The notes under the pieces: generated by a model
What the model saw: the letters and a program-made list of their open reading frames with translations, nothing else
What the model was told of the DNA's origin: nothing
Databases searched by the model: none
In this document: positions 1 to 64,000 of the stretch, in pieces
Numbering within the stretch: position 1 is the first letter of the stretch
Layout: every line of letters starts with the position of its first letter
Source of the DNA: Acidobacteriota bacterium
Lineage (GTDB): Bacteria > Acidobacteriota > Terriglobia > Bryobacterales > Bryobacteraceae
NCBI GenBank assembly: GCA_029776225.1
Contig: JAKOTR010000097.1
Coordinates: forward strand, 1 to 64,000
DNA length: 64,000 nucleotides
Direction: 5' to 3'
Made by a program: the position numbers and the translations under genes

Positions 1-201
1 CAGTCCGGACTGGCGCAACTGGTGCAGTTAGGCGAGACGCTCGAAGCCTGGTCCCTGGAGATTGCCACGATGTGGCGCTTTACCCGGAACAATGGAATCA
101 CCGAGGGCTTCCATAACAAGATGGAGCTCTTGCAGCGGCAAGCCTATGGCTTCCGCAATTTCAACAACTACCGGTTGAGGGTTAGGATAATGTGTGGGTG
201 A
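1..201 (+). CDS. ISL3-family transposase, C-terminal fragment (cut by window edge)
   Basis: Reading frame 1 is open from the first base to a TGA at 199-201 and encodes about 66 residues. The segment FTRNNGITEGFHNKMELL followed by QRQAYGFRNFNNYRLRV is the typical C-terminal end of ISL3 (IS204/IS1001/IS1096/IS1165) DDE transposases, including the last acidic residue region. The start lies outside the window, so completeness of the element cannot be judged. The sequence just after the stop carries a likely right terminal repeat of the element, and a tRNA-Thr gene follows within 60 bp. Confidence 0.85.
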   Translation, partial: QSGLAQLVQLGETLEAWSLEIATMWRFTRNNGITEGFHNKMELLQRQAYGFRNFNNYRLRVRIMCG

Positions 202-220
202 TGGTCAGCAGCGGGGTGCC

Positions 221-244
221 CCCATTAATGGCGTAGAGCCCAAG
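221..244. repeat. Probable right end of the ISL3-type element
   Basis: About 25 bp after the transposase stop lies cccattaatggcgtagagcc, which on the other strand begins GGGCTCTACGCC, resembling the GGCTCTTC-type ends of ISL3 elements. The 18 bp aatggcgtagagcccaag at 227-244 occurs again, identical, at 57760-57777. The left end is outside the window, so the inverted repeat cannot be paired. Confidence 0.5.
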
Positions 245-259
245 TGTGGACGGCTGTTC

Positions 260-335
260 TGGAGCCACCCGCCGGGCTTGAACCGGCGACCTGCTGATTA
301 CGAATCAGCCGCTCTACCAGCTGAGCTAGGGTGGC
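260..335 (-). tRNA. tRNA-Thr (anticodon CGU)
   Basis: Read on the minus strand, GCCACCC (from 335) pairs with GGGTGGC to form the acceptor stem. The D arm TAGCTCAGCTGGTAGAGC, the anticodon arm GCTGA-TTCGTAA-TCAGC and the T arm GCCGG-TTCAAGC-CCGGC are all present. The anticodon is CGT, which reads ACG (Thr). The discriminator is T and the 3' CCA is encoded at 262-260, giving 76 nt. The insertion-sequence end lies about 16 bp beyond the tRNA 3' end. An AGCCCAAG / CTTGGGCT inverted repeat brackets the gene. Confidence 0.95.
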
Positions 336-431
336 TCTCCTTGGGCTTTGCGAGTGAAGGCCGTGGCGTACATCGACCTTCGGTTCTGATTTTAGCAGAT
401 GACGGCGGCCTTGTGCCGCCCCAGGCCGCAA

Positions 432-1025
432 CTACTGGCGCTCGGTCTCGCCGCCGATGATCAGGGGCGCGAAACTCACTTCCGTCTTTGCAGGCTTGCG
501 CCTCGATCCGCCGCGCGCAGCGCGCCTCGTCCCAACCGCCGGTTTCGTCACCTCAAGCCCCGAAAGCAACCTGTACTCCAGCAGCCCGCTGCTTTCCAGA
601 CTCGACCAGTTGCGGCCCCACATGCCGTTCTGGCCCTGGTACGAAACCGACATCTTGACCTCGCAACCCCCGTTCTGGGGGGAAAGCGCCAGCACAGCCG
701 ATTGGATCCGCAGTCTCTGAGATGGCTGGCCGGAGCCGTCATTGGCAAGCGCCAGATTGTCCGCGTCCGTGACGCCAAGGACCACTTCGGGCAACTGCGG
801 CTCCAGATAAAGGAAGCGGGCGATGTAGCCGTCATCGTCTTTGGCCACCAGACGGAAGCCGGCGTCGCCGGCCATTTCCAGCACTTCCGGCCAGGCCACG
901 TTGCACGGCGCTTCCAGGGTCCTGGTATTGGGGTAAACAGCAGCCTTGGGCCTGCCGCTGACGCTGGGGCACCCAGAAGCCACCAGCGAGCAAGCGATGA
1001 CCGAAATCCACGCGTATTTCTTCAT
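432..1025 (-). CDS. Putative lipoprotein of unknown function
   Basis: A 197-residue protein is predicted if the ATG at 1025 is used; it then begins MKKYAWISVIACSLVASGC, a short basic n-region, a hydrophobic stretch and a lipobox ending in Cys19. An in-frame start six codons upstream would spoil the signal peptide. The mature part has no motif I recognise; it contains a region predicted as beta-rich in the middle and an Arg/Lys-rich C-terminal segment. It is the last gene of a minus-strand group and its stop is about 100 bp from the tRNA promoter side. Likely a periplasmic face lipoprotein; role unknown. Confidence 0.6.
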   Translation of the reverse strand: MKKYAWISVIACSLVASGCPSVSGRPKAAVYPNTRTLEAPCNVAWPEVLEMAGDAGFRLVAKDDDGYIARFLYLEPQLPEVVLGVTDADNLALANDGSGQPSQRLRIQSAVLALSPQNGGCEVKMSVSYQGQNGMWGRNWSSLESSGLLEYRLLSGLEVTKPAVGTRRAARGGSRRKPAKTEVSFAPLIIGGETERQ

Positions 1026-1231
1026 GCCGCACCTCTGGATCAAGCGCTCCAGGAGGAAGTCCTACATTCATCTAAACGCTTCTTAGGAAAGGATGCGAGA
1101 GCTGTTCTAGGGTTTAGAAGGGGATTGGCATATACCGGTACTAGTCCCGCGCGCAGTTCCGCTCGTACCTCCTTTAAACAAGCGTTCTAGTCCATAAGAT
1201 AGAGGGGACTAGTACTCTATACCCCCCGGCG

Positions 1232-1488
1232 TTCTCTGCCGGTCACCGCGACCTCGGGATTTCTTGTGCGGCTTCCTGCGAGCAGTGTGAGCAGTTCGCC
1301 TTTCTCTGCCGGGAACCGTGGTCGCGGAAATTTTTGTGCGGCTTCCCACTGTGTGGCAAAAGCAGGGAGCCGCCGTCCGCCGGCAACCGCGGACCCGGAA
1401 GTTTTCCCGTACGGCTCCTTACGATGCGGTATGAGTCGGCGCTCACTGCCCGTAATCGCGATCCCGGCAGTTCTACCGTAAAAGAAAA
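1232..1488 (-). repeat. Four-copy degenerate direct repeat, about 70 bp period, after the peroxidase gene
   Basis: On the minus strand four related segments follow the stop codon of the peroxidase gene: gcgattacgggcagtgag (from 1459), gcggttgccggcggacgg (from 1390), acggttcccggcagagaa (from 1319) and gcggtgaccggcagagaa (from 1249). The steps are 69, 71 and 70 bp. Flanking parts also match, such as GAAGCCGCACAA in the last two copies. The last coding codons (ccgattgcggcggattag) resemble the same segment. Divergence is too high for a CRISPR. The remaining 1026-1231 is intergenic and carries the GGACTAG palindromic stretch near 1190-1212; no gene is seen. Confidence 0.7.
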
Positions 1489-2541
1489 CTAATCCGCCGC
1501 AATCGGCTTGGGAGTCTGAGGCGTGCTCGGTGGCAGAGCCGGAGCCTGAATGTACTCAGCCGGAAGCTCACCTGTCAGGGCCTTCAGAAATGCCACCACG
1601 GATTCGACCTCGGCCCGCGTCACCGCCTTTCCAAGCTGGTACTCCGCCATCTCGGTGACCGCCTGCTCCAGCGTGGCCACCTTGCCGTTGTGGAAGTACG
1701 GGCCGGTCTTCTCGACGTTTCTCAGCGACGGCACCTTGAACACCATACGGTCCGCTTCGCTCTTGGTGACCTGGAAGCGTCCGGGGTCGGAGGTATCCGG
1801 GTAAGCCTTCATCAGGCCGAGTTTCTGGTACAGGTTGCCGCCCAGCAGCACGCCCATGTGGCAAGTCTGGCAGCCCAGTTCCAGGAATTTGTTCAACCCG
1901 GCCTTCTCCTGCTCGGTCAGCGCCGAGTTGTCGCCGGCCAGGAACTTGTCCCATCGCGAGGGCGTGAGCAGCTTGCGCTCGAAGGCGCCGATGGCGGCGG
2001 CGACGTTCTCAAAGGTGACCGGGTCTTTTTCGCCCGGGAATGCCGCCTTGAAAGCCTCCACGTACTCGGGTATCGACTTCAACACCGCAATGGCAGCCTT
2101 CGCGTCGGGCAGCGCCATTTCCACGGGATTCAGCATCGGTCCTTTGGCCTGCTCCTCCACGTCCGGCGCCCGGCCGTCCCAGAACTGCACGAAATGGAGC
2201 GCGGCGTTATAAACCGTCGGCGAATTGCGATCGCCGTGCTGGCCCTTGAAACCCTCGGAAGTCGGCTTTCCGTCCACGCCGTAGTTGGAGAGGGTGTGGC
2301 AGCTATTGCAGGAAATCTGCTGGTTGGCGGAAAGACGCGGGTCGTGGAAAAGCATCCTGCCGAGCGCGATCTTCGCCTCGGACGCCTCCTTCCCATCTTT
2401 GGCGGGAACAGCCTCCGGAAGGGGCTGAAACATTTGCAGTTTGGCGCGATCGATTCCCGGCGTGCTCTTCTTGCCGCAGCCCGCGGAAACGAGCATGAGA
2501 ATCGCCGCCGAACCTAAAAAGAAGATTCCGGCTTTTCGCAT
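1489..2541 (-). CDS. Di-heme cytochrome c peroxidase (CCP/MauG family), lipoprotein
   Basis: A 350-residue protein with an N-terminal lipoprotein signal ending LVSAGC (Cys22). Two c-type heme sites are visible: CNSCH at 78-82 and CQTCH near residue 225. Spacing and the surrounding sequence match bacterial di-heme cytochrome c peroxidases, which reduce hydrogen peroxide in the periplasm with electrons from small cytochromes; MauG-like oxidases share the fold, so the substrate is not certain. The gene is preceded by an intergenic stretch with three spaced repeats that belongs to the tail of the upstream epimerase gene, and followed by a repeat array. Length is normal for the family. Confidence 0.9.
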   Translation of the reverse strand: MRKAGIFFLGSAAILMLVSAGCGKKSTPGIDRAKLQMFQPLPEAVPAKDGKEASEAKIALGRMLFHDPRLSANQQISCNSCHTLSNYGVDGKPTSEGFKGQHGDRNSPTVYNAALHFVQFWDGRAPDVEEQAKGPMLNPVEMALPDAKAAIAVLKSIPEYVEAFKAAFPGEKDPVTFENVAAAIGAFERKLLTPSRWDKFLAGDNSALTEQEKAGLNKFLELGCQTCHMGVLLGGNLYQKLGLMKAYPDTSDPGRFQVTKSEADRMVFKVPSLRNVEKTGPYFHNGKVATLEQAVTEMAEYQLGKAVTRAEVESVVAFLKALTGELPAEYIQAPALPPSTPQTPKPIAAD

Positions 2542-2592
2542 GGGTTTATCCCAGTGATGAGAACAGTATACAAAACCCCGGCGGCCAGCCCG

Positions 2593-2737
2593 TGTAAACT
2601 GTCAACCGGGCACGCGCCACGGCCTGTCGACTACCTGCTCGCGAATGGGCGGGCGGCCCGTGTAAACTGTCTCCAGCCCACACGCCCGGCCCCTGCATGG
2701 TGGTGGGCGATGGCGCGGCCAGGCTTTGTAAACTGTC
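2593..2737 (-). repeat. Three spaced copies of GACAGTTTACA after the epimerase gene
   Basis: On the minus strand GACAGTTTACA occurs right at the epimerase stop (2737-2727) and again at 2671-2661 and 2603-2593, steps of 66 and 68 bp. The last copy also retains the preceding coding tail: ctggcgcttgcgcgatagac of the gene compares with gtggcgcgtgcccggttgac in the copy. The intervening sequence is GC-rich and decayed. The array lies between the epimerase and the peroxidase gene; no other gene fits here. Confidence 0.7.
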
Positions 2738-3705
2738 TATCGCGCAAGCGCCAGCCGGGCCTTGACCTGTGCCTCGATCCAGGGATAGGTGAGCCGGATC
2801 CCGTCTTTCAGAAAGACTTTGGGCTTCCAGCCGAGCGAGTAAATCCTTGCGTTGCTGAAGTTGCGGGACTGCACGCCCACGGGCCCGTCCACGTACCGTA
2901 TGCGGATCCTCTTCCCGGCGACTTCGGCGACCGTGGCCACCAGCTCGTTGACAGTCACGTACTCCGGGCAGCCGATGTTTACCGGGCCGTGGAGATCGGA
3001 GCGCATCAGAAGGCAGATGCCTTCGACCATGTCGCTCACGTAAGTGTAGGAGCGCACCGCGGTGCCGTCTCCCCAGACCTCGATCCAGCCGCCGTCTTCC
3101 GCTTCCGCCACTTTACGGCATATCGCGGCCGGCGCCTTCTCGCGTCCCCCGCACCAGGCGCCTTCGGGGCCGTAGCAGTTCTGGAAGCGGGCGATGCGCA
3201 CCTGCATTCCAGTGCGCCGCTCATAGGCCATCGCCATCCGCTCGGAGTAAAGTTTCTCCCAGCCGTACTCGTTGTCGGGATTGGCGGGAATCGCCTGCTC
3301 CTCGGTCATCTCCGGCTCGCCGGGTTTCATGTCGCGGTAAACGCAGACCGAGGACGAGAAGAAATACCGGGGCACGCCCATTTCCGCCGCGGTATGGCAC
3401 ATGTGCACGTTGATCAACATGCTGTTGTGCATGATTTCGCACTCGGCGGAGTGGATGTAGCCCATTCCGCCCATGTCGGCGGCCAGTTGGTACACCTCAT
3501 CGAACGTGCCTCCGTCGATGCTGAGGGCTTTCCTGCAATTCTCCTCCCGGCGCAGGTCGAGCAGCAGAAACTCGTCGGCGGCCGAAGGGGAGAATTCGTG
3601 GGGCTTGATGTCGACGCCCCGCACCCAGCAGCCTTCACTCTTCAGCTTCTTGACCAGATGTCCGCCGATAAACCCGCCGGCGCCGCACACCAACACTCGT
3701 TTCAT
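2737..3705 (-). CDS. NAD-dependent epimerase, GDP-mannose 3,5-epimerase type
   Basis: A 322-residue extended short-chain dehydrogenase. The Rossmann motif GAGGFIG is at residues 8-14. Conserved features of GDP-mannose 3,5-epimerases are visible: AADMGGMGYI, the SSSVCVYRDMK segment with the family cysteine, the YGWEK form of the YxxxK pair, and GGREKAPAAICRK with the lysine that in the plant enzyme assists epimerisation. The plant enzyme converts GDP-mannose to GDP-L-galactose or GDP-L-gulose; bacterial homologues supply sugars for surface polysaccharides. No nucleotide-sugar operon surrounds it here, so the exact product is inference. Start ATG at 3705 gives the usual N-terminus. Confidence 0.8.
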   Translation of the reverse strand: MKRVLVCGAGGFIGGHLVKKLKSEGCWVRGVDIKPHEFSPSAADEFLLLDLRREENCRKALSIDGGTFDEVYQLAADMGGMGYIHSAECEIMHNSMLINVHMCHTAAEMGVPRYFFSSSVCVYRDMKPGEPEMTEEQAIPANPDNEYGWEKLYSERMAMAYERRTGMQVRIARFQNCYGPEGAWCGGREKAPAAICRKVAEAEDGGWIEVWGDGTAVRSYTYVSDMVEGICLLMRSDLHGPVNIGCPEYVTVNELVATVAEVAGKRIRIRYVDGPVGVQSRNFSNARIYSLGWKPKVFLKDGIRLTYPWIEAQVKARLALAR

Positions 3706-3833
3706 AGCTGCTTGTCTATCGGCAGTAGCGCCGGTTCAGGCGCATGAGGGAAACACACTACTCGGGCGGGTTTTCGCTTCTGAGGCTGCGTACTCCGCGA
3801 GGCGGGCCGCAACGCCCCCTCTGGACGATCTAA

Positions 3834-6038
3834 TTACGGCTCCGTGGTTATCTCATACCACGGGGAGAAGTCCTGGCCGTCGGCCTGTAAGTGAATTTCA
3901 AAGCCGTTCTCCGTGCGCCGGACGGCCTCCTGTGGAAGCGCGCGCATGCGGGCGCCGGCGCCGTCCAGCGGATACACGGACATACCCGCGGCGTTTGAAC
4001 GCACGAACAGCCTGCACTCGATCCGCTCCATCCACGTGGGTGGCTCACCGCCATTGCGGCTGCCTGAGGGACCGCTGCTGCCGGGCTCCGGTTCGAGCGT
4101 CCACCAGTCCTGCGCGCGCTGGTAGGGGATGAGCTTCTGCGGGCGCGGCGGACTGCCGGGCAAACTGGAAAGCGTGTAACCGGGATTCGTGAGCAGCATG
4201 CGGCGCGAAGCGCGGATTGGCTTACCGTCGAGCGCCGTCAGCAAAATGGCCGCGAACCCGCGGGAACTGGGCGCCAGCGTCACTTCCAGATCTCCCGCCG
4301 CCCCCTTGCTCGTTCCCAAAAAGCCGAAAACGCCGGCCACGGCGGGCGCCGCCACCGAGAGCAGCCTCTTGTTCGGGTCGTACACAAGCTGGCCCGTATC
4401 CGAGCGGTAAGGGGGCGCCGCCTTGAGCTGCGGCACCTCGCCGCCATCCCGTGTTATCGCCACCCGGTGGAGAAACGCGATGGCCGGGTCGTAGGCGACG
4501 GTCGCCTGGAGACTCCCCGCGATGTTGCCGACTCTGCGCTCCCGCGCCGCCCGCAGCCGCGCCTCAAGCGGCGCCGCTATCCGGATGAGCTTTTCGCCCG
4601 GCTGAATCGCGGCTGTGCGGAAAAGCCAGGCCGCCTGCCCGAAAGCGGGGTACTTCGTCCAATCGCCGTTGAGATCGAAGCCGCCCGGCGTCAGCTTGTC
4701 CCACTCACGCCCGTGCGAGTAGGCAAAGTGCATGATGGAATCCCAGTCCTGGAAAGCGGCGAACACCGCCAGCGCCGGATCGATCTCCGCGGCGTGCCGG
4801 TTCGGCCAGTTCTGGTTGAACTCGCTGACCGTGTAAGGACGGTTGTACTCGCGCGCCGCGGCCATGTTCAGAAACTGCGTTAATCCCGTACCCACCGCGG
4901 AGGCGTCCCGAATGCGCCAGTCGCGGCCATCCCAGGAACGGTTCGGGAAATTGTAGTGGTCGATATAGAAGTGGCTGTCCTGGTAGTCCATGTCCTGGTG
5001 CGAGTCGTAGTGCAGCAGGCCGCTGAAGTTGACCTGCGTGCCCGTGACCGGCACGAGCGCGTTCGTGCCGGCTCGAATCGCCGCCAGCATTTCCTTCAAG
5101 TAGAAACGGTCGCGGTCCACCAGGAAGAGCAGCCAGTCGTTGACCCGGGCAACGGGCTCCTTCTGCTCGACGGTGATGATGGGAACCGTGCCGGACTCGA
5201 GGCTTCCGCCCGGCGCCACGCCCCACGCGCGCTGCACGGCCTCCTCATTGCCGTACTTGGCCTTCAAAAACGCACTCCACTGCCTGCGCAGTTCCGCTTC
5301 GTACTCGCCCAGCGCCCGGCGTTCCAGATTGCCCCTCTGCCACGCCTCCAGCAGAGAGGTTTCGTTATTGATCTCCACCATCGCCAGCACCGGGTCGTCC
5401 TTCAGCGCCAGCGCTTCCAGCACCTTTGTGGTGAAAACCTTCTGCAGCTCCACCATGCGCGGGAAGAAAATGTGAAGCGGCTTGCTTTGTGTGGGGATGC
5501 CGCCCTCGACATCGGGTACCCGGTCCACGTCGGGCCGGAACCGGTAGCCGACGTGCAAGTTGAGGTTGATATAGACGCCCTCCGCCCGCATTGCGTTGAT
5601 GAAGGCGCGCAGCCGGCGCACCGCAATGGGATTCAGCGTCGGATATGGCCCGGTGGTCAGGATGCTGCGGCAGTTCTCCGGTTCGGCGTCCGGCGAGCTG
5701 TCCATGTGATGCAGGCGAACCAGGTTGATGCCCAGCCGGCGGAAGCGTTTCGCCAGCCGCACGGCGTCGGCTTCCTCGGGAAAATTCGCGCCGAAAGCCA
5801 GATTGACGCCGAACAGGCGGACCCGCTCGTCATCCGCGGTGTTCGGTTTGAGGTCGCGACCGACCCGGAAGAAGTGGCCGTCGCGGACGAACAAGCGATC
5901 GGCGGGCTCGATGGGCCGGTTCAGAAAACTGAAATTGGGAGCGCCGGCAAGCCGGTCCTGTTGGATGGAGAACTGGTACAAGCCTTCTTGCGCAGCCAGT
6001 GTGACGGCGCATATCAGCGGCACAAAGACAAGGCGCAT
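3834..6038 (-). CDS. Secreted GH5-like (clan GH-A) glycoside hydrolase
   Basis: The ATG at 6038 follows AGGAGGGTCGTG and gives a 734-residue protein with signal MRLVFVPLICAVTLAAQEG; the longer in-frame extension upstream has no ribosome site. A TIM-barrel region covers roughly residues 70-480. The acid/base glutamate is seen in MVEINNE and a likely nucleophile in TVSEFNQNW, the order expected of clan GH-A. RLHHMD resembles GH5-type beta-strand ends. A C-terminal region of about 220 residues is probably an accessory beta-sandwich. The substrate cannot be read from sequence. The neighbouring epimerase is on the same strand but 130 bp away. Exported polysaccharide degradation is likely. Confidence 0.7.
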   Translation of the reverse strand: MRLVFVPLICAVTLAAQEGLYQFSIQQDRLAGAPNFSFLNRPIEPADRLFVRDGHFFRVGRDLKPNTADDERVRLFGVNLAFGANFPEEADAVRLAKRFRRLGINLVRLHHMDSSPDAEPENCRSILTTGPYPTLNPIAVRRLRAFINAMRAEGVYINLNLHVGYRFRPDVDRVPDVEGGIPTQSKPLHIFFPRMVELQKVFTTKVLEALALKDDPVLAMVEINNETSLLEAWQRGNLERRALGEYEAELRRQWSAFLKAKYGNEEAVQRAWGVAPGGSLESGTVPIITVEQKEPVARVNDWLLFLVDRDRFYLKEMLAAIRAGTNALVPVTGTQVNFSGLLHYDSHQDMDYQDSHFYIDHYNFPNRSWDGRDWRIRDASAVGTGLTQFLNMAAAREYNRPYTVSEFNQNWPNRHAAEIDPALAVFAAFQDWDSIMHFAYSHGREWDKLTPGGFDLNGDWTKYPAFGQAAWLFRTAAIQPGEKLIRIAAPLEARLRAARERRVGNIAGSLQATVAYDPAIAFLHRVAITRDGGEVPQLKAAPPYRSDTGQLVYDPNKRLLSVAAPAVAGVFGFLGTSKGAAGDLEVTLAPSSRGFAAILLTALDGKPIRASRRMLLTNPGYTLSSLPGSPPRPQKLIPYQRAQDWWTLEPEPGSSGPSGSRNGGEPPTWMERIECRLFVRSNAAGMSVYPLDGAGARMRALPQEAVRRTENGFEIHLQADGQDFSPWYEITTEP

Positions 6039-6267
6039 CACGACCCTCCTATGAAAAACGCCACCGGCACGCAGACAACAACATTTCGGGCCGGTGCTGT
6101 TTCGGCGCTGTCCAAAGCAGGCGGGCACCCCGCACGGTTTTCCCGGTACTGACATCGCAGTGGAGGGTTTTCTCCGCGCCGGTCATGCCCGGTTGCCAAG
6201 TCTAGTTTACGCTTGTTGCCTTCGCGCTGCGCGGGGCCCGGCAGTTAGCCCCGCTCGCATTCGTGAT

Positions 6268-6573
6268 TTATTCGGCCTCCGTGGCTGAGGCTTTCTTGCG
6301 GCCTTTCTTTGCCGCCTTGGCGGCAGCTCTTGCGCGAAACTCCGCCCATCGCCTGCGCTGTGCTTCCGCGATTCTCTTTCTCGCTTCAGCGCTCATCTTC
6401 CTTCTAGGCCGGCTCTTGTTTGTATCTTTCACAGGGGATGCAGCCGTCGAATTGCCGGTTCGGAGAAGCCTCTTAATTTCGGCTATCTTCTCGTTTGTGT
6501 CTGCTAACCGGTGTTCGAGGCCTTCCAGAGCCGCTTGGAGTAGTGCGGGATCGATGCCTATCGCACGGGGCAT
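6268..6573 (-). CDS. Small basic coiled-coil/DNA-binding-like protein
   Basis: A 101-residue protein. Residues 1-40 form an amphipathic helix rich in Leu/Glu; residues 58-95 are strongly basic with KMSAEARKRIAEAQRRRWA, a motif frequent in acidobacterial and planctomycete small proteins that are annotated as histone-like or H-NS-like, and an Ala/Lys tail typical of DNA-binding extensions. The start ATG at 6573 has AAGGAGACC upstream. A good -10 box lies about 60 bp upstream. Function is unknown; nucleoid binding is inference from composition. It stands alone between two intergenic gaps. Confidence 0.7.
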   Translation of the reverse strand: MPRAIGIDPALLQAALEGLEHRLADTNEKIAEIKRLLRTGNSTAASPVKDTNKSRPRRKMSAEARKRIAEAQRRRWAEFRARAAAKAAKKGRKKASATEAE

Positions 6574-6631
6574 TTCCAGAGGTCTCCTTTGCTTGAATAC
6601 TTGTACAGCTTAAAACTTCAGAGTCCGATTA

Positions 6632-6637
6632 ATTATA
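6632..6637 (-). promoter_or_regulatory. Probable -10 box for the small basic protein gene
   Basis: Minus strand TATAAT in an AT-rich patch that is unusual for this GC-rich window, 59 bp upstream of the ATG at 6573. No good -35 hexamer is seen at 17 bp. The gap 6574-6735 holds nothing else recognisable. Confidence 0.35.
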
Positions 6638-6735
6638 GCTTATGTGAGCAACTTCGTGCTGTGATGTGTTCAGAAAGTTAGTCGGGCGGATGCCGTACGC
6701 TGGGAAGAAGCAACCGGCGAATCACTTAGGACTTC

Positions 6736-7350
6736 ATGATTACCTGGGCCGAAGTGGTCGATTACTCGGGTTCGCCCGAGACGGTGAGCGAGTATGTGCG
6801 CCCGGCGCTCGATTCCGTGCCGTCAAGCCTGGCGTCGCGGCTGGGCGCGTGTGTGGTTATCCTGAGGCCGGGGTTGGAGCCGCCCCAAACGGTTTCGCGC
6901 TGGAAAGCGGGCGGCGGCCGGATCGAGGTGGAACTCGCCGCCGGAGAGGCGGAACCTCACGACGTGGCGCTCGAACTGCTCCTCTGCCTTGGGCAAGCTG
7001 TCTGGGAGACGCTGGCGCCTGAAGAAACGGCGGCCTGGCTGAAACTGCTGGACGAGGAAATCCGGGCAAAGGTCGAGGGCGAAATCGACGAGGACGCGCT
7101 CGAAGAAAAGCGGCGCCTGTTTTCCAGCCGGACGCTTGCGCGCAGTTCGAGGCGTCTGCTGCGGTACGCGGGCGCGGCGTTTGCCGGCACGCTGGCGGAA
7201 TACGTCCACGCGCTCTGGCACGATGTCGGCGTGCGAGTGGGACCGGAGCATCTTCCCCCGAAATGGCTGCGGCGGCGCCTGGAATTGTTCGAGCGCTGGT
7301 TTCCTCCTGAAGGAGGGCGGCGGCTGTTTCCGCCGGAGTACTCGGCATAA
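6736..7350 (+). CDS. Hypothetical acidic protein
   Basis: A 204-residue soluble protein with no signal peptide or membrane segment and no motif I recognise. It is acidic in the middle (residues 105-130, KVEGEIDEDALEEKRR) and Trp-rich near the C-terminus (WLRRRLELFERWFPPEGG). GC-rich third positions support that it is coding. The start ATG at 6736 has only a weak AGGA seven bases upstream. It converges on argJ; the intervening 7351-7631 has no gene, only weak repeats. Confidence 0.6.
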   Translation: MITWAEVVDYSGSPETVSEYVRPALDSVPSSLASRLGACVVILRPGLEPPQTVSRWKAGGGRIEVELAAGEAEPHDVALELLLCLGQAVWETLAPEETAAWLKLLDEEIRAKVEGEIDEDALEEKRRLFSSRTLARSSRRLLRYAGAAFAGTLAEYVHALWHDVGVRVGPEHLPPKWLRRRLELFERWFPPEGGRRLFPPEYSA

Positions 7351-7439
7351 GTCGGACAAGCCCCGCGCTCCTGACGAGAACCCCGAAAAGTACTAGTGGA
7401 AACGGGTTAGGGATGCCCATCTCCCAGGGGCTTACTCAA

Positions 7440-7640
7440 CAGCTCCGGCGCCAATAGGTGAGTAGCTGTGCTGTGGACCAGTTTACGGACACCGCTGCCC
7501 AAGTAACGCGGCCACCTTATCCCCGCACCGTGGTGGTTGGTTGTGTATACCTGTGCCGCTACCTGAGCGTGTAAATCGGACCCACGCAGGCAGATGCGAT
7601 CCATCGCGGCCGCCAGAAACGGCCACGCTTTTCAGGTGCG
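7440..7640 (-). repeat. Weak tandem similarity downstream of argJ
   Basis: The convergent gap 7351-7631 carries no gene. Within it, segments around 7466-7500 and 7551-7580 resemble each other and the argJ 3' end near 7635 (for example ctgtgccgctacctgagcg against caggtgcggtagctggcg), with steps of about 84-85 bp. The similarity is much weaker than at the other gene-tail arrays in this window, so this is a tentative call. Confidence 0.3.
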
Positions 7641-8810
7641 GTAGCTGGCGTTGATGTCGATATACTTTTCCGTGAGATCGCAGGACCAGAAACGCGCCTC
7701 GCCCTTTCCGCTGCCGTTCAGCACAAAGCGGATCAGGCATTCCTGGGCGTCCAGCTTCTGCTTCAGTTCGCGCTCGGAGAATTTAACGCCCACCCCCTTG
7801 GAGCAGACAAGCACGCGTTGCAAGTAAATATCGACCTTGGTGGGATCGAACTCGACGCCGGAATTGCCGGCGGCGGAGAGAATGCGCCCCCAGTTCGGGT
7901 CGGATCCGGCGATGGCCGTCTTCACCAGCGGAGAGTTTGCGATCGCCCGCGCGATGCGGCTGGCTTTTTCGTCGTCCTGGGCGCCGACAACGTGAATCGT
8001 AACGAGCTTGCGCGCCCCCTCGCCGTCGCGCGCGATTTTTTCGGCCAAATCCTCCATCACCCAGCACAGTACTTCCTGGAACACAAGGCGCTCCTTCTGG
8101 TTGAGCTTTATGCCGGAAGCGCCGTTGGCCATCAGGATGATGGTGTCGTTGGTGGACGTGTCGCCGTCGACCGAAAGCCTGTGGTAGCTCCGCTCGACCG
8201 CGGCGGCGAGCATCGTCCGGAGCGCTTGCGGAGGCAGCACCGCGTCGGTCATTACGAAGCCGAGCGTCGTGGCTAACTGCGGGTGAATCATGCCGCTGCC
8301 CTTGGTCATGCCGGCGATGTGAACGGTCCCGTTGCGAAGCGGCACTTCGCCGAAGGCCATCTTCGGGACGGTGTCGGTGGTAAGGATCGCGCGTGCGGCG
8401 TCCGGGAAACCGTCCTCGGACAGACGGTCAAACAGGCGGGGCAGGGCATTAATGATGCACTGCGGATCGAGATCCACGCCGATGACGCCGGTGGAAGCGG
8501 GCAGAACTTCCGCTACCGGCGCCTTCAGCAGCTTCGCCACCGCGCGGCACGTAGCGAGTGCCGTTCGCCGTCCCGTGCGCGTGGCGCAGTTGGCATTGCC
8601 CGCGTTTACGAGAATGGCGCGGGCGATGCCGCGCGAGGCACGCAGATGCTCTTGGGCTAGCAGCACCGGAGCAGCCTTAACGCGGTTGCGGGTGAACATG
8701 CCCGCGGCGGACGCGGGCCGCTCCGACAGGATCAGCGCCAGGTCGTCCTTCTTCTCCTTCCGAATCCCTGCGTAGGTGGAAGCGTATCGATACCCGGCCG
8801 GAAGTTTCAC
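7632..8810 (-). CDS. argJ: Bifunctional ornithine acetyltransferase / N-acetylglutamate synthase
   Basis: A 392-residue ArgJ. It makes N-acetylglutamate and recycles the acetyl group from N-acetylornithine in cyclic arginine synthesis. The autocleavage region is clear: TKGSGMIHPQLATTLGF, where the precursor splits before the Thr that becomes the nucleophile of the beta chain. GDTSTNDT and the C-terminal INASYRT end are also typical. It overlaps fmt by 4 bp (ATGA), so the two are likely translationally coupled. No other arg genes lie nearby; placement after fmt is unusual but the protein is complete. Confidence 0.95.
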   Translation of the reverse strand: MKLPAGYRYASTYAGIRKEKKDDLALILSERPASAAGMFTRNRVKAAPVLLAQEHLRASRGIARAILVNAGNANCATRTGRRTALATCRAVAKLLKAPVAEVLPASTGVIGVDLDPQCIINALPRLFDRLSEDGFPDAARAILTTDTVPKMAFGEVPLRNGTVHIAGMTKGSGMIHPQLATTLGFVMTDAVLPPQALRTMLAAAVERSYHRLSVDGDTSTNDTIILMANGASGIKLNQKERLVFQEVLCWVMEDLAEKIARDGEGARKLVTIHVVGAQDDEKASRIARAIANSPLVKTAIAGSDPNWGRILSAAGNSGVEFDPTKVDIYLQRVLVCSKGVGVKFSERELKQKLDAQECLIRFVLNGSGKGEARFWSCDLTEKYIDINASYRT

Positions 8811-9742
8811 TCGCTCATCTCCAGGAGATCATTGTCTCTTATTTGATAACCGTTCAGGAAATCAACCGCCGTCATCCGCCTCTTTCCTTCGAGCTGGACC
8901 TCCAGGAGTTCGAGCGACGTATTCGCGCCGCATGCCACGAACAAACGCTTGTCCCGCACGGCGAGCGATCCCGGCGCGCCCTTCGCTTCGCCGCCGGGGC
9001 GCGCCCGCCAGATCTGAAGTTGCCGGGAGCGAAACCGCGTGTAGCAGCCGGGCCAGGGCTGGAAGCCGCGAATGCGATTGTGGATCTCGCTTGCGGACCG
9101 CGTCCAGTCGATGCGGCCGTCTTCCTTCTTAAGGATGGGAGCGAGACTGGCCTGCGTGGAATCCTGCGGCTGCGGCACGATGGTGCCGTCCTCGACCCGG
9201 AGCAGCGTTTCGACGAGCAGTTCGGCCCCCATTCCCGCCAGCCGCGCGCTCAGCTCTGTGGCGGTCTCCTCCGGGCCAATCTCGGTTTCGCGCTGGAGCA
9301 GGATGTCCCCCGTATCGAGCCCCGCGTCGATCCTCATCGTGGTGACTCCGGTGCGCGTTTCCCCGCTCGCGATGGCCCACTGAATCGGCGCCGCCCCGCG
9401 ATACTTCGGCAGCAGCGAGGCGTGAACATTGATGATCCCATGCGGAAAAACGTCGATGACCGTCTGGGGGATGATCTTGCCGTAGCCCACCATCACTCCG
9501 GCGTCCGCGCCGAGCCCTTTCAGGAACTCCAAAAATTCCGGCGTGCGGATCCGCTCCGGCTGGTGTACGGGGATCCCCAGTCTCCGCGCGGCCTGCTTTA
9601 CAGGCGGTTCGGCGAGCGCGCGGCTGCGGCCCTTCGGGCGGTCGGGCTGCGTGATGGCGACAGCCACCTCGTGCCCCGCCTTTACGGTCTCTTCAAGGGT
9701 GGGTACGGCAAACTCGGGAGTGCCCAGAAAAACGATCCGCAC
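8807..9742 (-). CDS. fmt: Methionyl-tRNA formyltransferase
   Basis: A 311-residue protein that formylates initiator Met-tRNA using 10-formyl-tetrahydrofolate in the cytosol. The N-terminal catalytic domain has MRIVFLGTPEFAVP and the HASLLPKYRGAAPIQWAI signature, followed by the catalytic Asp in DAGLDTGDIL. The C-terminal OB-fold (about residues 205-311) is present. The gene begins 3 bp after the end of def and overlaps argJ by 4 bp. The def-fmt pair is a classic translation-initiation module because formyl groups added by Fmt are removed by Def. Confidence 0.97.
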   Translation of the reverse strand: MRIVFLGTPEFAVPTLEETVKAGHEVAVAITQPDRPKGRSRALAEPPVKQAARRLGIPVHQPERIRTPEFLEFLKGLGADAGVMVGYGKIIPQTVIDVFPHGIINVHASLLPKYRGAAPIQWAIASGETRTGVTTMRIDAGLDTGDILLQRETEIGPEETATELSARLAGMGAELLVETLLRVEDGTIVPQPQDSTQASLAPILKKEDGRIDWTRSASEIHNRIRGFQPWPGCYTRFRSRQLQIWRARPGGEAKGAPGSLAVRDKRLFVACGANTSLELLEVQLEGKRRMTAVDFLNGYQIRDNDLLEMSE

Positions 9743-9745
9743 GCG

Positions 9746-10261
9746 CTAGGTCCACTCGCCCGCTTTGATCAGCTTGCGTATCTTGCGCCGGATGAGATCG
9801 CGCTTGAGTACGCTGATGTGGTTGATATAGAGCTTGCCGTTGAGGTGATCGGTTTCATGGACGAAGGCGCGGGCCAGCAGGTCCTCGCCCGTCATTTCGA
9901 ACTCCTCACCCTTGGCGTTCCGGGCGCGCACGGTGACGCGCTTGGGCCGCTTCACGGGCTCGCGGAAACCGGGAATGCTGAGGCAGCCCTCCTCCTCCAC
10001 CTGACCACCTTCGCAGGCGACGATCTCCGGATTGATGAGCACCAGGCGCTTCGACGGGTCCTCGCCGACGGACGTATCGATCACGGCGATGCGCTTGGAG
10101 ATGCCGATCTGCGGCGCCGCCAGTCCCACTCCCTTGGCGGCGTACATCGATTCGAACATGTCTTCGAGCAGTTTGTTCAGCTCGGGGGTGTCAAACTCGG
10201 TTACAGGTTCCGCCGGGGTCTCCAGAACGGGATCGCCGTATTTAACGATCGGGTAAATCAT
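9746..10261 (-). CDS. def: Peptide deformylase
   Basis: A 171-residue metalloenzyme that removes N-formyl groups from nascent proteins. All three signature motifs are present: GVGLAAPQIG (residues about 45-54), EEGCLSIPG with the metal-binding Cys, and HETDHLNG with the two metal His and catalytic Glu in the HExxH pattern (HETDH). The last motif has Thr where most have Ile/Phe. The ATG shares one base with the stop of aroC (TGATG), so translation is coupled to aroC. Confidence 0.97.
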   Translation of the reverse strand: MIYPIVKYGDPVLETPAEPVTEFDTPELNKLLEDMFESMYAAKGVGLAAPQIGISKRIAVIDTSVGEDPSKRLVLINPEIVACEGGQVEEEGCLSIPGFREPVKRPKRVTVRARNAKGEEFEMTGEDLLARAFVHETDHLNGKLYINHISVLKRDLIRRKIRKLIKAGEWT

Positions 10262-11433
10262 CAGAAATCTCTCACCTGATCGAGATAAGCTTCAAAGTTG
10301 CGCCGCGTTTCGCGCAGCGAGTCGCCGCCGAATTTCTCGAGAAATGCCTGGGCAAGCACCAGGGCGACCATAGCCTCGCCGACGACTCCCGCCGCCGGGA
10401 CCACGCACACGTCGCTGCGTTCATAGGATGCGAGCGCCGGCTGGCGGGTCGCGAGATCTACCGATTCCAGGGGCCTGCGCAGCGTCGAGATGGGCTTCAG
10501 CAGGCCGCGAACCACCACGTCCTCGCCGTTGGTGATGCCTCCTTCCAGTCCGCCGGCGCGGTTGGATCCGCGGGTAAAGCGGCGCCCTTCGGCATCGTAG
10601 TGAATGGTGTCCTGCACGCGCGAGCCGAACTCGGAGGCGGCCTGCGCGGCGTCGCCGATCTCGACTCCTTTTACGGCCTGTATCGAGACGATTGCCTGCG
10701 CGAGCCGGCCGTCCAGCCGCGTGTCCCAGGAAGCATGCGACCCCAGGCCGGGCGGAACGCCGTGAGCGACCACTTCGAAGACGCCGCCCACGGTGTCGCC
10801 GGTGCGGTAGGCTTCGTCCACAACGGCCTTCATCCGCTGCTCGGTTTCAGCGTCCACGCAGCCGAGCAGGATCTCGTCGCGCTCGCTGAGCGCCTTAAGT
10901 TCCTCCCAGCACGCGCGCCGCTCCAGGCGCACGGGGCCGACCGCCACGACGTGACTCAACACGCCGATGCCGAACTGCGCGAGAAAAGCTTTGGCCAGGG
11001 CGCCGGCGGCCACCCGCGCCGTGGTTTCCCGCGCGCTCGCCCGCTCCAGGATGTAGCGTGCGTCGCGGAAATCGTGCTTCATGGCGCCGGCGAGATCGGC
11101 GTGGCCCGGGCGCGGGCGCGTCACCGGCCGCTTCTTCTCCTCCGCGCCCTCGAAGTTTTCCACCGGCAGCGCCTCGGTCCAGTTCTGCCAGTCCCGGTTG
11201 CGTATGAGAATGGCGATGGGCGCCCCGATGGTCTGCGAGTGGCGTACGCCGGAGACGATCTCGGCGTGGTCCGCCTCGATCTTCATCCGCCCGCCCCGGC
11301 CATATCCCTGCTGCCTGCGCCAAAGCTCGCGGTCCACCGCTGCGGCTGAGACGGGAATGCCTGCGGGCAGGCCCGTAACCGTAGCCACCAGACACTCTCC
11401 GTGGGATTCCCCAGCCGTCTCGAACCGAAGCAT
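10261..11433 (-). CDS. aroC: Chorismate synthase
   Basis: A 390-residue protein for the last step of the shikimate pathway, 5-enolpyruvylshikimate-3-phosphate to chorismate, FMN dependent. Signature segments are present: RFETAGESHG near the N-terminus, RPGHADLAGAMKH, the Arg-rich ASARETTARVAAGALA helix, and GGLEGGITNGED. Start ATG at 11433. It heads the minus-strand run aroC-def-fmt-argJ with overlaps or a 3-bp gap at each junction, which indicates a single transcript. The 227-bp gap to the divergent receiver gene should hold the promoter. Confidence 0.96.
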   Translation of the reverse strand: MLRFETAGESHGECLVATVTGLPAGIPVSAAAVDRELWRRQQGYGRGGRMKIEADHAEIVSGVRHSQTIGAPIAILIRNRDWQNWTEALPVENFEGAEEKKRPVTRPRPGHADLAGAMKHDFRDARYILERASARETTARVAAGALAKAFLAQFGIGVLSHVVAVGPVRLERRACWEELKALSERDEILLGCVDAETEQRMKAVVDEAYRTGDTVGGVFEVVAHGVPPGLGSHASWDTRLDGRLAQAIVSIQAVKGVEIGDAAQAASEFGSRVQDTIHYDAEGRRFTRGSNRAGGLEGGITNGEDVVVRGLLKPISTLRRPLESVDLATRQPALASYERSDVCVVPAAGVVGEAMVALVLAQAFLEKFGGDSLRETRRNFEAYLDQVRDF

Positions 11434-11660
11434 GGTAACCCACCATCGTAGTCAATACCACGCACTTTCAGCAACTTAAACAGAGTGGGCCGGGGCTTGC
11501 GCACGCCCGAAAACTCGCCGTGCGCCCCTCCACAAAAAAGATCCCAAACTCCCGAAAAGGTGTTACCCTCCGGCGGGGTAAGTTCGTCATTTAGATCTAC
11601 GGAACAAAACGCGCCGCGATCCAAAGAGCGCGTCTGTTTGCACATCGGCGGAGAAGAGTG

Positions 11661-12227
11661 ATGGATAAGATTGAGCGTCTGGCCGGACGCCTGGCCCACG
11701 GCTTCAGCCGCTGGGCGCCACACGATTCCGAAACTCACGATGAGATTCTGAAAGCTGCCACTCTTGTCTCGGAACTGACCGACGAACTCGCTTCAATCGG
11801 GTTCGGCCTGGCGAGCACGGAGCCGGCGGATACACCGGCGCGGAGGCCGCAAGCCAGGACCGCACTGGTAGTCGATGAATGCGAGGAGAGCCGGCGCGCG
11901 CTCAATTCCATGCTCCAGGATCTGGGATACGAGGTGCTCGAAGCGCCGTCCGCGGGAGACGCGCTGCTGATCCTGGAGCGCCACTCCGGCCCCATCGAGA
12001 TCATGCTGACCGACGTCGTGATGCAGGAAATGAGCGGCCGCGAACTGGCCGAACACGCCGCCCTGCTCAAGCCCGAGATGCGTGTGATCCACATGTCGGG
12101 CTACACCGACGCGGAGATCATGTACTGGGGCCTGTTGGGTCCGGGCCTGGCCGCGCTGCAAAAACCGGTCACGGCCGAAGCGCTCAGCCGCAGTCTTTCG
12201 GAAATCAGGGAAGAACAGTACGCCTGA
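11661..12227 (+). CDS. Stand-alone response regulator receiver protein
   Basis: A 188-residue protein (ATG at 11661 preceded by GGAGAAG; a GTG at 11658 is also possible). Residues 1-60 are a helical segment of unknown role. Residues about 65-185 are a receiver domain: acidic pocket in VVDECEES, phosphoacceptor Asp in IMLTDVVM, Thr/Ser switch in HMSGYTD and Lys in ALQKPVT. There is no output domain. No histidine kinase is adjacent. The receiver resembles those fused to hybrid kinases, so it may act as a phosphate sink or a partner-binding switch. It is divergent from aroC and followed by a terminator-like hairpin. Confidence 0.85.
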   Translation: MDKIERLAGRLAHGFSRWAPHDSETHDEILKAATLVSELTDELASIGFGLASTEPADTPARRPQARTALVVDECEESRRALNSMLQDLGYEVLEAPSAGDALLILERHSGPIEIMLTDVVMQEMSGRELAEHAALLKPEMRVIHMSGYTDAEIMYWGLLGPGLAALQKPVTAEALSRSLSEIREEQYA

Positions 12228-12234
12228 AAGCCCC

Positions 12235-12295
12235 GGCCCGGCGGCTTGCCTCCTGGCTCGAGTCTTCCGGCTTTTCTGCCGGGCCGGCCCTTTTT
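12235..12295 (+). terminator. Terminator-like hairpin after the receiver gene
   Basis: GGCCCGGC (12235-12242) pairs with GCCGGGCC (12278-12285), and a T5 run follows at 12291-12295 after GGCCC. The loop is long (35 nt) and could itself fold. The position just after the stop at 12227 fits a rho-independent end. Confidence 0.5.
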
Positions 12296-12398
12296 CAACT
12301 CCTCTTTGGCTCCGTAGAGCGGGGATTTTGCGCGTTTTGATTATTTCCGGTGGCCCTGGGGACGGTCCCCGGATAACCTGTGGCTTTGAGGGGCAAGG

Positions 12399-14441
12399 AT
12401 GCACCAACCGATCAAATACGTTGAGAAAGCCGCCACCTATGCAGCGCGTGGCGCGTGGTTCGTTTTTGAACGCCTGAACCGGATCCGGCCCAACCCTTCG
12501 TTCACGCCGAAGTGGTCCGATAAGCCGCTGCTGAAGTCGTGGGAGAAAAGCAAGCCGCCGCTCGGCTGGCCGCGGGAAACCGACTCCCTCTGCCCGAAGT
12601 GCGTACCGGAAATCCGCCAGGAAGTGCTCGAGGGCAAACGGCCGCTGAGCGAGCTGATCGAAGGGCGGCCAGGGGTGATCAAGGCCTGGATCGTCCAGCG
12701 CGGCGACCGGATCATGATGGAGAAGGAGTGCCCAAAGCACGGCCGCTTCGAGGACGTCCTGTCGATCGATCCGGAGTTCTCCGCGCACGTGGAGAGGATG
12801 TTCCCGGGCCGCGACATACCCGCCCACAACGACGAGGGGCTGCACCGCCACGGGGTGAGCACCGTCCGGTACGGGCGCGGCGCCGTGCTCACCATCGACC
12901 TGACAAACCGCTGCAACATGATGTGCGATCCGTGCTTCATGGACGCCAACCAGGTGGGCTTTGTTCACGAGCTCTCCTGGGAGGAGATCAAAACGCTGCT
13001 CGACAACGCGATCTCCATCAAGCCGAAGCGGCAATTGTCGGTGCAGTTCTCCGGCGGTGAGCCGACGTTGTCTCCGTATTTCATCGATGCCATCGCTTAC
13101 GCCCGCAAGGTGGGCTACAACAGCGTCCAGGCGGCCACAAACGGCATCGAGTTCGCCAAGAGCTACGATTTCTGCAAGCGGGCGGCCGACGCGGGCCTGC
13201 GTTACGCGTACTTGCAGTTCGACGGCATCGGCAACGCCGCCAACTCGCACCGCAAGGTCGGCAACCTCTTTGACGTGAAACTGCGCGCGATCGAAAACCT
13301 CCACAAGGCGGGGGTGGACATCGTGCCGGTGACCACCATCGTGAACGGCATCAACAACGAGCAGGTGGGCCGCATCATCCAGTTCGCGCTCGACAACCCG
13401 AAGAAAATCGCCTTCTGCTCGTTCCAGCCGGTTTCCTTTACCGGACGCGACGAGGCCATAACCGACGAACGGCGGAAGGCGCAGCGCTACACGCTATCGC
13501 ACCTGGCGCACGACGTGAAGAAGCAGACCGGGCTCGGCGAACCGGCGCGCGACTGGTTCCCGATTTCCTTCATCAGCACGTTTTCGGACTGGGGCGACCT
13601 GGTGCACGGGCCGAGCTACGACTGGGGCACGCTGAGCTGCGGATGCCATCCGAACTGTGGGGTCGGCATGGCGATCATGGTAGACAAGGAGACGCGCGAG
13701 GCGGTTCCCGTCACCGCGTTCCTGCACGCCGACCAGCTTGCCAAAGACGTGGCCTCGATCAACGACGCCGCGCGCGGCAAGTTCCTTTCCATCTTTGGCA
13801 TGGCGCTGGCGTTGATGAAGAACTACGATCCGTTCAAGGCGCCGCGCCACTTCCGCATCATTGACCTTCTGCAGAAGTTCGATAAGACCTTCGGGGCGAC
13901 CGGCCGCGACTACGGCAAGGTGTCCGGCGACCGCACGCGCGAGGACATCGAGAAGCGCCGCCGCGACCGCTGGAACTTCCTGTTCATCGCCGGCATGTGG
14001 TTCCAGGACCTGTACACTTACGACTTCCGGCGCACCGAACAGTGCATCATTCCGTACGCCACCCAGGAAGGCGAAATCTCCTTCTGCGCTTACAACACGG
14101 GCATCGGCTGGCGAAACATCGTCGAGAAGATGCACATGACCGCCACCCTGACGAAGTGGTATCAGGAGCGCGGGCGCCACGAAATCTACGCTGGCGGCAA
14201 GTGCGTGAAGCTGGACAGCACCGAGCACAGTCTTGTGCTGCGCGAGGAGCTCATAACGATCGAGGAGCAGCACGATCTGGACGCGCTCGGCATCGCCAAG
14301 ACGGCGCGCGAGGAGAAGGCTCGAGCCCGCGACGAACGCCTCCGCCGGATGCAGGAAGACGCGCGCATGGCGAAGCTCTACCGCCAGTACGTGTTGAAGG
14401 AGCCGCAGCAGCCGGAGTTGGTACAGATCGAGCGCCGGTAG
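12399..14441 (+). CDS. Tes/MSS-like radical SAM enzyme (candidate membrane-spanning lipid synthase)
   Basis: A 680-residue radical SAM protein. An N-terminal metal-site region has CPKC (65-68) and CPKHG (111-115), as in tetraether synthase (Tes). The radical SAM loop is C172-x3-C176-x2-C179 (TNRCNMMCDPCF). FSGGEPT (217-223) binds SAM. FQPVSFTGR (342-350), the CGCHPNC cluster (414-420) and a C-terminal QCIIPYATQEGEISFC segment (548-563) are family hallmarks seen in archaeal Tes and its bacterial relatives. Tes couples lipid chains through sp3 carbon radicals to make membrane-spanning lipids. A further charged helical tail (about 580-680) extends beyond archaeal Tes length. The coupled substrate is inference; the iron-type dehydrogenase downstream supports a lipid role. 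Start ATG at 12399 follows GAGGGGCAAGG. Confidence 0.75.
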   Translation: MHQPIKYVEKAATYAARGAWFVFERLNRIRPNPSFTPKWSDKPLLKSWEKSKPPLGWPRETDSLCPKCVPEIRQEVLEGKRPLSELIEGRPGVIKAWIVQRGDRIMMEKECPKHGRFEDVLSIDPEFSAHVERMFPGRDIPAHNDEGLHRHGVSTVRYGRGAVLTIDLTNRCNMMCDPCFMDANQVGFVHELSWEEIKTLLDNAISIKPKRQLSVQFSGGEPTLSPYFIDAIAYARKVGYNSVQAATNGIEFAKSYDFCKRAADAGLRYAYLQFDGIGNAANSHRKVGNLFDVKLRAIENLHKAGVDIVPVTTIVNGINNEQVGRIIQFALDNPKKIAFCSFQPVSFTGRDEAITDERRKAQRYTLSHLAHDVKKQTGLGEPARDWFPISFISTFSDWGDLVHGPSYDWGTLSCGCHPNCGVGMAIMVDKETREAVPVTAFLHADQLAKDVASINDAARGKFLSIFGMALALMKNYDPFKAPRHFRIIDLLQKFDKTFGATGRDYGKVSGDRTREDIEKRRRDRWNFLFIAGMWFQDLYTYDFRRTEQCIIPYATQEGEISFCAYNTGIGWRNIVEKMHMTATLTKWYQERGRHEIYAGGKCVKLDSTEHSLVLREELITIEEQHDLDALGIAKTAREEKARARDERLRRMQEDARMAKLYRQYVLKEPQQPELVQIERR

Positions 14442-14585
14442 CCCATCGCCGGCGCTCTCAAACCGCAATTCAAGGGGCGCAACCTGAGCTGGTGCGGATC
14501 GAGCGCGGGTAGCGCCTCGCCAGCCCGCCAACCGCTGTTCAAGGGGCAGCAGCCTGAGCGCGTGCAGATCAAACGTGGATGCGGC
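14405..14585 (+). repeat. Tandem decayed copies of the radical SAM gene tail
   Basis: The last codons encode QQPELVQIERR-stop (ending 14441). Downstream, segments starting at 14492 and 14562 repeat the gtacagatcgagcgccgg part (from 14421) with steps of 71 and 70 bp. They would encode AQPELVRIERG-stop and QQPERVQIKRG. The stop region of the gene sits in a strong hairpin, GAGCGCCGG / CCGGCGCTC (14430-14457), that is partly lost in the copies. The gap to the next gene start at 14634 contains nothing else. Confidence 0.8.
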
Positions 14586-14633
14586 TGCAAAAGGTTGCCA
14601 AGCTCCTTCGAATGGTGGTGAACTGGTCGTGAG

Positions 14634-15905
14634 ATGGAAGCATTCAGCAACGCAAGGCGTCTTTTGCAGGAATTCAAGGGCAGCCAGTACGTCTACGGGT
14701 TCGACGTTCTGCCGCAGGCGGGATCGCTGGCTGCTTCGCTCGGAAAAAAGGTATTGTTTGTCTGCGACCGGTTCCCCGGCTCGGAATCTCATGCCGCGTG
14801 CATCCGCTCATCGTTGACCGCGGCGGGGCTGGAGATCTGCGGCGAGATCGACGGTGCGGCTCCGAACGCGCCGCGCGAGGACTTGGCGCGAATTACCGAG
14901 GCTGTGCGCTCCACCAACCCCGGCGTTGTGGTCAGTTTCGGTGGCGGAAGCACGATTGACGCCGCCAAGGCCGCCGCGGTGCTGGGCAGCGTGGGCGGCA
15001 CGGTGGAGGACTACTTTGGCACCGGGCTGGTGACCGCCAAACTTGCCAGTAGCGGCGGCAAACTGATCCCGCACCTCGCCATACAGACCGCGGCCAGTTC
15101 CGGCGCCCACCTGACGAAATATTCCAACATCACGGACCTTGCCACCGGGCAGAAGAAGCTGATCGTGGACGACGCGATCGTGCCCCCGCGCGCGCTTTTC
15201 GACTACGGCGTTACACTCAGCGCCCCGCCCGCGCTGACCGCCGACGGCGCGCTCGACGGTGTTTCCCACTGTCTGGAGGTGCTTTACGGCGCGGTCGGCA
15301 AGCCCAGTTATCCGCTGATCGCCGATGTCGCCGCGGCGGGAATCCGGATGGTGCTCGAGTATCTCCCCAAGGTCATGGCAAACCCGGCCGACCGTACGGG
15401 ACGCGAAGCCCTGGGCTTGGCAACCGACCTCGGAGCGTACTCGATCATGCTCGGCGGCACCAACGGTGCGCACCTCACGAGCTTTTCGCTCATCGATATC
15501 CTGTCCCATGGCCGGGCTTGCGCCCTGATGAACCCGTACTACACGGTGTTCTTCGCTCCCGCGATCCAGGAGCCGCTGAAGCTGGTTGCGCGGATCTGCG
15601 AGGATACCGGCGTGGCCAAGCGGCCGATCGCTCAACTTTCCGGGCGCGACCTTGGCGTGGCGGTTGCCGAGGTGTTGATCGGCTTCATCCAGAGCTTGGG
15701 CCTGCCGGCGAGGCTCAGCGACGTCCCAGGGTTTAGCGGCGCGCACATCGAGCGTGCGCTCACAGCAGCCAAAAACCCCCAGCTACGGATGAAGCTGGAA
15801 AATATGCCCGTGCCCCTCACCGCGGAGATGGTGGACGATTATATGGGGCCTGTGCTCCAGGCCGCGGCAAGCGGCGATCTCGCCGTGATCAGGAACGTCC
15901 CGTAA
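14634..15905 (+). CDS. Iron-type (group III) alcohol dehydrogenase family protein
   Basis: A 423-residue member of the iron-containing alcohol dehydrogenase / glycerol-1-phosphate dehydrogenase superfamily. The NAD-binding segment GGGSTIDAAKAAAVL is at about residues 103-117. The metal-binding region runs through DGALDGVSHCLEVLYG and the later TSFSLIDILSHGRACALMNPYY, which supplies the conserved His. The fold uses NAD(P) to oxidise or reduce an alcohol/aldehyde or glycerol phosphate. It follows the Tes/MSS-like gene on the same strand with only repeat sequence between, which makes a shared lipid pathway plausible. The ribosome site is weak. Substrate unknown. Confidence 0.8.
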   Translation: MEAFSNARRLLQEFKGSQYVYGFDVLPQAGSLAASLGKKVLFVCDRFPGSESHAACIRSSLTAAGLEICGEIDGAAPNAPREDLARITEAVRSTNPGVVVSFGGGSTIDAAKAAAVLGSVGGTVEDYFGTGLVTAKLASSGGKLIPHLAIQTAASSGAHLTKYSNITDLATGQKKLIVDDAIVPPRALFDYGVTLSAPPALTADGALDGVSHCLEVLYGAVGKPSYPLIADVAAAGIRMVLEYLPKVMANPADRTGREALGLATDLGAYSIMLGGTNGAHLTSFSLIDILSHGRACALMNPYYTVFFAPAIQEPLKLVARICEDTGVAKRPIAQLSGRDLGVAVAEVLIGFIQSLGLPARLSDVPGFSGAHIERALTAAKNPQLRMKLENMPVPLTAEMVDDYMGPVLQAAASGDLAVIRNVP

Positions 15906-15929
15906 AGAAAGAACGCTCGCGCGCGGGCT

Positions 15930-16118
15930 TTACCGGCCGGAAGGCTCCTCCCGGATCGCATTGCGTACTTTTTCCATCAGATCCGGGGGGATTTCCTGCA
16001 TGCCGTGAGCCGCGCGCGCGTGCTCCCTGCACCTGTCGAGGACTTCCTGCTCAGTCTCCCCGCGGGCCTCGAAATCACAATCGACGCCCACTTGTCTGCA
16101 ATTGACTACCTTGGCCAT
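15930..16118 (-). CDS. DUF1059 family small protein
   Basis: A 62-residue protein. The pattern KVVNCRQVGVDCDFEARGET, two cysteines followed by an EVLDRCREHARAAHGM helix, matches DUF1059, a widespread family of small soluble proteins of unknown function often linked to stress. Start ATG at 16118 with GAGGGGAACC upstream. It is convergent with the dehydrogenase gene, with 24 bp between stops. Confidence 0.85.
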   Translation of the reverse strand: MAKVVNCRQVGVDCDFEARGETEQEVLDRCREHARAAHGMQEIPPDLMEKVRNAIREEPSGR

Positions 16119-16179
16119 GGTTCCCCTCCGAGTTCGGTCTTAAAACTATCTTAATCCCAGGCCTCGGGCAGTGAGAGAC

Positions 16180-16515
16180 TCAGCCTTTTTTCGCGCCCCG
16201 GACGTGGCACTTGTTGCAGTTGCCCTTGCTTTCGAAAGAGGTGCCGCCGGGCCGGTGGCAGAAGCCGCAGGAGATCTGCTTGGTTTCGGCCGTCCTGTGC
16301 ATCGCTGCCTTGTAGTTTAGCGGTGCGGTCGCCGACTCCGGCCACAGTTTGTCGTGGCAGACTTTGCAGTCCTCGTTGACCCGCTTGGAGTGGGCGGCGT
16401 GGTCGAAAGTAACATCGCCCGTCTTCGCCTTGAAAGTCAGTTTGTCCGCTGCTTTCTTTTCTTGCGCGACAACAGGTAGGAGTGAAATCGCAATCAGAAC
16501 GAACAATAGGCGCAT
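16180..16515 (-). CDS. Periplasmic tri-heme cytochrome c (class III / c7-like)
   Basis: With the ATG at 16515 the protein has 111 residues and begins MRLLFVLIAISLLPVVAQ, a Sec signal peptide; the longer open frame upstream is Pro-rich and not coding-like. Three CxxCH sites are visible: CKVCH, CGFCH and CNKCH. Extra histidines (FDHAAHSKR, AAMHRTAE) are candidate second axial ligands, as in bis-His cytochrome c3/c7 electron carriers. It likely moves electrons in the periplasm. A long 5' region with several hairpins precedes it. Confidence 0.85.
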   Translation of the reverse strand: MRLLFVLIAISLLPVVAQEKKAADKLTFKAKTGDVTFDHAAHSKRVNEDCKVCHDKLWPESATAPLNYKAAMHRTAETKQISCGFCHRPGGTSFESKGNCNKCHVRGAKKG

Positions 16516-16551
16516 TACAAAAATATACACTGTTGCGGCAGGCCTTTGCTG

Positions 16552-16640
16552 AGGGGTGGGGGTGGGTGAAAAAAGGGTTTGGGTGGGCCAAAATGCCCAC
16601 GCCGGGGGAGGGCAACAGGGCCCAACAAGCCCAAACACGC
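16552..16640. other. Low-complexity purine/pyrimidine-biased stretch
   Basis: On the plus strand this reads GGGGTGGGGGTGGG followed by A6 and then repeated GGG/CCC blocks such as GGGTGGGCC and GGGCCC. It lies in the 5' region of the cytochrome gene. The G-runs could form a G-quadruplex on the plus strand. No gene is supported here. Confidence 0.4.
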
Positions 16641-16705
16641 GACCGATGAGTGGATTATCAGGCTTTGGAGATTTGGACCGGAAATTGCATCTCTGTAAGG
16701 CAAAT

Positions 16706-16803
16706 AATAAGTCTCATCGACTTATTTAGCATCCCCGGCGACGGGGCCCAGCCCGTCGCTAGCCCCTCTGAGTGAAGCCCCGAGTTCCCAAGCCCGGGGC
16801 TTC
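16706..16803. promoter_or_regulatory. Three consecutive hairpins between two minus-strand genes
   Basis: AATAAGT-ctcatcg-ACTTATT, GCGACGGG-gcccag-CCCGTCGC and GAAGCCCCG...CGGGGCTTC (16774-16803) follow each other within 100 bp. On the minus strand they come after the stop of the gene ending at 16826 and before the cytochrome gene, so they may be a terminator plus a structured leader. No classical T-run follows and I cannot match a known riboswitch class. Confidence 0.45.
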
Positions 16804-16825
16804 ATCCGTCTTGACTTAACTTACC

Positions 16826-17530
16826 TTAATTCTTGCTCTTGAAACTGCCGTTGACATTGGTCACTCCACCGGAGGACGTCACGAGGACAACCGCTTGCCT
16901 TCCGCTGGACGCGTCCTCGGCGGTGATGCTGCCGCCGTTGCCGCCGCTTGAAGTGTTGACGGTCATACCGGCCTCTTTGAAGCCGGCCTCATAGAACTGC
17001 AAGACCTGGGCGGGGGAATCCTCGGTAGTGAATTGAAAGTGTGCGCCGTCGCCTTCCGTGCCTTGCATGGCGAAGCTTGCCTGAGGCGATGAGCCCGGAT
17101 AGGACGGGAACCAGGAGGGCAAATTGGCGGGCGTGCCCGCGCCGAACGTCGCGCGGACGGCACCGCCGTCGTCTCCCTCGCCTTCGAAGCTGATCCGGCC
17201 TTCCTTAATGTCTTCGAAGTTCATGGTGACGTTTTTCCCCGTCCTCTTATCGCGAACGGTGACGATGCCACGGTCTTCGTCGATGGAGACGAGTTCGAGA
17301 TTCGGGTTGGCCGCAACCGCCATCTTGACCATGGCGACAGCGGGGTTCTTCTTCATCAAGTCCGGATCGAGCCCGGCCTGCTTGACCTTATACAGTCCGA
17401 AAGAGACTGCGAGTACCAGGGCGATGCCGGCCAGGACGAGGACTCCGCCGCAGCCGATCAGGATGTAGAGCAGGGGACTTTTCTTCTTCGCCGGCGGAAC
17501 GCCGCCGGCCGGGGGAACGCTAGTAGTCAT
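16826..17530 (-). CDS. Single-pass membrane protein of unknown function
   Basis: A 234-residue protein. A Pro-rich cytosolic start (residues 1-18) with KKK is followed by one transmembrane segment, about residues 18-48 (LLYILIGCGGVLVLAGIALV). The remaining 185 residues are extracytoplasmic, rich in Gly/Ser/Asp near the end. The segment from about 130 to 200 (LPSWFPSYPGS ... QVLQFYEAGFKEAGM) resembles small periplasmic domains that recur in acidobacterial proteins of this layout. Function unknown. A divergent gap of 195 bp separates it from the TolC-type gene. Confidence 0.7.
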   Translation of the reverse strand: MTTSVPPAGGVPPAKKKSPLLYILIGCGGVLVLAGIALVLAVSFGLYKVKQAGLDPDLMKKNPAVAMVKMAVAANPNLELVSIDEDRGIVTVRDKRTGKNVTMNFEDIKEGRISFEGEGDDGGAVRATFGAGTPANLPSWFPSYPGSSPQASFAMQGTEGDGAHFQFTTEDSPAQVLQFYEAGFKEAGMTVNTSSGGNGGSITAEDASSGRQAVVLVTSSGGVTNVNGSFKSKN

Positions 17531-17725
17531 TCAAACGATCTCTCCAGGATGGATTTTGACTGCACAAACCGGAGGATTATACCAGCAGGCGCGGAGGAAG
17601 CGTCGTGTGTTTCGGCGAAGCTCCGCTCACCAGGTGCGATACCATAGCAGATTCAAGGAACAGAACGGGACAGAGTACCGTCTTAGTTGCTTGATGAATT
17701 TGACCCTACATAGAGGTGTGACTCG

Positions 17726-19648
17726 ATGGACTGTATACGACGCGGGATTGCGATCATTTGTGTCCTGCTGCTTCTGACCCCCCTTGCGGACGCTCAAGTC
17801 CCGGGCTTGACGGAAAGCGGCGGGGGCTGGTTCAGCTCCTACAAGTTCAGAGAGTTGCCGCCAATCGATTTGTCGAATTCAAACCGCTTGGAGCAGCTAC
17901 TGCGCGGAGGGAACATCTACCTGTCGCTCCAGGACGCCATCGCGCTGGCGCTCGAAAACAACCTGGACATTGCGATCCAGCGCTACGCTCCGATTAACGC
18001 AGAGGCCAGCCTGCTGCGGGCGAAGGCGGGCGGTCCGCTGCGCGGCGTGCCGACGAGCGTGCAAACCGTGACCACGAATATTCTCTCGCAAGTGACCGGT
18101 ACGGGCTCGGGGACCGGTGGCGGGGGCGGCGGCTCGGTTTCGGGCTCGGGCGGGGGCGCGGGCGGCACCATCATCACCGCGACCGGCACCTCTATTCCCA
18201 ACTTGGATCCTTCGTTTTACGTTGCTGGCAGCGCCGGGCACCGGACGAATCCGCAGACCAACTCCTTCACCACCGGGACGAACTCGCTGGTGCTCAGCAA
18301 CAAGAGCTTCAGCGCCGGCATTCAGAAGGCGTTCCTCACCGGTACGTCTGTCTCGCTGGGCTGGAACAACAACAACGTCAAAACGAATGCATTCCGCAAC
18401 GATTACAACCCCTACACGAATGCGAACCTGGAACTCACGATCTCACAGCGGTTGCTGCAGGGATTCGGGCCGGCGGTGAACAGCCGGAACATCCGGATCG
18501 CGCAGAACAACCGGAAGGTGTCGGATCTGGCCTTCAAACAGCAGGTGATCGCGACGGTTTCGCAGGTCATCGCCGGGTACTGGGATCTGGTGACCTTCCA
18601 CGAGAACGTGAAAGTAAGGCGGCAGGCCCTGGAGCTCTCGAAAAAACTGTACGAAGACAACAAGAAACAGGTGGAGATCGGGACTCTGGCGCCGATCGAG
18701 ATCGTCCGCGCCGAAGCCGAGGTCGCCTCCAACCAGCAGGCGCTGGTGAACGCGGAGACGCAGCTGCTCCAGCAGGAGACGGCGCTGAAGAACGCCCTGA
18801 GCCGCACCGGCGTGGCCAGCCCGACCATCGCCGAGGCGCGCATCATCCCCACGGACCGGATCACGGTGCCGGAGGAGGAGCAGATCGAACCGATCCAGGA
18901 CCTCGTGGCGCAGGCGCTCGAGAACCGTCCGGAGCTGCTGCAGAGCCGCATCAGTATCGAGAGCACGAGGATCGGGCTGAAGGGCACCAAGAGCCAGCTT
19001 CTGCCGTCGCTCGACATCCAGGCGTCCTTCCAGAACAACGCTCTGGCCGGCCAGCTCAACACGGTGCCGGTTCCGAACATTCCGGGAATCGATCCAAACC
19101 AGTTCCAGCGCGGCGTGGGCGGCGATCCGTTCTTCATCGGGGGAGTGGGGACCGCGTTCCGCCAGCTCTTCCGGCGCAATTTTCCGGACTATTCGATCGC
19201 GTTCCAGTTGAACGTGCCGCTGCAGAACCGCGCGGCCAAGGCGGATATGATCATGGACCAGGTGAGCCTGCGGCAACAGGAGCTCCAGCAGCAGCGGCTG
19301 ATTAACTCGATCCGCATGGACGTGAGGAATGCGCTGATCGCGCTGCAGCAGGCCCGGGCCGCATACCAGGCCGCGGTTAAGGCGCGGGAACTGGCGGAAC
19401 AGACCGTGGACGCCGAGCAGAAAAAGTACGCGCTCGGCGCCTCGACAATCTTCTTCGTGATCCAATACCAGCGCGACCTGGCGCAGGCGCGCTCGCAGGA
19501 AGTGGCGGCCGAGAGCGCCTACGCGAAAGCCAAAGTGATGCTCGACCAGGCAGTGGGGCGGATCCTTGAGGCCTACAACATCTCGATTGAGGAGGCGGAG
19601 AAGGGAAGAGTCTCGCGGCCGCCGGACCCGCTGCCGGCGATTCCATAG
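17726..19648 (+). CDS. TolC-family outer-membrane channel
   Basis: A 640-residue outer-membrane efflux protein. The signal peptide runs to about residue 24 (ends PLADAQ). The long helices of two OEP repeats are visible, with YWDLVTFHENVKVRRQALELS in the first and RNALIALQQARAAYQAAVKARELAEQT in the second, the canonical positions. Such trimers link inner-membrane pumps to the outside. A Gly/Ser-rich insert near residues 130-150 is unusual for the family. The start has AGAGGTG upstream. No pump genes are adjacent, so its partner is unknown. A strong terminator follows. Confidence 0.9.
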   Translation: MDCIRRGIAIICVLLLLTPLADAQVPGLTESGGGWFSSYKFRELPPIDLSNSNRLEQLLRGGNIYLSLQDAIALALENNLDIAIQRYAPINAEASLLRAKAGGPLRGVPTSVQTVTTNILSQVTGTGSGTGGGGGGSVSGSGGGAGGTIITATGTSIPNLDPSFYVAGSAGHRTNPQTNSFTTGTNSLVLSNKSFSAGIQKAFLTGTSVSLGWNNNNVKTNAFRNDYNPYTNANLELTISQRLLQGFGPAVNSRNIRIAQNNRKVSDLAFKQQVIATVSQVIAGYWDLVTFHENVKVRRQALELSKKLYEDNKKQVEIGTLAPIEIVRAEAEVASNQQALVNAETQLLQQETALKNALSRTGVASPTIAEARIIPTDRITVPEEEQIEPIQDLVAQALENRPELLQSRISIESTRIGLKGTKSQLLPSLDIQASFQNNALAGQLNTVPVPNIPGIDPNQFQRGVGGDPFFIGGVGTAFRQLFRRNFPDYSIAFQLNVPLQNRAAKADMIMDQVSLRQQELQQQRLINSIRMDVRNALIALQQARAAYQAAVKARELAEQTVDAEQKKYALGASTIFFVIQYQRDLAQARSQEVAAESAYAKAKVMLDQAVGRILEAYNISIEEAEKGRVSRPPDPLPAIP

Positions 19649-19672
19649 AGGCTTGAGATTTTCGGATTGGTA

Positions 19673-19703
19673 GGGCGCGGTTCCGGCCGCGCCCTTTCAT
19701 TTT
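19673..19703 (+). terminator. Rho-independent terminator of the TolC-type gene
   Basis: GGGCGCGG (19673-19680) pairs with CCGCGCCC (19687-19694) across a 6-base loop, followed by TTTCATTTT. It begins 24 bp after the stop. The stretch from 19704 to 20224 has no gene I can support; it contains one short open frame with poor codon use. Confidence 0.85.
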
Positions 19704-20224
19704 GCACAGCTTAGCTGGTACCAAATTGCATGGGCGCACCCGTGATGATGAAATTTTTGCGCGGATTGCAAAACGGCGGGGACGATTTGGTTCAGTCTTT
19801 TCAGGATGTTACGTTTGGTGAGGCAATTGCCTTTTTCGAGGGCGTGATGACATCGAGAAAAGGCTCAAGGAATGATGGTTTGGTCCTCTGTTTGCCCGCC
19901 AGCATCGCTTCTTCATCACTCTGAACGGTTTTCCCGCCAAAGAACCTCGCGCCCACATCCTTGAGCCTTGCAGTCCAGGGGAGGTGAGAAATTAGCCTTC
20001 CCGGGACTGCCTCCGGATGTAAAAAACCACCCTTGGTCCTCTCATTTGACGGCGTTCTCTGATATATTCAGAACATCGAATTTGGGCTGGTGAAATATCC
20101 GTAATCGTTGTGTGCCTGGAACTCGCTGATAGGCGCGCGGCGCGGGTATGGCTGGGCTGGGGCCTATCAACGCGATTCCTGGACAGCCCTACTGGTATCC
20201 AACGGCAGACATCAGGAGGCACTT

Positions 20225-20845
20225 GTGAAAAAGAAAAAACCCGAGCCGGGGGTTACGCGCCGCGGCTTCATTCGCGGCGTTGGGTTGGGAAGCGGCGTCG
20301 CAGGGGCCGGCATCCTGGAGACCGAGGCGGCGGCCGCGCCGGCGGTGCAAGTCGTGGGGCCGGGTCCGGCGCAGGTCACGCTCAAAGTCAACGGTAAACA
20401 GCACACCCTCAACCTGGAGCCGCGCGTCACGCTTCTGGACGCGCTCCGCGACCACCTGAATTACACTGGCGCGAAAAAAGTCTGCGACCGCGCATCGTGC
20501 GGCGCCTGCACGGTGATTGTCGGCGGCAAGGCGGTCTACGCGTGCAATATGCTGGCGATCGAGGCGCAGGGGCAGGACATCCAGACGGTCGAGAGCCTCT
20601 CGTCCGGCAACAAATACCATCCGCTCATCACCGCGTTCGTCGAAAACGACGCGCAGCAGTGCGGCTTCTGCACGCCCGGATTCGTCATGGCGGCGAAGGC
20701 GTTTCTGGAGCAGAATCCGAATCCCACCTATGAGGAGGTAAAGGCGGGCCTTGGCGGGAATCTGTGCCGCTGCGGCACCTACATCGGCCTGCGCAACGCC
20801 GTTCTTCAGGCCGCAAAACAGATGAAAGGAGCGGCAAATGGCTGA
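20225..20845 (+). CDS. Molybdenum hydroxylase [2Fe-2S] subunit, Tat-exported
   Basis: The GTG at 20225 has AGGAGG seven bases upstream and gives a 206-residue protein. A twin-arginine signal (TRRGFIRGVGLGSG) spans about residues 10-40. The plant-type ferredoxin cluster ligands are in CDRASCGAC and the following CNM; the second cluster uses CGFC and CRC. This is the small subunit of the xanthine dehydrogenase / aldehyde oxidoreductase family (PaoA/YagT-like). It passes electrons from the Mo site to FAD. It overlaps the large subunit gene by 8 bp. Tat export implies a periplasmic enzyme. Confidence 0.92.
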   Translation: MKKKKPEPGVTRRGFIRGVGLGSGVAGAGILETEAAAAPAVQVVGPGPAQVTLKVNGKQHTLNLEPRVTLLDALRDHLNYTGAKKVCDRASCGACTVIVGGKAVYACNMLAIEAQGQDIQTVESLSSGNKYHPLITAFVENDAQQCGFCTPGFVMAAKAFLEQNPNPTYEEVKAGLGGNLCRCGTYIGLRNAVLQAAKQMKGAANG

Positions 20846-22991
20846 GACGCTCGACTACAGTTGGCCGGCGAAAGAGAAACGCCGGGTAATCGGCAAGCCC
20901 TTGCCCCGCATTGACGGGTATGCCAAGTCGTCGGGGCGGGCCAAGTACGCCTACGACGTGCACCGGCCGGGCATGCTCTACGGGGCGCTGCTCACCTGCC
21001 CCCATGCTCACGCGCGAATCACCAGCATCGACACCAGCGCCGCCGAGAAATCGCCAGGGGTGATGGCCGTCGATCTGATGGCCAGGCCGGGCGAGGAAAT
21101 CCAGTACGCCGGATATGAAATCGCATCGGTGGCGGCCACTACGCTGGAACAGGCCCGGGACGCGGTCCGCAAGATTAAGGTCGCCTACGAAGTGCTCCCG
21201 CACCTGGTGGATGAGAGGGACCTGGCGAAAGCGGGCAGCCGCGCCAAGGCAAGCGGCGAGCAGGTGTCCGGCGACCCGGACCAGGCTTTCAAAGAAGCCG
21301 ACGTCGTCTCCGAGGGCTTTTACGGCATCCCCGTTCTGACTCACTGCTGCATGGAGGCCCACGGCCAGGTGATCGAGTGGAAGCCGGACCGTTTCGACTA
21401 CTGGCCTTCGACCCAGAACGTTTCGGGCGTGGGCGGGGATCTGGCCAAGGTCCTGGAGATCCCGGCCACCAACGTTCACACGCACATGGAGGCGATGGGC
21501 GGCGGCTTCGGCAGCAAGTTCAGCCACGACCGCATCGGCGAAACCTGCGCGCGGCTCTCCCGGAAAGCCGGCGGGCGGCCGGTCAAGCTGTTCCTCGACC
21601 GCTCCACCGAACTCGAGATTGCAGGCAACCGCCCCTCGTTCTTCGCAAGGATCAAGCTGGCGGCGAAGAAAGACGGCATGGTGACGGCGTGGGAGTCCGA
21701 ATCGTGGGCCACAGGCGGTCCCGGTGGGGCAAACCTCCCGGCGGGCAGCCTGCCGTACGTCTTCCGCGGCGTGCCGAACAAGCGGATGACGCACACTTCG
21801 GTTTCGATCAACGCGGCGCCGCAGAGGGCCTGGCGCGCCCCGAACAACCCGCAGCTCTCCTACCTGACCTGCGCCGCGATGGAGGACCTGGCGGCGAAAC
21901 TCAACATGGATCCGGTGGAGTTCTTCCACAAGAACTTGGAGTACGCCGGCGCTCCGGGCCCCGATGTCTTCCGCGCGCAGCTTCAAAAGGCGGCGGAGCT
22001 GGCCGAGTGGAAAAAGCTGTGGCGGCCGCGCGGGCAGTCCGGCCCGGGTCCCGTAAAGCGCGGCCTGGGCATCGGTTTCAACATGTGGTACGGGCTGGGC
22101 CACGCCAGCAGGGCCCTGACCCGGATTCACCCGGACGGATCGGTGGAAGTCGAAATCGGCAGCCAGGATCTGGGTACCGGGACCCGCACGGTGATCGCGA
22201 TGGTGGCGGCGGAGACGCTGGGGCTACCGGTGAGCGCCATCAAGGTGAAGATCGGCGAGAACGCCTACCCGCCCTCGGGCGCCTCGGGCGGTTCGACGAC
22301 GGTGGGCGGCGTTTCGGCATCCACCCGCAAGTCGTCCATGAACGCGCTGGTGAAGCTTTTTGAAGTGGTCTCGGATGCGCTCGGCGCGCCGCCCGGCGAA
22401 CTGGAGGCGGTCGGCGGAAAAATCCAGGTGAAGGGCAATCCGTCGAAGAGCATCACTTGGCAGGCGGCCTGTAAGAAGCTGGGCACGAAGACCATTCAGG
22501 AGATGGGTGAGAACGCGCAGCGCGGGCCGGGCGGGCTGATCAACGGCGGCGCAGGCGGCGTGCAGATCGCCGACGTGTCGGTGGATACCGAGACCGGCCT
22601 GGTGAAGATGAACCGCATGGTCGCGGTGCAGGACTGCGGGTTGATCATCAATCCGAAAACGGCGGAAAGCCAGGTTTACGGCGCGGTCATGCTGAGCATC
22701 GCCGGCGCGTTGTTCGAGGAACGCATCATGGATCAGATTACCGGCCGTATGCTCAACCCCGGTTTCGAGTTCTACAAGCTGCCGGGTATCGGCGACGTCG
22801 GCGAGATCATCGTGCATTTGAATGTCGAGCCGGAGCACGACAAGCGCGGCGTGATCGGGCTCGGCGAGCCGCCGGTGGTCGGCGGAATCGCGGCCATCGC
22901 CAATGCAGTGGCCAACGCCATCGGAGTGCGGGTGCCGGTTGTTCCGCTGACACCTGACAAGGTGCTGAAAGCACTGGAAGGGAGGGCCTGA
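20838..22991 (+). CDS. Molybdenum hydroxylase large (molybdopterin-binding) subunit
   Basis: A 717-residue protein of the xanthine dehydrogenase family, PaoC/YagR-like. The N-terminal a/b hammerhead starts GKPLPRIDGYAKSSGRAKY. GGGFGSKF and the later GSQDLGTGT lie at Mo-cofactor contacts, and the catalytic Glu of the family is in GLGEPPVVGG near the C-terminus. It oxidises an aldehyde or heterocycle with water as oxygen source; the substrate is not readable. It has no signal of its own, so export would be by hitch-hiking on the Tat-bearing small subunit. Overlaps its neighbours by 8 bp and 1 bp. Confidence 0.92.
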   Translation: MAETLDYSWPAKEKRRVIGKPLPRIDGYAKSSGRAKYAYDVHRPGMLYGALLTCPHAHARITSIDTSAAEKSPGVMAVDLMARPGEEIQYAGYEIASVAATTLEQARDAVRKIKVAYEVLPHLVDERDLAKAGSRAKASGEQVSGDPDQAFKEADVVSEGFYGIPVLTHCCMEAHGQVIEWKPDRFDYWPSTQNVSGVGGDLAKVLEIPATNVHTHMEAMGGGFGSKFSHDRIGETCARLSRKAGGRPVKLFLDRSTELEIAGNRPSFFARIKLAAKKDGMVTAWESESWATGGPGGANLPAGSLPYVFRGVPNKRMTHTSVSINAAPQRAWRAPNNPQLSYLTCAAMEDLAAKLNMDPVEFFHKNLEYAGAPGPDVFRAQLQKAAELAEWKKLWRPRGQSGPGPVKRGLGIGFNMWYGLGHASRALTRIHPDGSVEVEIGSQDLGTGTRTVIAMVAAETLGLPVSAIKVKIGENAYPPSGASGGSTTVGGVSASTRKSSMNALVKLFEVVSDALGAPPGELEAVGGKIQVKGNPSKSITWQAACKKLGTKTIQEMGENAQRGPGGLINGGAGGVQIADVSVDTETGLVKMNRMVAVQDCGLIINPKTAESQVYGAVMLSIAGALFEERIMDQITGRMLNPGFEFYKLPGIGDVGEIIVHLNVEPEHDKRGVIGLGEPPVVGGIAAIANAVANAIGVRVPVVPLTPDKVLKALEGRA

Positions 22992-23977
22992 TGCAAGCCT
23001 TTGAGTATGCGCGCCCATCAACGGTTCAGGAGGCGGTCAGCTTGCTTGGGAACAGTTGGGAGGATGCCAATCTCCTGGCCGGCGGCACCGACCTTCTGAG
23101 TTTGATGAAAGATTACATCCACACGCCCAAGCGGTTGGTGAGCCTGAAGGGCATTAAGGAACTGGAGGGGATCCGGAAGTCGGCGGGAGGCCTGCGGATC
23201 GGCGCGCTGGTCACTCTGGAAGAGCTGCTGCGGAACCCCGACGTGCGCAAGGAGTACCCCTCGCTGGCCGCGGCCGCGCGCGGTGTCGCCAGCCCGCAGA
23301 TGCGCAACATGGGGACCGTCGGCGGCGACCTCTGCCAGCGCCCGCGCTGCTGGTACTTCCGGCTCGGCTTCGGATTGCTGGCGAAGGGCCCGAACGGAGA
23401 AAGCCTTGTGCCCTCCGGCGACAACCGCTATCACGCGATCTTCAACAACCGGGGGCCGGCGTACTTCGTCAGCGCGTCGAGTTTTGGACCGCCGCTGGTG
23501 GCCCTCGGAGCCACCGTGAACCTGGTTTCGCCATCGGGCACGCGCGAACTGCCGGTTGAAAAATTCTTCGTAGCGCCGGCAACCGAGAACGCCCGGGAGA
23601 ACGTGCTGGCGCCGAATGAGATCCTGACGGAAATCCTCGTGCCCCCGGCCGCGGGGGTGCGGAACGCGACCTACGAAGTGCGGCAGAAGATGGCGCTCGA
23701 TTATCCACTGGCGACCGCTTCCGTGGCGCTGCGGATGCGGGGCAACACGGTGGCAAGCGCACGCATCGTGCTGGGCCACGTGGCGCCGGTGCCATGGCGT
23801 GCGCAGGCGGCGGAGAAGGCGCTCACCGGAAAGACACTCAACGCCGCGGCCATTGAGGAAGCGGCCAAGGCTGCCGTGCAGGGGGCGACACCGCTCAGCA
23901 TGAACGGCTACAAGGTTCAGCTTGCGAGCGTGGCGGTGAAACGCGCGCTCGAGGAAGCCGCCCAAGCGAGGACATAG
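22991..23977 (+). CDS. Molybdenum hydroxylase FAD-binding subunit
   Basis: A 328-residue subunit, PaoB/YagS-like. The FAD motif LLAGGTDLL is at about residues 25-33, SPQMRNMGTVGGDLCQRPRC is the second FAD loop, and a CO-dehydrogenase flavoprotein C-terminal domain follows. In PaoB the CWYFR region continues with three more cysteines that hold a [4Fe-4S] cluster. Here only the first cysteine is kept (RPRCWYFRLGF); the others are replaced, so this cluster is probably absent. The ATG overlaps the previous stop as TGATG. The final electron acceptor is unknown. Confidence 0.9.
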   Translation: MQAFEYARPSTVQEAVSLLGNSWEDANLLAGGTDLLSLMKDYIHTPKRLVSLKGIKELEGIRKSAGGLRIGALVTLEELLRNPDVRKEYPSLAAAARGVASPQMRNMGTVGGDLCQRPRCWYFRLGFGLLAKGPNGESLVPSGDNRYHAIFNNRGPAYFVSASSFGPPLVALGATVNLVSPSGTRELPVEKFFVAPATENARENVLAPNEILTEILVPPAAGVRNATYEVRQKMALDYPLATASVALRMRGNTVASARIVLGHVAPVPWRAQAAEKALTGKTLNAAAIEEAAKAAVQGATPLSMNGYKVQLASVAVKRALEEAAQART

Positions 23978-23979
23978 CG

Positions 23980-24189
23980 ATGGAAAAGACCGGCTTTCAC
24001 GTCATCGGCTCGGACCGCTGCGAAAACCTGCGCTGGAAAGGGATGTTCATCGACGCCGAACGGGACACCCCGACCGGCAGCGACCACATCTTCTGGTGCC
24101 TGAAAACGCAGCTTGCGCTGGGGCCCGACGGCCAGCTCGTGGATAAGTACGAGTGCAACGCGGCGCGTAGCTGCTATAAGGCGCTGTAA
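23980..24189 (+). CDS. Small cysteine-containing protein at the end of the Mo-hydroxylase operon
   Basis: A 69-residue protein whose ATG is 2 bp after the stop of the FAD subunit, so it belongs to the same transcript. It has four cysteines (14, 40, 59, 65) and aromatic residues (FHVIGSDRCENLRWKGMFID, HIFWCLKTQ). I do not recognise a family. The spaced cysteines and the operon position suggest a metal- or redox-linked accessory, for example a maturation or electron-transfer partner. No signal peptide is present, so it would be cytosolic. Confidence 0.7.
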   Translation: MEKTGFHVIGSDRCENLRWKGMFIDAERDTPTGSDHIFWCLKTQLALGPDGQLVDKYECNAARSCYKAL

Positions 24190-24257
24190 CATCCAGCCTG
24201 CTGCCTCTGATTCCGGGAGCACGGGTGTAGAATGGTATTACTCAGAGGAGGCTGGCC

Positions 24258-24938
24258 ATGAAACACCTGTTACGCAAAGTTAGCTTTGCGCTTACTGTCC
24301 CCGCTCTCAGTTTCGCGGGATCGCTTGCCGTTACGAACCTGCGAGGCGACTACGTGGAGTCCCGGACGGCCGACGTTTACACCGGACCGTGTTTCGCCAA
24401 CGGCGAGGCCAACCAGGTGGGCGACCTCGCGGTGTTCGGCTGGAGCATTGAGAAAGGCACGTGGCAGGGCGTCGAGCTGGATGGGCTCTCGGTAGTCGGC
24501 GTGGTGAAGGCGAGCGGAACACTGGGCGTGGACGAGACGGTCTACCCGGTGAAATCCGTGCTCATCATCGACGAGCGCGCCAACCCGGAGCAGCGGCTGG
24601 CGCTGAAAAGCTTCGCGCAGCGGATGGGCGGCGACCTGCTTCAGCACATTGTCCGCGTGGAATACCAGCCGATCATTTTCAAGCTGCGGGACAACAACCC
24701 GCATACCGCAACGGCGGTGGTGAATGCCGGCGTGGCGAGAATCGAAACGCGGGCGATCACGGGCGCGGACGACATCTGCCACAACGAAGAAACGTTCTAT
24801 CCGCCCTTGACCCGCGTGGACCACGCGATGCCCGCTTACACGCTCGCGAACCGGTTTGACGGCAACGGGCTGGGCACAAAGTGGAGCAGCCCGGGGAAGC
24901 GCAGCTCGTTCGTCGGCACGTTCCACCTGACGGATTAA
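24258..24938 (+). CDS. DUF1326 domain protein with export signal
   Basis: A 226-residue protein. A signal peptide (MKHLLRKVSFALTVPALSFAGS) is followed by a DUF1326-like domain, recognised by RGDYVESRTADVYTGPCFANGE and the later GVVKASGTLG. The usual cysteine cluster of DUF1326 is reduced to one cysteine in this region plus another in DDICHNEE. Start ATG has AGAGGAGG upstream. It follows the Mo-hydroxylase operon after 68 bp, and a TAGAAT-like -10 sits in that gap, so it may have its own promoter. Function unknown. Confidence 0.7.
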   Translation: MKHLLRKVSFALTVPALSFAGSLAVTNLRGDYVESRTADVYTGPCFANGEANQVGDLAVFGWSIEKGTWQGVELDGLSVVGVVKASGTLGVDETVYPVKSVLIIDERANPEQRLALKSFAQRMGGDLLQHIVRVEYQPIIFKLRDNNPHTATAVVNAGVARIETRAITGADDICHNEETFYPPLTRVDHAMPAYTLANRFDGNGLGTKWSSPGKRSSFVGTFHLTD

Positions 24939-25037
24939 CCGGCCGCGGGCCGGGTTTCGGGGGCGCGCCTCGCTGCCTGGGCCTGCCGGTACTCCGTGAG
25001 CCGGCACGCTGCTGACCGTGGAGTTCGGACGGCACCG

Positions 25038-25604
25038 CTATCCGCCTAACAACTGGCGCTTCAGGTCTTCATCGACCGGCTTCGGCCCCAGCCAGACCGA
25101 AAGCAGCGCGTCCGCAAAGTCTTTGCCGGAGATCCACATTTCGCGGCCCTGGCCGCGCACCAGGGTGCCTCGGCCCGGCAGGTACATGATATCGAGAACA
25201 TTCCCTTTTTTGAGGGCGGGCAGCGCCCGTTTCAACAGATCGAGCCGGGCGCGCAATGCTGGCATCACCGGCCCGGAGTTGCGCTTGACCCCATTCTCTA
25301 CCGCTTGGACAAAATCCTTGCGGCTGACGTCGCGCAGCATCACAAGAACAATGCGCCTGGTCTCGTCGGTCGTAATCGCCGCCCAGGCGTCCGTCGTCGG
25401 CCTTTCGAGGTAGAGCCCGACGACGTAGACCTTTGAGAAGAGCCTCTTGCGCACGCCTATTCCGTTCAGCCGCAGTTCCTCCCCGGCAACGCTGACCACC
25501 TCCGGCATCCTGACGCCTGACATTTCGCGTGCCTCAACCGCCGCTGCGTTCAGCGCCGCTGCGCACCAGAAGCCCGCAGCCACGATGTAGCGTAGCGTTT
25601 TCAC
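25038..25604 (-). CDS. Chalcone-isomerase-fold periplasmic protein
   Basis: The domain from residue about 80 of the open frame (VSVAGEELRLNGIGVRKRL, FSKVYVVGLYLERPTT) matches the chalcone isomerase-like family found in bacterial exported proteins. I place the start at the GTG at 25604 because it gives a clean signal peptide (KTLRYIVAAGFWCAAALNAA); an ATG at 25748 is possible but adds 48 low-quality residues. Bacterial members lack flavonoid substrates and are thought to bind lipids or fatty acids. No operon partner. Convergent with DUF1326. Confidence 0.7.
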   Translation of the reverse strand: MKTLRYIVAAGFWCAAALNAAAVEAREMSGVRMPEVVSVAGEELRLNGIGVRKRLFSKVYVVGLYLERPTTDAWAAITTDETRRIVLVMLRDVSRKDFVQAVENGVKRNSGPVMPALRARLDLLKRALPALKKGNVLDIMYLPGRGTLVRGQGREMWISGKDFADALLSVWLGPKPVDEDLKRQLLGG

Positions 25605-25828
25605 GGTGGTGCTCGGACCGAACCAGGATTGAGGGCGGATAACCTTCGAGGGCGAAACCGTGGTTGCAGCGGACAGGCAGGCCATCGGCAAAGCCGCATC
25701 CCCAAGCGGCTTTCTTGCTTTGATTTTACCCGGGTTGGCTGCGGGCACACGAGAAGCTCGGAGTTCGCCGGAGTTCGTCGTCAGTCGCGGGTGAGTAAGT
25801 CAGACTACCTTCACCTTGGCAACGCGAA

Positions 25829-26587
25829 CTACTTCAGCGCGCCCAGGTATTTTTCGGCGCCCGCGGCCATCAGGCGGGTGTCCGTGGGCCCCTGGAAAAG
25901 CAAAAAGCCCTGGTCAATGTACTCCTTGAGCCGGGCGGGGTCGCGGGCCGGCCTGCCGACGGGTTTGTTGTGCCGGTGTGCGGCGGCAACCACTCGGGCG
26001 ATTGCCTCATCGAGGCACGGATCGTCCTGGCGCCCGCGCAAGCCCAGGGAGAACGACAAGTCGCTGGTTCCAATGAACAGCGCGTCAATCCCTTCGGTGG
26101 CCGCAATCTCGTCCACGCACTCCACGGCGCGCGCCTCTTCAATGATGGCGATGACCATCACGTTGCGGTCGGCCGAATCGTGATAGCTTGGCTCCGGCCA
26201 GGAAAACATGGCGAGGCCGGGTCCCGACCCGCGGCAGCCGGCAGGCGGATAGCGGCACGCCGCCGCAGCCTGGCGGGCCAGCTCCGGCGTGCTGGTGAAG
26301 GGGAAAATAACGCCGCAGGCGCCGGCGTCGAGCACGCGCTTGGCCGTCCACACTTCGTTGACCGGAACGCGCGCGAAGGGCACGGCCGGCAGCGCGCGCG
26401 TGGCCAGCACCATATTACGAAGCGTCTCCAGCGTGATGGGGGAGTGCTCCATCTCGATCCAGAGAAAATCGAATCCCATCGTTGCCGCCTGCGCCGCCAC
26501 TTCAATGCTGCTGGTGGTTATGGTGACGCCCACGACGGGCTTGCCTTCGCACAGTTTCTGCTTGACGGGGTTCTGCCACGGTTCCAT
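25829..26587 (-). CDS. HpcH/HpaI family aldolase
   Basis: A 252-residue class II pyruvate aldolase-like protein. The family signature GFDFLWIEMEHSPITLE holds the metal-side Glu and base His. AVPFARVPVNE, ECVDEIAATEGIDALFIGTSDLS and the GxSDLS end are typical. Enzymes of this group split 2-keto-3-deoxy acids to pyruvate and an aldehyde; several act on hexuronate or hydroxyphenylacetate products. The substrate is not certain. It lies about 210 bp downstream of the enolase-superfamily gene on the same strand, with a repeat array between. Confidence 0.85.
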   Translation of the reverse strand: MEPWQNPVKQKLCEGKPVVGVTITTSSIEVAAQAATMGFDFLWIEMEHSPITLETLRNMVLATRALPAVPFARVPVNEVWTAKRVLDAGACGVIFPFTSTPELARQAAAACRYPPAGCRGSGPGLAMFSWPEPSYHDSADRNVMVIAIIEEARAVECVDEIAATEGIDALFIGTSDLSFSLGLRGRQDDPCLDEAIARVVAAAHRHNKPVGRPARDPARLKEYIDQGFLLFQGPTDTRLMAAGAEKYLGALK

Positions 26588-26628
26588 GAATGTTATGAAG
26601 GTATGCCGCCGCCGGCGGTCCTGTCAAA

Positions 26629-26799
26629 CCTTTTAATGGGGCTTTGCGGGAACTCAGCTAAGTGTGGCCAAGGTTGGCCCTCAGTGCTGGACGTCGAGTC
26701 CTTGTAATGGTACTTTGCGCGGAAGTCAGCCCATTTTGGCCGCAGGTTAGCTCTCAGTAGCGGACGCCAAGTCCTTGTAGTCGCGCTCTGCGGCGCAAG
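26629..26799 (-). repeat. Repeat array after the NSAR/OSBS-like gene
   Basis: On the minus strand, segments starting at 26782, 26709 and 26638 are related (GACTACAAGGACTTGGCGTCC, CATTACAAGGACTCGACGTCC written in part, and CATTAAAAGG), with steps of 73 and 71 bp. The gene tail GACTAT...GTCCGC...GAG...GGCTTAAC begins at 26844, 62 bp before the first copy. The first copy could encode DYKDLASATES-stop, compared with DYLRSITVREEVLA-stop in the gene. A small GGAC-loop-GTCC hairpin is kept in two copies. No gene lies in this gap. Confidence 0.75.
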
Positions 26800-27912
26800 T
26801 TAAGCCAAAACCTCTTCGCGGACGGTGATGCTGCGCAGATAGTCCATGTCGATTGCGTAGCCGAAGCCCGGTCCGTCTGGCACAATGATGGTCCCGCGCG
26901 GCGTAACCTCGATCGGCGGCTCGATGATGTCCCGCGCCCAGTAGCGTTTACTCGCGGAGACATCGCCCGGCAGAATGAAATTCGGCAGTGTGGAGAGGGC
27001 GACGTTGTGCGCCCGCCCGATGCCCGACTCCAGCATCCCTCCGCACCAGACGGGAACGCCGGCGGCCTGCGCCGCATTATGCACCAGACGCGCCTCGGCG
27101 AACCCGCCCACGCGCCCCAGCTTGACGTTGATGATTTTGCCGGCGCGCAGCCGGATGGCCTGCTCGGCGTGGCGCGCCGAACGGATGCACTCGTCGAGGC
27201 AGATCGGCGTCAGGAGCTTAGATTGCAGCTCGGCATGGTCGATGATGTCGTCGTGGCTCAGCGGCTGTTCGATCATCATCAGGTAAAAGTCGTCGAGGGC
27301 GCGCAGGCGATCGGCGTCCGAGAGCCGGTAGGCCGAGTTCGCATCCACCATCAGGCGGATTTGAGGAAAGGCGCGCCGCACCTCGCGTACGACGTCGACG
27401 TCCCATCCCGGTTTGATCTTGATTTTGATGCGCTGATAACCGGCGGCCAGCTCGCGTTCGATCCTTTCGAGCAGCGCGGGCACCGATTCCTGTATGCCGA
27501 TGGAAACGCCGCAAGGGATTTCCCGGCGCACGCCTCCGATGTGGCGCCACAGCGGCAGGCCGAGCAGCCGGGCTTCCAGGTCCCACACCGCCGCCTCCAA
27601 ACCGCCGCAGGCCATACGATGGCCGCGAATGTGGCTGAGAAGCGGCGCGACCGCGCAGGCGTTTTCCAGTTCGCGCCCAAGCACGCGCGGGGCGGCGTAG
27701 TTCCGCAGGATCAGCCAGGCTGAGTCCGTCCACTCCTCGTTGTAGAACGGGTTCTCTCCCGCCGTGACCTCGCCCCAGCCAGAGACGCCTTCCGCCGCCA
27801 CTTCCACCAGCACGATCTGCCGTTCGGTGGTGCGGCCGAAGCTCGTCTCGAAAAAGTGAACCAGCGGCATGCGGATCTGCCGCAGAATGATCCTCTCTAT
27901 GCGGATTCCCAT
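26800..27912 (-). CDS. Enolase-superfamily N-succinylamino acid racemase / o-succinylbenzoate synthase
   Basis: A 370-residue protein of the MenC/NAAAR branch. The catalytic lysines are in IKIKIKPG (about 165-171) and INVKLGRVGG. Metal ligands are in MVDANSAY (Asp), MIEQPL (Glu) and CLDECI (Asp/Glu), the order of the muconate lactonising subgroup. Members are o-succinylbenzoate synthases, N-succinylamino acid racemases or both. No men genes are near. The gene overlaps a GNAT acyltransferase by 16 bp, the arrangement known from the Geobacillus D-to-L amino acid conversion route, so racemase activity is favoured by context. This is inference. Confidence 0.85.
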   Translation of the reverse strand: MGIRIERIILRQIRMPLVHFFETSFGRTTERQIVLVEVAAEGVSGWGEVTAGENPFYNEEWTDSAWLILRNYAAPRVLGRELENACAVAPLLSHIRGHRMACGGLEAAVWDLEARLLGLPLWRHIGGVRREIPCGVSIGIQESVPALLERIERELAAGYQRIKIKIKPGWDVDVVREVRRAFPQIRLMVDANSAYRLSDADRLRALDDFYLMMIEQPLSHDDIIDHAELQSKLLTPICLDECIRSARHAEQAIRLRAGKIINVKLGRVGGFAEARLVHNAAQAAGVPVWCGGMLESGIGRAHNVALSTLPNFILPGDVSASKRYWARDIIEPPIEVTPRGTIIVPDGPGFGYAIDMDYLRSITVREEVLA

Positions 27913-28634
27913 GGCCCCAACAAGTACGTTCCCGCGGTTTCCGATCTCTCAAAGCCGGTGACGGTCAGCCCGCGTGCGAAGCAATCCAGAAAGCGCTCGC
28001 TCACCTCGCGCTGGATCTCGCGCGCCTGGCGGCGGTCGGTGCTCCGCAGTTGGCCGATCTCGGCGGGGACGGAAATGCGCTCCTCCACGGGCGGTTTTGG
28101 GTGACGGCCCGCCAGCGTGGCTTCCACCCACGGCGTCCGGATCCACCATTCCGCCACGCAGCGATCGGTCGGCAGCCCGCCGTGCAAACGGCTGGTGGTG
28201 GTCCCGTACTGGTTCAAGACGTACCGCCTTACGATGACCCCCAGCCGTTCGATATTGAAATGGGCGTTCCGCAGCTCGAGCGGATCGAAAGTCCACTCGA
28301 TCAGATCGAATCCGCGCGCCAGGGCATCCTTGCGCTGTTCGAGCTTGAGCATCCGGCCGATGCCGCGGTCCCTGTATTCGGGCAGCACGCCGAGCATGTG
28401 GCTGTGAAGGTAATATTTGCCGCCGGGTTTCAAGCCCGGAATCGCAAGGCAAAACGCCACCATGCGGTCACCGTCGAATGCCCCGAACACGTGCCCGCCG
28501 ATTTTGGATGCCACCACGAACAGGCGCACGGGCAGAAGATCCACCGGGGCGAAGCCCCAGATCTCCTGTTGAAGGCGCACGGCTTCCTCGAACTCCTCAT
28601 GAGCCGTCAATTGCCGCACGTGGATTTCGCTCAT
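27897..28634 (-). CDS. GNAT N-acyltransferase, likely succinyl-CoA:amino acid type
   Basis: A 245-residue protein with a GNAT core at residues 1-150. LHSHMLGVLPEYRDRGIGRML contains the R/Q-x2-G-x-G/A acyl-CoA loop, here RDRGIG. FDPLELRNAHFNIERLG is typical of the subgroup seen beside N-succinylamino acid racemases. The C-terminal third is less conserved. It overlaps the racemase gene (16 bp) and mazG (4 bp, ATGA). A shared role in N-succinylation of D-amino acids is inferred from gene order. Confidence 0.8.
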   Translation of the reverse strand: MSEIHVRQLTAHEEFEEAVRLQQEIWGFAPVDLLPVRLFVVASKIGGHVFGAFDGDRMVAFCLAIPGLKPGGKYYLHSHMLGVLPEYRDRGIGRMLKLEQRKDALARGFDLIEWTFDPLELRNAHFNIERLGVIVRRYVLNQYGTTTSRLHGGLPTDRCVAEWWIRTPWVEATLAGRHPKPPVEERISVPAEIGQLRSTDRRQAREIQREVSERFLDCFARGLTVTGFERSETAGTYLLGPWESA

Positions 28635-29416
28635 TGCTTGCGCTTTGCTTCGCGCCAGAGCGCGTCCATCTCCTCCAGCGAGGACTCGGAGAGCGTTTTC
28701 CCGTTTTCCGCCAGCTTGCGCTCGATGTGAGCGAACCGCTCGCGGAACTTACGGTTCGTGCGCCGGAGCGCCTGCTCGGGATCCACGTCGAGAAAGCGCG
28801 CCAGGTTGACCAGGACGAAAAGCAGGTCGCCGAGTTCGTCTTCGAGTTCGTCGCGCCGGGCGCTCACGCGCGCCTGCGCCAGTTCCTTCAGCTCCTCGTT
28901 CAGCTTTTCGAGCACCTGGTCGGCGTTCTCCCAGTCGAAGCCGACGCCCGCCGCGCGCCCGGTGAGTTGCGTGGCTTCTACCAGTGCGGGCAGGGAACGC
29001 GGGACGGAGGCCAGCAGTCCCGAGGGCTTGTTCTTTTGCTTTTTCTCCTCGGCTTTGATTTCATCCCAGCGCTGTTTGACCTGTTCGGGCGTCTTCGCCG
29101 TGCCGTCACCGAACACGTGCGGATGGCGGCGCACCAGCTTTTGATTAATGGCGTCGAGGGAGTCTTCGATGCGGAATAAACCCTGCTCGGCGGCCATCTG
29201 CGCGAAAAAGACGGCCTGGAGCATCAAATCGCCGAGTTCCTCGGCCAGCGACGCCCAGTCGCGCGCGTCGATGGCTTCGAGCACCTCGTAAGTCTCCTCG
29301 AGCAGATACGGTTTGATGCTATCGAACGTCTGCTCGCGGTCCCAGGGGCATCCGCCGGGAGACCGGAGGCGCGCCATAATCTCCGTCAGTTGCTGAAATT
29401 TTTCACCTGCACCCAA
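28631..29416 (-). CDS. mazG: Nucleoside triphosphate pyrophosphohydrolase
   Basis: A 261-residue MazG with two MazG domains. The first has CPWDREQTFDSIKPYLLEE-type sequence and the metal-binding ETYEV...EELGDLM pattern; the second has DELEDELGDLLFVLVNL. It hydrolyses (d)NTPs to monophosphates and pyrophosphate, cleaning the nucleotide pool and affecting ppGpp in E. coli. Start ATG at 29416. It is the first gene of a tightly coupled three-gene minus-strand run. No toxin partner is present. Confidence 0.93.
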   Translation of the reverse strand: MGAGEKFQQLTEIMARLRSPGGCPWDREQTFDSIKPYLLEETYEVLEAIDARDWASLAEELGDLMLQAVFFAQMAAEQGLFRIEDSLDAINQKLVRRHPHVFGDGTAKTPEQVKQRWDEIKAEEKKQKNKPSGLLASVPRSLPALVEATQLTGRAAGVGFDWENADQVLEKLNEELKELAQARVSARRDELEDELGDLLFVLVNLARFLDVDPEQALRRTNRKFRERFAHIERKLAENGKTLSESSLEEMDALWREAKRKQ

Positions 29417-29496
29417 TGAGAGGCTCCGAAAAAGGGGGAATTTTTACTTTAGCATGCGGCGAATTTGCGGGTGCTGTCCGGGCCCGGTTGGCTTGC

Positions 29497-31308
29497 CTAT
29501 CGCCGGACGGCCAGCGGGAGGCCGAGCAGCTCTTCGGTCAACTCGACAAAGTTCTCCGGGGTGATGTACTGAAACTTGATTTCCAGGCTGGTGTGTTTGC
29601 CGAGTTCGCGGTGGACTTCGGCCGTGGGCAGTTCGGGTCCGGCCACGTGCAGTTTGCCCGAGGCGGCCTTGAACGGCACGAGCTTGTACTTACGGGCCAC
29701 GGCGGCGGGAAGCGCCCGCGCCACCTGAAGCGGAACTTCCTCCGGCCTGAGCGGCGCGAAGCAGACGTTGTGCTGGAGGCTGAGCGCCTCGTACAACTGT
29801 TCCTGACTCAGCAACCCGAGCGATACCAGGTATTCACCGGTCCGCACGTTCTTGGGCATGGCGGCAAGCGCCTCCCATAGGCTCGTTTCCTCAACGTAAC
29901 CCAGCCCCGCGAGGATTTCGCCGAGGCGCGGCTCCGAAGGACTCAGGGCGGCGCGAGACGGATACATGTGCTCCGTCTTCACCCAGACCAGCGGCCGGCC
30001 CCGGATGCGGGCGGAGGCGTACCGCACGATAGCGGCGACCGTCGCCGCGCAGTTGATCCAGTTCGCCCAGAAGATGCGCAACGGAACGCCGGCCGCCAGC
30101 CGCCAGCCGTAAAGCCGAGCCACGCATCCCGCGCGGACCAGGATGCGCACGGTTTGGAAGAACAGCGTCGCCCACAGCAGCGGTTCCGCCCAGGGATGTT
30201 CGCCCGCACTGGCCAAAGCCCAGGGCGCCCCGGTGTACCGGCTCCAGAGCCACGAGGCACAGCAGTATAGGAGGATAAGGTTCGCGACTCCGGTCGCCGG
30301 GTTGCCGAACAGCCCTTTGCGGTCGCGCCAGAGCCAGTAGAGCTGCCTGAACCCCACACGCCACCCGTGCCGCTCCCAGGACTGCAGAGCGTTGCCCGTC
30401 ACCCACCGCGTGCGTTGCCGGAGCGCCTGCCGGATGCGCTGCGGGAAGTACTCGCGGGTGGCTACGGGCCCGTCCGGGAGCATTTGAATCGGCACGAAAA
30501 GCTGTGGGCAGCCGGCCAGGTGCAGGCGGAGTCCGTTCTCGTAATCTTCGGTCAGGGAGCCGGGATCGAAAATCCGGTTGGCGTTCTCTTCGGCCAGCTT
30601 TTCCAGCGCCCAGCGCGCGTAGCCCGTTCCCACACCGTTCGAGGGAATGAAACCGCCCAGCGCCTGCCGGGCGGGGATGTCCTTGGTCTGGTACTCGGCG
30701 AACTCGTCGCAGTACACCCCGTGCGTGAACAGCCGCGGGGGCGTCGGCAGCGGCAGCACCGGAATTTGCACCATGCCGTATGCCTCGGAGTAGTAGTTGA
30801 GCCAGCGCAGTTCGAGGGGATGGATGAGGTCTTCCGCGTCGTGGACCACGATGAGCTCGTATTGCGTGCCGGTGCTCTCCTCGACGCCGAGCATGTGCTG
30901 GTAGATCCAGTTGAGGCAGTCCGCCTTGGAAGTCGGGCCGTCATGGGGGCAGACGCTCAGGCGGACGTTGGGAATCCGCTCGCTAGCCTCGCGCACGGCC
31001 TCGATCGTCAGCTCGTCGTTCGGGTAAGTGCCGACGATGAAATCGTAATTGGAATAGCGGATGGCGGAGGCATTGTGCTCGAGCATCCGGCCGATCACCT
31101 TGTGCTCGTGCCAGAGCGGCACGAAGATCGCCACGCGTTTTTCCGGCAGGCGCGCGAGTTCGGCCGCGGAGGGAGGGCGGGGAAGCCGCTTGCGGAGCCA
31201 GATCCAGGCGCCGACCAGATCCAGGAAAAAATCGTCCGCGCCGCTGATGAGGATCCAGACGGCCAGCGGGAAAAGCACCGCGAGCACGCAGTTGTCGATC
31301 AGGTCCAT
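29497..31308 (-). CDS. NfrB-like family 2 glycosyltransferase with C-terminal MshEN domain
   Basis: A 603-residue membrane protein. N-terminal hydrophobic segment (about residues 8-35), then a GT2 domain with ESTGTQYELIVVHDAEDLIHP holding the DxD site and RQRTRWVTGNALQSW as the Q/RxxRW acceptor motif. Several membrane helices follow (about 330-440). Residues about 455-600 (RLGEILAGLGYVEE, GEYLVSLGLLSQEQLYEAL) are an MshEN/GspE-N type domain, which in relatives binds cyclic di-GMP. E. coli NfrB has the same order and acts in c-di-GMP-controlled exopolysaccharide secretion. The polymer made here is unknown. Confidence 0.85.
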   Translation of the reverse strand: MDLIDNCVLAVLFPLAVWILISGADDFFLDLVGAWIWLRKRLPRPPSAAELARLPEKRVAIFVPLWHEHKVIGRMLEHNASAIRYSNYDFIVGTYPNDELTIEAVREASERIPNVRLSVCPHDGPTSKADCLNWIYQHMLGVEESTGTQYELIVVHDAEDLIHPLELRWLNYYSEAYGMVQIPVLPLPTPPRLFTHGVYCDEFAEYQTKDIPARQALGGFIPSNGVGTGYARWALEKLAEENANRIFDPGSLTEDYENGLRLHLAGCPQLFVPIQMLPDGPVATREYFPQRIRQALRQRTRWVTGNALQSWERHGWRVGFRQLYWLWRDRKGLFGNPATGVANLILLYCCASWLWSRYTGAPWALASAGEHPWAEPLLWATLFFQTVRILVRAGCVARLYGWRLAAGVPLRIFWANWINCAATVAAIVRYASARIRGRPLVWVKTEHMYPSRAALSPSEPRLGEILAGLGYVEETSLWEALAAMPKNVRTGEYLVSLGLLSQEQLYEALSLQHNVCFAPLRPEEVPLQVARALPAAVARKYKLVPFKAASGKLHVAGPELPTAEVHRELGKHTSLEIKFQYITPENFVELTEELLGLPLAVRR

Positions 31309-31359
31309 GCGCCCTAAGTGAGGTAGTGGCGCGGGCGAGAAAAAATTCGCGGTACTTTT

Positions 31360-33441
31360 TTACAGCCGCTCGAGAGCATCCAGCGCTTCGACCATGCGTG
31401 ATGCCGCCGCCGGGTTGCCGCCGAAGCGCAAGTCGTTGTAAGCCGCCGTGAAGCTCGCTACCAGGGTAGCGGTCTCCGACGGCGGGAGCAGCCGGGCGAA
31501 TTCCAAGGGGGTGATCCAGGCAGGCTTTTGATACCCCTTGCGTTTGAGCAGGGCAAGCAAGCGCGCGTAGAGCAGTGTGGCGTCTGATGCGCGGGCCGCG
31601 CCGCGCTGCGCCCGCCGGACGCGGGCAAGCGTTTGCGACCACATCCAGACTCCCGGACCGTATTTCCAGATCGCGAATGCGAGAATTGCGATGATCGCCG
31701 CGAAGGCCCCGTAGCGCTTGCCCCAAGCCGCCGCCGTCTGTTTCCATTCCACCAGCCGGATGCGGTCCATCCAGTGAGCGCCAAAGAGACGGCCCGAGTT
31801 CTCCATCCGGGCGGCGAGCGTGAGCTGGCGGTCGAGGTCGTAGTTCAGCACCCAGTCCTGCCAGAACGTCTCGGCGGCGTCCAGGTAATAGCCCAGATGG
31901 GTCCAGACGGACGTGGTAGAGGGGCGCGAATCTGGCGGCGTGGGATCGAAGGTCGTCCAGCCGCGTCCGGGCACCCATGCTTCCACCCAACTGTGCGCGT
32001 CGGAAGCGCGAATGACGACCCACCCGCTCACCGGGTTGTACTCGCCGTTTTGAAACCCGGTGGCCACGCGCGCCGGGACATAGACGATGCGCAGCATCAC
32101 CGCCATCGCCGACGCGAAGTACTCGCAGTGGCCCGCGCGGCGCTCGAACAGAAAATGCGCCAGCGGGTCGGGCACTTCGCGGGGGAGTGGGTCGAGTGAG
32201 TACCGGTAGTTGCGCCGCAGGTAGGATTCGATGGCGCGGGCGCGGGCTTCGGCTGTGGGGAGGCCCTCGGTGATCTTGCGCGCCAGCGCGATGACGCGGC
32301 GGTCTACCGGCGGCAGCAGGAGGTACTGCGTCCGCTCCTCTTCTCGCAGAAATTTTGGTCCCGGGGGCAAGTTGAGCGCGCTGTAGGCCCCGTAATGAAG
32401 GCCACCTGGGGCGCCATAGCCGAGCCGGTAGCCGTCCGTCGCGGTGCGGATCACGATCGGCGAGTTGATGCGCAGCATGAGCGGCGTACCGGCAAAGAAC
32501 AGAGTGTCAGAGGCCAGGGAACTGAACTGCACCTCGTAGCGGATCCCCGGCCCCTGCGTCCGCTCACCAAAGGCCAGCAGGCCATCCACGACGCGCAGCG
32601 GTTCTCCCGGATCGGACGGGTTGTACCAGCGCCCTCCGTCAAAGTAGGCAAGCGCCCCGCCGCGCCACTTCAGGTTTACGGGCGGGTCCTCATCGAAAAA
32701 CCGCACGTGCATCACCGCCGTGCGCCGCCTTTGCAGCTCGCCGACATCGCCCAGCACCATTTCGTGCGCGAAGCTGGCAACGCTGAAGCGCTGCGGCGCC
32801 AGATGCCGGAACGCCGCCTGGGCGGTCCGGGGCAGCAGGAAAAACAGGCCAACGGTGAGGATCAGAATGCCCAGCGCCAGCGAGACGGACGTGGCGGCCA
32901 GCCTCCAGTGCAGGTTTTTCGGGCTGCTCCGCGCCACGATGTGCGGCTTACGGATCGACCGGCGCACTTCGGAAGCGGCGAATGTCGCCACCGCGAACAA
33001 CAGGAAGAAAGCAAGAAACAGAAAGAAATTCAGGCTGCTAGAGAGCAGGGCGGCCGCCAGTAGCTGTAAGAACGCGACCACGGCGAGGAAGACATAATCT
33101 CGCGCAAGGCGTGCCGTGAGTATTTTCACGACGGCAAGGAAGAATATCAGGTGAACCGTGGCGGGAAGGAAACCTTTGGAGACAAAGAAGTAATCAAGCG
33201 GGTAGAAACCGATGTAAGCGAGGGCGGCGGCGGTGACCCAGCGGGCGGGGATTTCGAAGCGGATCACGCCCGTGACGAGCAGCGTGCGGAGCAGTAACGC
33301 GGCCGCCATGGAGACCGCGGTTGGGACATCCAGAAAGGACGAACTCAGGACCGCAAAGTAGCCGCTGGCGACCAGCCCGAGCAGGGAAAGCTCGAAAAAA
33401 CGGTCCACCGAGGCTGCCACGCCGCCGGAACTCCGGGTCAC
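31360..33441 (-). CDS. TgpA-like membrane transglutaminase
   Basis: A 693-residue protein. About six membrane helices fill residues 15-205, followed by an extracytoplasmic transglutaminase-like core. The Cys-His-Asp triad is visible: RRAGHCEYFASAMAVMLR, SDAHSWVEAWVPG and WTTFDPTPPD. Another membrane helix is near 575-600, and a DUF4129-like C-terminal segment (LYARLLALLKRKGYQKPAW) ends the protein. This is the DUF3488-TGase arrangement of Pseudomonas TgpA. Function is probably cell-envelope peptide processing. It lies 51 bp from the NfrB-like gene. Confidence 0.88.
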   Translation of the reverse strand: MTRSSGGVAASVDRFFELSLLGLVASGYFAVLSSSFLDVPTAVSMAAALLLRTLLVTGVIRFEIPARWVTAAALAYIGFYPLDYFFVSKGFLPATVHLIFFLAVVKILTARLARDYVFLAVVAFLQLLAAALLSSSLNFFLFLAFFLLFAVATFAASEVRRSIRKPHIVARSSPKNLHWRLAATSVSLALGILILTVGLFFLLPRTAQAAFRHLAPQRFSVASFAHEMVLGDVGELQRRRTAVMHVRFFDEDPPVNLKWRGGALAYFDGGRWYNPSDPGEPLRVVDGLLAFGERTQGPGIRYEVQFSSLASDTLFFAGTPLMLRINSPIVIRTATDGYRLGYGAPGGLHYGAYSALNLPPGPKFLREEERTQYLLLPPVDRRVIALARKITEGLPTAEARARAIESYLRRNYRYSLDPLPREVPDPLAHFLFERRAGHCEYFASAMAVMLRIVYVPARVATGFQNGEYNPVSGWVVIRASDAHSWVEAWVPGRGWTTFDPTPPDSRPSTTSVWTHLGYYLDAAETFWQDWVLNYDLDRQLTLAARMENSGRLFGAHWMDRIRLVEWKQTAAAWGKRYGAFAAIIAILAFAIWKYGPGVWMWSQTLARVRRAQRGAARASDATLLYARLLALLKRKGYQKPAWITPLEFARLLPPSETATLVASFTAAYNDLRFGGNPAAASRMVEALDALERL

Positions 33442-33494
33442 AATGCCAATTTTATCAACCGTGTCCTGCCCGGAACCGCCGGCCGAAGTCCGCG

Positions 33495-34394
33495 CTACCG
33501 GTCGAGTTTCTTCAATGTCTCGATAACCACGTCTCCCACTACTTGCAGACTATCGGCGCTCAGCTTGTCCATCGTGTCCTTCTCGGTGTGCCAGTAGGAG
33601 TTGTTTGGGCCGTAATCGAAATCGATGAGGTCCACGGCGTTGACTCCCCTCTGTATGAACGGGATGTGGTCGTCCACGATGGCGCCCGGATCGTTCAAAA
33701 AGTAGTGGGAATACCCGAGTTCGGCCGCCGTGGCCCAGATCAACCGGCGCAGGGACTCCGAAGAATTCATGTCCTGGAGAATGCCCAATTCGCGGTCGCC
33801 GATCATGTCCACGTTGATCAGCGCTTTGAGCCGGCCGAGCGTGCCGTCGGCCGCCCACTTCGCGGCGAGATGGCGGCTCCCGTAGACGCCGTCTGTGTCG
33901 GACCACGGCCCAAACGATTCTTCTCCATCCAGCCACACCACGTACACATCGTTCTGGAAAGGCCGCGCCGAGAGCACCCGCGCCAACTCGAGCAGGAACC
34001 CCGTGGAGGAGCCGGCGTCGTTCGCCCCGACAAAGTTGATGCCGGGCATGTACTTGGTGTCGTAGTGTCCTGTCACCGCCACCGCGCGGCCGGAAGTGCC
34101 GCGGAAGTGCGCGATGATGTTCCGCATCTGGACGGGGCCGATGGGCGTCTGCGCCGTGAACGCATCGATGGTGACCTCGCAGCGGTACTTTTTGAGCTGG
34201 CCGGTGATGTAGTCCTGGAGCTTGCGAATGGCGGGGGAGCCGGGCGGCCGCGCGCCGAAGGAGACGGCCTTGGCGGTGAACGCCAGCGCGGAGGCGCCGC
34301 TGAACGCGGCTGGAGACCGGGCCGGCTTCTGGGCGGCGCACGCGGAAACGAGTCCCAGCGCCAGCAGTGTCAGAAGCGTTTTCTTGCCGTGCAT
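33495..34394 (-). CDS. M28-family glutaminyl-peptide cyclotransferase-like lipoprotein
   Basis: The ATG at 34394 gives a 299-residue protein with a lipoprotein signal (MHGKKTLLTLLALGLVSAC). The zinc-peptidase fold is visible: GHYDTKY, NDAGSSTG (Asp ligand), WLDGEESFG (Glu pair), DGVYGSRHLA, NVDMIGD and VDDHIPF (His ligand). The WS-x-DGVYGSRHLA stretch after the Glu pair is the form seen in glutaminyl cyclases rather than aminopeptidases. Those enzymes make N-terminal pyroglutamate. The gene start lies 25 bp inside the upstream methyltransferase gene. Located on the periplasmic side. Confidence 0.8.
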   Translation of the reverse strand: MHGKKTLLTLLALGLVSACAAQKPARSPAAFSGASALAFTAKAVSFGARPPGSPAIRKLQDYITGQLKKYRCEVTIDAFTAQTPIGPVQMRNIIAHFRGTSGRAVAVTGHYDTKYMPGINFVGANDAGSSTGFLLELARVLSARPFQNDVYVVWLDGEESFGPWSDTDGVYGSRHLAAKWAADGTLGRLKALINVDMIGDRELGILQDMNSSESLRRLIWATAAELGYSHYFLNDPGAIVDDHIPFIQRGVNAVDLIDFDYGPNNSYWHTEKDTMDKLSADSLQVVGDVVIETLKKLDR

Positions 34395-35059
34395 AAATAC
34401 CCCAGGGTGAAATTGCGGTCGCGGTCGAGAAAATCGAGGGCGGGCAGGATGAGGGCGGGCGGCGCGAGCAGCAGCACCGCCGGCAGCGCCCACAGGCCAG
34501 AAAAGAATTGCAATCCGTTCAGCAGCCGCCGCGCCAGCAGGCGGAAGTAGCCTCCAGCGGCGAGCACGTGGATGTCCACGAACCCGGCCTCCGCGAGAAG
34601 GTGCCGCACGCCGTACCGGGTGAACCGGAAGTAATCGTGCGGCGCCTGGTGAACTTCCCATTCGTGAGGCACCACGAGCAGCAGTTGGCCGCCGGGCCGC
34701 AGCACGCGGGCGATCTCGGCCACCGCGCAGCGGGGCTCGCGCACGTGCTCCAGCGTAACGATGTTGATGGCCGCATCGAAGCAGCCCTCGGGGAAGGGAA
34801 GCGCCATGAGGTCGGCCACGGCGTCCAGGCCCTTGTAGTTCCAGGAGGCGTCGCCGACGCCGAGATCGACGCCGCAGTAGCGCTGCCGGGCGAACGCCTT
34901 GGCGTACCTGCACTCGCCGGCCCCGGCATCCAGCACGCGGACGCCCGGCGCGAGACCGGCGGCGAAGCTCCTCACCGCGTCCTCGATGCGTGCCTCGAAA
35001 TCCAGTATGTAGCGCCTCAGGAAGCGCGGCAGGCGCCGCTCGATCGCCTGGGTTTTCAT
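34370..35059 (-). CDS. SAM-dependent methyltransferase
   Basis: A 229-residue class I methyltransferase. SAM-binding motif I is VLDAGAGECRYAK, followed by the acidic VDLG, and DAAINIVTLEHVREP and LRPGGQLLLVVPHEW are motifs for post-I/III. YFRFTRYGVRHLLAEAGF is a shared C-terminal feature of polysaccharide-linked methyltransferases. A hydrophobic stretch at about 185-205 may associate it with the membrane. It overlaps the cyclotransferase (25 bp) and the second methyltransferase (4 bp). Confidence 0.88.
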   Translation of the reverse strand: MKTQAIERRLPRFLRRYILDFEARIEDAVRSFAAGLAPGVRVLDAGAGECRYAKAFARQRYCGVDLGVGDASWNYKGLDAVADLMALPFPEGCFDAAINIVTLEHVREPRCAVAEIARVLRPGGQLLLVVPHEWEVHQAPHDYFRFTRYGVRHLLAEAGFVDIHVLAAGGYFRLLARRLLNGLQFFSGLWALPAVLLLAPPALILPALDFLDRDRNFTLGYLCTARKRF

Positions 35060-36048
35060 CCTTCTTTCTTCCGCGCCTCAATCATGATGGTGGAACCCGC
35101 CCGGCAAGCCGCTTCGAGCAGCGTGAACGGCAGCGAAATCGCCACGAGGCCGAAATAAATCAGATCCTTGATCAGCTTGACGGCCGGTTTTTCTACAACG
35201 CGGCGCACCCGGCGCGCCATCGGATCGAGCCCGGGCGCCAGGCTGGTGGCGAACCCGGCGGGGTTGTCCCGCAGTGAGAAGAACTTGCGGCGGAGCACTT
35301 CGAAACCGCAGTAGTCGAGCAGGTTTTCGAGGTCCTGCACGCGAAAGTTCAGCAGGTGACGCGGGACGTCCAGCCCGCTCCAGTTCTCTCCGAGCAGCAG
35401 AAATTGCCAGCACGCCGCGTTCGGTACCTGCACGATGAGCCGTCCTTCAGGCCGGAGCAGCTCGCGCGCGGCCATCAGGTACGCCGCCGGCTCTTCCAGG
35501 TGCTCGAGCACGTGAAACATAGTGACGACGGCGCAGCTCGCGGGAGCCAGTGGAGCATCGACGAGCGTCCCGCAGACCGAGGGAACGCTCTGTGCGCGCC
35601 ATGCGACCCTCAGGGCCGGTACCGACAAATCCATTCCGAGCACGCTGGCGCCGCGCTCGCGCAGCATGCCGAGAAACAGGCCGCCGCCGCAACCGACGTC
35701 CAGCACGAGCCCCTCGCCGGCCTCCCGCAGCGCGCGGGTGACGAAGCCCAGATGGTCGCGCAGCACCGTCCGGCGGTAGAGCTCTTCGAGTCGGCCCGCG
35801 GCCGTGCGGTCCGGTTCGAACCAGTAGGTTTCGGGGTAGTAGCTGCGCAGTTCGGCGGGGGAAGGCTTGGGCTCAAGCCGTAAGAGGCGGCAGGAATCGC
35901 ACTCGACTACGCGGAAGGAGCGGTCCGTGGTGCGGTAGAGGCGGTCGGTGGCCTCGAAGAGGGTGTGCGAACCGGCCGACCCGCAGGCGGGGCAGGCTTC
36001 CTCTACGCCGCCTTCTGGCTGAGGTCCCTGAGCGAGATCCGGTTTTTC
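35056..36048 (-). CDS. Methyltransferase with N-terminal zinc-ribbon, no canonical start
   Basis: The recognisable protein starts with a CPACG ... CDSCRLL zinc-ribbon (CxxC-x30-CxxC), followed by a class I methyltransferase: VLDVGCGGGLFLGML, FHVLEHLEEP and LLRPEGRLIVQVPN. A C-terminal hydrophobic stretch (LIYFGLVAISLPFTLLEA) follows. Between the ribbon and position 36282 this frame has no ATG, GTG or TTG. The stop of the upstream glycosyltransferase (36003) lies only about ten codons before CPACG, and the methyltransferase frame is the -1 frame of the glycosyltransferase. A G-AAAAA-C run lies at 36042-36048. Either a -1 shift makes a fusion, a rare start is used, or an assembly error is present. 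The stated upper bound is the shift site. Confidence 0.65.
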   Translation of the reverse strand, partial: EKPDLAQGPQPEGGVEEACPACGSAGSHTLFEATDRLYRTTDRSFRVVECDSCRLLRLEPKPSPAELRSYYPETYWFEPDRTAAGRLEELYRRTVLRDHLGFVTRALREAGEGLVLDVGCGGGLFLGMLRERGASVLGMDLSVPALRVAWRAQSVPSVCGTLVDAPLAPASCAVVTMFHVLEHLEEPAAYLMAARELLRPEGRLIVQVPNAACWQFLLLGENWSGLDVPRHLLNFRVQDLENLLDYCGFEVLRRKFFSLRDNPAGFATSLAPGLDPMARRVRRVVEKPAVKLIKDLIYFGLVAISLPFTLLEAACRAGSTIMIEARKKEG

Positions 36049-37049
36049 AGAATCAGCGCCCGCAGTTCGCGCGGGCTCAGCTTGCGGAACCGCCGCACCG
36101 ACGTCCTTTTCCGCAGCATTCGCGGCAGCATCATCAGCGCCGCCAGATCGCCTTTCAAGATCGCCGCCGCGGCTTTCAACTTGCCCCGAATTCCCGGATA
36201 GTGGGAGATTTCTCCCTTGCCGCGCACGGCCGCCCACGCTCCGGCGCCGAGCCGCGCGGCGTAATACACGCCGTTTAGCCACAGCAGACTCCAGGGAAAC
36301 AGCTTGGCCGCGAGCAGGACGCGGTTGCGCTCGATGAGTTCGAGCCGCCGCGCCGAGCCCAGCCCAAGAGTGGCTCCGCGGTGATGCCGCACCACGGCGC
36401 CCGGCACATACAGGCAGCGCCAGCCGGCAATCCGGCCGCGCAGCCCCAATTCGGCATCATCCCCATACGCAAAAAAGTCCTCGTCGAAACCGCCGATCTC
36501 GTCCAACATCGCTCTTTTGTACATCGCAGCGCAACCGTCCGGCCAGAGAGTCTCTTCCAGACGGTTGTACTGGCCGATGTCGAGCTCGCCGGAGCCCCGG
36601 CCGCGGTTCTGCCCGTCGGGGTAGATCACGTGGCCGGCCTTGTCGATCCGTCTCGGGTCTTCCCAGACCAGAATCTTCGACGCCGCCATGCCGATGTCGG
36701 GCCCGTAATCGAAGGCGCTCCGCAGCGCCGCCAGCCATCCCGGATCGGCCTCTGCGTCGTTGTTCAGCAGGGCGATGTAACGGCCGCGCGCCGCCGCGAT
36801 TCCCTGGTTGTTGGCCGCGCAGAAACCCCGGTTGACGCTGTTGACGATCACGCGCAACCCGAGCTTCGGGCACGAGGCGAATTCCCGCTCCGCCATTTCG
36901 ACCGAGCCGTCCGTGGAGCCGTTGTCCACCAGCACGGTCTCAAAATTCACGCCCTCCTGCGCCGCGAGCGACTGGAGGCAGGCGCGCAGCAATTCGCGCC
37001 GGTTCCAGTTCACCACGATGACCGAAATCTCCGGGGCAACAGGCGGCAT
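36003..37049 (-). CDS. Family 2 glycosyltransferase (rhamnosyltransferase-like)
   Basis: With the ATG at 37049 the protein has 348 residues and starts MPPVAPEISVIVVNWNRREL. GT-A features: VLVDNGSTDGS, NRGFCAANNQGI, and LLNNDAEADPGWL with the DxD-like metal site; later WPDGCAAMYKRAMLDEIGGFDEDFFAYGDDAELGLR is the acceptor/catalytic stretch with EDAD-type acids. A basic hydrophobic C-terminal region follows. It likely adds a deoxyhexose to a lipid-linked glycan. It heads the run GT-methyltransferase-methyltransferase-cyclase on the minus strand. Its last codons show the overlap described for the methyltransferase. Confidence 0.88.
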   Translation of the reverse strand: MPPVAPEISVIVVNWNRRELLRACLQSLAAQEGVNFETVLVDNGSTDGSVEMAEREFASCPKLGLRVIVNSVNRGFCAANNQGIAAARGRYIALLNNDAEADPGWLAALRSAFDYGPDIGMAASKILVWEDPRRIDKAGHVIYPDGQNRGRGSGELDIGQYNRLEETLWPDGCAAMYKRAMLDEIGGFDEDFFAYGDDAELGLRGRIAGWRCLYVPGAVVRHHRGATLGLGSARRLELIERNRVLLAAKLFPWSLLWLNGVYYAARLGAGAWAAVRGKGEISHYPGIRGKLKAAAAILKGDLAALMMLPRMLRKRTSVRRFRKLSPRELRALILKNRISLRDLSQKAA

Positions 37050-37139
37050 AAGAAACCGGCGAAAATAACCCACGCCGGACAGCAAAACACGAAACTGATT
37101 CTGGTATTATACCCGTGGGGATCCATCCAGAATTTACTT

Positions 37140-38000
37140 ATGAACTCCATCGGGGATAAACTCCGTGAGGAACGCCTGCGACTGGGCCTCACTATCGAGC
37201 AGATCTCCGAAGCCACGAAAATCAACCCCGGCCTGCTCGAAGCCATTGAGGCGAACGAGTGGGACCGCTTGCCCGGAGCGTTTTTCACCCGCAGCTTCAT
37301 CCGCCAGTTCGCGGATGCCTTGGGAATCGACCCCGCCGAATTGGAGCCCGAACTCGACCGCATCGCCGGCGCCGGTGATGAGTTGACGCGCGAAACTGAG
37401 TTCGAGCGTGAGGCGATCAGCGTGCCCCCCGTGGACAGGGGCCTCGGGCGCTCGCCTTCCCCGCGTTCGCTCGGCGCGCTGGCAACCTTCGTGGTGATTC
37501 TTGCGGTCTGCTCCGGACTGTACATCCTCTGGCAAAGGAATACGCAGGCGCCTTCTGAAACCGGCGCCGCACCGGAGGTCGAGCAGGTTCACGCGGAGCC
37601 CGGTCCGGCGGTTACGCCCGCGGTGGAGCAGTCCCAAGCCCCGGCGCCGCCAGCGGAACCCCCGAAGGAGGCGCCGCCCCCGGCCGAGCCGCAGTCGTCC
37701 CCAGTTAAGGTTGAGATCCGGGCGACCGCTCCTTCCTGGGTCCGGCTGGCCGCTGACGGCAAAGAGGTCTTCAGCGGTACGCTCCAGGCGGATGAGACAC
37801 GGGCGGTCGAAGCGCAGCAGTTAGTTGAGCTTCGCACCGGGAACGCGGCGGGGCTGGAAGTGATTTGGAACGGGAAGTCTGCTGGGTCGCTTGGAGGTGA
37901 GGGCCAGGTGCGCAACGCGGAATTCACACCCTCCGGGTTTCGGGTTTTTGGCTCTCCTCCCCCTCCAAAGCCCGGCGCTGCGCCCGTCGAAGTTCCCTGA
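37140..38000 (+). CDS. RodZ-like HTH membrane protein
   Basis: A 286-residue protein starting MNSIGDKLREERLRLGLTIEQ. Residues 1-75 are a Cro/C1-type helix-turn-helix (HTH_25). A transmembrane helix lies at about 110-130 (LGALATFVVILAVCSGLYIL). A Pro/Ala-rich linker follows, then a DUF4115 domain (about 190-265, VKVEIRATAPSWVRLAADG). This is the RodZ layout, in which the HTH binds MreB rather than DNA to control cell shape. No mre genes are adjacent. It converges on pgsA and the two genes overlap by 77 bp. Confidence 0.87.
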   Translation: MNSIGDKLREERLRLGLTIEQISEATKINPGLLEAIEANEWDRLPGAFFTRSFIRQFADALGIDPAELEPELDRIAGAGDELTRETEFEREAISVPPVDRGLGRSPSPRSLGALATFVVILAVCSGLYILWQRNTQAPSETGAAPEVEQVHAEPGPAVTPAVEQSQAPAPPAEPPKEAPPPAEPQSSPVKVEIRATAPSWVRLAADGKEVFSGTLQADETRAVEAQQLVELRTGNAAGLEVIWNGKSAGSLGGEGQVRNAEFTPSGFRVFGSPPPPKPGAAPVEVP

Positions 38001-38616
38001 GCTGGCGCTTCTTCTCGCGCTCGAGCAGCAGCAGTTCCAGGCGGCCGCGGCGTTTGATCTCGTCGTCCACCTTGCGCCAGAATTTCCGGAAATACCCCAC
38101 CGCCGAGGCCACCGAAGAGACCACCACGATCCACATCCACAGCACGGCCCACGGAACCAGCCGCGGGTAATCCATGCCCAGCATGACAAGCGAGACCGCG
38201 ATGACCTGGGCCACCATCTTGGTCTTGCCGAGATCGCTGGCGCGGATTGTGTAGCCCGCCGAGGCGGCGATGCTGCGCAGCCCCGTGACGGCGAACTCGC
38301 GGCCGACGATCATCACGACCATCCAGGCAGGAACGGCGTGGACCTGGACCAGGGCGATGAGCGCGGACGAGATCAGCAGTTTGTCGGCGATCGGATCGAG
38401 CAGCGTGCCTACCGTCGTCACCTGCTTCCAGCGCCTCGCCAGGTATCCGTCCAGCAAATCGGTGAAGGAGGCGGCCAGAAAAATCGCCAGGGCGAGCAGG
38501 TTATTGGTGATTACCAGCCCGCCGGCGGTAAGCGATATATTCTCCTGAACCAGCACCGCCACCAGCAACGGCACGAAAAAAATCCGAAGTAGCGTGAGCA
38601 GGTTCGGAAAATTCAT
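37924..38616 (-). CDS. pgsA: CDP-diacylglycerol-glycerol-3-phosphate 3-phosphatidyltransferase
   Basis: A 230-residue integral membrane enzyme that forms phosphatidylglycerol phosphate. The CDP-alcohol transferase motif D-G-x2-A-R-x8-G-x3-D-x3-D is intact in DGYLARRWKQVTTVGTLLD followed by PIAD. Four to six helices are seen. The last 45 residues (KRRGRLELLLLEREKKRQL...) are a charged extension that overlaps the rodZ 3' end and is not needed for the fold. Start ATG at 38616. Confidence 0.92.
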   Translation of the reverse strand: MNFPNLLTLLRIFFVPLLVAVLVQENISLTAGGLVITNNLLALAIFLAASFTDLLDGYLARRWKQVTTVGTLLDPIADKLLISSALIALVQVHAVPAWMVVMIVGREFAVTGLRSIAASAGYTIRASDLGKTKMVAQVIAVSLVMLGMDYPRLVPWAVLWMWIVVVSSVASAVGYFRKFWRKVDDEIKRRGRLELLLLEREKKRQLRELRRAQRRALEGEESQKPETRRV

Positions 38617-38771
38617 CTACACCCTCACTATACATTGTCGAGCTTGCAACGGGGCTGGTGCTTTTCAAGTTCTGTCCCGCAACCGCTGAGCCTGCCGGGG
38701 GAGGAGTTGGTCTGAATTTCCGAAAAACGCTCGCCGGCGGCAGTATCCGGCCGTATGATTGAGTAAGGACG

Positions 38772-39485
38772 ATGCTAGGGAAATCGCTGCGGCTGAGGCG
38801 TATTTTCGCCAAAGGGCGCGCGTTAATCGCCGATTGCGGCACGCTCGCCGAAGATCCGGTCGCCAGAGTCCGGCTTCTTGCGCGCTCCGGCGCCGACGCT
38901 GTCGTGCTTACTCCCGGTCTGCTGGACCTCGTGGCGGATGAGCTGGAGGCGCTCTCCGTCATCCTCCGTATCGACGGCGGCTTGCAGCGGGCCCAGCAAC
39001 TGGTCAGCGTGCAGGCCGCGCTCGAAATGGGCGCCGAGGCCGTTTTGGTGGTTTTCGAGCCCGGCCCGGCCGATGTTCTCGAGCGTTTCGGCCGCATCAC
39101 CGAGGACGCCCGGCGCCTCGGTATGCCGGTAATTGCGTCGATTTCCGGAGAAAACTGGCACGAAACCGCGCGTTTGGCCGCCGACTTCGGCGCTGATGTC
39201 GTCCAGGCGCGCTTTGCGCCGGACCTCCTTGCGGACCGGCACTTCCTGCGCCGCACCGGGCGGCAGTTTCTGGTGACCGTGGGGCAGCATCGGCTCCCCA
39301 AGCCGCAGCTCCTGGAGACGCTGTACGATCTGGTGCAGGAAACGGCTCAAGGCGTGGTCCTCGCCGACAGCGCACTGGTCGAACACTCGATGCTGGCCGC
39401 CATTCACGGCCTGGTCCACCAGGGTATTTCGGCGGAGGAAGCCATCCGGATCGCCTCCTCCCCGGTGAGGCCCATTCCGGCCTGA
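38772..39485 (+). CDS. DhnA/FbaB-fold aldolase-like protein lacking the Schiff-base lysine
   Basis: A 237-residue TIM-barrel protein. KSLRLRRIFAKGRALIADCG, ARSGADAVVLTPGLLD, LRIDGG and ALEMGAEAVLVVFEPG resemble class I aldolases of the DhnA/FbaB/ADH-synthase group. At the position of the catalytic lysine (GADIVKT in the family) it reads FGADVVQARF, and the MDHG Asp region reads ADCGT. It is therefore probably not a working aldolase; a ligand-binding or regulatory role is possible. The ATG at 38772 is chosen because the family N-terminus fits. It is followed after about 50 bp by an unrelated secreted protein. Confidence 0.6.
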   Translation: MLGKSLRLRRIFAKGRALIADCGTLAEDPVARVRLLARSGADAVVLTPGLLDLVADELEALSVILRIDGGLQRAQQLVSVQAALEMGAEAVLVVFEPGPADVLERFGRITEDARRLGMPVIASISGENWHETARLAADFGADVVQARFAPDLLADRHFLRRTGRQFLVTVGQHRLPKPQLLETLYDLVQETAQGVVLADSALVEHSMLAAIHGLVHQGISAEEAIRIASSPVRPIPA

Positions 39486-39537
39486 ACGGGAGCTAGAAGG
39501 GGAAACCCGCCGGGCGGCGGTAGAATCTAAGTGTCAG

Positions 39538-40308
39538 ATGGTGCGAACGATCCTGGCGTTAGTCCTCTCCGCGGCGGCTCTGTTGGCCGCCAATTTCAAG
39601 CTTTACCTCAAGGACGGCGACTACCACATCGTTCGGGAATACAAGGTGGAAGGCGACCGCGTACGCTACTACAGCGTCGAGCGCAGCGACTGGGAGGAAA
39701 TCCCGCTGACGCTGGTGGACCTCAAGCGCACCGAAGCCGAGCGTCAGGGCCGGGAGCAGGCCATCCGCAAGGCGGCCGAAGAACTCGCCGCGGAGGAGAA
39801 ATTTGAGCGCGAGCAGGCCGAGGAACGCGCCCGCGTGCCGCAAAACCCCGGCGTTTACCTTTTGGATGGCAAGGAATTGAAAGCCCTCAAGCAGGCGGAA
39901 TCCAAAGCAGTTACTTCAACAGGGCGGAGCATTTTGAAAGTGCTCGCCCCGATCCCGGTAGTTACCGGTAAGGTCACCGTGGAGCTTGACGGCGAGCGTT
40001 CGGACACCGTGATCTCCAGCAACCGGCCGGAGTTTTACTTCCGCCTCTCTGAGGACGAGCAGTTCGGCATCGTCCGCCTGTCGAAGAAAAAAGGCGCGCG
40101 AGTAGTGCAGAAATGGACCGTCATCCCGGTGACCAACGAGATCGTCGAAGAGCAGGAGGACGTGGAGATCTTTCGCACGCAGGTGGACAACCAGCTGTAT
40201 AAGATCTGGCCGACGGCTCCGCTCGAGCCCGGCGAATACGCAGTCGTCGAGTTCACGCCGGGCAAGCGCAACATCCAGATCTGGGATTTCTCCTGCCGGC
40301 CTAATTAG
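39538..40308 (+). CDS. Exported protein of unknown function
   Basis: A 256-residue protein with a signal peptide (MVRTILALVLSAAALLAANF). The first domain, KLYLKDGDYHIVREYKVEGDRVRYYSVER, looks like small beta domains common at the start of acidobacterial secreted proteins. A charged helix (residues 60-100, rich in Glu/Arg/Ala) follows, and then a beta-rich domain (about 130-256) ending in EYAVVEFTPGKRNIQIWDF. No catalytic motif is seen. It is monocistronic; a convergent STAS gene lies 15 bp downstream. Confidence 0.7.
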   Translation: MVRTILALVLSAAALLAANFKLYLKDGDYHIVREYKVEGDRVRYYSVERSDWEEIPLTLVDLKRTEAERQGREQAIRKAAEELAAEEKFEREQAEERARVPQNPGVYLLDGKELKALKQAESKAVTSTGRSILKVLAPIPVVTGKVTVELDGERSDTVISSNRPEFYFRLSEDEQFGIVRLSKKKGARVVQKWTVIPVTNEIVEEQEDVEIFRTQVDNQLYKIWPTAPLEPGEYAVVEFTPGKRNIQIWDFSCRPN

Positions 40309-40322
40309 CCGCGCTCCCCCGT

Positions 40323-40586
40323 TTACCGCTTCAGCGATTTCACCACGTGAGACGTGTACACGCCGGACGCGAGCAGGCGGATTCCTTTGGCGGCAAGACG
40401 GGAAAGGAATTCCCGTCCGGCCTGGTCGATGGCGGAGACGTTTCGCAGGTATACGCAGAGTGGCTTTCCGCTGGAGAGAGCTTTTGAGCAGTACTCCTCC
40501 GCCAGGCGAACGTAATCGCCGAGAAGTTGACCGTCTATGTTTACGATCGTTCGGGATCGGCCGGTCTTCTGGCTGATCCTGAAAAT
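40323..40586 (-). CDS. Small STAS-domain protein with probable AUU start
   Basis: An 87-residue frame that opens after an in-frame TGA with no ATG, GTG or TTG before the conserved part. Read from ATT at 40586 it gives IFRISQKTGRSRTIVNIDGQ, then LLGDYVRLAEEYCSKAL, LCVYLRNVSAIDQAGREFL and SRLAAKGIRLLASGVY, the strand-helix pattern of small STAS proteins common in acidobacteria, including the DxxG-type loop (IDQAG). Nine bases upstream is AAGGAGGTGATCC, a 13-base perfect complement of the 16S rRNA 3' end. Minor start AUU is known for infC in E. coli. A role in partner switching is inferred. Confidence 0.7.
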   Translation of the reverse strand: MFRISQKTGRSRTIVNIDGQLLGDYVRLAEEYCSKALSSGKPLCVYLRNVSAIDQAGREFLSRLAAKGIRLLASGVYTSHVVKSLKR

Positions 40587-40589
40587 GCC

Positions 40590-40602
40590 GGATCACCTCC
40601 TT
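40590..40602 (-). promoter_or_regulatory. Extended Shine-Dalgarno sequence
   Basis: Minus strand AAGGAGGTGATCC, 3 bp from the ATT codon at 40586 and with its GGAGG core 9 bp away. It matches the complete conserved anti-SD tail (GGATCACCTCCTT) of 16S rRNA. A pairing this long is rare and may compensate for the weak start codon. The divergent region 40603-41137 contains only poorly coding open frames; I see nothing else there. Confidence 0.65.
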
Positions 40603-41137
40603 CGCAAGCCCACATAGCATTCCGCGTACCCAACCCGCCGTGGCGCATCTACGGCCCGAAACTGCCGGTAAACGGATGCGGAACTCCCCTTTTTGTCGGC
40701 ATCTGACGATCCAAGTGCCGACAGATCGGCGCTAACGCCCGTGAAATCCTCAAGTGGGAGGGCAGGCGGAGCGCCGCCACTCTCCCCGGCTACACCGGGG
40801 GGCGGAAAGGCTTGGGGGGCCGGGTATCTCCACGTGCGTTCGGCGCTTGCCGAGCGGGCTCTGGGGCGGGTGAGCGGCCGGCCGGCTGCGGAGTATGTCC
40901 GCCTTGCCCGCTTTTGGAACGCGAACTGCCCTATCGCAGCCCGGCATGCGAACTCAAGAGCAAGCGTCAACCATCTCCAACCGGCCTGGGTTTGCGCAGC
41001 CCTCGTCCGAAGGCGAGCAGCTTTCCCTGCCGGAACCCGTGTTCCCGTTGCATCCGGAAAAATGCGGCGATGTTCCGCCCAATCCACGTTCGTTGCCTAA
41101 GAACGGAAGCCCGTACCGGACGCATGTCACGCCCTTT

Positions 41138-42202
41138 ATGGTGCGACGCGCGCTCCGGGGGTGGCTATATCCTTATTTGAGGTCGCGGGTGCTGCCCGGG
41201 GATTTCCACCCGATCATCGCTTACCTGTTTACCGAGTGGAAGTGCAACCTGGACTGCCATTACTGCTGGGCTTTCGACAACCGCGTAAAGGGGATGACAG
41301 AGGAGACCGCCCGGCGGTCCATCGACTGGTTACACGACATCGGCTGCCGCGTCCTGGCGCTGATGGGCGGAGAGGTTCTGCTGCGCCCGCAGTTCGTTCA
41401 CAAGGTGGTTTACTATGCGGCCAGGAAGGGTTTCTGGGTCTACGTGCCGACGAACGGGCGTCTGATGCGGAAGGACGTCATCGACCGGCTGGCCGACGCC
41501 GGCGTGGCCACGTTCAACCTGGCGGTAGATTCGGTGGAAGCCCGTCCCGAGCTGCCCAAGGCTCTCAACCCCATCCGGGAAGAGTTCGAATACCTGGTGA
41601 GGAAGCAGTATGTCTACGATTACAGCGTCTTCTTTAACATCAACATCACGCGGATCAACCTGGAAGACGTGAAAGCCCTCACCGAGATCGCACACGAGGT
41701 CGGCATCGCCACCGACTACCACATCAACGAGGCGCCGATGCTCGACCAACCGCACTTCAAGCACCTGGAGGACAACAGTACCTTCATCACACAGGAGGAC
41801 TGGCCCCGGGTGGATGCGGTGATCGACTGGCTGATCGAGAAAAACCGGTCGGGATACAAGATGGTAAATTCGGTCGCCCGGCTGCAACAAATGAAACAGT
41901 TTATGCGCGGCCAGTTACAGGAGTGGAATTGCCGCGCGGGCCAGAATTCGTTGATTATCCGGACCGACGGCACGCTGGCGCCGTGCTTTCCTCTGTATTC
42001 GGCCACGCATGACTGGGGCGTGGCAGGCAAGCCGAAATTCGACCCTGCTCAGCTTGCGGAAATGAAGCGGCAGTGCCAGCCGCGCTGCTACTCCACGCTG
42101 AACCACAACCTCGCGTACTGCTACGATGCGGGGCGCGCGCTCAAGTGGGTCATGAAACAGGCGCTGCGCGGCTTCCGGGGCACAACCGGCAGCTTCGATT
42201 AG
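41138..42202 (+). CDS. Radical SAM protein with C-terminal SPASM-like cysteines
   Basis: With the ATG at 41138 the protein has 354 residues; the open frame extends to 40895 but that part is poorly conserved in character and has no ribosome site. The radical SAM loop CNLDCHYCW is at residues 36-44 (Cx3Cx2C). LMGGEVLLRP replaces the usual GGEP, keeping the strand. C-terminal cysteines are in EWNCRAGQN, LAPCFPLY and CQPRCYSTLNHNLAYC, possible auxiliary cluster ligands. The product is unknown; the sequence is not Tes-like. A STAS gene is divergent. Confidence 0.75.
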   Translation: MVRRALRGWLYPYLRSRVLPGDFHPIIAYLFTEWKCNLDCHYCWAFDNRVKGMTEETARRSIDWLHDIGCRVLALMGGEVLLRPQFVHKVVYYAARKGFWVYVPTNGRLMRKDVIDRLADAGVATFNLAVDSVEARPELPKALNPIREEFEYLVRKQYVYDYSVFFNINITRINLEDVKALTEIAHEVGIATDYHINEAPMLDQPHFKHLEDNSTFITQEDWPRVDAVIDWLIEKNRSGYKMVNSVARLQQMKQFMRGQLQEWNCRAGQNSLIIRTDGTLAPCFPLYSATHDWGVAGKPKFDPAQLAEMKRQCQPRCYSTLNHNLAYCYDAGRALKWVMKQALRGFRGTTGSFD

Positions 42203-42378
42203 AGAGTCAAGCCATCACGCTGCCGGCCGCCTGATTTCCGGCGATTGTACTGCGATAACTGCGATAGCAGTGACGCGGGACAACTCAAGTCCTTCGCCGG
42301 GCCGGGCGGCCGGCTTGTTTTCCTTATTGCCAATCTCATGGGCCGTTTATTACGGCCGTTTCATCCCCAAAAAAACTA

Positions 42379-42407
42379 TTGACGCCTATTCCGGATTGTG
42401 TTTAACT
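42379..42407 (+). promoter_or_regulatory. Sigma70-type promoter for the receptor locus
   Basis: TTGACG (42379-42384), a 17-bp spacer, and TTAACT (42402-42407). A perfect inverted repeat GGCCGT-ttatt-ACGGCC lies just upstream at 42341-42357 and may be an operator. The 5' leader to the receptor start is about 255 nt, containing a small Arg-rich open frame. Confidence 0.5.
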
Positions 42408-42581
42408 GCTATATCAGAACTCGGAAGCACGGTTGCCCGGATCCTCGGACGCAAGCGCCTGAGGTTGCGGGCCGAGCGGCGCCGAGAATAGTTGTGGAGC
42501 GCCTCGCGAAGACCACGCAGCGTCCCCGAGGGTGGAGTACACTCAAGGGACGGAATGCGTGCGGAGGGCGAGGTAACTGAT

Positions 42582-42632
42582 ATGGCAAGACGGCGCAGGC
42601 GGAAGCCCGTTCGTTCTGCGCGAACTGAGTAA
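42582..42632 (+). CDS. Possible 16-residue Arg-rich leader peptide
   Basis: ATG at 42582 with GAGG about 9 bp upstream encodes MARRRRRKPVRSARTE-stop. Five consecutive arginines use AGA, CGG, CGC, AGG and CGG codons. It ends 35 bp before the receptor start. It could be a leader peptide that senses translation rate. Short length makes chance occurrence possible. Confidence 0.3.
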   Translation: MARRRRRKPVRSARTE

Positions 42633-42667
42633 CAGTGTGGGATTGACAGAACTTTGGGGGAAAATCG

Positions 42668-45600
42668 ATGGTTTCATGCAGAGTGTTCCGGCTAGCGGCA
42701 CTGATTGGCCTGTTCGCTCTGATTGCGACGGCGCAAACCGGTAGCGGTGTTATTCAAGGCGTGGTGAGGGACACCACCTCCGCCGTCGTCGCTGGAGCGA
42801 ATGTGTCGATCGTCCACGCCGACACGAACAGAAAATACACGACGACGACTAACGAAGTCGGCTTTTTCTCCTTTCCGCCGACTCAACCCGGTTCCTATGA
42901 AGTCACGGTGACCGCGCCAGGCATGCAGACCTGGGTGGGCAAACTCCTCCTGGTAGTTGGCCAGACGGCGGAGATCAGCCCGGTTTTGCGAGTGGGAACG
43001 GTTACCACCGAGATCACCGTGGAGGGCGGAATTACTCCGCTGGTGACGACAACGGATGCGACCATTTCGAGAAACCTGGAACGGACCCGCATCGAGCAAC
43101 TGCCGCTCAACGGGCGCAACATCGCGTCCCTGGTACTGATCAGCACTCCCGGGTTGTTTGGCGGCCAGGACGGCGCCATGAACCCAATCGTGAACGGCAT
43201 TCGCGACGGCGTGGAATTGTACCAGGACGGCGCTATTATCAAGAACCGCGATACGGGTAACTTCGCCGGGCGGCTTCCCGGACTGGATAGCGTTGAAGAA
43301 CTGCGCGTGGAAACCAGTCTTTCCTCGGCCAAATTTGACCGCCCCGGCTCCGTGATTCTCTCTACGAAAAGCGGAGGCAATCGAGTTCACGGAACGCTCT
43401 TCGAAACGCTCCGCAACAGCGCCATCGGCGTTGCCCGGCGCCGCCAGGACTACTATGACAAGCCGCCCCACTACGTGCGAAACGAATTCGGCGGATCGAT
43501 CGGCGGCCCCGTGTACATTCCAAAAATTTACGACGGCAGAAATCGCACGTTCTTCTTCACCTCGCTGGAGTTCCAGCGGATCGCCAGCTCTTCTACGACC
43601 CAGACCACCATGCCGACGATGGCCATGCGCCAGGGCGACTTCAGCGGCCTGGTGGACAACCTCAACCGGTACTACGCGATTTACGATCCCTTCACCACCG
43701 GCGCCGGTCCGACCTGGGAGCGGACGCCTTTTCCGGGAAACCAGATTCCGGCCAGCCGGCAAAGTCCTATCGCCAAGTATGCGTACAGCATCATGCCCGA
43801 GCCGACTAACAACGCCAATCCCTTAGTCACAAACAACTACTTCGGATTGGGTTTTTCCAACACCAGGGATTGGATGTGGACAACCCGCATCGACCAGCGG
43901 CTTAGCGACAACGATCAGATATTTTTCAGAGTCTCCTACAACTTCAACGAGGTGATGTACTCGAACGGCGTGCCATCGCTCGACAGGTTGCTCAACATCG
44001 TGTACGGAACCCACGACACGCCCAGCGGCGTCGCAACGTACACGCGGACTTTCTCGCCCACGTTTATCGGGCAGACGATGGTGTCGTTCTCGCGCGAGGA
44101 CAAGTTCGTTGGGTCGCCGGCTACTCCGACCGGGCAGCCCATGGCCGACATACTGCAAATGCCCAACCCTCGCAACGATCCCATGGTTGTTTACCATTCG
44201 TACAGTTCCGGGTTCGGGCTGAACTTCTCGCAGCAGCAGATGCGCCAGAACTTTACCAACATTCTCGTGATCCAGCAGGATTTCACCAAGCAGCACGGCA
44301 GGCACGAGATCCAGTTCGGAGGCAAGCTGCGGCATGAGTATCTGAAAGTAGCGATCGACAGTTCTACGTCCGGCTCATGGTACAGCAACCAATTCACGGC
44401 GCTTTTCGACCCGTTGAGCGGATCGGCTTACGGCTCCGTGCCGCAGACCGGCCATAACGCGGCCAGTTTTCACATTGGCGCAGTTTCTCAGTACCAGCTC
44501 ACGGTGAAGCGTCCTCCTTATAATCTGCGCGAGTACGCATACGCCGGCTACATTCAGGACAACTGGAAGGTAACTCCCCAGTTGACGATCAACCTGGGGC
44601 TGCGCTACGAGAACCAGCCTGCGATGTTTGAGAAGGATTACTTCATGGTGTCGTTCAACAAGAACACCGGCAGGCTGGTGCTGGGGCGCTCACTTGAGGA
44701 CATGTACAAGCACAAGCAGACCACCCCGGAAGCGATCGAACAGTTCCAGGCGATTGGCGTGGAATTCGAGCCGCGGGACGTCTTGGGTCTGCCGAAGGCC
44801 CTCGTGTACGGCAATCCATGGATTTTCGCTCCCAGGGTCGGGCTTGCATACCGGTTCGGCGACAGCTCGAAACCGTTCGTGCTCCGCGGAGGCTACGGCA
44901 TCTACAATTCGCAGGTGGCCCTGCGGGTTTGGGACAACACTCAGGGCAGCCTGGTGCCCTTCGGCTACCCGATCCAGTATCAGGTGAACGACCAGAGCCT
45001 GGTTGGCGACGGGTTGCCGAATTATGCGCTGCGTTCGGCTCCCGAGTTCGTGGCCGGAGTCAATTCTCGCGAGGCTCTCGACAATCCGCGTTTCGTTCAG
45101 ATTTCCCGCGGGATCGGCATCGAATACACGGATCCGGACCAGCCGCCCAGCATGGCCCACGAGTGGAACATATCCTTAGGGAAGGAACTGTTTGCCGGCA
45201 TTGTGGCCACGGCCAGCTACGTCGGCACCCACGGTCTGAACCTTCCCCAAAAGTACAACTTCAACCGGGCGCCGAACGACTTTGTCTGGTACATGCGAAC
45301 GGGCCTGCGAAAGCCGACGGGAACGTATGCTTCGGTTGGAATGAACCCGTATAACAACACGACTTATGGAAGCATTACCAGCTTCCAGAGGACGGGTTAC
45401 TCGAACAGCAACGCGTTTCAACTTGAAGTACAGCGCAGGTTCTCCGACGGCTACGGCTTCCAGTTCTTCTACCAGATGACCAATGCATTCACTAACTCCA
45501 CCTTTGTAGGGAACGGAGGCGGGCCGACGATCTTCCCGGCGACCACCTACCTGCCGGGCGTGGTTCCCGAGGATTTCGACTCCTTGAACCGGTTCCTCTA

Positions 45601-46351
45601 TTACACGAGAGATACCGCGATCCCCCACCACCAGCTGCGCTGGAATTGGGTTGTGGATCTTCCGTTCGGGCGCAACAAGCTGCTGGGCCGCAATGCGGGA
45701 AGGTTCCTGAACGCATTGATCGGCGGCTGGCAGCTCGCCGGTCTGGGGTCCTACAGCAGCCGGTACTGGTCTCTGCCCACGAGCAACTGGGGCTACCACG
45801 GGAACGTGGAAGTCTACGGGACGAAGTATAAGATCGAGGATTGCTCGGGGAACACGTGCATCCCAGGCTATCTCTATTGGAACGGGTACATCTCGCCGCC
45901 GCTCATCAACAGGAGGGACGAGAATGGCCGCTGCACCGGAATCTGCGGGATACCGGAGCACTATAAGCCTTCCAACCTTCCGTTGATTCCCTATGGCATG
46001 ACGGAGCTGCCGCCCAATGCGCCTGAGGGCACCAACATTACCCAGTACTGGGACTCCAACAACGTCTGGATACGGTTGAAGGACAACTCTGTGGTGCGGA
46101 CCGCCTACGACACGAACTACCACCCGTGGCGAAACCAGTACTTCGCCGGGCCGTGGACGTTCGGGCTTGACGCCTCGCTGTTCAAGACCGTTGTGCTGAC
46201 TGAGAGCGTGAACCTGCGGTTTAATGCCGACTTCTTCAACGTGCTGAACAACCCGGGTCTCCGCTTGCCTGGCGGCAACGGCATTCTGAGCCTGCAGAAC
46301 TCCAACAACTCACCGCGCATGCTCCAGCTCACGGCGAGGCTGACCTGGTAG
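42668..46351 (+). CDS. TonB-dependent receptor with N-terminal carboxypeptidase-regulatory domain
   Basis: A 1,227-residue outer-membrane protein. Signal peptide to about residue 23. Residues 25-105 (GSGVIQGVVRDTTSAVVAGA) are a CarboxypepD_reg/Cna-B-type beta-sandwich. A plug domain follows (GRNIASLVLISTPG, NGIRDGVELYQDG) and then a long beta-barrel whose last residue is Trp after LTARL, the usual outer-membrane assembly end. This is the Oar-like type expanded in acidobacteria, thought to take up oligosaccharides. Start ATG at 42668 has GGGGGAAAATCG upstream. It is the first gene of a carbohydrate locus. Confidence 0.92.
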   Translation: MVSCRVFRLAALIGLFALIATAQTGSGVIQGVVRDTTSAVVAGANVSIVHADTNRKYTTTTNEVGFFSFPPTQPGSYEVTVTAPGMQTWVGKLLLVVGQTAEISPVLRVGTVTTEITVEGGITPLVTTTDATISRNLERTRIEQLPLNGRNIASLVLISTPGLFGGQDGAMNPIVNGIRDGVELYQDGAIIKNRDTGNFAGRLPGLDSVEELRVETSLSSAKFDRPGSVILSTKSGGNRVHGTLFETLRNSAIGVARRRQDYYDKPPHYVRNEFGGSIGGPVYIPKIYDGRNRTFFFTSLEFQRIASSSTTQTTMPTMAMRQGDFSGLVDNLNRYYAIYDPFTTGAGPTWERTPFPGNQIPASRQSPIAKYAYSIMPEPTNNANPLVTNNYFGLGFSNTRDWMWTTRIDQRLSDNDQIFFRVSYNFNEVMYSNGVPSLDRLLNIVYGTHDTPSGVATYTRTFSPTFIGQTMVSFSREDKFVGSPATPTGQPMADILQMPNPRNDPMVVYHSYSSGFGLNFSQQQMRQNFTNILVIQQDFTKQHGRHEIQFGGKLRHEYLKVAIDSSTSGSWYSNQFTALFDPLSGSAYGSVPQTGHNAASFHIGAVSQYQLTVKRPPYNLREYAYAGYIQDNWKVTPQLTINLGLRYENQPAMFEKDYFMVSFNKNTGRLVLGRSLEDMYKHKQTTPEAIEQFQAIGVEFEPRDVLGLPKALVYGNPWIFAPRVGLAYRFGDSSKPFVLRGGYGIYNSQVALRVWDNTQGSLVPFGYPIQYQVNDQSLVGDGLPNYALRSAPEFVAGVNSREALDNPRFVQISRGIGIEYTDPDQPPSMAHEWNISLGKELFAGIVATASYVGTHGLNLPQKYNFNRAPNDFVWYMRTGLRKPTGTYASVGMNPYNNTTYGSITSFQRTGYSNSNAFQLEVQRRFSDGYGFQFFYQMTNAFTNSTFVGNGGGPTIFPATTYLPGVVPEDFDSLNRFLYYTRDTAIPHHQLRWNWVVDLPFGRNKLLGRNAGRFLNALIGGWQLAGLGSYSSRYWSLPTSNWGYHGNVEVYGTKYKIEDCSGNTCIPGYLYWNGYISPPLINRRDENGRCTGICGIPEHYKPSNLPLIPYGMTELPPNAPEGTNITQYWDSNNVWIRLKDNSVVRTAYDTNYHPWRNQYFAGPWTFGLDASLFKTVVLTESVNLRFNADFFNVLNNPGLRLPGGNGILSLQNSNNSPRMLQLTARLTW

Positions 46352-46500
46352 TACTCTGACAGGGCGGGACCACCCGCGGTGCATTTCACGGCCCGGGTGG
46401 AACGGCCGTTTCCGTGGCCGGGACGGAAATCCCGGCCACGGAGCAGGCACCGGCGCCTTTCCTGGAGCCGGTTGCAGGTCAATCTGATCTGCCGAGGAGC

Positions 46501-47517
46501 ATGGACGTGGACAGACGAAAATTCATCACGAACTCAGCGATTGCCCTGGGCGCTTTGAACTCCGCCGAAGTTGCGGAATCCGCCTTGCAGGGCGGGGCGG
46601 CGCAGGGCAGCATTGGGCGGCCGGTTCGAGCCGTGAGCATCGGTTTTAGGCCCGGCCCGTCGTTGGAACAAATCGCGGCGCTAGTGGACCAGGAGGGAGC
46701 GCGTGGCGCCGACCTCATCGCCCTACCAGAAACTTTCCGGGGCCAGAATGAACAGAGCCTGGAAACGCTGGACGGGCCGACAATCAAAGCGCTAGCCCCG
46801 CTGGCGGAGAAACACCGGACCTACATCGTCGCTCCGATCGACCGGAAAGACGGCGAGCGGCGGCTGAACTCCGCGGTGGTTTTGGACCGCCGCGGGCGTA
46901 TCGCAGGCGTTTACGACAAGCTGTATCCGTTTTGGGTCGAAGAGTTCCGAAGGAAGCCCCCCGTCAGCCCGGGTCAGCAAGTCACGGTGATTTCCACCGA
47001 TTTCGGCCGCCTGGGGCTTGCCATCTGCTTCGACGTGAATTGGGCGCCTCTCTGGCAGAGGCTCTCGGATTTCGGGGCGGAACTGGTCGTCTGGCCGAGC
47101 GCATATTCGGCGGGAAAAACGCTTCAGGCGCGGGCGATCGATTTCAGTTACTACATCATGAGCGCGACGTGGGTCCCCGATTGCCTGATCTTCGACATCG
47201 ACGGCGAGCAGCTCGTCTATGAAAAGGGCAACTCGGGAGACTTCAATATAACCCGCTTTACGTTTGATCTGGACCGCTGCATCTTCCATCAGGACCTCAA
47301 CCTGCCCGGCAGACTAGCGAAATTGCTCAAAGAGCGCGGCGACGACGTGGAGCGGGAGAAATGGCTGCCGATGGAAGGGTTGTTTGTGCTCAAGGCCAGG
47401 CGCCCAGGAGTCAGTGCGCGCGCGCTGGCACGGCAGTACGGCCTGGAGGAGCGCCGGCCATATTTGAACCGGAGCCGCAGCGAAGTGGACAAAGCGCGGG
47501 GCTGGCAGTTCACTTAA
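46501..47517 (+). CDS. Tat-type exported carbon-nitrogen hydrolase (nitrilase superfamily)
   Basis: The ATG at 46501, preceded by GAGGAG, gives a 338-residue protein with a twin-arginine-like signal (DRRKFITNSAIALGAL). The catalytic triad Glu-Lys-Cys is visible in LIALPETF, VYDKLYPF and LAICFDVNW. GQQVTVISTDFGRLGLAICFD is the typical strand before the Cys. It hydrolyses a C-N bond of an amide; the substrate is unknown. In a glycan locus it may deacylate an amino-sugar amide. 62 bp separates it from the GH9 gene. Confidence 0.88.
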   Translation: MDVDRRKFITNSAIALGALNSAEVAESALQGGAAQGSIGRPVRAVSIGFRPGPSLEQIAALVDQEGARGADLIALPETFRGQNEQSLETLDGPTIKALAPLAEKHRTYIVAPIDRKDGERRLNSAVVLDRRGRIAGVYDKLYPFWVEEFRRKPPVSPGQQVTVISTDFGRLGLAICFDVNWAPLWQRLSDFGAELVVWPSAYSAGKTLQARAIDFSYYIMSATWVPDCLIFDIDGEQLVYEKGNSGDFNITRFTFDLDRCIFHQDLNLPGRLAKLLKERGDDVEREKWLPMEGLFVLKARRPGVSARALARQYGLEERRPYLNRSRSEVDKARGWQFT

Positions 47518-47579
47518 GTGTGATCGTCCCCGGCGCTGCCGGATATTCCGCACGGGCCGCTCGTGAGGGAGATTTCGTG

Positions 47580-50132
47580 GTGAGGAGATTCACAGACCTG
47601 GTTGTCTTATTCACCCTGCTGATCTGTTCGAGCGCCTTGCTGCAGGGCGCCTCAGAGCGCATCGTGCTCGCCGAGAAAGAGTATTTCGAAGGGCCTGGAT
47701 TTGTCTTCCTCATGTACCACAACAACTACTCGGGCATGCAGGGAGGGCTCCAGATGATGCAATACGGCGAGCGGCTGCTCGATTCGGGGGGCTTGCAGAT
47801 CGTTGGGAGAGACTCCAATGTCCGGGTTGGGGCCCAAGTTCTGCGCCGTGTGGTGGATCGCGAGCGGTCGACCGCGACGATCTTCGGAGAAGTCACGGGC
47901 CTGGGAGTGGGTTACCAGCTGATTTGTCGCACGGACGGCAAGCACATGTTCGTCACGACCCGGTTTGACCGGCCGCTGGATTGGAGCAAGGTGCGCCGTG
48001 CGGCTTTCCGCATATTCCTGTACCCTCCGGCCTATTTCCACAAGTCCTTCCAGGGCGACTCGATGGCGGGGGTTTTCCCGCGGCAGTACAGGGGGCAGCC
48101 GCTGCTTCTGGAGTCGAAAGGCATTCTGAAATTCGCTCAGGAGGATCCGCAGCGGAGTGTCACGTTGGTGCGGCACGGCGGCGGCATGCTACAGCTCGCG
48201 GATGAGCGTGGCAGCCACCCGACGGCATGGTTCTCGGTGACTGCGCCTCTGGAGCCGGGCTCGAGCGAAACCGAGATCAACATAGAAATCAGGCCCTCGA
48301 TCGATCCTAAGTGGCGCCGGCCCCCGGTCATCGGCGTCTCCCAGGTGGGATATCATCCGCGGCAACCAAAGCGCGCCGTGCTGGAACTCGACCCGCGAGT
48401 CGAGGCGACGGGAAAAGTAAGTCTTTATAAGTTAAGCGCCGATGGGGAAAAGCAACTTGTTAAGGCTGATGCCCCAAAGCTTTGGGGACGGTTCCTTTAC
48501 TATAAATACGCGATTTTCGACTTCACTGACGTCGTAAGTCCCGGTGTGTATCTTCTGGAGTACCAGGGACAGACGGCCGGCCCATTCCGCATCGACCGCC
48601 AGGTATATGACGAAGCGTGGCAGCCGACGCTGACGGTTTTCCTCCCAGTACAGATGTGCCATGTGGCGGTCCGCGAGCGCAACAGGTTCTGGCACGGGGC
48701 GTGTCACCTGGACGACGCGCTGCAAGCGCCCGCGGGCCGCAGGCACTTCGACAGCTACCAGCAGGGCGAAAGGGAAACGCGATTCGCGGATTACGAACAC
48801 ATACCCGGGCTGAACTGGGGCGGGTGGCACGATGCCGGAGACTACGATCTGCCCGCGGGAAGCATCACTAACACCACGCTGGCGCTGGCGCTGGCCCAGG
48901 AGGAATTCAAGCCGGGCCTCGACCGCACAACCGTGCGGCGCGAAACGCGCGAGGTGCTGCTCCATGTGCCCGACGGCGAAGAAGACCTGCTGCAACAGAT
49001 AGAGTACGGGGTGGAAGGCCTGCTGGCCTCATTCCGGGTAGCGGGGCATATTTTCCCCGGCATCATCGAAAGCACGCGCGCGCAATACGACGTCACCGGC
49101 GATCCGATGAACGTCACCGACAACCGGGTTTACGACAGCAGCCTCAAGCCCGGCGAGGTGAGGGGAGAGCGCTCCGGAACGCCCGACGACAGGTGGGCGT
49201 TCACTAACCGGAACACCGGACTGCAATACCGGGTGGCGCAGACCCTTGCCGTCGCCAGCCGCGTGCTGCGGCCCAAGAAGCCGGCGCTGGCCGAGGAGTG
49301 TCTGGCAGCCGCGCGCAAACTCTGGGAGTTCGAGCAAACCCATCCGCCGCAGTATGCGCCGAACGCCTACGTGGGCCGGGGCGGGAGCTTTCCCGGAGAC
49401 GAGATTGCCGCCACCGCCGAGTTGTGGCTCACGACCAACGATGCGGTGTATGAAAAGCGCCTCTATGAGTTGCTCCCCCGGATAAAGTCCGCGCCCGCGG
49501 AGCAGGTCGGAGGCGGTCCGGGGTGGACGCTGGCGCGCCTGCTGCCGCGGATTTCGGATCCGGAATTTCGCGGTTTGATACTGGACATCGCCAGGAAATG
49601 GAGGGAGGCCACTGCTCGCCGGGAAGCCTCCAATCCTTACGGCGTGCGCTTCCCTTTGTCGGTTCTGAATGCGTCCTGGAAACTGGATTCGCCCAAGGAC
49701 CTCAACGGATCCGCAATGATGGGCTACAGCTGGAACCTCCAGAGCGACGCCATGCGCGATTACTTCTATCACAAGCACCTGCCTGAGATTTTCGACGAGA
49801 ACACCGTGCTGAACGTGGTGAACTTCGTGCTTGGTTGTCATCCGGCTTCCAATATGAGCTATGTCTCCGGAGTGGGAACAAAGTCGCCGCTGGCCGCCTA
49901 CGGATTCAACCGCGACGACTGGTCATATATTCCGGGGGGAGTGATTCCAGGCGCTTCTTTTGTCCGCCCGGAGTTCATGGAGCTGAAAGAGTTTCCTTAT
50001 CACTTCAATCAAACGGAATACGTAATACATGGCGCTGGAACTTACATATTCAATGTGCTTGCAGCGCAGTGGATACTCGAGCGCGGGCCTCAACAAGCCG
50101 GCGCCGGCAACTCAAGAACGAGGACAAGATGA
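47580..50132 (+). CDS. Secreted glycoside hydrolase family 9 enzyme
   Basis: The GTG at 47580, with GAGGGAG about 12 bp upstream, gives 850 residues and a signal peptide (MRRFTDLVVLFTLLICSSALLQG). An N-terminal beta domain of about 200 residues precedes an Ig-like CelD_N domain (about 245-330, QPKRAVLELDPRVEATG). The (alpha/alpha)6 barrel has GGWHDAGDYDLPAGS, which holds the base Asp, and FNQTEYVIHGAG, which holds the acid Glu. GH9 enzymes are endoglucanases or exo-beta-glucosaminidases. Substrate is not certain. Overlaps the SDR gene by 4 bp. Confidence 0.9.
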   Translation: MRRFTDLVVLFTLLICSSALLQGASERIVLAEKEYFEGPGFVFLMYHNNYSGMQGGLQMMQYGERLLDSGGLQIVGRDSNVRVGAQVLRRVVDRERSTATIFGEVTGLGVGYQLICRTDGKHMFVTTRFDRPLDWSKVRRAAFRIFLYPPAYFHKSFQGDSMAGVFPRQYRGQPLLLESKGILKFAQEDPQRSVTLVRHGGGMLQLADERGSHPTAWFSVTAPLEPGSSETEINIEIRPSIDPKWRRPPVIGVSQVGYHPRQPKRAVLELDPRVEATGKVSLYKLSADGEKQLVKADAPKLWGRFLYYKYAIFDFTDVVSPGVYLLEYQGQTAGPFRIDRQVYDEAWQPTLTVFLPVQMCHVAVRERNRFWHGACHLDDALQAPAGRRHFDSYQQGERETRFADYEHIPGLNWGGWHDAGDYDLPAGSITNTTLALALAQEEFKPGLDRTTVRRETREVLLHVPDGEEDLLQQIEYGVEGLLASFRVAGHIFPGIIESTRAQYDVTGDPMNVTDNRVYDSSLKPGEVRGERSGTPDDRWAFTNRNTGLQYRVAQTLAVASRVLRPKKPALAEECLAAARKLWEFEQTHPPQYAPNAYVGRGGSFPGDEIAATAELWLTTNDAVYEKRLYELLPRIKSAPAEQVGGGPGWTLARLLPRISDPEFRGLILDIARKWREATARREASNPYGVRFPLSVLNASWKLDSPKDLNGSAMMGYSWNLQSDAMRDYFYHKHLPEIFDENTVLNVVNFVLGCHPASNMSYVSGVGTKSPLAAYGFNRDDWSYIPGGVIPGASFVRPEFMELKEFPYHFNQTEYVIHGAGTYIFNVLAAQWILERGPQQAGAGNSRTRTR

Positions 50133-50881
50133 AGCTTGATGGAAGAGTCTGCTTGATTACCGGCGGAAGCTGCGGCATTGGCGCAGCGACCGCGCGCGAG
50201 TTTGCGCGCCGCGGAGCGGATGTCGCGATCTGTGGCCTTCCCGAGGACGAGGCGCTTGGCCTGAGCGTGAAAAAGGAGCTCGAAGGTTTTGGCAGCAAAG
50301 CGCTGGCTATGACGGCCGACATCGCGAAGCCTGCCGAAGCAGTGCGTTGTGTCGAGAAAACTGTGGAGGCGTTTGGGAAACTGGATTTTCTCGTCCACTG
50401 CGCGGGAGGACCTGCACCGGGCAGCTTGCTGGAGGTGTGCGAGGAGACCTGGTACAAGGCTTTCGATATTCACGTGCACGCTGTGTTTCACCTGGCCCGG
50501 GCCGCCGTGCCGTGGCTGATCAAGCAGGGCGGCGGCGGCATTCTGCTGGTTTCCTCGGCGGCCGGATATCGGGGATGCCTGGGAGCTATCGCGTATGGGG
50601 TGGCGAAGGGGGCGATACCGCAATTTACGCGCGCACTCGCTCGCGAACTGGCGGACTACAACATACGCGTGAACTGCGTTGCTCCCGGAGTGATCCGCAC
50701 GCGGTTTCAGGACTATCTCACTCCCGAACAGGTTCAGAACAACATCCAAAACCGCATTCCGCTCCACCGCGAGGGGCGGCCGGAGGACGTGGCCGCGGCG
50801 CTGGTCGCTCTGGCCGAAAATGATTTCATTACGGGCGCCGAGCTCCCGGTGGACGGGGGCATGACGATGCGAATGGTCTAG
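50129..50881 (+). CDS. Short-chain dehydrogenase/reductase
   Basis: A 250-residue SDR. Cofactor motif TGGSCGIG at residues about 11-18, NAG-equivalent HCAGGPAPG, catalytic Ser in LLVSSAAGY and YGVAK for the Tyr-Lys pair. The C-terminal GAELPVDGGMTM is typical. It may reduce or oxidise a sugar or sugar acid released by the locus. ATG at 50129 overlaps the GH9 stop (ATGA); the longer open frame upstream lies inside GH9. Confidence 0.9.
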   Translation: MKLDGRVCLITGGSCGIGAATAREFARRGADVAICGLPEDEALGLSVKKELEGFGSKALAMTADIAKPAEAVRCVEKTVEAFGKLDFLVHCAGGPAPGSLLEVCEETWYKAFDIHVHAVFHLARAAVPWLIKQGGGGILLVSSAAGYRGCLGAIAYGVAKGAIPQFTRALARELADYNIRVNCVAPGVIRTRFQDYLTPEQVQNNIQNRIPLHREGRPEDVAAALVALAENDFITGAELPVDGGMTMRMV

Positions 50882-50905
50882 GCCCGATAGTCGCAGGAGG
50901 AGGAA

Positions 50906-52432
50906 ATGGATATAGATCGCCGAACATTTCTGGCCGGAGGTCTGGCGTCGACGCTGTCGGCCGCCCGCGGCGCGGCACGGCGCCCGCATCAGGGGCTGCC
51001 CAAGACCGACAGCCACTACCGGCAAGTGCACACCTATATCGAGGAAGTGCCGGTGCCCGAATACCGTTGGGCTTCCGAAAAGGCCTACGAAGCTTTTCGC
51101 GATATGAAGTACGGCGTGCGATTGCACTGGGGGCTGTACTCGATTAAGGGCGAGCCGAACGAGTCCTGGCCGTTCCTCAAAATGTCCTTCGAGGAGCGGC
51201 AGCGCTACCAGGAACTGTACAAGACGTGGAATCCGCAAGGTTTCAACGCCGACGAGTGGATGGATCTTTTCGCGGAAAGCGGAATGAAGATGTTCGCCTT
51301 TACCACGAAGCACCACGACGGCTTCTCCATGTTCCACACGCGTACGCGCGTGAAGCGGCGGACGAACTGGACGGCGCCCGGCGGGCCGCGCATCGAGTCC
51401 TGCGACCTGGCTTACAGCATCGCCGAAACGCCGTTCCGCCGGGACGTGGTGAAGGAGCTTTGCGACGCGGCACGTAAGCGAAACATCAAGATCGACCTCT
51501 ACTTCTCGCACCCGGACTGGTACGACGCCGACTTCCGGCCTTACGTCTATCATCCCTTGCAGGTGCCTTCCTCAGACGTCCTCACCCTGGATTTCGCCAC
51601 CGCCAAGAAGCGGCTTGGTGATCTGATGGTGACCGTTCCCGATCCCACGCCGGAAGAGGTCGACCGCATGGTTGCACGGCACCGCGCGCAACTTACCGAA
51701 CTGCTGACGCAGTACGGCAAGATCGACATGCTCTGTCTGGACATGTGGTTTGGCCCGAAGATATGGCCGCGAATCCGCGAAACTATTTTGCATATAAGAA
51801 AGATTCAGCCTGACGTGATGCTGCGCGCGCGGGGCATAGGCAATTACGGGGACTATTACACCCCGGAGGGCTTCGTCCCAGGCAAAAAGAGCAACACGGA
51901 CATGCCCTGGTTTGTGATCTATCCGCTGGGAAGGTCGTTCTCCTACGAATCGGTCGCGGAGAACCACAAAGGAGCCGGCTGGATTGTGCGCAACCTGGTG
52001 GATTCGGTGGCCAAGGGGGGCAACTTCATGGTCGGGATCGGCCCGGACGGCAACGGGCGGTTCCATCCCACTGCCGTAAGCCAGTTGAAGGAGGCCGGCG
52101 CCTGGTTGAAGGTGAACGGCGTTGGCATTTACTCTACCCGGCCCCGTCAAGGGGACCTGTGGCACGAGGGCGACGACGTGAGGTTTACCAGGACCAAGGA
52201 CGGGAAAACCATCTACGCATTCGCATTGAAATGGCCCGGCAATAAGCTGTTGCTGCACACCGTCCGCCCGGCGAAAGGCTCCACGATTCGCATGCTGGGA
52301 ACGTCCGAGCGGCTTAATTGGAAGCTGTCCGAAGCCGGACTGGAAATCGAGCTCCCGGCCGGCATGGAAGACGAATCGCGGCGCCCCTGCCGTTTTGCGT
52401 GGGGATTCGAGATTCACCCGGAGGCCGCCTGA
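50906..52432 (+). CDS. GH29-like alpha-L-fucosidase, Tat-exported
   Basis: A 508-residue protein with a twin-arginine signal (DRRTFLAGGLASTLSA). GH29 features: MKYGVRLHWGLYSI, FAFTTKHHDGFSMF and the nucleophile region KIDMLCLDMWFG with Asp before Met-Trp. A C-terminal beta-sandwich follows (about 415-508). GH29 enzymes remove alpha-L-fucose from glycans. The Asp-Met-Trp form deviates slightly from the common WFDG, so another alpha-glycoside is possible. GGAGGAGG precedes the ATG. Confidence 0.85.
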   Translation: MDIDRRTFLAGGLASTLSAARGAARRPHQGLPKTDSHYRQVHTYIEEVPVPEYRWASEKAYEAFRDMKYGVRLHWGLYSIKGEPNESWPFLKMSFEERQRYQELYKTWNPQGFNADEWMDLFAESGMKMFAFTTKHHDGFSMFHTRTRVKRRTNWTAPGGPRIESCDLAYSIAETPFRRDVVKELCDAARKRNIKIDLYFSHPDWYDADFRPYVYHPLQVPSSDVLTLDFATAKKRLGDLMVTVPDPTPEEVDRMVARHRAQLTELLTQYGKIDMLCLDMWFGPKIWPRIRETILHIRKIQPDVMLRARGIGNYGDYYTPEGFVPGKKSNTDMPWFVIYPLGRSFSYESVAENHKGAGWIVRNLVDSVAKGGNFMVGIGPDGNGRFHPTAVSQLKEAGAWLKVNGVGIYSTRPRQGDLWHEGDDVRFTRTKDGKTIYAFALKWPGNKLLLHTVRPAKGSTIRMLGTSERLNWKLSEAGLEIELPAGMEDESRRPCRFAWGFEIHPEAA

Positions 52433-52487
52433 TGCGGCCGCTATCACCAAGCCGTTCGCCAGAAACTCTAGTCGAGGAACGCGAACC

Positions 52488-53750
52488 GTGACCCCGAACG
52501 CCAGCGCGAGCGTGGCAGAAAAGGACCAGCTCGCGGCAGGGCCGTCCAGACTCCGGTGGGTGATGATCAGCCTGGCATTCCTGGCTACCGTCATCAACTA
52601 TCTGGACCGCCAAACCCTTTCCGTAGTAGCGCCGGTTATAACCGAGCAGTTTCGCATGAGCAATGTGGACTACTCGCGCGTCGTGTTCGCGTTCATGCTG
52701 GCCTACACAATCATGAACGGCGTTTCGGGTCCGATGGTGGACCGGCTCGGCACCAAGCTGGGTTACGCCGTGTGCGTCGGCTGGTGGAGCATCGCCGCCA
52801 TGCTGCACGCGCTCGCTCGCGGGCCGCTCAGCCTGGGCGTGTTTCGTTTCCTTCTGGGGATGGGAGAGGCAGGGAACTGGCCGGCCGGAGTGAAAGTAGT
52901 CTCGGAGTGGTTCCCGCCGAAGGAACGCGCGTTCGCCTCGGGCATCTTCAACAGCGGCTCCGCTATCGGGGCCGTGATCGCGCCGCCGCTCGTCGCGTGG
53001 ATCGTCCTTCAATCGGGCTGGCGCAGCGCGTTCCTGATCGTAGGCGGCGCCGGCCTGGTCTGGCTGGTTCTGTGGCTGATGATCTACTCGACCCCGGCGA
53101 ACGTCCGGGCGGAAGTGGCCGAGCGCCCCGTGCCCGCTTCGAAGCTGTTCCGCTCGAAATGGGTCTGCATGTTCACGATATCGAAAATTTTCAGCGACCC
53201 GGCCTGGTACTTTTATATCTTCTGGTTTCCGCAATACCTGAAAAGCGCGCGCGGATTTGATCTCGCATCCATTGGCAAGTTCGCCTGGATTCCGTTCCTC
53301 ACCGCCGACGCGGGCAACCTCATCGGAGGCGCCTTCTCGGCCGCTTTGTTGCACATCGGAGTTCCGGCGGTGCGGGCGCGCAAGATATCGGTTCTGTTTT
53401 TCGCGGCGCTGATGACTTCGGCGATTCCAGCCGTGCTTGTGTCCAACGTGTATGTCTCCATTGCGCTGATTTCAACGGCGACTCTGGGATACACGGGGGC
53501 GCTGGCGAATATGCTGGCGATGCCAGCCGACAGGTTTCCGCGGAACACGGTAGGTTCGGTCTGGGGCATTGCGAGTATGGGCGCCGGCTTCGGCGGCATG
53601 GTCTTCAGCCTCTTGACGGGATGGGTGATAGATCACTACTCGTACGTTCCGGTATTCATAGGATTCGGTATTCTGCCGTTGATTGCGGCGGGCATCGTCT
53701 GGTGCCTGCCGGAGGCCAAACAGGAGCGCACGGCTGATCTCACAGCGTAG
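52488..53750 (+). CDS. MFS transporter, ACS (hexuronate) type
   Basis: The GTG at 52488 with GAGGA upstream gives 420 residues and 12 membrane helices. FLATVINYLDRQTLSVVAPVI and RFLLGMGEAGNWPAGVKVVSEWFPPKERA are signature parts of the anion:cation symporter branch that takes up hexuronates and related acids (ExuT-like). It follows the hydrolases on the same strand and likely imports a monosaccharide acid. An ATG at 52395 lies in the previous gene and is less likely. Confidence 0.88.
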   Translation: MTPNASASVAEKDQLAAGPSRLRWVMISLAFLATVINYLDRQTLSVVAPVITEQFRMSNVDYSRVVFAFMLAYTIMNGVSGPMVDRLGTKLGYAVCVGWWSIAAMLHALARGPLSLGVFRFLLGMGEAGNWPAGVKVVSEWFPPKERAFASGIFNSGSAIGAVIAPPLVAWIVLQSGWRSAFLIVGGAGLVWLVLWLMIYSTPANVRAEVAERPVPASKLFRSKWVCMFTISKIFSDPAWYFYIFWFPQYLKSARGFDLASIGKFAWIPFLTADAGNLIGGAFSAALLHIGVPAVRARKISVLFFAALMTSAIPAVLVSNVYVSIALISTATLGYTGALANMLAMPADRFPRNTVGSVWGIASMGAGFGGMVFSLLTGWVIDHYSYVPVFIGFGILPLIAAGIVWCLPEAKQERTADLTA

Positions 53751-53874
53751 CGGAACTGCGGAACTGATATACTAGTAAATCCGGTCTGACGCAGGCGGAA
53801 CTGCTGCATCTGCCCGGTTTGCACAAGAAAGAGAGGCGATACCGCTCAGTTCAGCCGCTGCCTTCCAAGTTTTT

Positions 53875-54648
53875 ATGGACGCCCCTTTTAAGGCAAGAAT
53901 CAGAATGACCTCACAACGCCAAGGACTTCGTTCCAAAGGAAGCCTGGCCGAACGAGCTTACGAGTTGATACGTGAGAAGATACTTCGCGGCCAGTATCCT
54001 ATCGGGGCTGCCCTGTCGAGACGGCAGTTGGCCGAGGAGCTTCGGATGAGCTTTCTGCCGGTATCCGAGGCGCTGCAACATCTTGAAATCGATGGGCTCG
54101 TGGAGAGCAGACCCCGCGTCGGCACGCGCGTTCGGGTTCCGACACGGAAGGAGATCGAGGAGCGGTACGCGCTGCGCGAAGCTCTGGAAACACAGTCGGC
54201 GCGGCTGTGCGCTGAAAACGCGGACGAGAGCGGCAGGCAGGAGCTGATCAAAATGGCCTACCAGCTTGACAAGTTGTACGCCTCGACCGCCGGCGCCGAC
54301 GAAGGCTATCTTTATTCCGTGCACACTTACCACATGGCATTTCACCTGCGCATCGCGGAGCTTGGAGGCAACTCGCTGCTGCGCGGCGCGATCGAGCGCG
54401 AGCAGGTCCTCATTTTCAACTGGCTGTTTGACGACGCCGCCCACCAGCGCAACCTTCCGCCGAACTTCCATTCCGACCTCGCCGCGGCGCTGACCCAGGG
54501 CACCGTGGAAGAAGCGGACCAGGCCATGCGCGCTCACATCCGGTATGGAATGGATCGAGTGCTGGAACTCGTGCCCGCAGCCGAAGTGGAGAATAGTTGG
54601 AGGGTACCCCGGAAAAACAACCGCCGCCTCGCGACGGCGAACAAGTGA
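53875..54648 (+). CDS. GntR/FadR-family transcription regulator with FCD domain
   Basis: A 257-residue regulator. The winged helix is at about 20-85 (LAERAYELIREKILRGQYPIGA, LSRRQLAEELRMSFLPVSEAL). The FCD domain (about 95-235) has metal ligands in VHTYHMAFHLRIAEL and DQAMRAHI. Relatives (UxuR, ExuR, FadR) bind sugar acids or acyl-CoAs. Its position after the transporter suggests local control of this locus, perhaps via the inverted repeat at 42341-42357, but that link is speculative. An internal ATG at 53905 is another possible start. Confidence 0.88.
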   Translation: MDAPFKARIRMTSQRQGLRSKGSLAERAYELIREKILRGQYPIGAALSRRQLAEELRMSFLPVSEALQHLEIDGLVESRPRVGTRVRVPTRKEIEERYALREALETQSARLCAENADESGRQELIKMAYQLDKLYASTAGADEGYLYSVHTYHMAFHLRIAELGGNSLLRGAIEREQVLIFNWLFDDAAHQRNLPPNFHSDLAAALTQGTVEEADQAMRAHIRYGMDRVLELVPAAEVENSWRVPRKNNRRLATANK

Positions 54649-54717
54649 AAGCTAGACCTGGCGCAAAGCAACTCACCGCGCAACCGTCCTGCTAACATTC
54701 CTCCGAAGGAGGATTCG

Positions 54718-55815
54718 ATGCCGAGCCGTCTTGTGTACTTCCTGCTGCCGGCGCTCGCGATTACGGCGGCCGCGGGAGAAGTGCATGTTATTTGCGAAAA
54801 TGCCGCGGGCGACGCTACGAAGCTGAATAACGCGATCCGGGAGAGCAAGCCCAGCGACGTCATCCGGATTCACGGCACATGCCTCATTCGGGAGACGGTG
54901 GTTCTGCTCGGAAACCGGAGCTACATGGGCGACTCGCGAACAGGCACCGTGCTTCGCCAGGCGGACGGCGCTAACTTACCAGCGCTGGTGGCCTCCGACA
55001 GTTGGAACAATAACGCGGCCTCAACCGGCAGCCCCGTCCGGATCGCGCACCTGACGCTCGACGGCAACAGGGCCAACAACACGAACACGAGCAATCTCGT
55101 CATCCGGTCATGGCTCACGGTTATCGAGGATGTGGTCAGCAGGAACGCGCCTGTGGACGGAATACGCCTCACCAACCTCGGCAGGGACGGCAAGACAGGT
55201 CTCAAGACCACACAGGTGAACGGGCGCATTAGCAACTGCTTCATCGACCGCTCGGGCGCTAACGGCATTCGCGTCCTCGACACCGGAAACGCCGTGACCG
55301 ACTGGGACCTGCTGGATTGCTGGATCGCGGGCTCGGGAGAATCTGCCATTCAGTTGGACAACGCTGCGGGCTGGAAAGTAGTGGGCAACCATGTCTACGG
55401 CGTGCAGCGCCATGGCATCTACGCTCATCGCTGTTGGGGGAGTACCATCGCGGATAACTACGTTGAGGACTTCGGCGCCGCCGGCGGCGAGGGAAACACC
55501 TGGTACGGAGTAGCCTGCACCGTGCAGGGCGGCGCGGCCAGCGTGATTCGGGACAACAAGGTATTCCGGTTCGGCGCGAGAGGCAAAACCGGCAGCTTCG
55601 TCTATATAGGAGTTCCGCAAGTGAACAGCGGGACCGGAGTGCTCAACGTCGTCAACAACGTGATCCGTGGCGCTGGAACGGAGCGCGACACGGGGCTGTC
55701 CTACGAGGTTGGCAAAGGAGACGCGCTCCAGGTTGTCTCCGCTAACAACAATGTTCACTCGGTGGGCAGGCCGCGCGTGAGCGGCGCAAAGGTCACCCTG
55801 GCGAATTCCTATTGA
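54718..55815 (+). CDS. Secreted right-handed beta-helix protein
   Basis: A 365-residue protein with a signal peptide (MPSRLVYFLLPALAITAAAG). Repeating short strands such as IAHLTLDGNRANNTNTSNLVI, GIRVLDTGNAVTDWDLLD and GIYAHRCWGSTIADNYVEDF show a parallel beta-helix. Such folds occur in pectate lyases, polygalacturonases and alginate epimerases; no catalytic set can be assigned. Together with a hexuronate-type transporter a pectin/uronate role is plausible. AAGGAGG precedes the ATG. Confidence 0.8.
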   Translation: MPSRLVYFLLPALAITAAAGEVHVICENAAGDATKLNNAIRESKPSDVIRIHGTCLIRETVVLLGNRSYMGDSRTGTVLRQADGANLPALVASDSWNNNAASTGSPVRIAHLTLDGNRANNTNTSNLVIRSWLTVIEDVVSRNAPVDGIRLTNLGRDGKTGLKTTQVNGRISNCFIDRSGANGIRVLDTGNAVTDWDLLDCWIAGSGESAIQLDNAAGWKVVGNHVYGVQRHGIYAHRCWGSTIADNYVEDFGAAGGEGNTWYGVACTVQGGAASVIRDNKVFRFGARGKTGSFVYIGVPQVNSGTGVLNVVNNVIRGAGTERDTGLSYEVGKGDALQVVSANNNVHSVGRPRVSGAKVTLANSY

Positions 55816-55880
55816 AAGACGGATGGCAACCGGGCGAGAGCGCCGGGCAGGTCCGCAAGTCGCGCCATAATGGTACAGAC

Positions 55881-56648
55881 ATGTTCCGATCGTTCGGCGC
55901 TCCGGAGCTGGTCGTTGTCGGGGTGCTGGTCATGCTTCTGTTCGGCGGTAGCTGGCTGGCCAAGGCTGGCCGGCTGGCCGGCGAGAAGGTGAAGCAGTTG
56001 GTGCTTCGAGCCAAATGGCTATGGGCCTCGGCAACAGGCAGCGAGGAGGAGGCACTCGAAAAGGAGCGGGCGTTTGGGCAGGAACTGGCGCGGGAAGTCA
56101 TGAGCGAGTATCCCGCTCCCGTCGCGGAAGTCAAGCAAGCCCTTGTTGAGCGCATCGGCGCCAGGCTTAGCGCGCAGCGAAAAGCGCCGTGGCCCTTTTC
56201 GTTTCGAGTCGTTTCCGCGCCGGTGGCAAACGCGTTCGCCTTGCCCGGCGGGTTTGTGTTCGTCTACGAGCCGCTGCTGGACATGCTCGGCGCGGACGAC
56301 GACGCTCTGGCCTTTGTCCTTGCGCACGAGATGGCGCACGTGTTGCTGGGCCACGCCCGGGAAGCCCAATTGAGGAGATTGCTGTTGGGACGGATCACCG
56401 CCCGCGCCGGCGGCGTCGGACAGATAGCGGAAAGACTGCTTACCCTGGCGTACTCGAGAGAAGACGAGCTGGAGGCAGACCGCGAGGCGGTCTCTATCAT
56501 AAAGAGCGCCGGCTTCAACACGGCGGGAGCCGCTGCCTTTTTTAGCCGGTCTGCGGGAGTTGAATCTTCGGTTCTCGAATATCTCTCAACGCATCCGCCC
56601 GCCAAGGAGCGCCTGAAAGCCGTCCAGGCTCAGGCCTCAGCGACATGA
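55881..56648 (+). CDS. M48-type metalloprotease with TatA-like N-terminus
   Basis: The ATG at 55881 gives 255 residues beginning MFRSFGAPELVVVGVLVMLL followed by FGGSWLAKAGRLAGEKVK. That is the pattern of TatA/B: short N-terminus, one membrane helix, FG hinge, amphipathic helix. The rest is an M48 (Oma1/BepA-type) protease: HEMAH at 149-153 and the third ligand Glu in EDELEADREAV. It would face the cytoplasm if it inserts like TatA. It follows the beta-helix gene after about 65 bp; some coupling is possible. Function unknown; envelope quality control is likely. Confidence 0.8.
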   Translation: MFRSFGAPELVVVGVLVMLLFGGSWLAKAGRLAGEKVKQLVLRAKWLWASATGSEEEALEKERAFGQELAREVMSEYPAPVAEVKQALVERIGARLSAQRKAPWPFSFRVVSAPVANAFALPGGFVFVYEPLLDMLGADDDALAFVLAHEMAHVLLGHAREAQLRRLLLGRITARAGGVGQIAERLLTLAYSREDELEADREAVSIIKSAGFNTAGAAAFFSRSAGVESSVLEYLSTHPPAKERLKAVQAQASAT

Positions 56649-56778
56649 TTTCCTGGCGGCAGCTCTGAGTACGGACGATAGATTTCTCACCGCCCGAGAG
56701 TTGCGCCCTTTACCCGCCGGCACGGACGACATCGAGGGCGGCTCGGGCTTTTCACTCATTGACACAAGGAGGAAAGTT
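56649..56778 (+). promoter_or_regulatory. Structured leader upstream of the SMR exporter gene
   Basis: The octamer ACGGACGA occurs twice (56671-56678, 56722-56729). GCCCGAG near 56693 pairs with CTCGGGC near 56742, followed by TTTT, and CCGCC/GGGCGG pairing is nested inside, so alternative folds including a terminator are possible. SMR guanidinium exporters are often controlled by guanidine riboswitches; I could not fit this leader to a known class. Confidence 0.35.
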
Positions 56779-57099
56779 TTGGCCTGGGTTCTATTGCTTG
56801 CTGCCGGCCTTCTGGAAGTAGTTTGGGCCTTCGCGATGAAGCTGTCGGAAGGCTTTACTCGCGCGGGACCGGCAACCGCGACGCTGCTCGCGATGGGCGC
56901 CAGCGTTGGGCTGCTCGCCATCTCAATGCGCAGCCTGCCCTTAAGCACGGCTTACCCCGTCTGGACCGGCATCGGCGCTGTGGGCACCTTTGCCGTCGGC
57001 GTCGTTGTCCTTGGTGAGCCGTTGAACATCGGCCGGGTCGTTGCCGCAGTGTTGATCGTCGCGGGCCTGATCCTCATGAGACTGACTACTCCGGCTTGA
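56779..57099 (+). CDS. sugE: Small multidrug resistance family exporter, SugE/Gdx type
   Basis: A 106-residue protein with four membrane helices. It begins at a TTG (56779) with AGGAGG six bases upstream: LAWVLLLAAGLLEVVWAFAM, where the Glu in the first helix is the proton/substrate site. GFTRAG, PLSTAYPVWTGIGAVGT and LGEPLNIGR are typical of the Gdx/SugE branch, which exports guanidinium and small quaternary amines as a dimer. Other in-frame starts upstream add a non-conserved segment. Single-gene unit. Confidence 0.9.
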   Translation: MAWVLLLAAGLLEVVWAFAMKLSEGFTRAGPATATLLAMGASVGLLAISMRSLPLSTAYPVWTGIGAVGTFAVGVVVLGEPLNIGRVVAAVLIVAGLILMRLTTPA

Positions 57100-57125
57100 G
57101 TAAGAGACCGGTATGTAGCGTGGGT

Positions 57126-57232
57126 CAAGCTGTTCGCCCAGGCGCCGGCGTATAAGGTCCGCCGGGACTGATTGCTTTCCCGGCGCACCGGGGCCGGGCA
57201 CGCGTAACGAGCTGCGTGCGTTTTGACATCCT
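57126..57232 (+). repeat. 107-bp perfect direct repeat, copy 1
   Basis: From caagctgttcgcccaggcgc to ttttgacatcct this copy is identical to 57774-57880. The sequence is GC-rich with an inverted CCGGCGCACCGG segment and does not code for a recognised protein. It follows the sugE stop by 26 bp. The next bases diverge but stay similar for about 15 bp. Confidence 0.9.
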
Positions 57233-57309
57233 CGATCTTGCCATGAATCTCCAGACGGCGGAGTGCGTTACCTAGCAGGCTTCCGCGCCTTCAGGCCGTC
57301 CGCGCGGGC

Positions 57310-57760
57310 ATGCGCCAAGGGACAATTGGGCCACTTGACGGGAGCGGAAACGGGCCTGCAATCGAATTTCAGATGAGGGAGCGCTGGTTACTGGAGGTAA
57401 ACGCTCTGCACCGGCCTGTTATCTGGAACCGCCACCTGGAAAGCACGGGACCCGCCGGCACCGACGTTCTGTACTCAATGCATTGCGCTCCGGTGTGATC
57501 TGGCATTTTCCCGTGCTGGCCAAATACAGTTTTCCGCTGCGAGGCCGCACATGGTTCCTGGGCGCCGGGCCTTCGTTCCGGTTGCGGCAAACCTTCCATC
57601 GGTGGGTGTCCCCCTATGGTTTGTCCGCCACGGCAGGAATTCAGATGCAAGCCGGGCCTCGAAGCTCGCGCCCACCATCCGTTACACCCACTGGGCGCCG
57701 CACCCTGTGAGTATATTGCGCCGCAATCAGGCAGACCTGCTCCTATCGGTGCAGTTCTGA
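57310..57760 (+). pseudogene. Frameshifted fragment of an outer-membrane beta-barrel protein
   Basis: Three frames read in order give recognisable pieces of an acidobacterial outer-membrane beta-barrel protein: GPAIEFQMRERWLLEVNALH (frame of 57310), then HFPVLAKYSFPLRGRTWFLG and GAGPSFRLRQTF (frame of 57483), then KLAPTIRYTHWAPH and NQADLLLSVQF-stop (frame of 57551, stop 57758-57760). At least two frameshifts separate them and no start or signal peptide is present. It is a decayed C-terminal part of a gene, bracketed by the 107-bp repeat. Confidence 0.7.
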
Positions 57761-57777
57761 ATGGCGTAGAGCCCAAG
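57760..57777. repeat. 18-bp match to the IS right end at 227-244
   Basis: aatggcgtagagcccaag is identical at both places. Here it starts at the stop codon of the dead outer-membrane gene and runs 4 bp into the second 107-bp repeat. It may be a remnant of an ISL3-type end or a shared insertion target. Confidence 0.55.
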
Positions 57778-57880
57778 CTGTTCGCCCAGGCGCCGGCGTA
57801 TAAGGTCCGCCGGGACTGATTGCTTTCCCGGCGCACCGGGGCCGGGCACGCGTAACGAGCTGCGTGCGTTTTGACATCCT
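57774..57880 (+). repeat. 107-bp perfect direct repeat, copy 2
   Basis: Identical to 57126-57232. The distance between copies is 648 bp. Perfect identity beside a decayed gene means the duplication, or a gene conversion event, is recent. It ends 38 bp before the deaminase start. Confidence 0.9.
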
Positions 57881-57917
57881 GGATTTCGCTATGTAACCCT
57901 GTCGCATAACCATTCTC

Positions 57918-58379
57918 ATGCAGACAGAGGCGACAGAACTCGATCTGCGCTACATGCAGCGGTGCATCGAACTGGCTCGCGAGGCCGTCAGGTCCGGCGA
58001 CCACCCTGTAGGCTCGCTGGTCGTGCGCGATGGGGAGATTCTGGGCAGCGGTGTCGAGAGCACCCGGCGATTACTGGACGTGGCGGCGCATGCGGAAATC
58101 GAAGCGCTGCGTGCCGCCTGCCGCAAGACCGGCGCGCTCGACCTCTCGGGAGCGTGCCTCTACACCACGACCGAGCCCTGCTACCTGTGTTCCTTCGCCA
58201 TACGGCAGTTGAAAATCGCTCGCGTGGTCATTGGGCGCCCGTATCCTGCGGCCGGCGGCGTCACTTCCCGCCATCCGATTCTGTGTGATCCCGCCCTCAC
58301 CTGCTGGGGGTCGCCTCCCGTTGTGGTGACAGGCGTTCTCCTTGACGAGTGTGAAGCGCTGTTCGGCGGCTCGCACTAG
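57918..58379 (+). CDS. Nucleoside/cytidine deaminase family protein
   Basis: A 153-residue zinc deaminase. HAEIEAL supplies the His ligand and proton-shuttle Glu; TTEPCYLCSFAI supplies the two Cys. The pattern is that of TadA/guanine-deaminase relatives. It deaminates a free base or nucleoside; the missing C-terminal tRNA-binding features argue against TadA. Start ATG at 57918 without a good ribosome site. It converges on the next gene with a 4-bp overlap. Confidence 0.88.
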   Translation: MQTEATELDLRYMQRCIELAREAVRSGDHPVGSLVVRDGEILGSGVESTRRLLDVAAHAEIEALRAACRKTGALDLSGACLYTTTEPCYLCSFAIRQLKIARVVIGRPYPAAGGVTSRHPILCDPALTCWGSPPVVVTGVLLDECEALFGGSH

Positions 58380-59263
58380 CTCAGCACGTTCCACACGCGC
58401 TTGGCGAGATCGTTGTACGGCATTTTGCCGGGATGGTACAAGGACACCTTGCCTTCGGGATCGATCAGCACCAGTGTCGGCGTCGTGCTCACGCCGTAGA
58501 TGACGAAGTTCTGCTCGCTGATGGGGACTGCCATCCCGGACAGGTGCGCATAGTGCTCGGCCAGCACTTGCTTGATGTGTTGCTTTTCCCGCCGCGGGCT
58601 GGCGGGCTGGATCCGCTCCTCGTCGAGGTAGCCGTAGCGCCGCGTGGGACCGATCAACACCAGCCCTTGCCGCTCGAACCGGTTCCGGATGCGAACCAGC
58701 ACGCGGCCCTGCGCCTCGGAATCTTCGCAATAGTGCGCCCAACAGAAGAGAAGGACGGGACGCCCGCGCAGCTCTGCCAGCGCCGGCGGCTTCGGCCCGA
58801 GCCACTCCCGGATCTCGAGTTCGGGCGCCCGCTGGCCGGTCAGGGTTAGAAGATTCAGGTTTTTTCGTATGCGGGGGTGGATGGGCGCTGTGCCGTCCCT
58901 GGAGAGTTCCCTTTTCAGGAACCGCACTGCCTCGCTGCCGCGCTTCTGCCGCGCCATGACCTGCGCGGCGACCTCGATGGAAGCGCCGAGCGCCGTGGCC
59001 AGGTGCGCATTCGAATCGAGCGGCGTGTCCGGTAGCAGCTTAACGGCCAGACGGTGCACGTCCTTCGCGTAATCCGCGGCCTTTGTGAACCGGCGATTGT
59101 TCAGGAAGCCGCGCGCCAGCCACGACAGTGCCTCCAGCGCTTCCGGTGTCGCGCCACTCTCGCCGCGGTAGCTCAGGGCCAGACGTTCCGCTCTCCGGAG
59201 GTCACCCCGTGTGATAGCCGACCGCACCGCGGACGTGATTGTTTCCATCGCAGCTTTAGCCAT
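58376..59263 (-). CDS. Thioredoxin-fold protein with a non-standard active site
   Basis: With the ATG at 59263 (overlapping the DUF488 stop by 8 bp) the protein has 295 residues. An N-terminal helical region (1-150) of tetratricopeptide-like character precedes a TlpA-like thioredoxin domain: LRGRPVLLFCWAHYCEDSEAQ, then STTPTLVLIDPEGKVSLYH with the cis-Pro. The usual WCxxC is replaced by a CWAHYC arrangement and the resolving Cys is not at the family position. No signal peptide is seen. Redox role uncertain. Confidence 0.75.
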   Translation of the reverse strand: MAKAAMETITSAVRSAITRGDLRRAERLALSYRGESGATPEALEALSWLARGFLNNRRFTKAADYAKDVHRLAVKLLPDTPLDSNAHLATALGASIEVAAQVMARQKRGSEAVRFLKRELSRDGTAPIHPRIRKNLNLLTLTGQRAPELEIREWLGPKPPALAELRGRPVLLFCWAHYCEDSEAQGRVLVRIRNRFERQGLVLIGPTRRYGYLDEERIQPASPRREKQHIKQVLAEHYAHLSGMAVPISEQNFVIYGVSTTPTLVLIDPEGKVSLYHPGKMPYNDLAKRVWNVLS

Positions 59264-59645
59264 GCCGTTTGCGTCCTCCGGCAGCACGGGTCTTCACGCC
59301 CGCCTTCTGCTCGATGTATTCCTTGAGCGCTACCGCGTTATTGTGCTCGGTATCTTGCGAACTGTACAGCAGCGTTACCGTGCCCCGCCGTGCGGCGTCG
59401 AGAATCGGCGCCCATGCCTCGGTTGCGCGATCGAGCTCGGCAAAATACCTATGCCGGAACTCCTGCCATTTTGCGGGATCGTGGCTGAACCACTTCCGCA
59501 ATTCGGTGCTGGGCGCGGCATCTTTCAGCCAGCCGTCGATGCGCAGCGAAGTCTTCTTCACCCCGCGAGGCCAGAGCCGCTCTACGAGGTAACGCACTCC
59601 GTCGCCGGGAGATTCCTCCTCGTAAACCCGCTTCAGTTTGATCAT
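59256..59645 (-). CDS. DUF488 family protein
   Basis: A 129-residue protein. KLKRVYEEESPGDGVRYLVE, RLWPRGVKK, ELRKWFSHDPAKWQEF and VTLLYSSQDTEHNNAVAL are the conserved DUF488 segments. Family members are small cytosolic proteins of unknown function. Start ATG at 59645 with a weak ribosome site (GAGG at about 10 bp). It is followed, overlapping, by the thioredoxin-fold gene, so both are probably co-transcribed. Confidence 0.9.
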   Translation of the reverse strand: MIKLKRVYEEESPGDGVRYLVERLWPRGVKKTSLRIDGWLKDAAPSTELRKWFSHDPAKWQEFRHRYFAELDRATEAWAPILDAARRGTVTLLYSSQDTEHNNAVALKEYIEQKAGVKTRAAGGRKRHG

Positions 59646-60077
59646 GGTTCAGACCTCCACGCCTTCGGGCCGCGTTTTCGGTCTTCTGCCCGGTTGGGCC
59701 GTCACTTAGGAGAGCTTTGTAAGTGCTTGAGTCCCCGTGCGCCCTCTTGAGTGACCTTGTTTCCATCGTATCGCAGAGGTTCGGGTACCGATTTGTGAAA
59801 ATTGTGAGATCGCCACCGGCGCCTCCCGGTGATCACGTACGCCACTTCCCATCCTCCTCTGATCAGCGATGCTGCGGTCTCCGGCGGCCTCGTCAACATG
59901 GCCACGCCGGCGGACGCCGCCGGTCCGCCCCTCCCGAAGACGCCCGCAAACGCGCTACGCTGATCAAGTGCCTGGCGGCGAAACCCACCTGGCGATCCCG
60001 GCCCGGAAAAGGCTGGCGGGCTGGGCGCCTCGCCCCCGCTTCGGCCGATATAAAATTCGGCCGATATAAAGAGCAAT
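59646..60077. other. Intergenic region without a recognisable gene
   Basis: 432 bp between divergent genes. Open frames here lack conserved features. The only structure seen is the 16-bp tandem repeat near its right end. Confidence 0.6.
60040..60070. repeat. Tandem 15-bp repeat before the phosphatase gene
   Basis: TTCGGCCGATATAAA at 60040-60054 and 60056-60070, separated by one A, ending 7 bp before the ATG at 60078. Each copy contains the palindrome CGGCCG and a TATAAA. It could be a paired operator or duplicated -10 element. Confidence 0.6.
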
Positions 60078-61241
60078 ATGACCACCAATCATCGCGTCAA
60101 GGTTCTGCTGGTGGACGATCAGGCGATCGTCGGGGAGATGGTCCGGCGCGCGCTCGCCGGCGAGCCGGATATCGACTTTCACTTCTGCCAGGACCCCACG
60201 CGCGCCGTGGCCATGGCCACGGAACTCGCCCCGACGGTGATTCTCCAAGACCTGGTGATGCCGGAAGTGGACGGCCTGACGCTGGTGCGCTTCTTCCGCG
60301 GCCATCCGAAGCTGAGGGACATTCCGCTGATCGTGCTGTCGAGCCGCGAGGAGCCGGTGACCAAGGCTGAAGCCTTTGCCGCGGGAGCGAACGACTACCT
60401 GGTGAAGCTGCCGGACCGCATCGAGCTGATCGCGCGCATCCGCCATCATTCCCAGGGGTACATCAACCTGCTGGAGCGTAACGAGGCTTACGAGGCGCTG
60501 CGGCGGAGCGAGCAGCGGCTGGCCGCTGAGCTGGCCTGCGCTTCCGAGTATGTGTTGTCGCTGCTGCCGAAGCCCATCACCGAGGGCGCGGTGCGCGCCT
60601 GGTGGCGCTACAACCCTTCGGCCGAGCTGGGCGGCGACTGCTTCGGCTACCACTGGATCGACGCCTCGCGTTTTGCCATCTACCTGCTGGACGTCAGCGG
60701 CCACGGCGTGGGCGCGGCGCTGCTTTCCGTATCGGCGCTCGATGCGATTCGCGGCCAATCGCTCCCGCACGCGGATTTCGCACGGCCCGCCGAGGTGCTC
60801 GCGGCCATGAACGAGGCCTTTCCAATGCAGGCGCACAACAACCTGTGGTTCACGTGCTGGTACGGGGTCTACGATACGCGGTCGCGGCAGCTAGCCTATG
60901 CAAGCGGCGGGCACCCGCCGGCCCTCCTGATACCGCCCGAGGGCGAGGTCCAGCGCCTGATCACTCCCAACACGATCATCGGCGCGTTTCCGAAGATGCC
61001 CTTCTGTGAAGCCGCAACGGAAGTCGCGCCCGGAGCGCGCCTGTACCTCTACTCGGATGGGGTCTATGAGATCGAGATGCCCTCGGGCGATATGTGGGAC
61101 CTCGACGGTTTGCAGGCCTTTCTGACGCCGCCCGTGGAGGCGGGCGCCGAGCTCGGCGAGCTTTACGAGCACGTGCGCCGCATGCGCGGCGCTGAGGTGC
61201 TGGACGACGATTTTTCCATTGTTCGGATCGATTTCAATTGA
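60078..61241 (+). CDS. Receiver-PP2C (RsbU/SpoIIE-type) serine phosphatase
   Basis: A 387-residue protein. Residues 1-125 are a receiver domain: LLVDDQAIVGEMV, phosphoacceptor Asp in VILQDLVMPEVDG, Lys in DYLVKLPD. A coiled linker follows, then a PP2C/SpoIIE phosphatase (about 170-385) with GGDCFGYHWIDASRF, YLLDVSGHGVGAALLS and LYLYSDGVYE, holding the metal Asp residues. Such proteins dephosphorylate STAS antagonists of anti-sigma kinases. An RsbW-type kinase and a STAS protein lie downstream at 63322 and 63806, so this is probably their phosphatase. Confidence 0.92.
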   Translation: MTTNHRVKVLLVDDQAIVGEMVRRALAGEPDIDFHFCQDPTRAVAMATELAPTVILQDLVMPEVDGLTLVRFFRGHPKLRDIPLIVLSSREEPVTKAEAFAAGANDYLVKLPDRIELIARIRHHSQGYINLLERNEAYEALRRSEQRLAAELACASEYVLSLLPKPITEGAVRAWWRYNPSAELGGDCFGYHWIDASRFAIYLLDVSGHGVGAALLSVSALDAIRGQSLPHADFARPAEVLAAMNEAFPMQAHNNLWFTCWYGVYDTRSRQLAYASGGHPPALLIPPEGEVQRLITPNTIIGAFPKMPFCEAATEVAPGARLYLYSDGVYEIEMPSGDMWDLDGLQAFLTPPVEAGAELGELYEHVRRMRGAEVLDDDFSIVRIDFN

Positions 61242-61247
61242 TCCGCG

Positions 61248-63212
61248 CTAGTGGACCTTTTCGGCGCGGCGGAGGATCGCCTCCGGGATGCGCATGTTCG
61301 CCGCCTCCGCGGCTTTCCTGTTCACCACTAACCTGGTTTTGGCGATGCCCCGGTAGGGGAACGAGGCGGGACTCGCCCCGCGGATCACCTGCGCGGCAAT
61401 GAGGGCCGACTCGCGCCCGCCATCGAAGTGGTCGTTTGAGAGCACGAGCGCCGCGCCCTTCTCCGCCTGGCCCGCGCTGAAGCCGAAGACAGGCAGGCGC
61501 GCGCGCCGGGCGGCATCGACGATGGCCGGGAAGGCGGCGTCGTGCAGGTTGTCGTTGATCTGGCAGATGGCGTCGATGCCCCGGCCGGTGAGGGCCAGGG
61601 CCGCGTCCGGCACTTCGGAGGGCGAGCTCGAAGCCACGGCGACGAGCTGCAGCCCGGCTGCGCGCGCGGCCTTTTCGAGCTCGTTCCGGAAATTCACCGA
61701 GTTGGCCTCGCCGGGGGCAAACAGCGTCCCGATCGCGCGCGCCTGCGGCAGGCACTGGCGGATGAGCTCCATCATGGGCTCAAACGGGCTGCGGTCGAAG
61801 ACGCCGGCGACGTTGGAGCGGTGGTTCCCGTGCGTGCCCTCGTCGCCCGCAAGCAGCGGGTCGAGCGCGAGGGTGAACAGCACCGGCCGGTCCCGAACCT
61901 TGTTCATGGCTGCCTGCAGGGCCGGGGTCGTGATTGTGTAGATCATGTCGGCTCCGCCGGTGACGGCGGCATCGACCAGCCCGGGCAGGGCGGCCAAATC
62001 GCCCTGCGCGTTGAGGATCCGGATTTCGTAGTCGCGCCCCTCGACCAGGCCGGCCTCCTTCAGCCCGGCGAACACGCCCTTGCGGGACTCCTCAATCGCC
62101 GGGGCATCCACCTGCTCAATAAGCGCAATCTTCCACTTCTTCGCTGGAGCCCCGGCGGTTTTGGTGGCGGTGCGGTCCCAGGGGACGCCCTTTTCGTCTA
62201 CGCCGACATCGGCCGAGGCGAGCACCTCCGGCGGCACGCGCCACGGAGCGCGCAATCCTCGAAGCACCGTCAGGTTCAGCCCCAGCTTCTTGGGCACCGT
62301 GTCGACAATCGGGATCTTGGCGAGGCTTGCCCCCTGGAGAACGTCGCCCGCCAGTTCCCCGACCGTCATCCCCACCGTGTGGTAGTTGGCCCCCAATCCG
62401 ATCAGCGCGCCGCGCAGCGCCCAGCCGGAGTCGTAGGTGATCACCGGTATGCGGGCCTGCGCCGCGGTCTGGATGACCGGCGGGATGGCGGTCTCGACCG
62501 TGTTGTCGCCGCCCAGAACCAGTGCCTCGACGCCGCGCGCGATGAGCGAATTGGCGGCTTCGAGCACGCCGCTTGAGTTTTCAACGTTCGCTTCCAGCAA
62601 CTCGATGCCAAGCTCTTTGACTGTGGCTTTGGCCAGACGCACGCACGCTTCCGAGCAGGTTTCGGCCGGGTTCCACACCGTGCCCACGACCTTGAGTCCG
62701 GGGTACAACTGTTTGGCCAGCCGGAGCGTCTCGCGCACGGGCTGAAAGGTGCCGATACCAGCGAGATAGGGCGGATGGTCTGCCGGATCCTCCCGCTTCA
62801 GGCCCACGCCGCAGGCGAATGGATCGGTCACCGCGCCGAAGACGTGGGGAATGCAACTCTCCAGATTGGCCGCCGCCATGGCCTGAAGCGCCGGCGTGCT
62901 GAGCGTCGCGACCAGGTCGAAGCGGGAATCCACGACGGTGTGCGCGATGGCGTTCATCGTAGGAAGGTCGCCGTGCGCGTTGAAACGTTCGATCAAAACC
63001 GTCTTGCCGTGCTCGAAGCCCTTGTTCTTGAGTCCTTCGATCGTGCCTTCCACGGCCTCTTCGATGAGCGGAAAACTGCTGAACTGGAGCACCGCGACAC
63101 GCGGCAGGCGGCGGGCGCCGCGCCGCTGCGCCGAATCCGAGTACAGCAAGAGGGCCGATACCGCAACGATCAACGTCAGGCCGAGCCCGATGCGTGCAGC
63201 AACCGTTTTCAC
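61248..63212 (-). CDS. Tandem-domain ABC substrate-binding-like protein
   Basis: A 654-residue protein with an N-terminal membrane anchor/signal (KTVAARIGLGLTLIVAVSAL). Two homologous periplasmic binding domains of the TrpX/ABC_sub_bind type follow, about residues 38-340 (LPRVAVLQFSSFPLIEEAVE) and 355-650 (KWKIALIEQVDAPAIEESRK). Each shows the repeated patterns VVGTVWNPAE / AIGTLFAPGE and LVLGGDNTVE / AICQINDNLH. No permease or ATPase gene is present. Its place between phosphatase and kinase suggests ligand sensing, not transport. Start ATG at 63212. Confidence 0.85.
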   Translation of the reverse strand: MKTVAARIGLGLTLIVAVSALLLYSDSAQRRGARRLPRVAVLQFSSFPLIEEAVEGTIEGLKNKGFEHGKTVLIERFNAHGDLPTMNAIAHTVVDSRFDLVATLSTPALQAMAAANLESCIPHVFGAVTDPFACGVGLKREDPADHPPYLAGIGTFQPVRETLRLAKQLYPGLKVVGTVWNPAETCSEACVRLAKATVKELGIELLEANVENSSGVLEAANSLIARGVEALVLGGDNTVETAIPPVIQTAAQARIPVITYDSGWALRGALIGLGANYHTVGMTVGELAGDVLQGASLAKIPIVDTVPKKLGLNLTVLRGLRAPWRVPPEVLASADVGVDEKGVPWDRTATKTAGAPAKKWKIALIEQVDAPAIEESRKGVFAGLKEAGLVEGRDYEIRILNAQGDLAALPGLVDAAVTGGADMIYTITTPALQAAMNKVRDRPVLFTLALDPLLAGDEGTHGNHRSNVAGVFDRSPFEPMMELIRQCLPQARAIGTLFAPGEANSVNFRNELEKAARAAGLQLVAVASSSPSEVPDAALALTGRGIDAICQINDNLHDAAFPAIVDAARRARLPVFGFSAGQAEKGAALVLSNDHFDGGRESALIAAQVIRGASPASFPYRGIAKTRLVVNRKAAEAANMRIPEAILRRAEKVH

Positions 63213-63321
63213 TCTCTTGAATCCTATCGGACATACCGATTAGTAGGATGAGAGAATTTTTTGGAATATAGCACCCAATTAGCGTGAGATTCTATGCAAT
63301 CTCGCAGCTTACACTGTAACC

Positions 63322-63786
63322 GTGGCGCAGCCTGAAGAGCACGGCGGCTCGAGCGAGAGCGCCATCGTGCTGGACAGCGACCTGAAGGAATTGGAGCGTC
63401 TCGAGGCATTTATCGACGCTTTCTGTGAGCGCGAAAACCTGCCCGAGAAGACGCGCTATCACCTGCACGTCGCGATCGAGGAACTGGTGGTGAACGCGAT
63501 TCGCCACGGCGCCTGCGATCCCCCGCAGGGCGCTATACGGTTAGCGATGCGTATGGAGGCGGGCGAGGTCCGGCTGACGCTGTGCGACACCGGCAGGCCT
63601 TTCGATCCGCTCTCCGTCCCGGCGCCGGACTTGACGGCCAGCGTGGTCGAGCGGCCCGTGGGCGGTTTGGGTGTTCATCTCGTGCGCTGCCTGATACCGG
63701 ATATTCGCTACGAGCGCCGCGAGGCCCGCAACTGGCTCTACCTCGCAAAACCCGTAGTCGCGGATGACGACGACAGCGCGCTGTGA
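63322..63786 (+). CDS. RsbW-type anti-sigma serine kinase
   Basis: A 154-residue protein with a GHKL ATPase fold. N-box AIEELVVNAIRHG, G1 box LCDTGRPFDP and G2 box GGLGVHLVR are intact. The GTG at 63322 has weak ribosome signals. It likely phosphorylates the STAS protein encoded directly downstream (20 bp apart) and binds a sigma factor, which is not in this window. Confidence 0.9.
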   Translation: MAQPEEHGGSSESAIVLDSDLKELERLEAFIDAFCERENLPEKTRYHLHVAIEELVVNAIRHGACDPPQGAIRLAMRMEAGEVRLTLCDTGRPFDPLSVPAPDLTASVVERPVGGLGVHLVRCLIPDIRYERREARNWLYLAKPVVADDDDSAL

Positions 63787-63805
63787 CCAAGGAGGACACG
63801 TACCA

Positions 63806-64000
63806 TTGGCAATGGAAATCACGCGGGCGGATGTGGATGGCTGCCCGGAGTTGCGCGTATCGGGGCGGCTCGACAGCTACTGGTCCCGGCACCTCGGCGA
63901 GGCCATCGATGAGCTGCTGCGCGAAGGCATTCACCGCGCGCGCCTGAACCTGGCGGATACGAGCTACATCAGCTCCGCGGGCATCCGGGTGCTCCTGCAG
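63806..64000 (+). CDS. STAS-domain anti-anti-sigma factor, truncated by window end
   Basis: AAGGAGG lies 10 bp before a TTG at 63806 (ATG at 63812 is 16 bp away, so TTG is favoured). The frame gives MEITRADVDGCPELRVSGRL and LNLADTSYISSAGIRVLLQ up to the window edge. The Ser in YISSAG is the usual phosphorylation site. It should be phosphorylated by the upstream RsbW-type kinase and dephosphorylated by the phosphatase at 60078. Confidence 0.88.
   Translation, partial: MAMEITRADVDGCPELRVSGRLDSYWSRHLGEAIDELLREGIHRARLNLADTSYISSAGIRVLLQ

Follow-up and report, generated by a model that had tools for sequence, protein, structure and literature searches.

The window analysed here is a 64,000-nucleotide stretch of DNA from an Acidobacteriota bacterium of the family Bryobacteraceae. 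Two adjacent open reading frames on its + strand, both of which the original prediction had recognized correctly, encode a long-form Tes-like radical SAM protein of 680 aa (12399..14441) and, 192 bases downstream as the next gene, an iron-containing alcohol dehydrogenase of 423 aa (14634..15905; PF00465, E 2.3e-31). The 680-aa protein, hereafter the long form, matches the Pfam families PF04055 (3.6e-19) and PF23545 (5.7e-14), and is aligned by phmmer with the sequence of PDB entry 7tol at 4e-60. Against six homologues the gene shows purifying selection (dN 0.15–0.27, dS 0.8–3.8), which argues that the reading frame is not a chance one. No sigma-70-like promoter was found between positions 12200 and 16200, where terminator-like sites were uninformative, and the only Rfam match in the window is a tRNA at 263–335.

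The best PDB matches of an AlphaFold2 model of the long form (pLDDT 89.6) are two structures of the archaeal tetraether synthase Tes/GDGT-MAS (MJ0619), 7tom (Z 34.0) and 7tol (Z 33.7), with 475–478 residues aligned. Superposition on the Methanocaldococcus jannaschii enzyme in 7tom gives an rmsd of 2.6 over 478 residues, and the fold is shared over residues 56–594. The next-best fold scores Z 15.6; matches to viperin, MoaA and HydE represent the shared radical SAM barrel only. Unlike the fold, the family scores fall short: the long form reaches 308.3 bits with the NCBIfam equivalog model for Tes (NF045702, cut-off 450) and 214.9 bits with that for TrsS (NF045646, cut-off 490), whose members are related radical SAM proteins that likewise begin with a rubredoxin-type site. 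A second Tes-family gene in the same genome (G000:C62:60960-62429), encoding a short form of 549 aa that is 33–37% identical to the long form, scores 588.1 bits with NF045702 and passes its cut-off. Within the tetraether-synthase family the 680-aa protein is thus the long form of Acidobacteriota and not the genome's Tes proper.

Arranged along the long form, with all coordinates on the + strand, are an N-terminal helix (residues 4–29; 12408..12485) that in the AlphaFold2 secondary structure precedes the first residue aligned with GDGT-MAS (residue 56); a rubredoxin-type iron site (C65, C68, C111 and H114, within CPKC 65–68 and CPKHG 111–115; 12591..12740); the radical SAM motif Cx3Cx2C (C172, C176, C179; residues 172–179; 12912..12935); the SAM/active-site loop FQPVSFTGR (342–350; 13422..13448); and CGCHPNC (414–420; 13638..13658), of which C420 is taken as a ligand of the C-terminal cluster. 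The remainder of the C-terminal catalytic [4Fe-4S] cluster site, assigned like the preceding sites by alignment, consists of M533, C549 and C563, with Y553 in between (13995..14087). The helix is amphipathic, with a hydrophobic moment of 0.55–0.57, and may possibly contact the membrane. At the other end, the model and the alignment delimit a charged tail (residues 608–680; 14220..14438) that contains a helix at 636–664 and varies from subclade to subclade. The C-terminal extension announced by the original prediction is real: 117 residues follow C563, while the median for the 28 short homologues (fragments counted) is 39.5.

Ligand conservation was assessed in an alignment of 149 long rows (148 readable), 28 short rows (27 readable) and three TrsS-like outgroup rows. 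C65, C68 and C111 are retained in 148 of the 149 long and 27 of the 28 short rows, the remainder being gaps; at position 114, 147 long rows have His and one has Gly. The radical SAM cluster is kept. The active-site loop, in which Q343, S346 and R350 match Gln268, Ser271 and Arg275 of GDGT-MAS, is present in 148/149 long rows, as are M533, C549 and C563 (one gap in each case), and C420 is also kept. Y553, the equivalent of Tyr459, is found in 147/149 long rows (one Asn, one gap), and M533 aligns with the labile Met439. The roles of the rubredoxin site, the active-site loop and the labile Met in GDGT-MAS are set out in the relevant part of PMC9433317, where the C-terminal cluster is also described as carrying a sulfur-bound lipid intermediate.

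What separates the long form from GDGT-MAS, besides its score and its extensions at both ends, is the loss of the N-terminal auxiliary [4Fe-4S] cluster, whose ligands (C73, C77, C80 and a His) are gone from the window protein and from all 148 readable long sequences. The motif CPxxCGLCxxH is missing; in its place stands H149-x-H151-G-V-S154 (12843..12860, by alignment). In the long rows the Cys73 column is empty throughout, the Cys77 column holds His in 148/149 (one gap) and the Cys80 column holds Ser in 147 and Ala in one of 149 (one gap), whereas all three columns are Cys in 27/28 short rows (one gap) and in 3/3 TrsS-like rows, which thus retain the N-cluster motif. The column of the SAM-contact residue Arg210, occupied by Lys in the window protein, is likewise variable among the 149 long rows (K 69, A 30, L 13, R 11, Q 8) but Arg in 28/28 short rows. 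Conversely, C414 and C416 are additional cysteines, invariant in 148/149 long rows (one gap) and Cys in only 3/28 and 15/28 short rows, respectively; CGC within CGCHPNC, a motif that the original prediction counted among the Tes hallmarks, is therefore no general trait of Tes. The original prediction saw the set of Tes hallmarks: every motif that it listed, including FCAYN (562–566), is indeed found in the long form, and the Tes fold and three metal sites stand up to scrutiny, but it overlooked the absence of the N-terminal cluster motif. The long form is a derived Tes-like protein, below the equivalog cut-off and with one cluster lost.

With the N-terminal surface [4Fe-4S] cluster lost and two extra cysteines beside a ligand of the C-terminal cluster, reducing equivalents may reach the long form by a route other than that in Tes. 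A further reading, which we regard as doubtful, is that the long form might be an oxygen-adapted iso-diabolic-acid synthase in which a new metal site formed by the invariant H149, H151, C414 and C416 replaces the lost cluster; this candidate His2Cys2 set would by analogy resemble Rieske-type or mononuclear sites. If true, such a protein would let aerobic soil bacteria make membrane-spanning lipids. Haem-copper oxidase (PF00115) was detected in 81/84 genomes with the long form only, 7/9 with long and short forms, 12/20 with the short form only and 60/86 with neither, counts that constitute a hint rather than a result because genomes were assigned to groups manually, with five candidates scored per genome, with kinship ignored and families unevenly represented.

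The original prediction had further joined the two genes of the locus into an ether-lipid unit, with the dehydrogenase acting as a glycerol-phosphate dehydrogenase. Position on the same strand at a distance of 192 bases speaks for such a unit, but the dehydrogenase scores 21.7 bits with the glycerol-1-phosphate dehydrogenase model PRK00843 (cut-off 413) and adjoins the long form at 0 of 171 other long-form loci, and that identity for 14634..15905 is ruled out by the model score and the absence of linkage elsewhere. Homologues of the dehydrogenase (E<=1e-60) occur in only 3 of 41 relatives, the other two of which (G216 and G217) have short-type Tes matches only, no long form having been found in them. 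Moreover, bacterial branched tetraethers (brGDGTs) are proposed, in the part of PMC8941075 that concerns their backbone, to be built on glycerol-3-phosphate and not on glycerol-1-phosphate. The two-gene unit can accordingly be given almost no credence, and the dehydrogenase is judged an unrelated neighbour. Of the eleven neighbours in the window that were compared, the dehydrogenase (ADH) itself, argJ, aroC, def, the cytochrome gene, orf16826, TolC and both xdh genes are found at 0/171 long-form loci; the others yield one fmt-like match (30% identity) and two response-regulator matches (39–40%), which do not amount to a convincing recurrence. The commonest neighbour cluster, present at 14 of 96 wide non-redundant loci, is presumably a queG-like gene. 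Neither at the 171 loci nor at the 96 does a neighbouring lipid gene back a lipid role.

In phylogenetic analysis all 27 long rows in the tree form a clade with support of 100/100, nested among the bacterial Tes proteins (the acidobacterial short forms included) and apart from the TrsS-like rows, which were chosen as the root of a tree that contains one archaeal row only. The placement within the Tes radiation that the original prediction implied is therefore borne out. A long stem (1.76 changes per column) leads to the long clade, and the function of the long form may consequently have shifted. The full-length short forms listed score 474–619 bits, over the Tes cut-off, and keep all cluster ligands; fragments at contig ends stay below it (e.g., G216, 424 bits). 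Together these observations raise the possibility that lipid coupling is the task of the short homologue (G000:C62), with the long form performing another radical reaction, such as methylation, cyclization or cross-linking of membrane lipids, or acting on another hydrophobic substrate. Only the short form clears the equivalog cut-off (588 versus 308 bits), the long stem and the lost cluster and Arg210 equivalent point to altered function, and in four genomes (L203, L204, L088, L089) a long and a short gene are found close together, as genes for two steps of a pathway might be.

The distribution of the family weighs against that division of labour. Of the 299 genomes sampled from the class, 275 have a Tes-family match at E<=1e-70, yet just 24 have one over the Tes cut-off, with at most five candidates scored per genome. 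In the family Acidobacteriaceae (f2), which includes Acidobacteriaceae bacterium ZG23-2, a hand count on the same basis gives 4/73 genomes over the cut-off, and 0/17 where every candidate was scored. In 15 of these 17 genomes nothing but the long form matches the Tes family at E<=1e-20; the other two (G084 and G094) encode the long form and a TrsS-like protein. In Acidipila rosea (G239) the long form is accompanied by generic matches of <=57 bits only. Since isolates of the order Terriglobales, relatives of these bacteria, contain 27–49% iso-diabolic acid according to the lipid data in part of PMC12935467, and since the C-terminal cluster site that holds the coupling intermediate in GDGT-MAS is complete in the long form, assignment of the coupling reaction to the short homologue alone is possible but unlikely. 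Chloracidobacterium, which also contains iso-diabolic acid (PMC12816986), has the long form and nothing over the Tes cut-off. It was rejected as a long-form-only case, each of its three genomes having, with all candidates scored, two further Tes/TrsS-like matches (224–258 bits), so that its iso-diabolic acid does not single out the long form. One of these proteins (L219, L222), in which the N-cluster motif and FCAYN are intact, scores about equally with the Tes and TrsS models (303–310 bits) and passes neither cut-off; the other (L213) is TrsS-like.

Iso-diabolic acid could alternatively be made by a radical SAM protein like the Mss of Thermotogota and Bacillota, in which case the long form would be irrelevant to it. 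Mss, the bacterial enzyme described in PMC13274423, is there proposed, in the portion dealing with its reaction, to catalyse tail-to-tail fatty acyl coupling, the same reaction as that considered here for the long form. Thermotoga maritima lacks a Tes-model match at E<=1e-20, which suggests that Mss and Tes are not close, while all 14 control genomes, T. maritima included, have a match at 1e-10. In the section of PMC11868695 on acidobacterial Black Sea MAGs, Mss matches are reported in 11/97 and Tes-type homologues in 17/97. Given that almost every genome sampled from the class encodes the long form or a relative, and that the long form is much closer to GDGT-MAS than to other solved radical SAM folds, the Mss explanation seems improbable.

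The original notion of a Tes-like enzyme tied to membrane-spanning lipids hence survives as the best reading of fold, tree and distribution, albeit for a derived form of 308 bits. The idea that branched tetraethers are products of acidobacterial Tes homologues has been published before, in passages of PMC8941075 and PMC10087280 that do not subdivide these homologues. Temperature and pH proxies are built on the branched tetraethers of Acidobacteriota. As the maker of iso-diabolic acid, the chain type behind these important climate biomarkers, the long form is a good candidate: the abundance of this acid in relatives, matched to genomes by family or order rather than by strain, makes tail-to-tail coupling of iso-C15 phospholipids its likeliest task, and it probably works like archaeal Tes/GDGT-MAS, with substrate, product and mechanism all extrapolated. 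Against a coupling role stand the unconserved Arg210 equivalent, the long stem, the lack of a lipid gene nearby and Solibacter usitatus, for which PMC10087280 reports brGDGTs and two Tes homologues, whereas iso-diabolic acid was not detected.

By analogy with GDGT-MAS, two phospholipids would bind in a hydrophobic tunnel of the long form, and SAM cleavage at C172/C176/C179 would generate a 5′-deoxyadenosyl radical that abstracts hydrogen from a chain terminus. The resulting carbon radical would be kept on a cluster sulfur at the C-terminal site (C420, C549, C563 and M533) until a second round couples both tails. Bacterial substrates would have iso-C15 fatty acyl (or alkyl) chains as tails, and coupling would yield iso-diabolic-acid lipids, which ester-reducing proteins of the PlsA/Ger type, encoded elsewhere, could convert into branched tetraethers. 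Ger has two BcrAD_BadFG domains in the description contained in PMC13274423, and two reading frames with two such domains each are present in the genome from which the window derives.

Both open reading frames of the original prediction lie where it placed them, and the six motifs that it named are all found in the radical SAM protein (680 residues; 12399-14441, + strand), which matches PF04055 (3.6e-19) and carries an N-terminal zinc ribbon (PF23545, 5.7e-14; residues 58-122). The Pfam name of the latter, HMPTM, appears to stem from an older assignment of MJ0619, the archaeal tetraether synthase (Tes, or GDGT-MAS), as a pterin methylase; the GDGT-MAS paper considers that assignment wrong (PMC9433317). 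Comparison with six homologues indicates purifying selection on the gene (dN 0.15-0.27, dS 0.8-3.8). An AlphaFold2 model built from 48 sequences (pLDDT 89.6, pTM 0.89) has the GDGT-MAS entries 7tom (2.1e-34) and 7tol (2.4e-32) as its top Foldseek matches in the PDB, and VIA-align gives Z scores of 34.0 (478 residues, 2.6 Å, 30% identity) and 33.7, respectively, with viperin the next family at Z 15.6.

The protein had been read as a Tes-like enzyme of membrane-spanning lipid synthesis. Membership of the superfamily and the field of activity were rightly guessed; it is, however, not Tes proper, scoring 308 bits against the cut-off of 450 of the NCBIfam tetraether synthase equivalog (NF045702). 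Nor is it the Tes of its genome, in which a second homologue of 549 residues on a different contig (C62 as against C75; G000:C62:60960-62429, - strand) scores 588 bits and shares 37% identity with it over the matched part. Homologues of this second type, with intact cluster ligands (short forms), score 474-619 bits when full-length, among those listed, and fragments ending at contig ends may drop below the cut-off (424 bits in G216, 361 in G199). Long forms, the type of the window protein, score 308-324 bits as whole proteins (n = 3), and full-length sub-cut-off matches of the class-wide scan, counted as long forms when their frame was about 650 residues or more, reach at most 338 bits among the matches listed.

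In a maximum-likelihood tree of 52 rows, rooted on three rows resembling the related TrsS family, all 27 long forms constitute one clade (100/100) whose stem measures 1.76 changes per column. The clade lies within the bacterial short forms, grouped with L101, L102, and L103 (100/100), and comprises the window type (17 rows, 100/100) and two subclades of five rows each (74/38 and 100/99). The single archaeal row (7tol) and the outgroup row L213 are long-branched; one outgroup row, L215, passes the TrsS cut-off. TrsS is present in Acidobacteriota (L215, 4431-5846, - strand; 571 bits), as are divergent TrsS-like proteins scoring 305-310 bits (L213, 4536-6095, - strand; L220, 1295-2959, - strand; L221, 614-2305, + strand).

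GDGT-MAS binds a rubredoxin iron on C9/C12/C33/H36, a surface N-terminal [4Fe-4S] cluster on C73/C77/C80 and a conserved histidine, the radical SAM cluster on CX3CX2C, and, close to both lipid sites, a C-terminal cluster with a labile Met439, the cluster holding the substrate radical through a bond; Tyr459 is conserved and not essential (PMC9433317). These positions were compared in 149 non-redundant long forms (the window protein included), 28 short forms, and three TrsS-like proteins, one long row (L136, a fragment) being a gap at the ligand positions. In all 148 readable long rows the Cys73 column is empty and Cys77 is replaced by His, and Cys80 is replaced by Ser in 147 and Ala in one. All three TrsS-like rows have Cys in these columns, as does every short row but one, a gap (27/28), and the same rows have His at position 83, which by alignment is taken as the conserved histidine. 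The outgroup carries the motif, so the long form has lost it. Apart from the one gap, every long row retains the cysteines of the rubredoxin and radical SAM sites as well as C420, C549, C563, and M533 (148/149); the Tyr459 equivalent is retained in 147. C414 and C416 are cysteines in 148/149 long rows, compared with 3/28 and 15/28 short rows, respectively. L103 (5282-6949, - strand), a short homologue that branches close to where the long clade begins, has both a CSCHTNC site and an intact N-cluster motif; judged from the alignment it is an apparent intermediate on the way to the long form, and the gain of C414/C416-type cysteines may therefore predate the cluster loss. Arg occupies the column of the SAM-contacting Arg210 in 28/28 short but only 11/149 long rows, which counts against a pure Tes role.

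Matches to the window protein (E<=1e-30) were detected in 113 of 199 genomes of a phylum sample, sorted by hand (about 50% identity or more being taken as long) into 84 with the long form only, nine with both, 20 with the short only, and 86 with neither. A scan of the class with the Tes model gave matches at E<=1e-70 in 275 of 299 genomes, 24 of which have a candidate that exceeds the cut-off; in both scans no more than five candidates were scored per genome. Among genomes of the Acidobacteriaceae family, which include Acidobacteriaceae bacterium ZG23-2, a hand count of the 73 listed with a match, leaving aside four unlisted non-matching genomes of the class scan, found four over the cut-off (G073, G121, G367, and G445). 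When all candidates were rescored in 17 of this family's genomes and three others, none of the 20 had a match over the Tes cut-off; the long form was the only match at E<=1e-20 in 15 of the 17, and G084 and G094 each encode one extra TrsS-like protein. All seven genomes reached via named-record loci have a long-form match, to which HR08 adds a match above the cut-off. In Acidipila rosea the long form stands alone, and the matches that follow it are at the generic radical SAM level (<=57 bits). A separate long clade that has lost the N-terminal cluster and is very common in the class seems to be new: no description of the long/short split was found in the titles, abstract openings, or consulted passages of the papers searched, supplements and the 2022 Mss paper lying outside the search.

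Tail-to-tail coupling of the iso-diabolic type is the likeliest function of the long form, and a somewhat probable one. Iso-diabolic acid makes up 27-49% in Occallatibacter bavaricus and relatives (Terriglobales; PMC12935467) and is among the primary fatty acids of Chloracidobacterium, which has two chromosomes (PMC12816986). Three genomes of two contigs with an FMO protein (G096, G123, and G165), probably Chloracidobacterium, encode the long form, nothing over the cut-off, and two further Tes/TrsS-like proteins each, and Chloracidobacterium therefore does not single out the long form. One of these further proteins, encoded on the small chromosome (L219, 1089-2663, + strand; L222, 1523-3283, - strand), scores about 305 bits against both the Tes and TrsS models, under both cut-offs, keeps the N-cluster motif and FCAYN, and is likewise a candidate for making iso-diabolic acid in these probable Chloracidobacterium genomes. 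In the brGDGT producer Edaphobacter aggregans one Tes homologue (32% identity) is reported, and homologues of 40-42% in Solibacter and Koribacter (Zeng et al., PMC8941075); the former is supposedly a long form and the latter are supposedly short forms. For Solibacter usitatus, in which no iso-diabolic acid was found, the coupling of iso-C15 diethers has been proposed as the work of "one or both" of its Tes homologues (Halamka et al., PMC10087280). The coupled chain is presumably of the same kind in iso-diabolic acid and brGDGTs, so the long form could serve both, and PlsA/Ger-type proteins would decide between ester and ether (cf. PMC13274423). Paired BcrAD_BadFG domains occur in two frames of the window's genome (C17 and C32).

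The proposed two-gene unit with the downstream iron-containing alcohol dehydrogenase (14634-15905, + strand; 423 residues; PF00465, 2.3e-31) did not hold up, the neighbour being probably unrelated. No homologue was found at 171 other long-form loci, which partly overlap and whose flanks range from about 1.5 to 10 kb and in some cases stop at contig ends. Homologues (E<=1e-60) occur in three of 41 relatives, own genome included; the Tes-family matches found in the other two, G216 (62% complete) and G217 (96%), are all short-type. The best model score is 99.8 bits, to ErcA (cut-off 550), and glycerol-1-phosphate dehydrogenase was rejected at 21.7 bits against 413. No generally conserved neighbour of the long form was found across the loci compared. 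In four genomes the distance between the long and short genes is 0.2 to 5.7 kb: L203 (10845-13001 and 8821-10632, - strand, in tandem), L204 (10010-12088, + strand, and 7520-9238, - strand), L088 (7256-9412 and 12837-14489, + strand), and L089 (4988-6979 and 12625-14478, + strand). Close to the short gene in L203, L088, and L089 is a small frame predicted as lipoprotein-like, with the sequence CTMWS/CNMWS.

Elsewhere in the window, a second radical SAM protein (40895-42199, + strand; 435 residues) has no matching NCBIfam equivalog, AhbD coming closest at 63.8 bits (cut-off 500), and a candidate 773-residue frame (3834-6155, - strand) has no Pfam match at 1e-8 and no NCBIfam match at 0.001. A cluster encoding a large outer-membrane beta-barrel protein, a nitrilase-type hydrolase, a GH9 glycoside hydrolase, and an alpha-L-fucosidase (42668-52432, + strand) looks like a polysaccharide-use locus.
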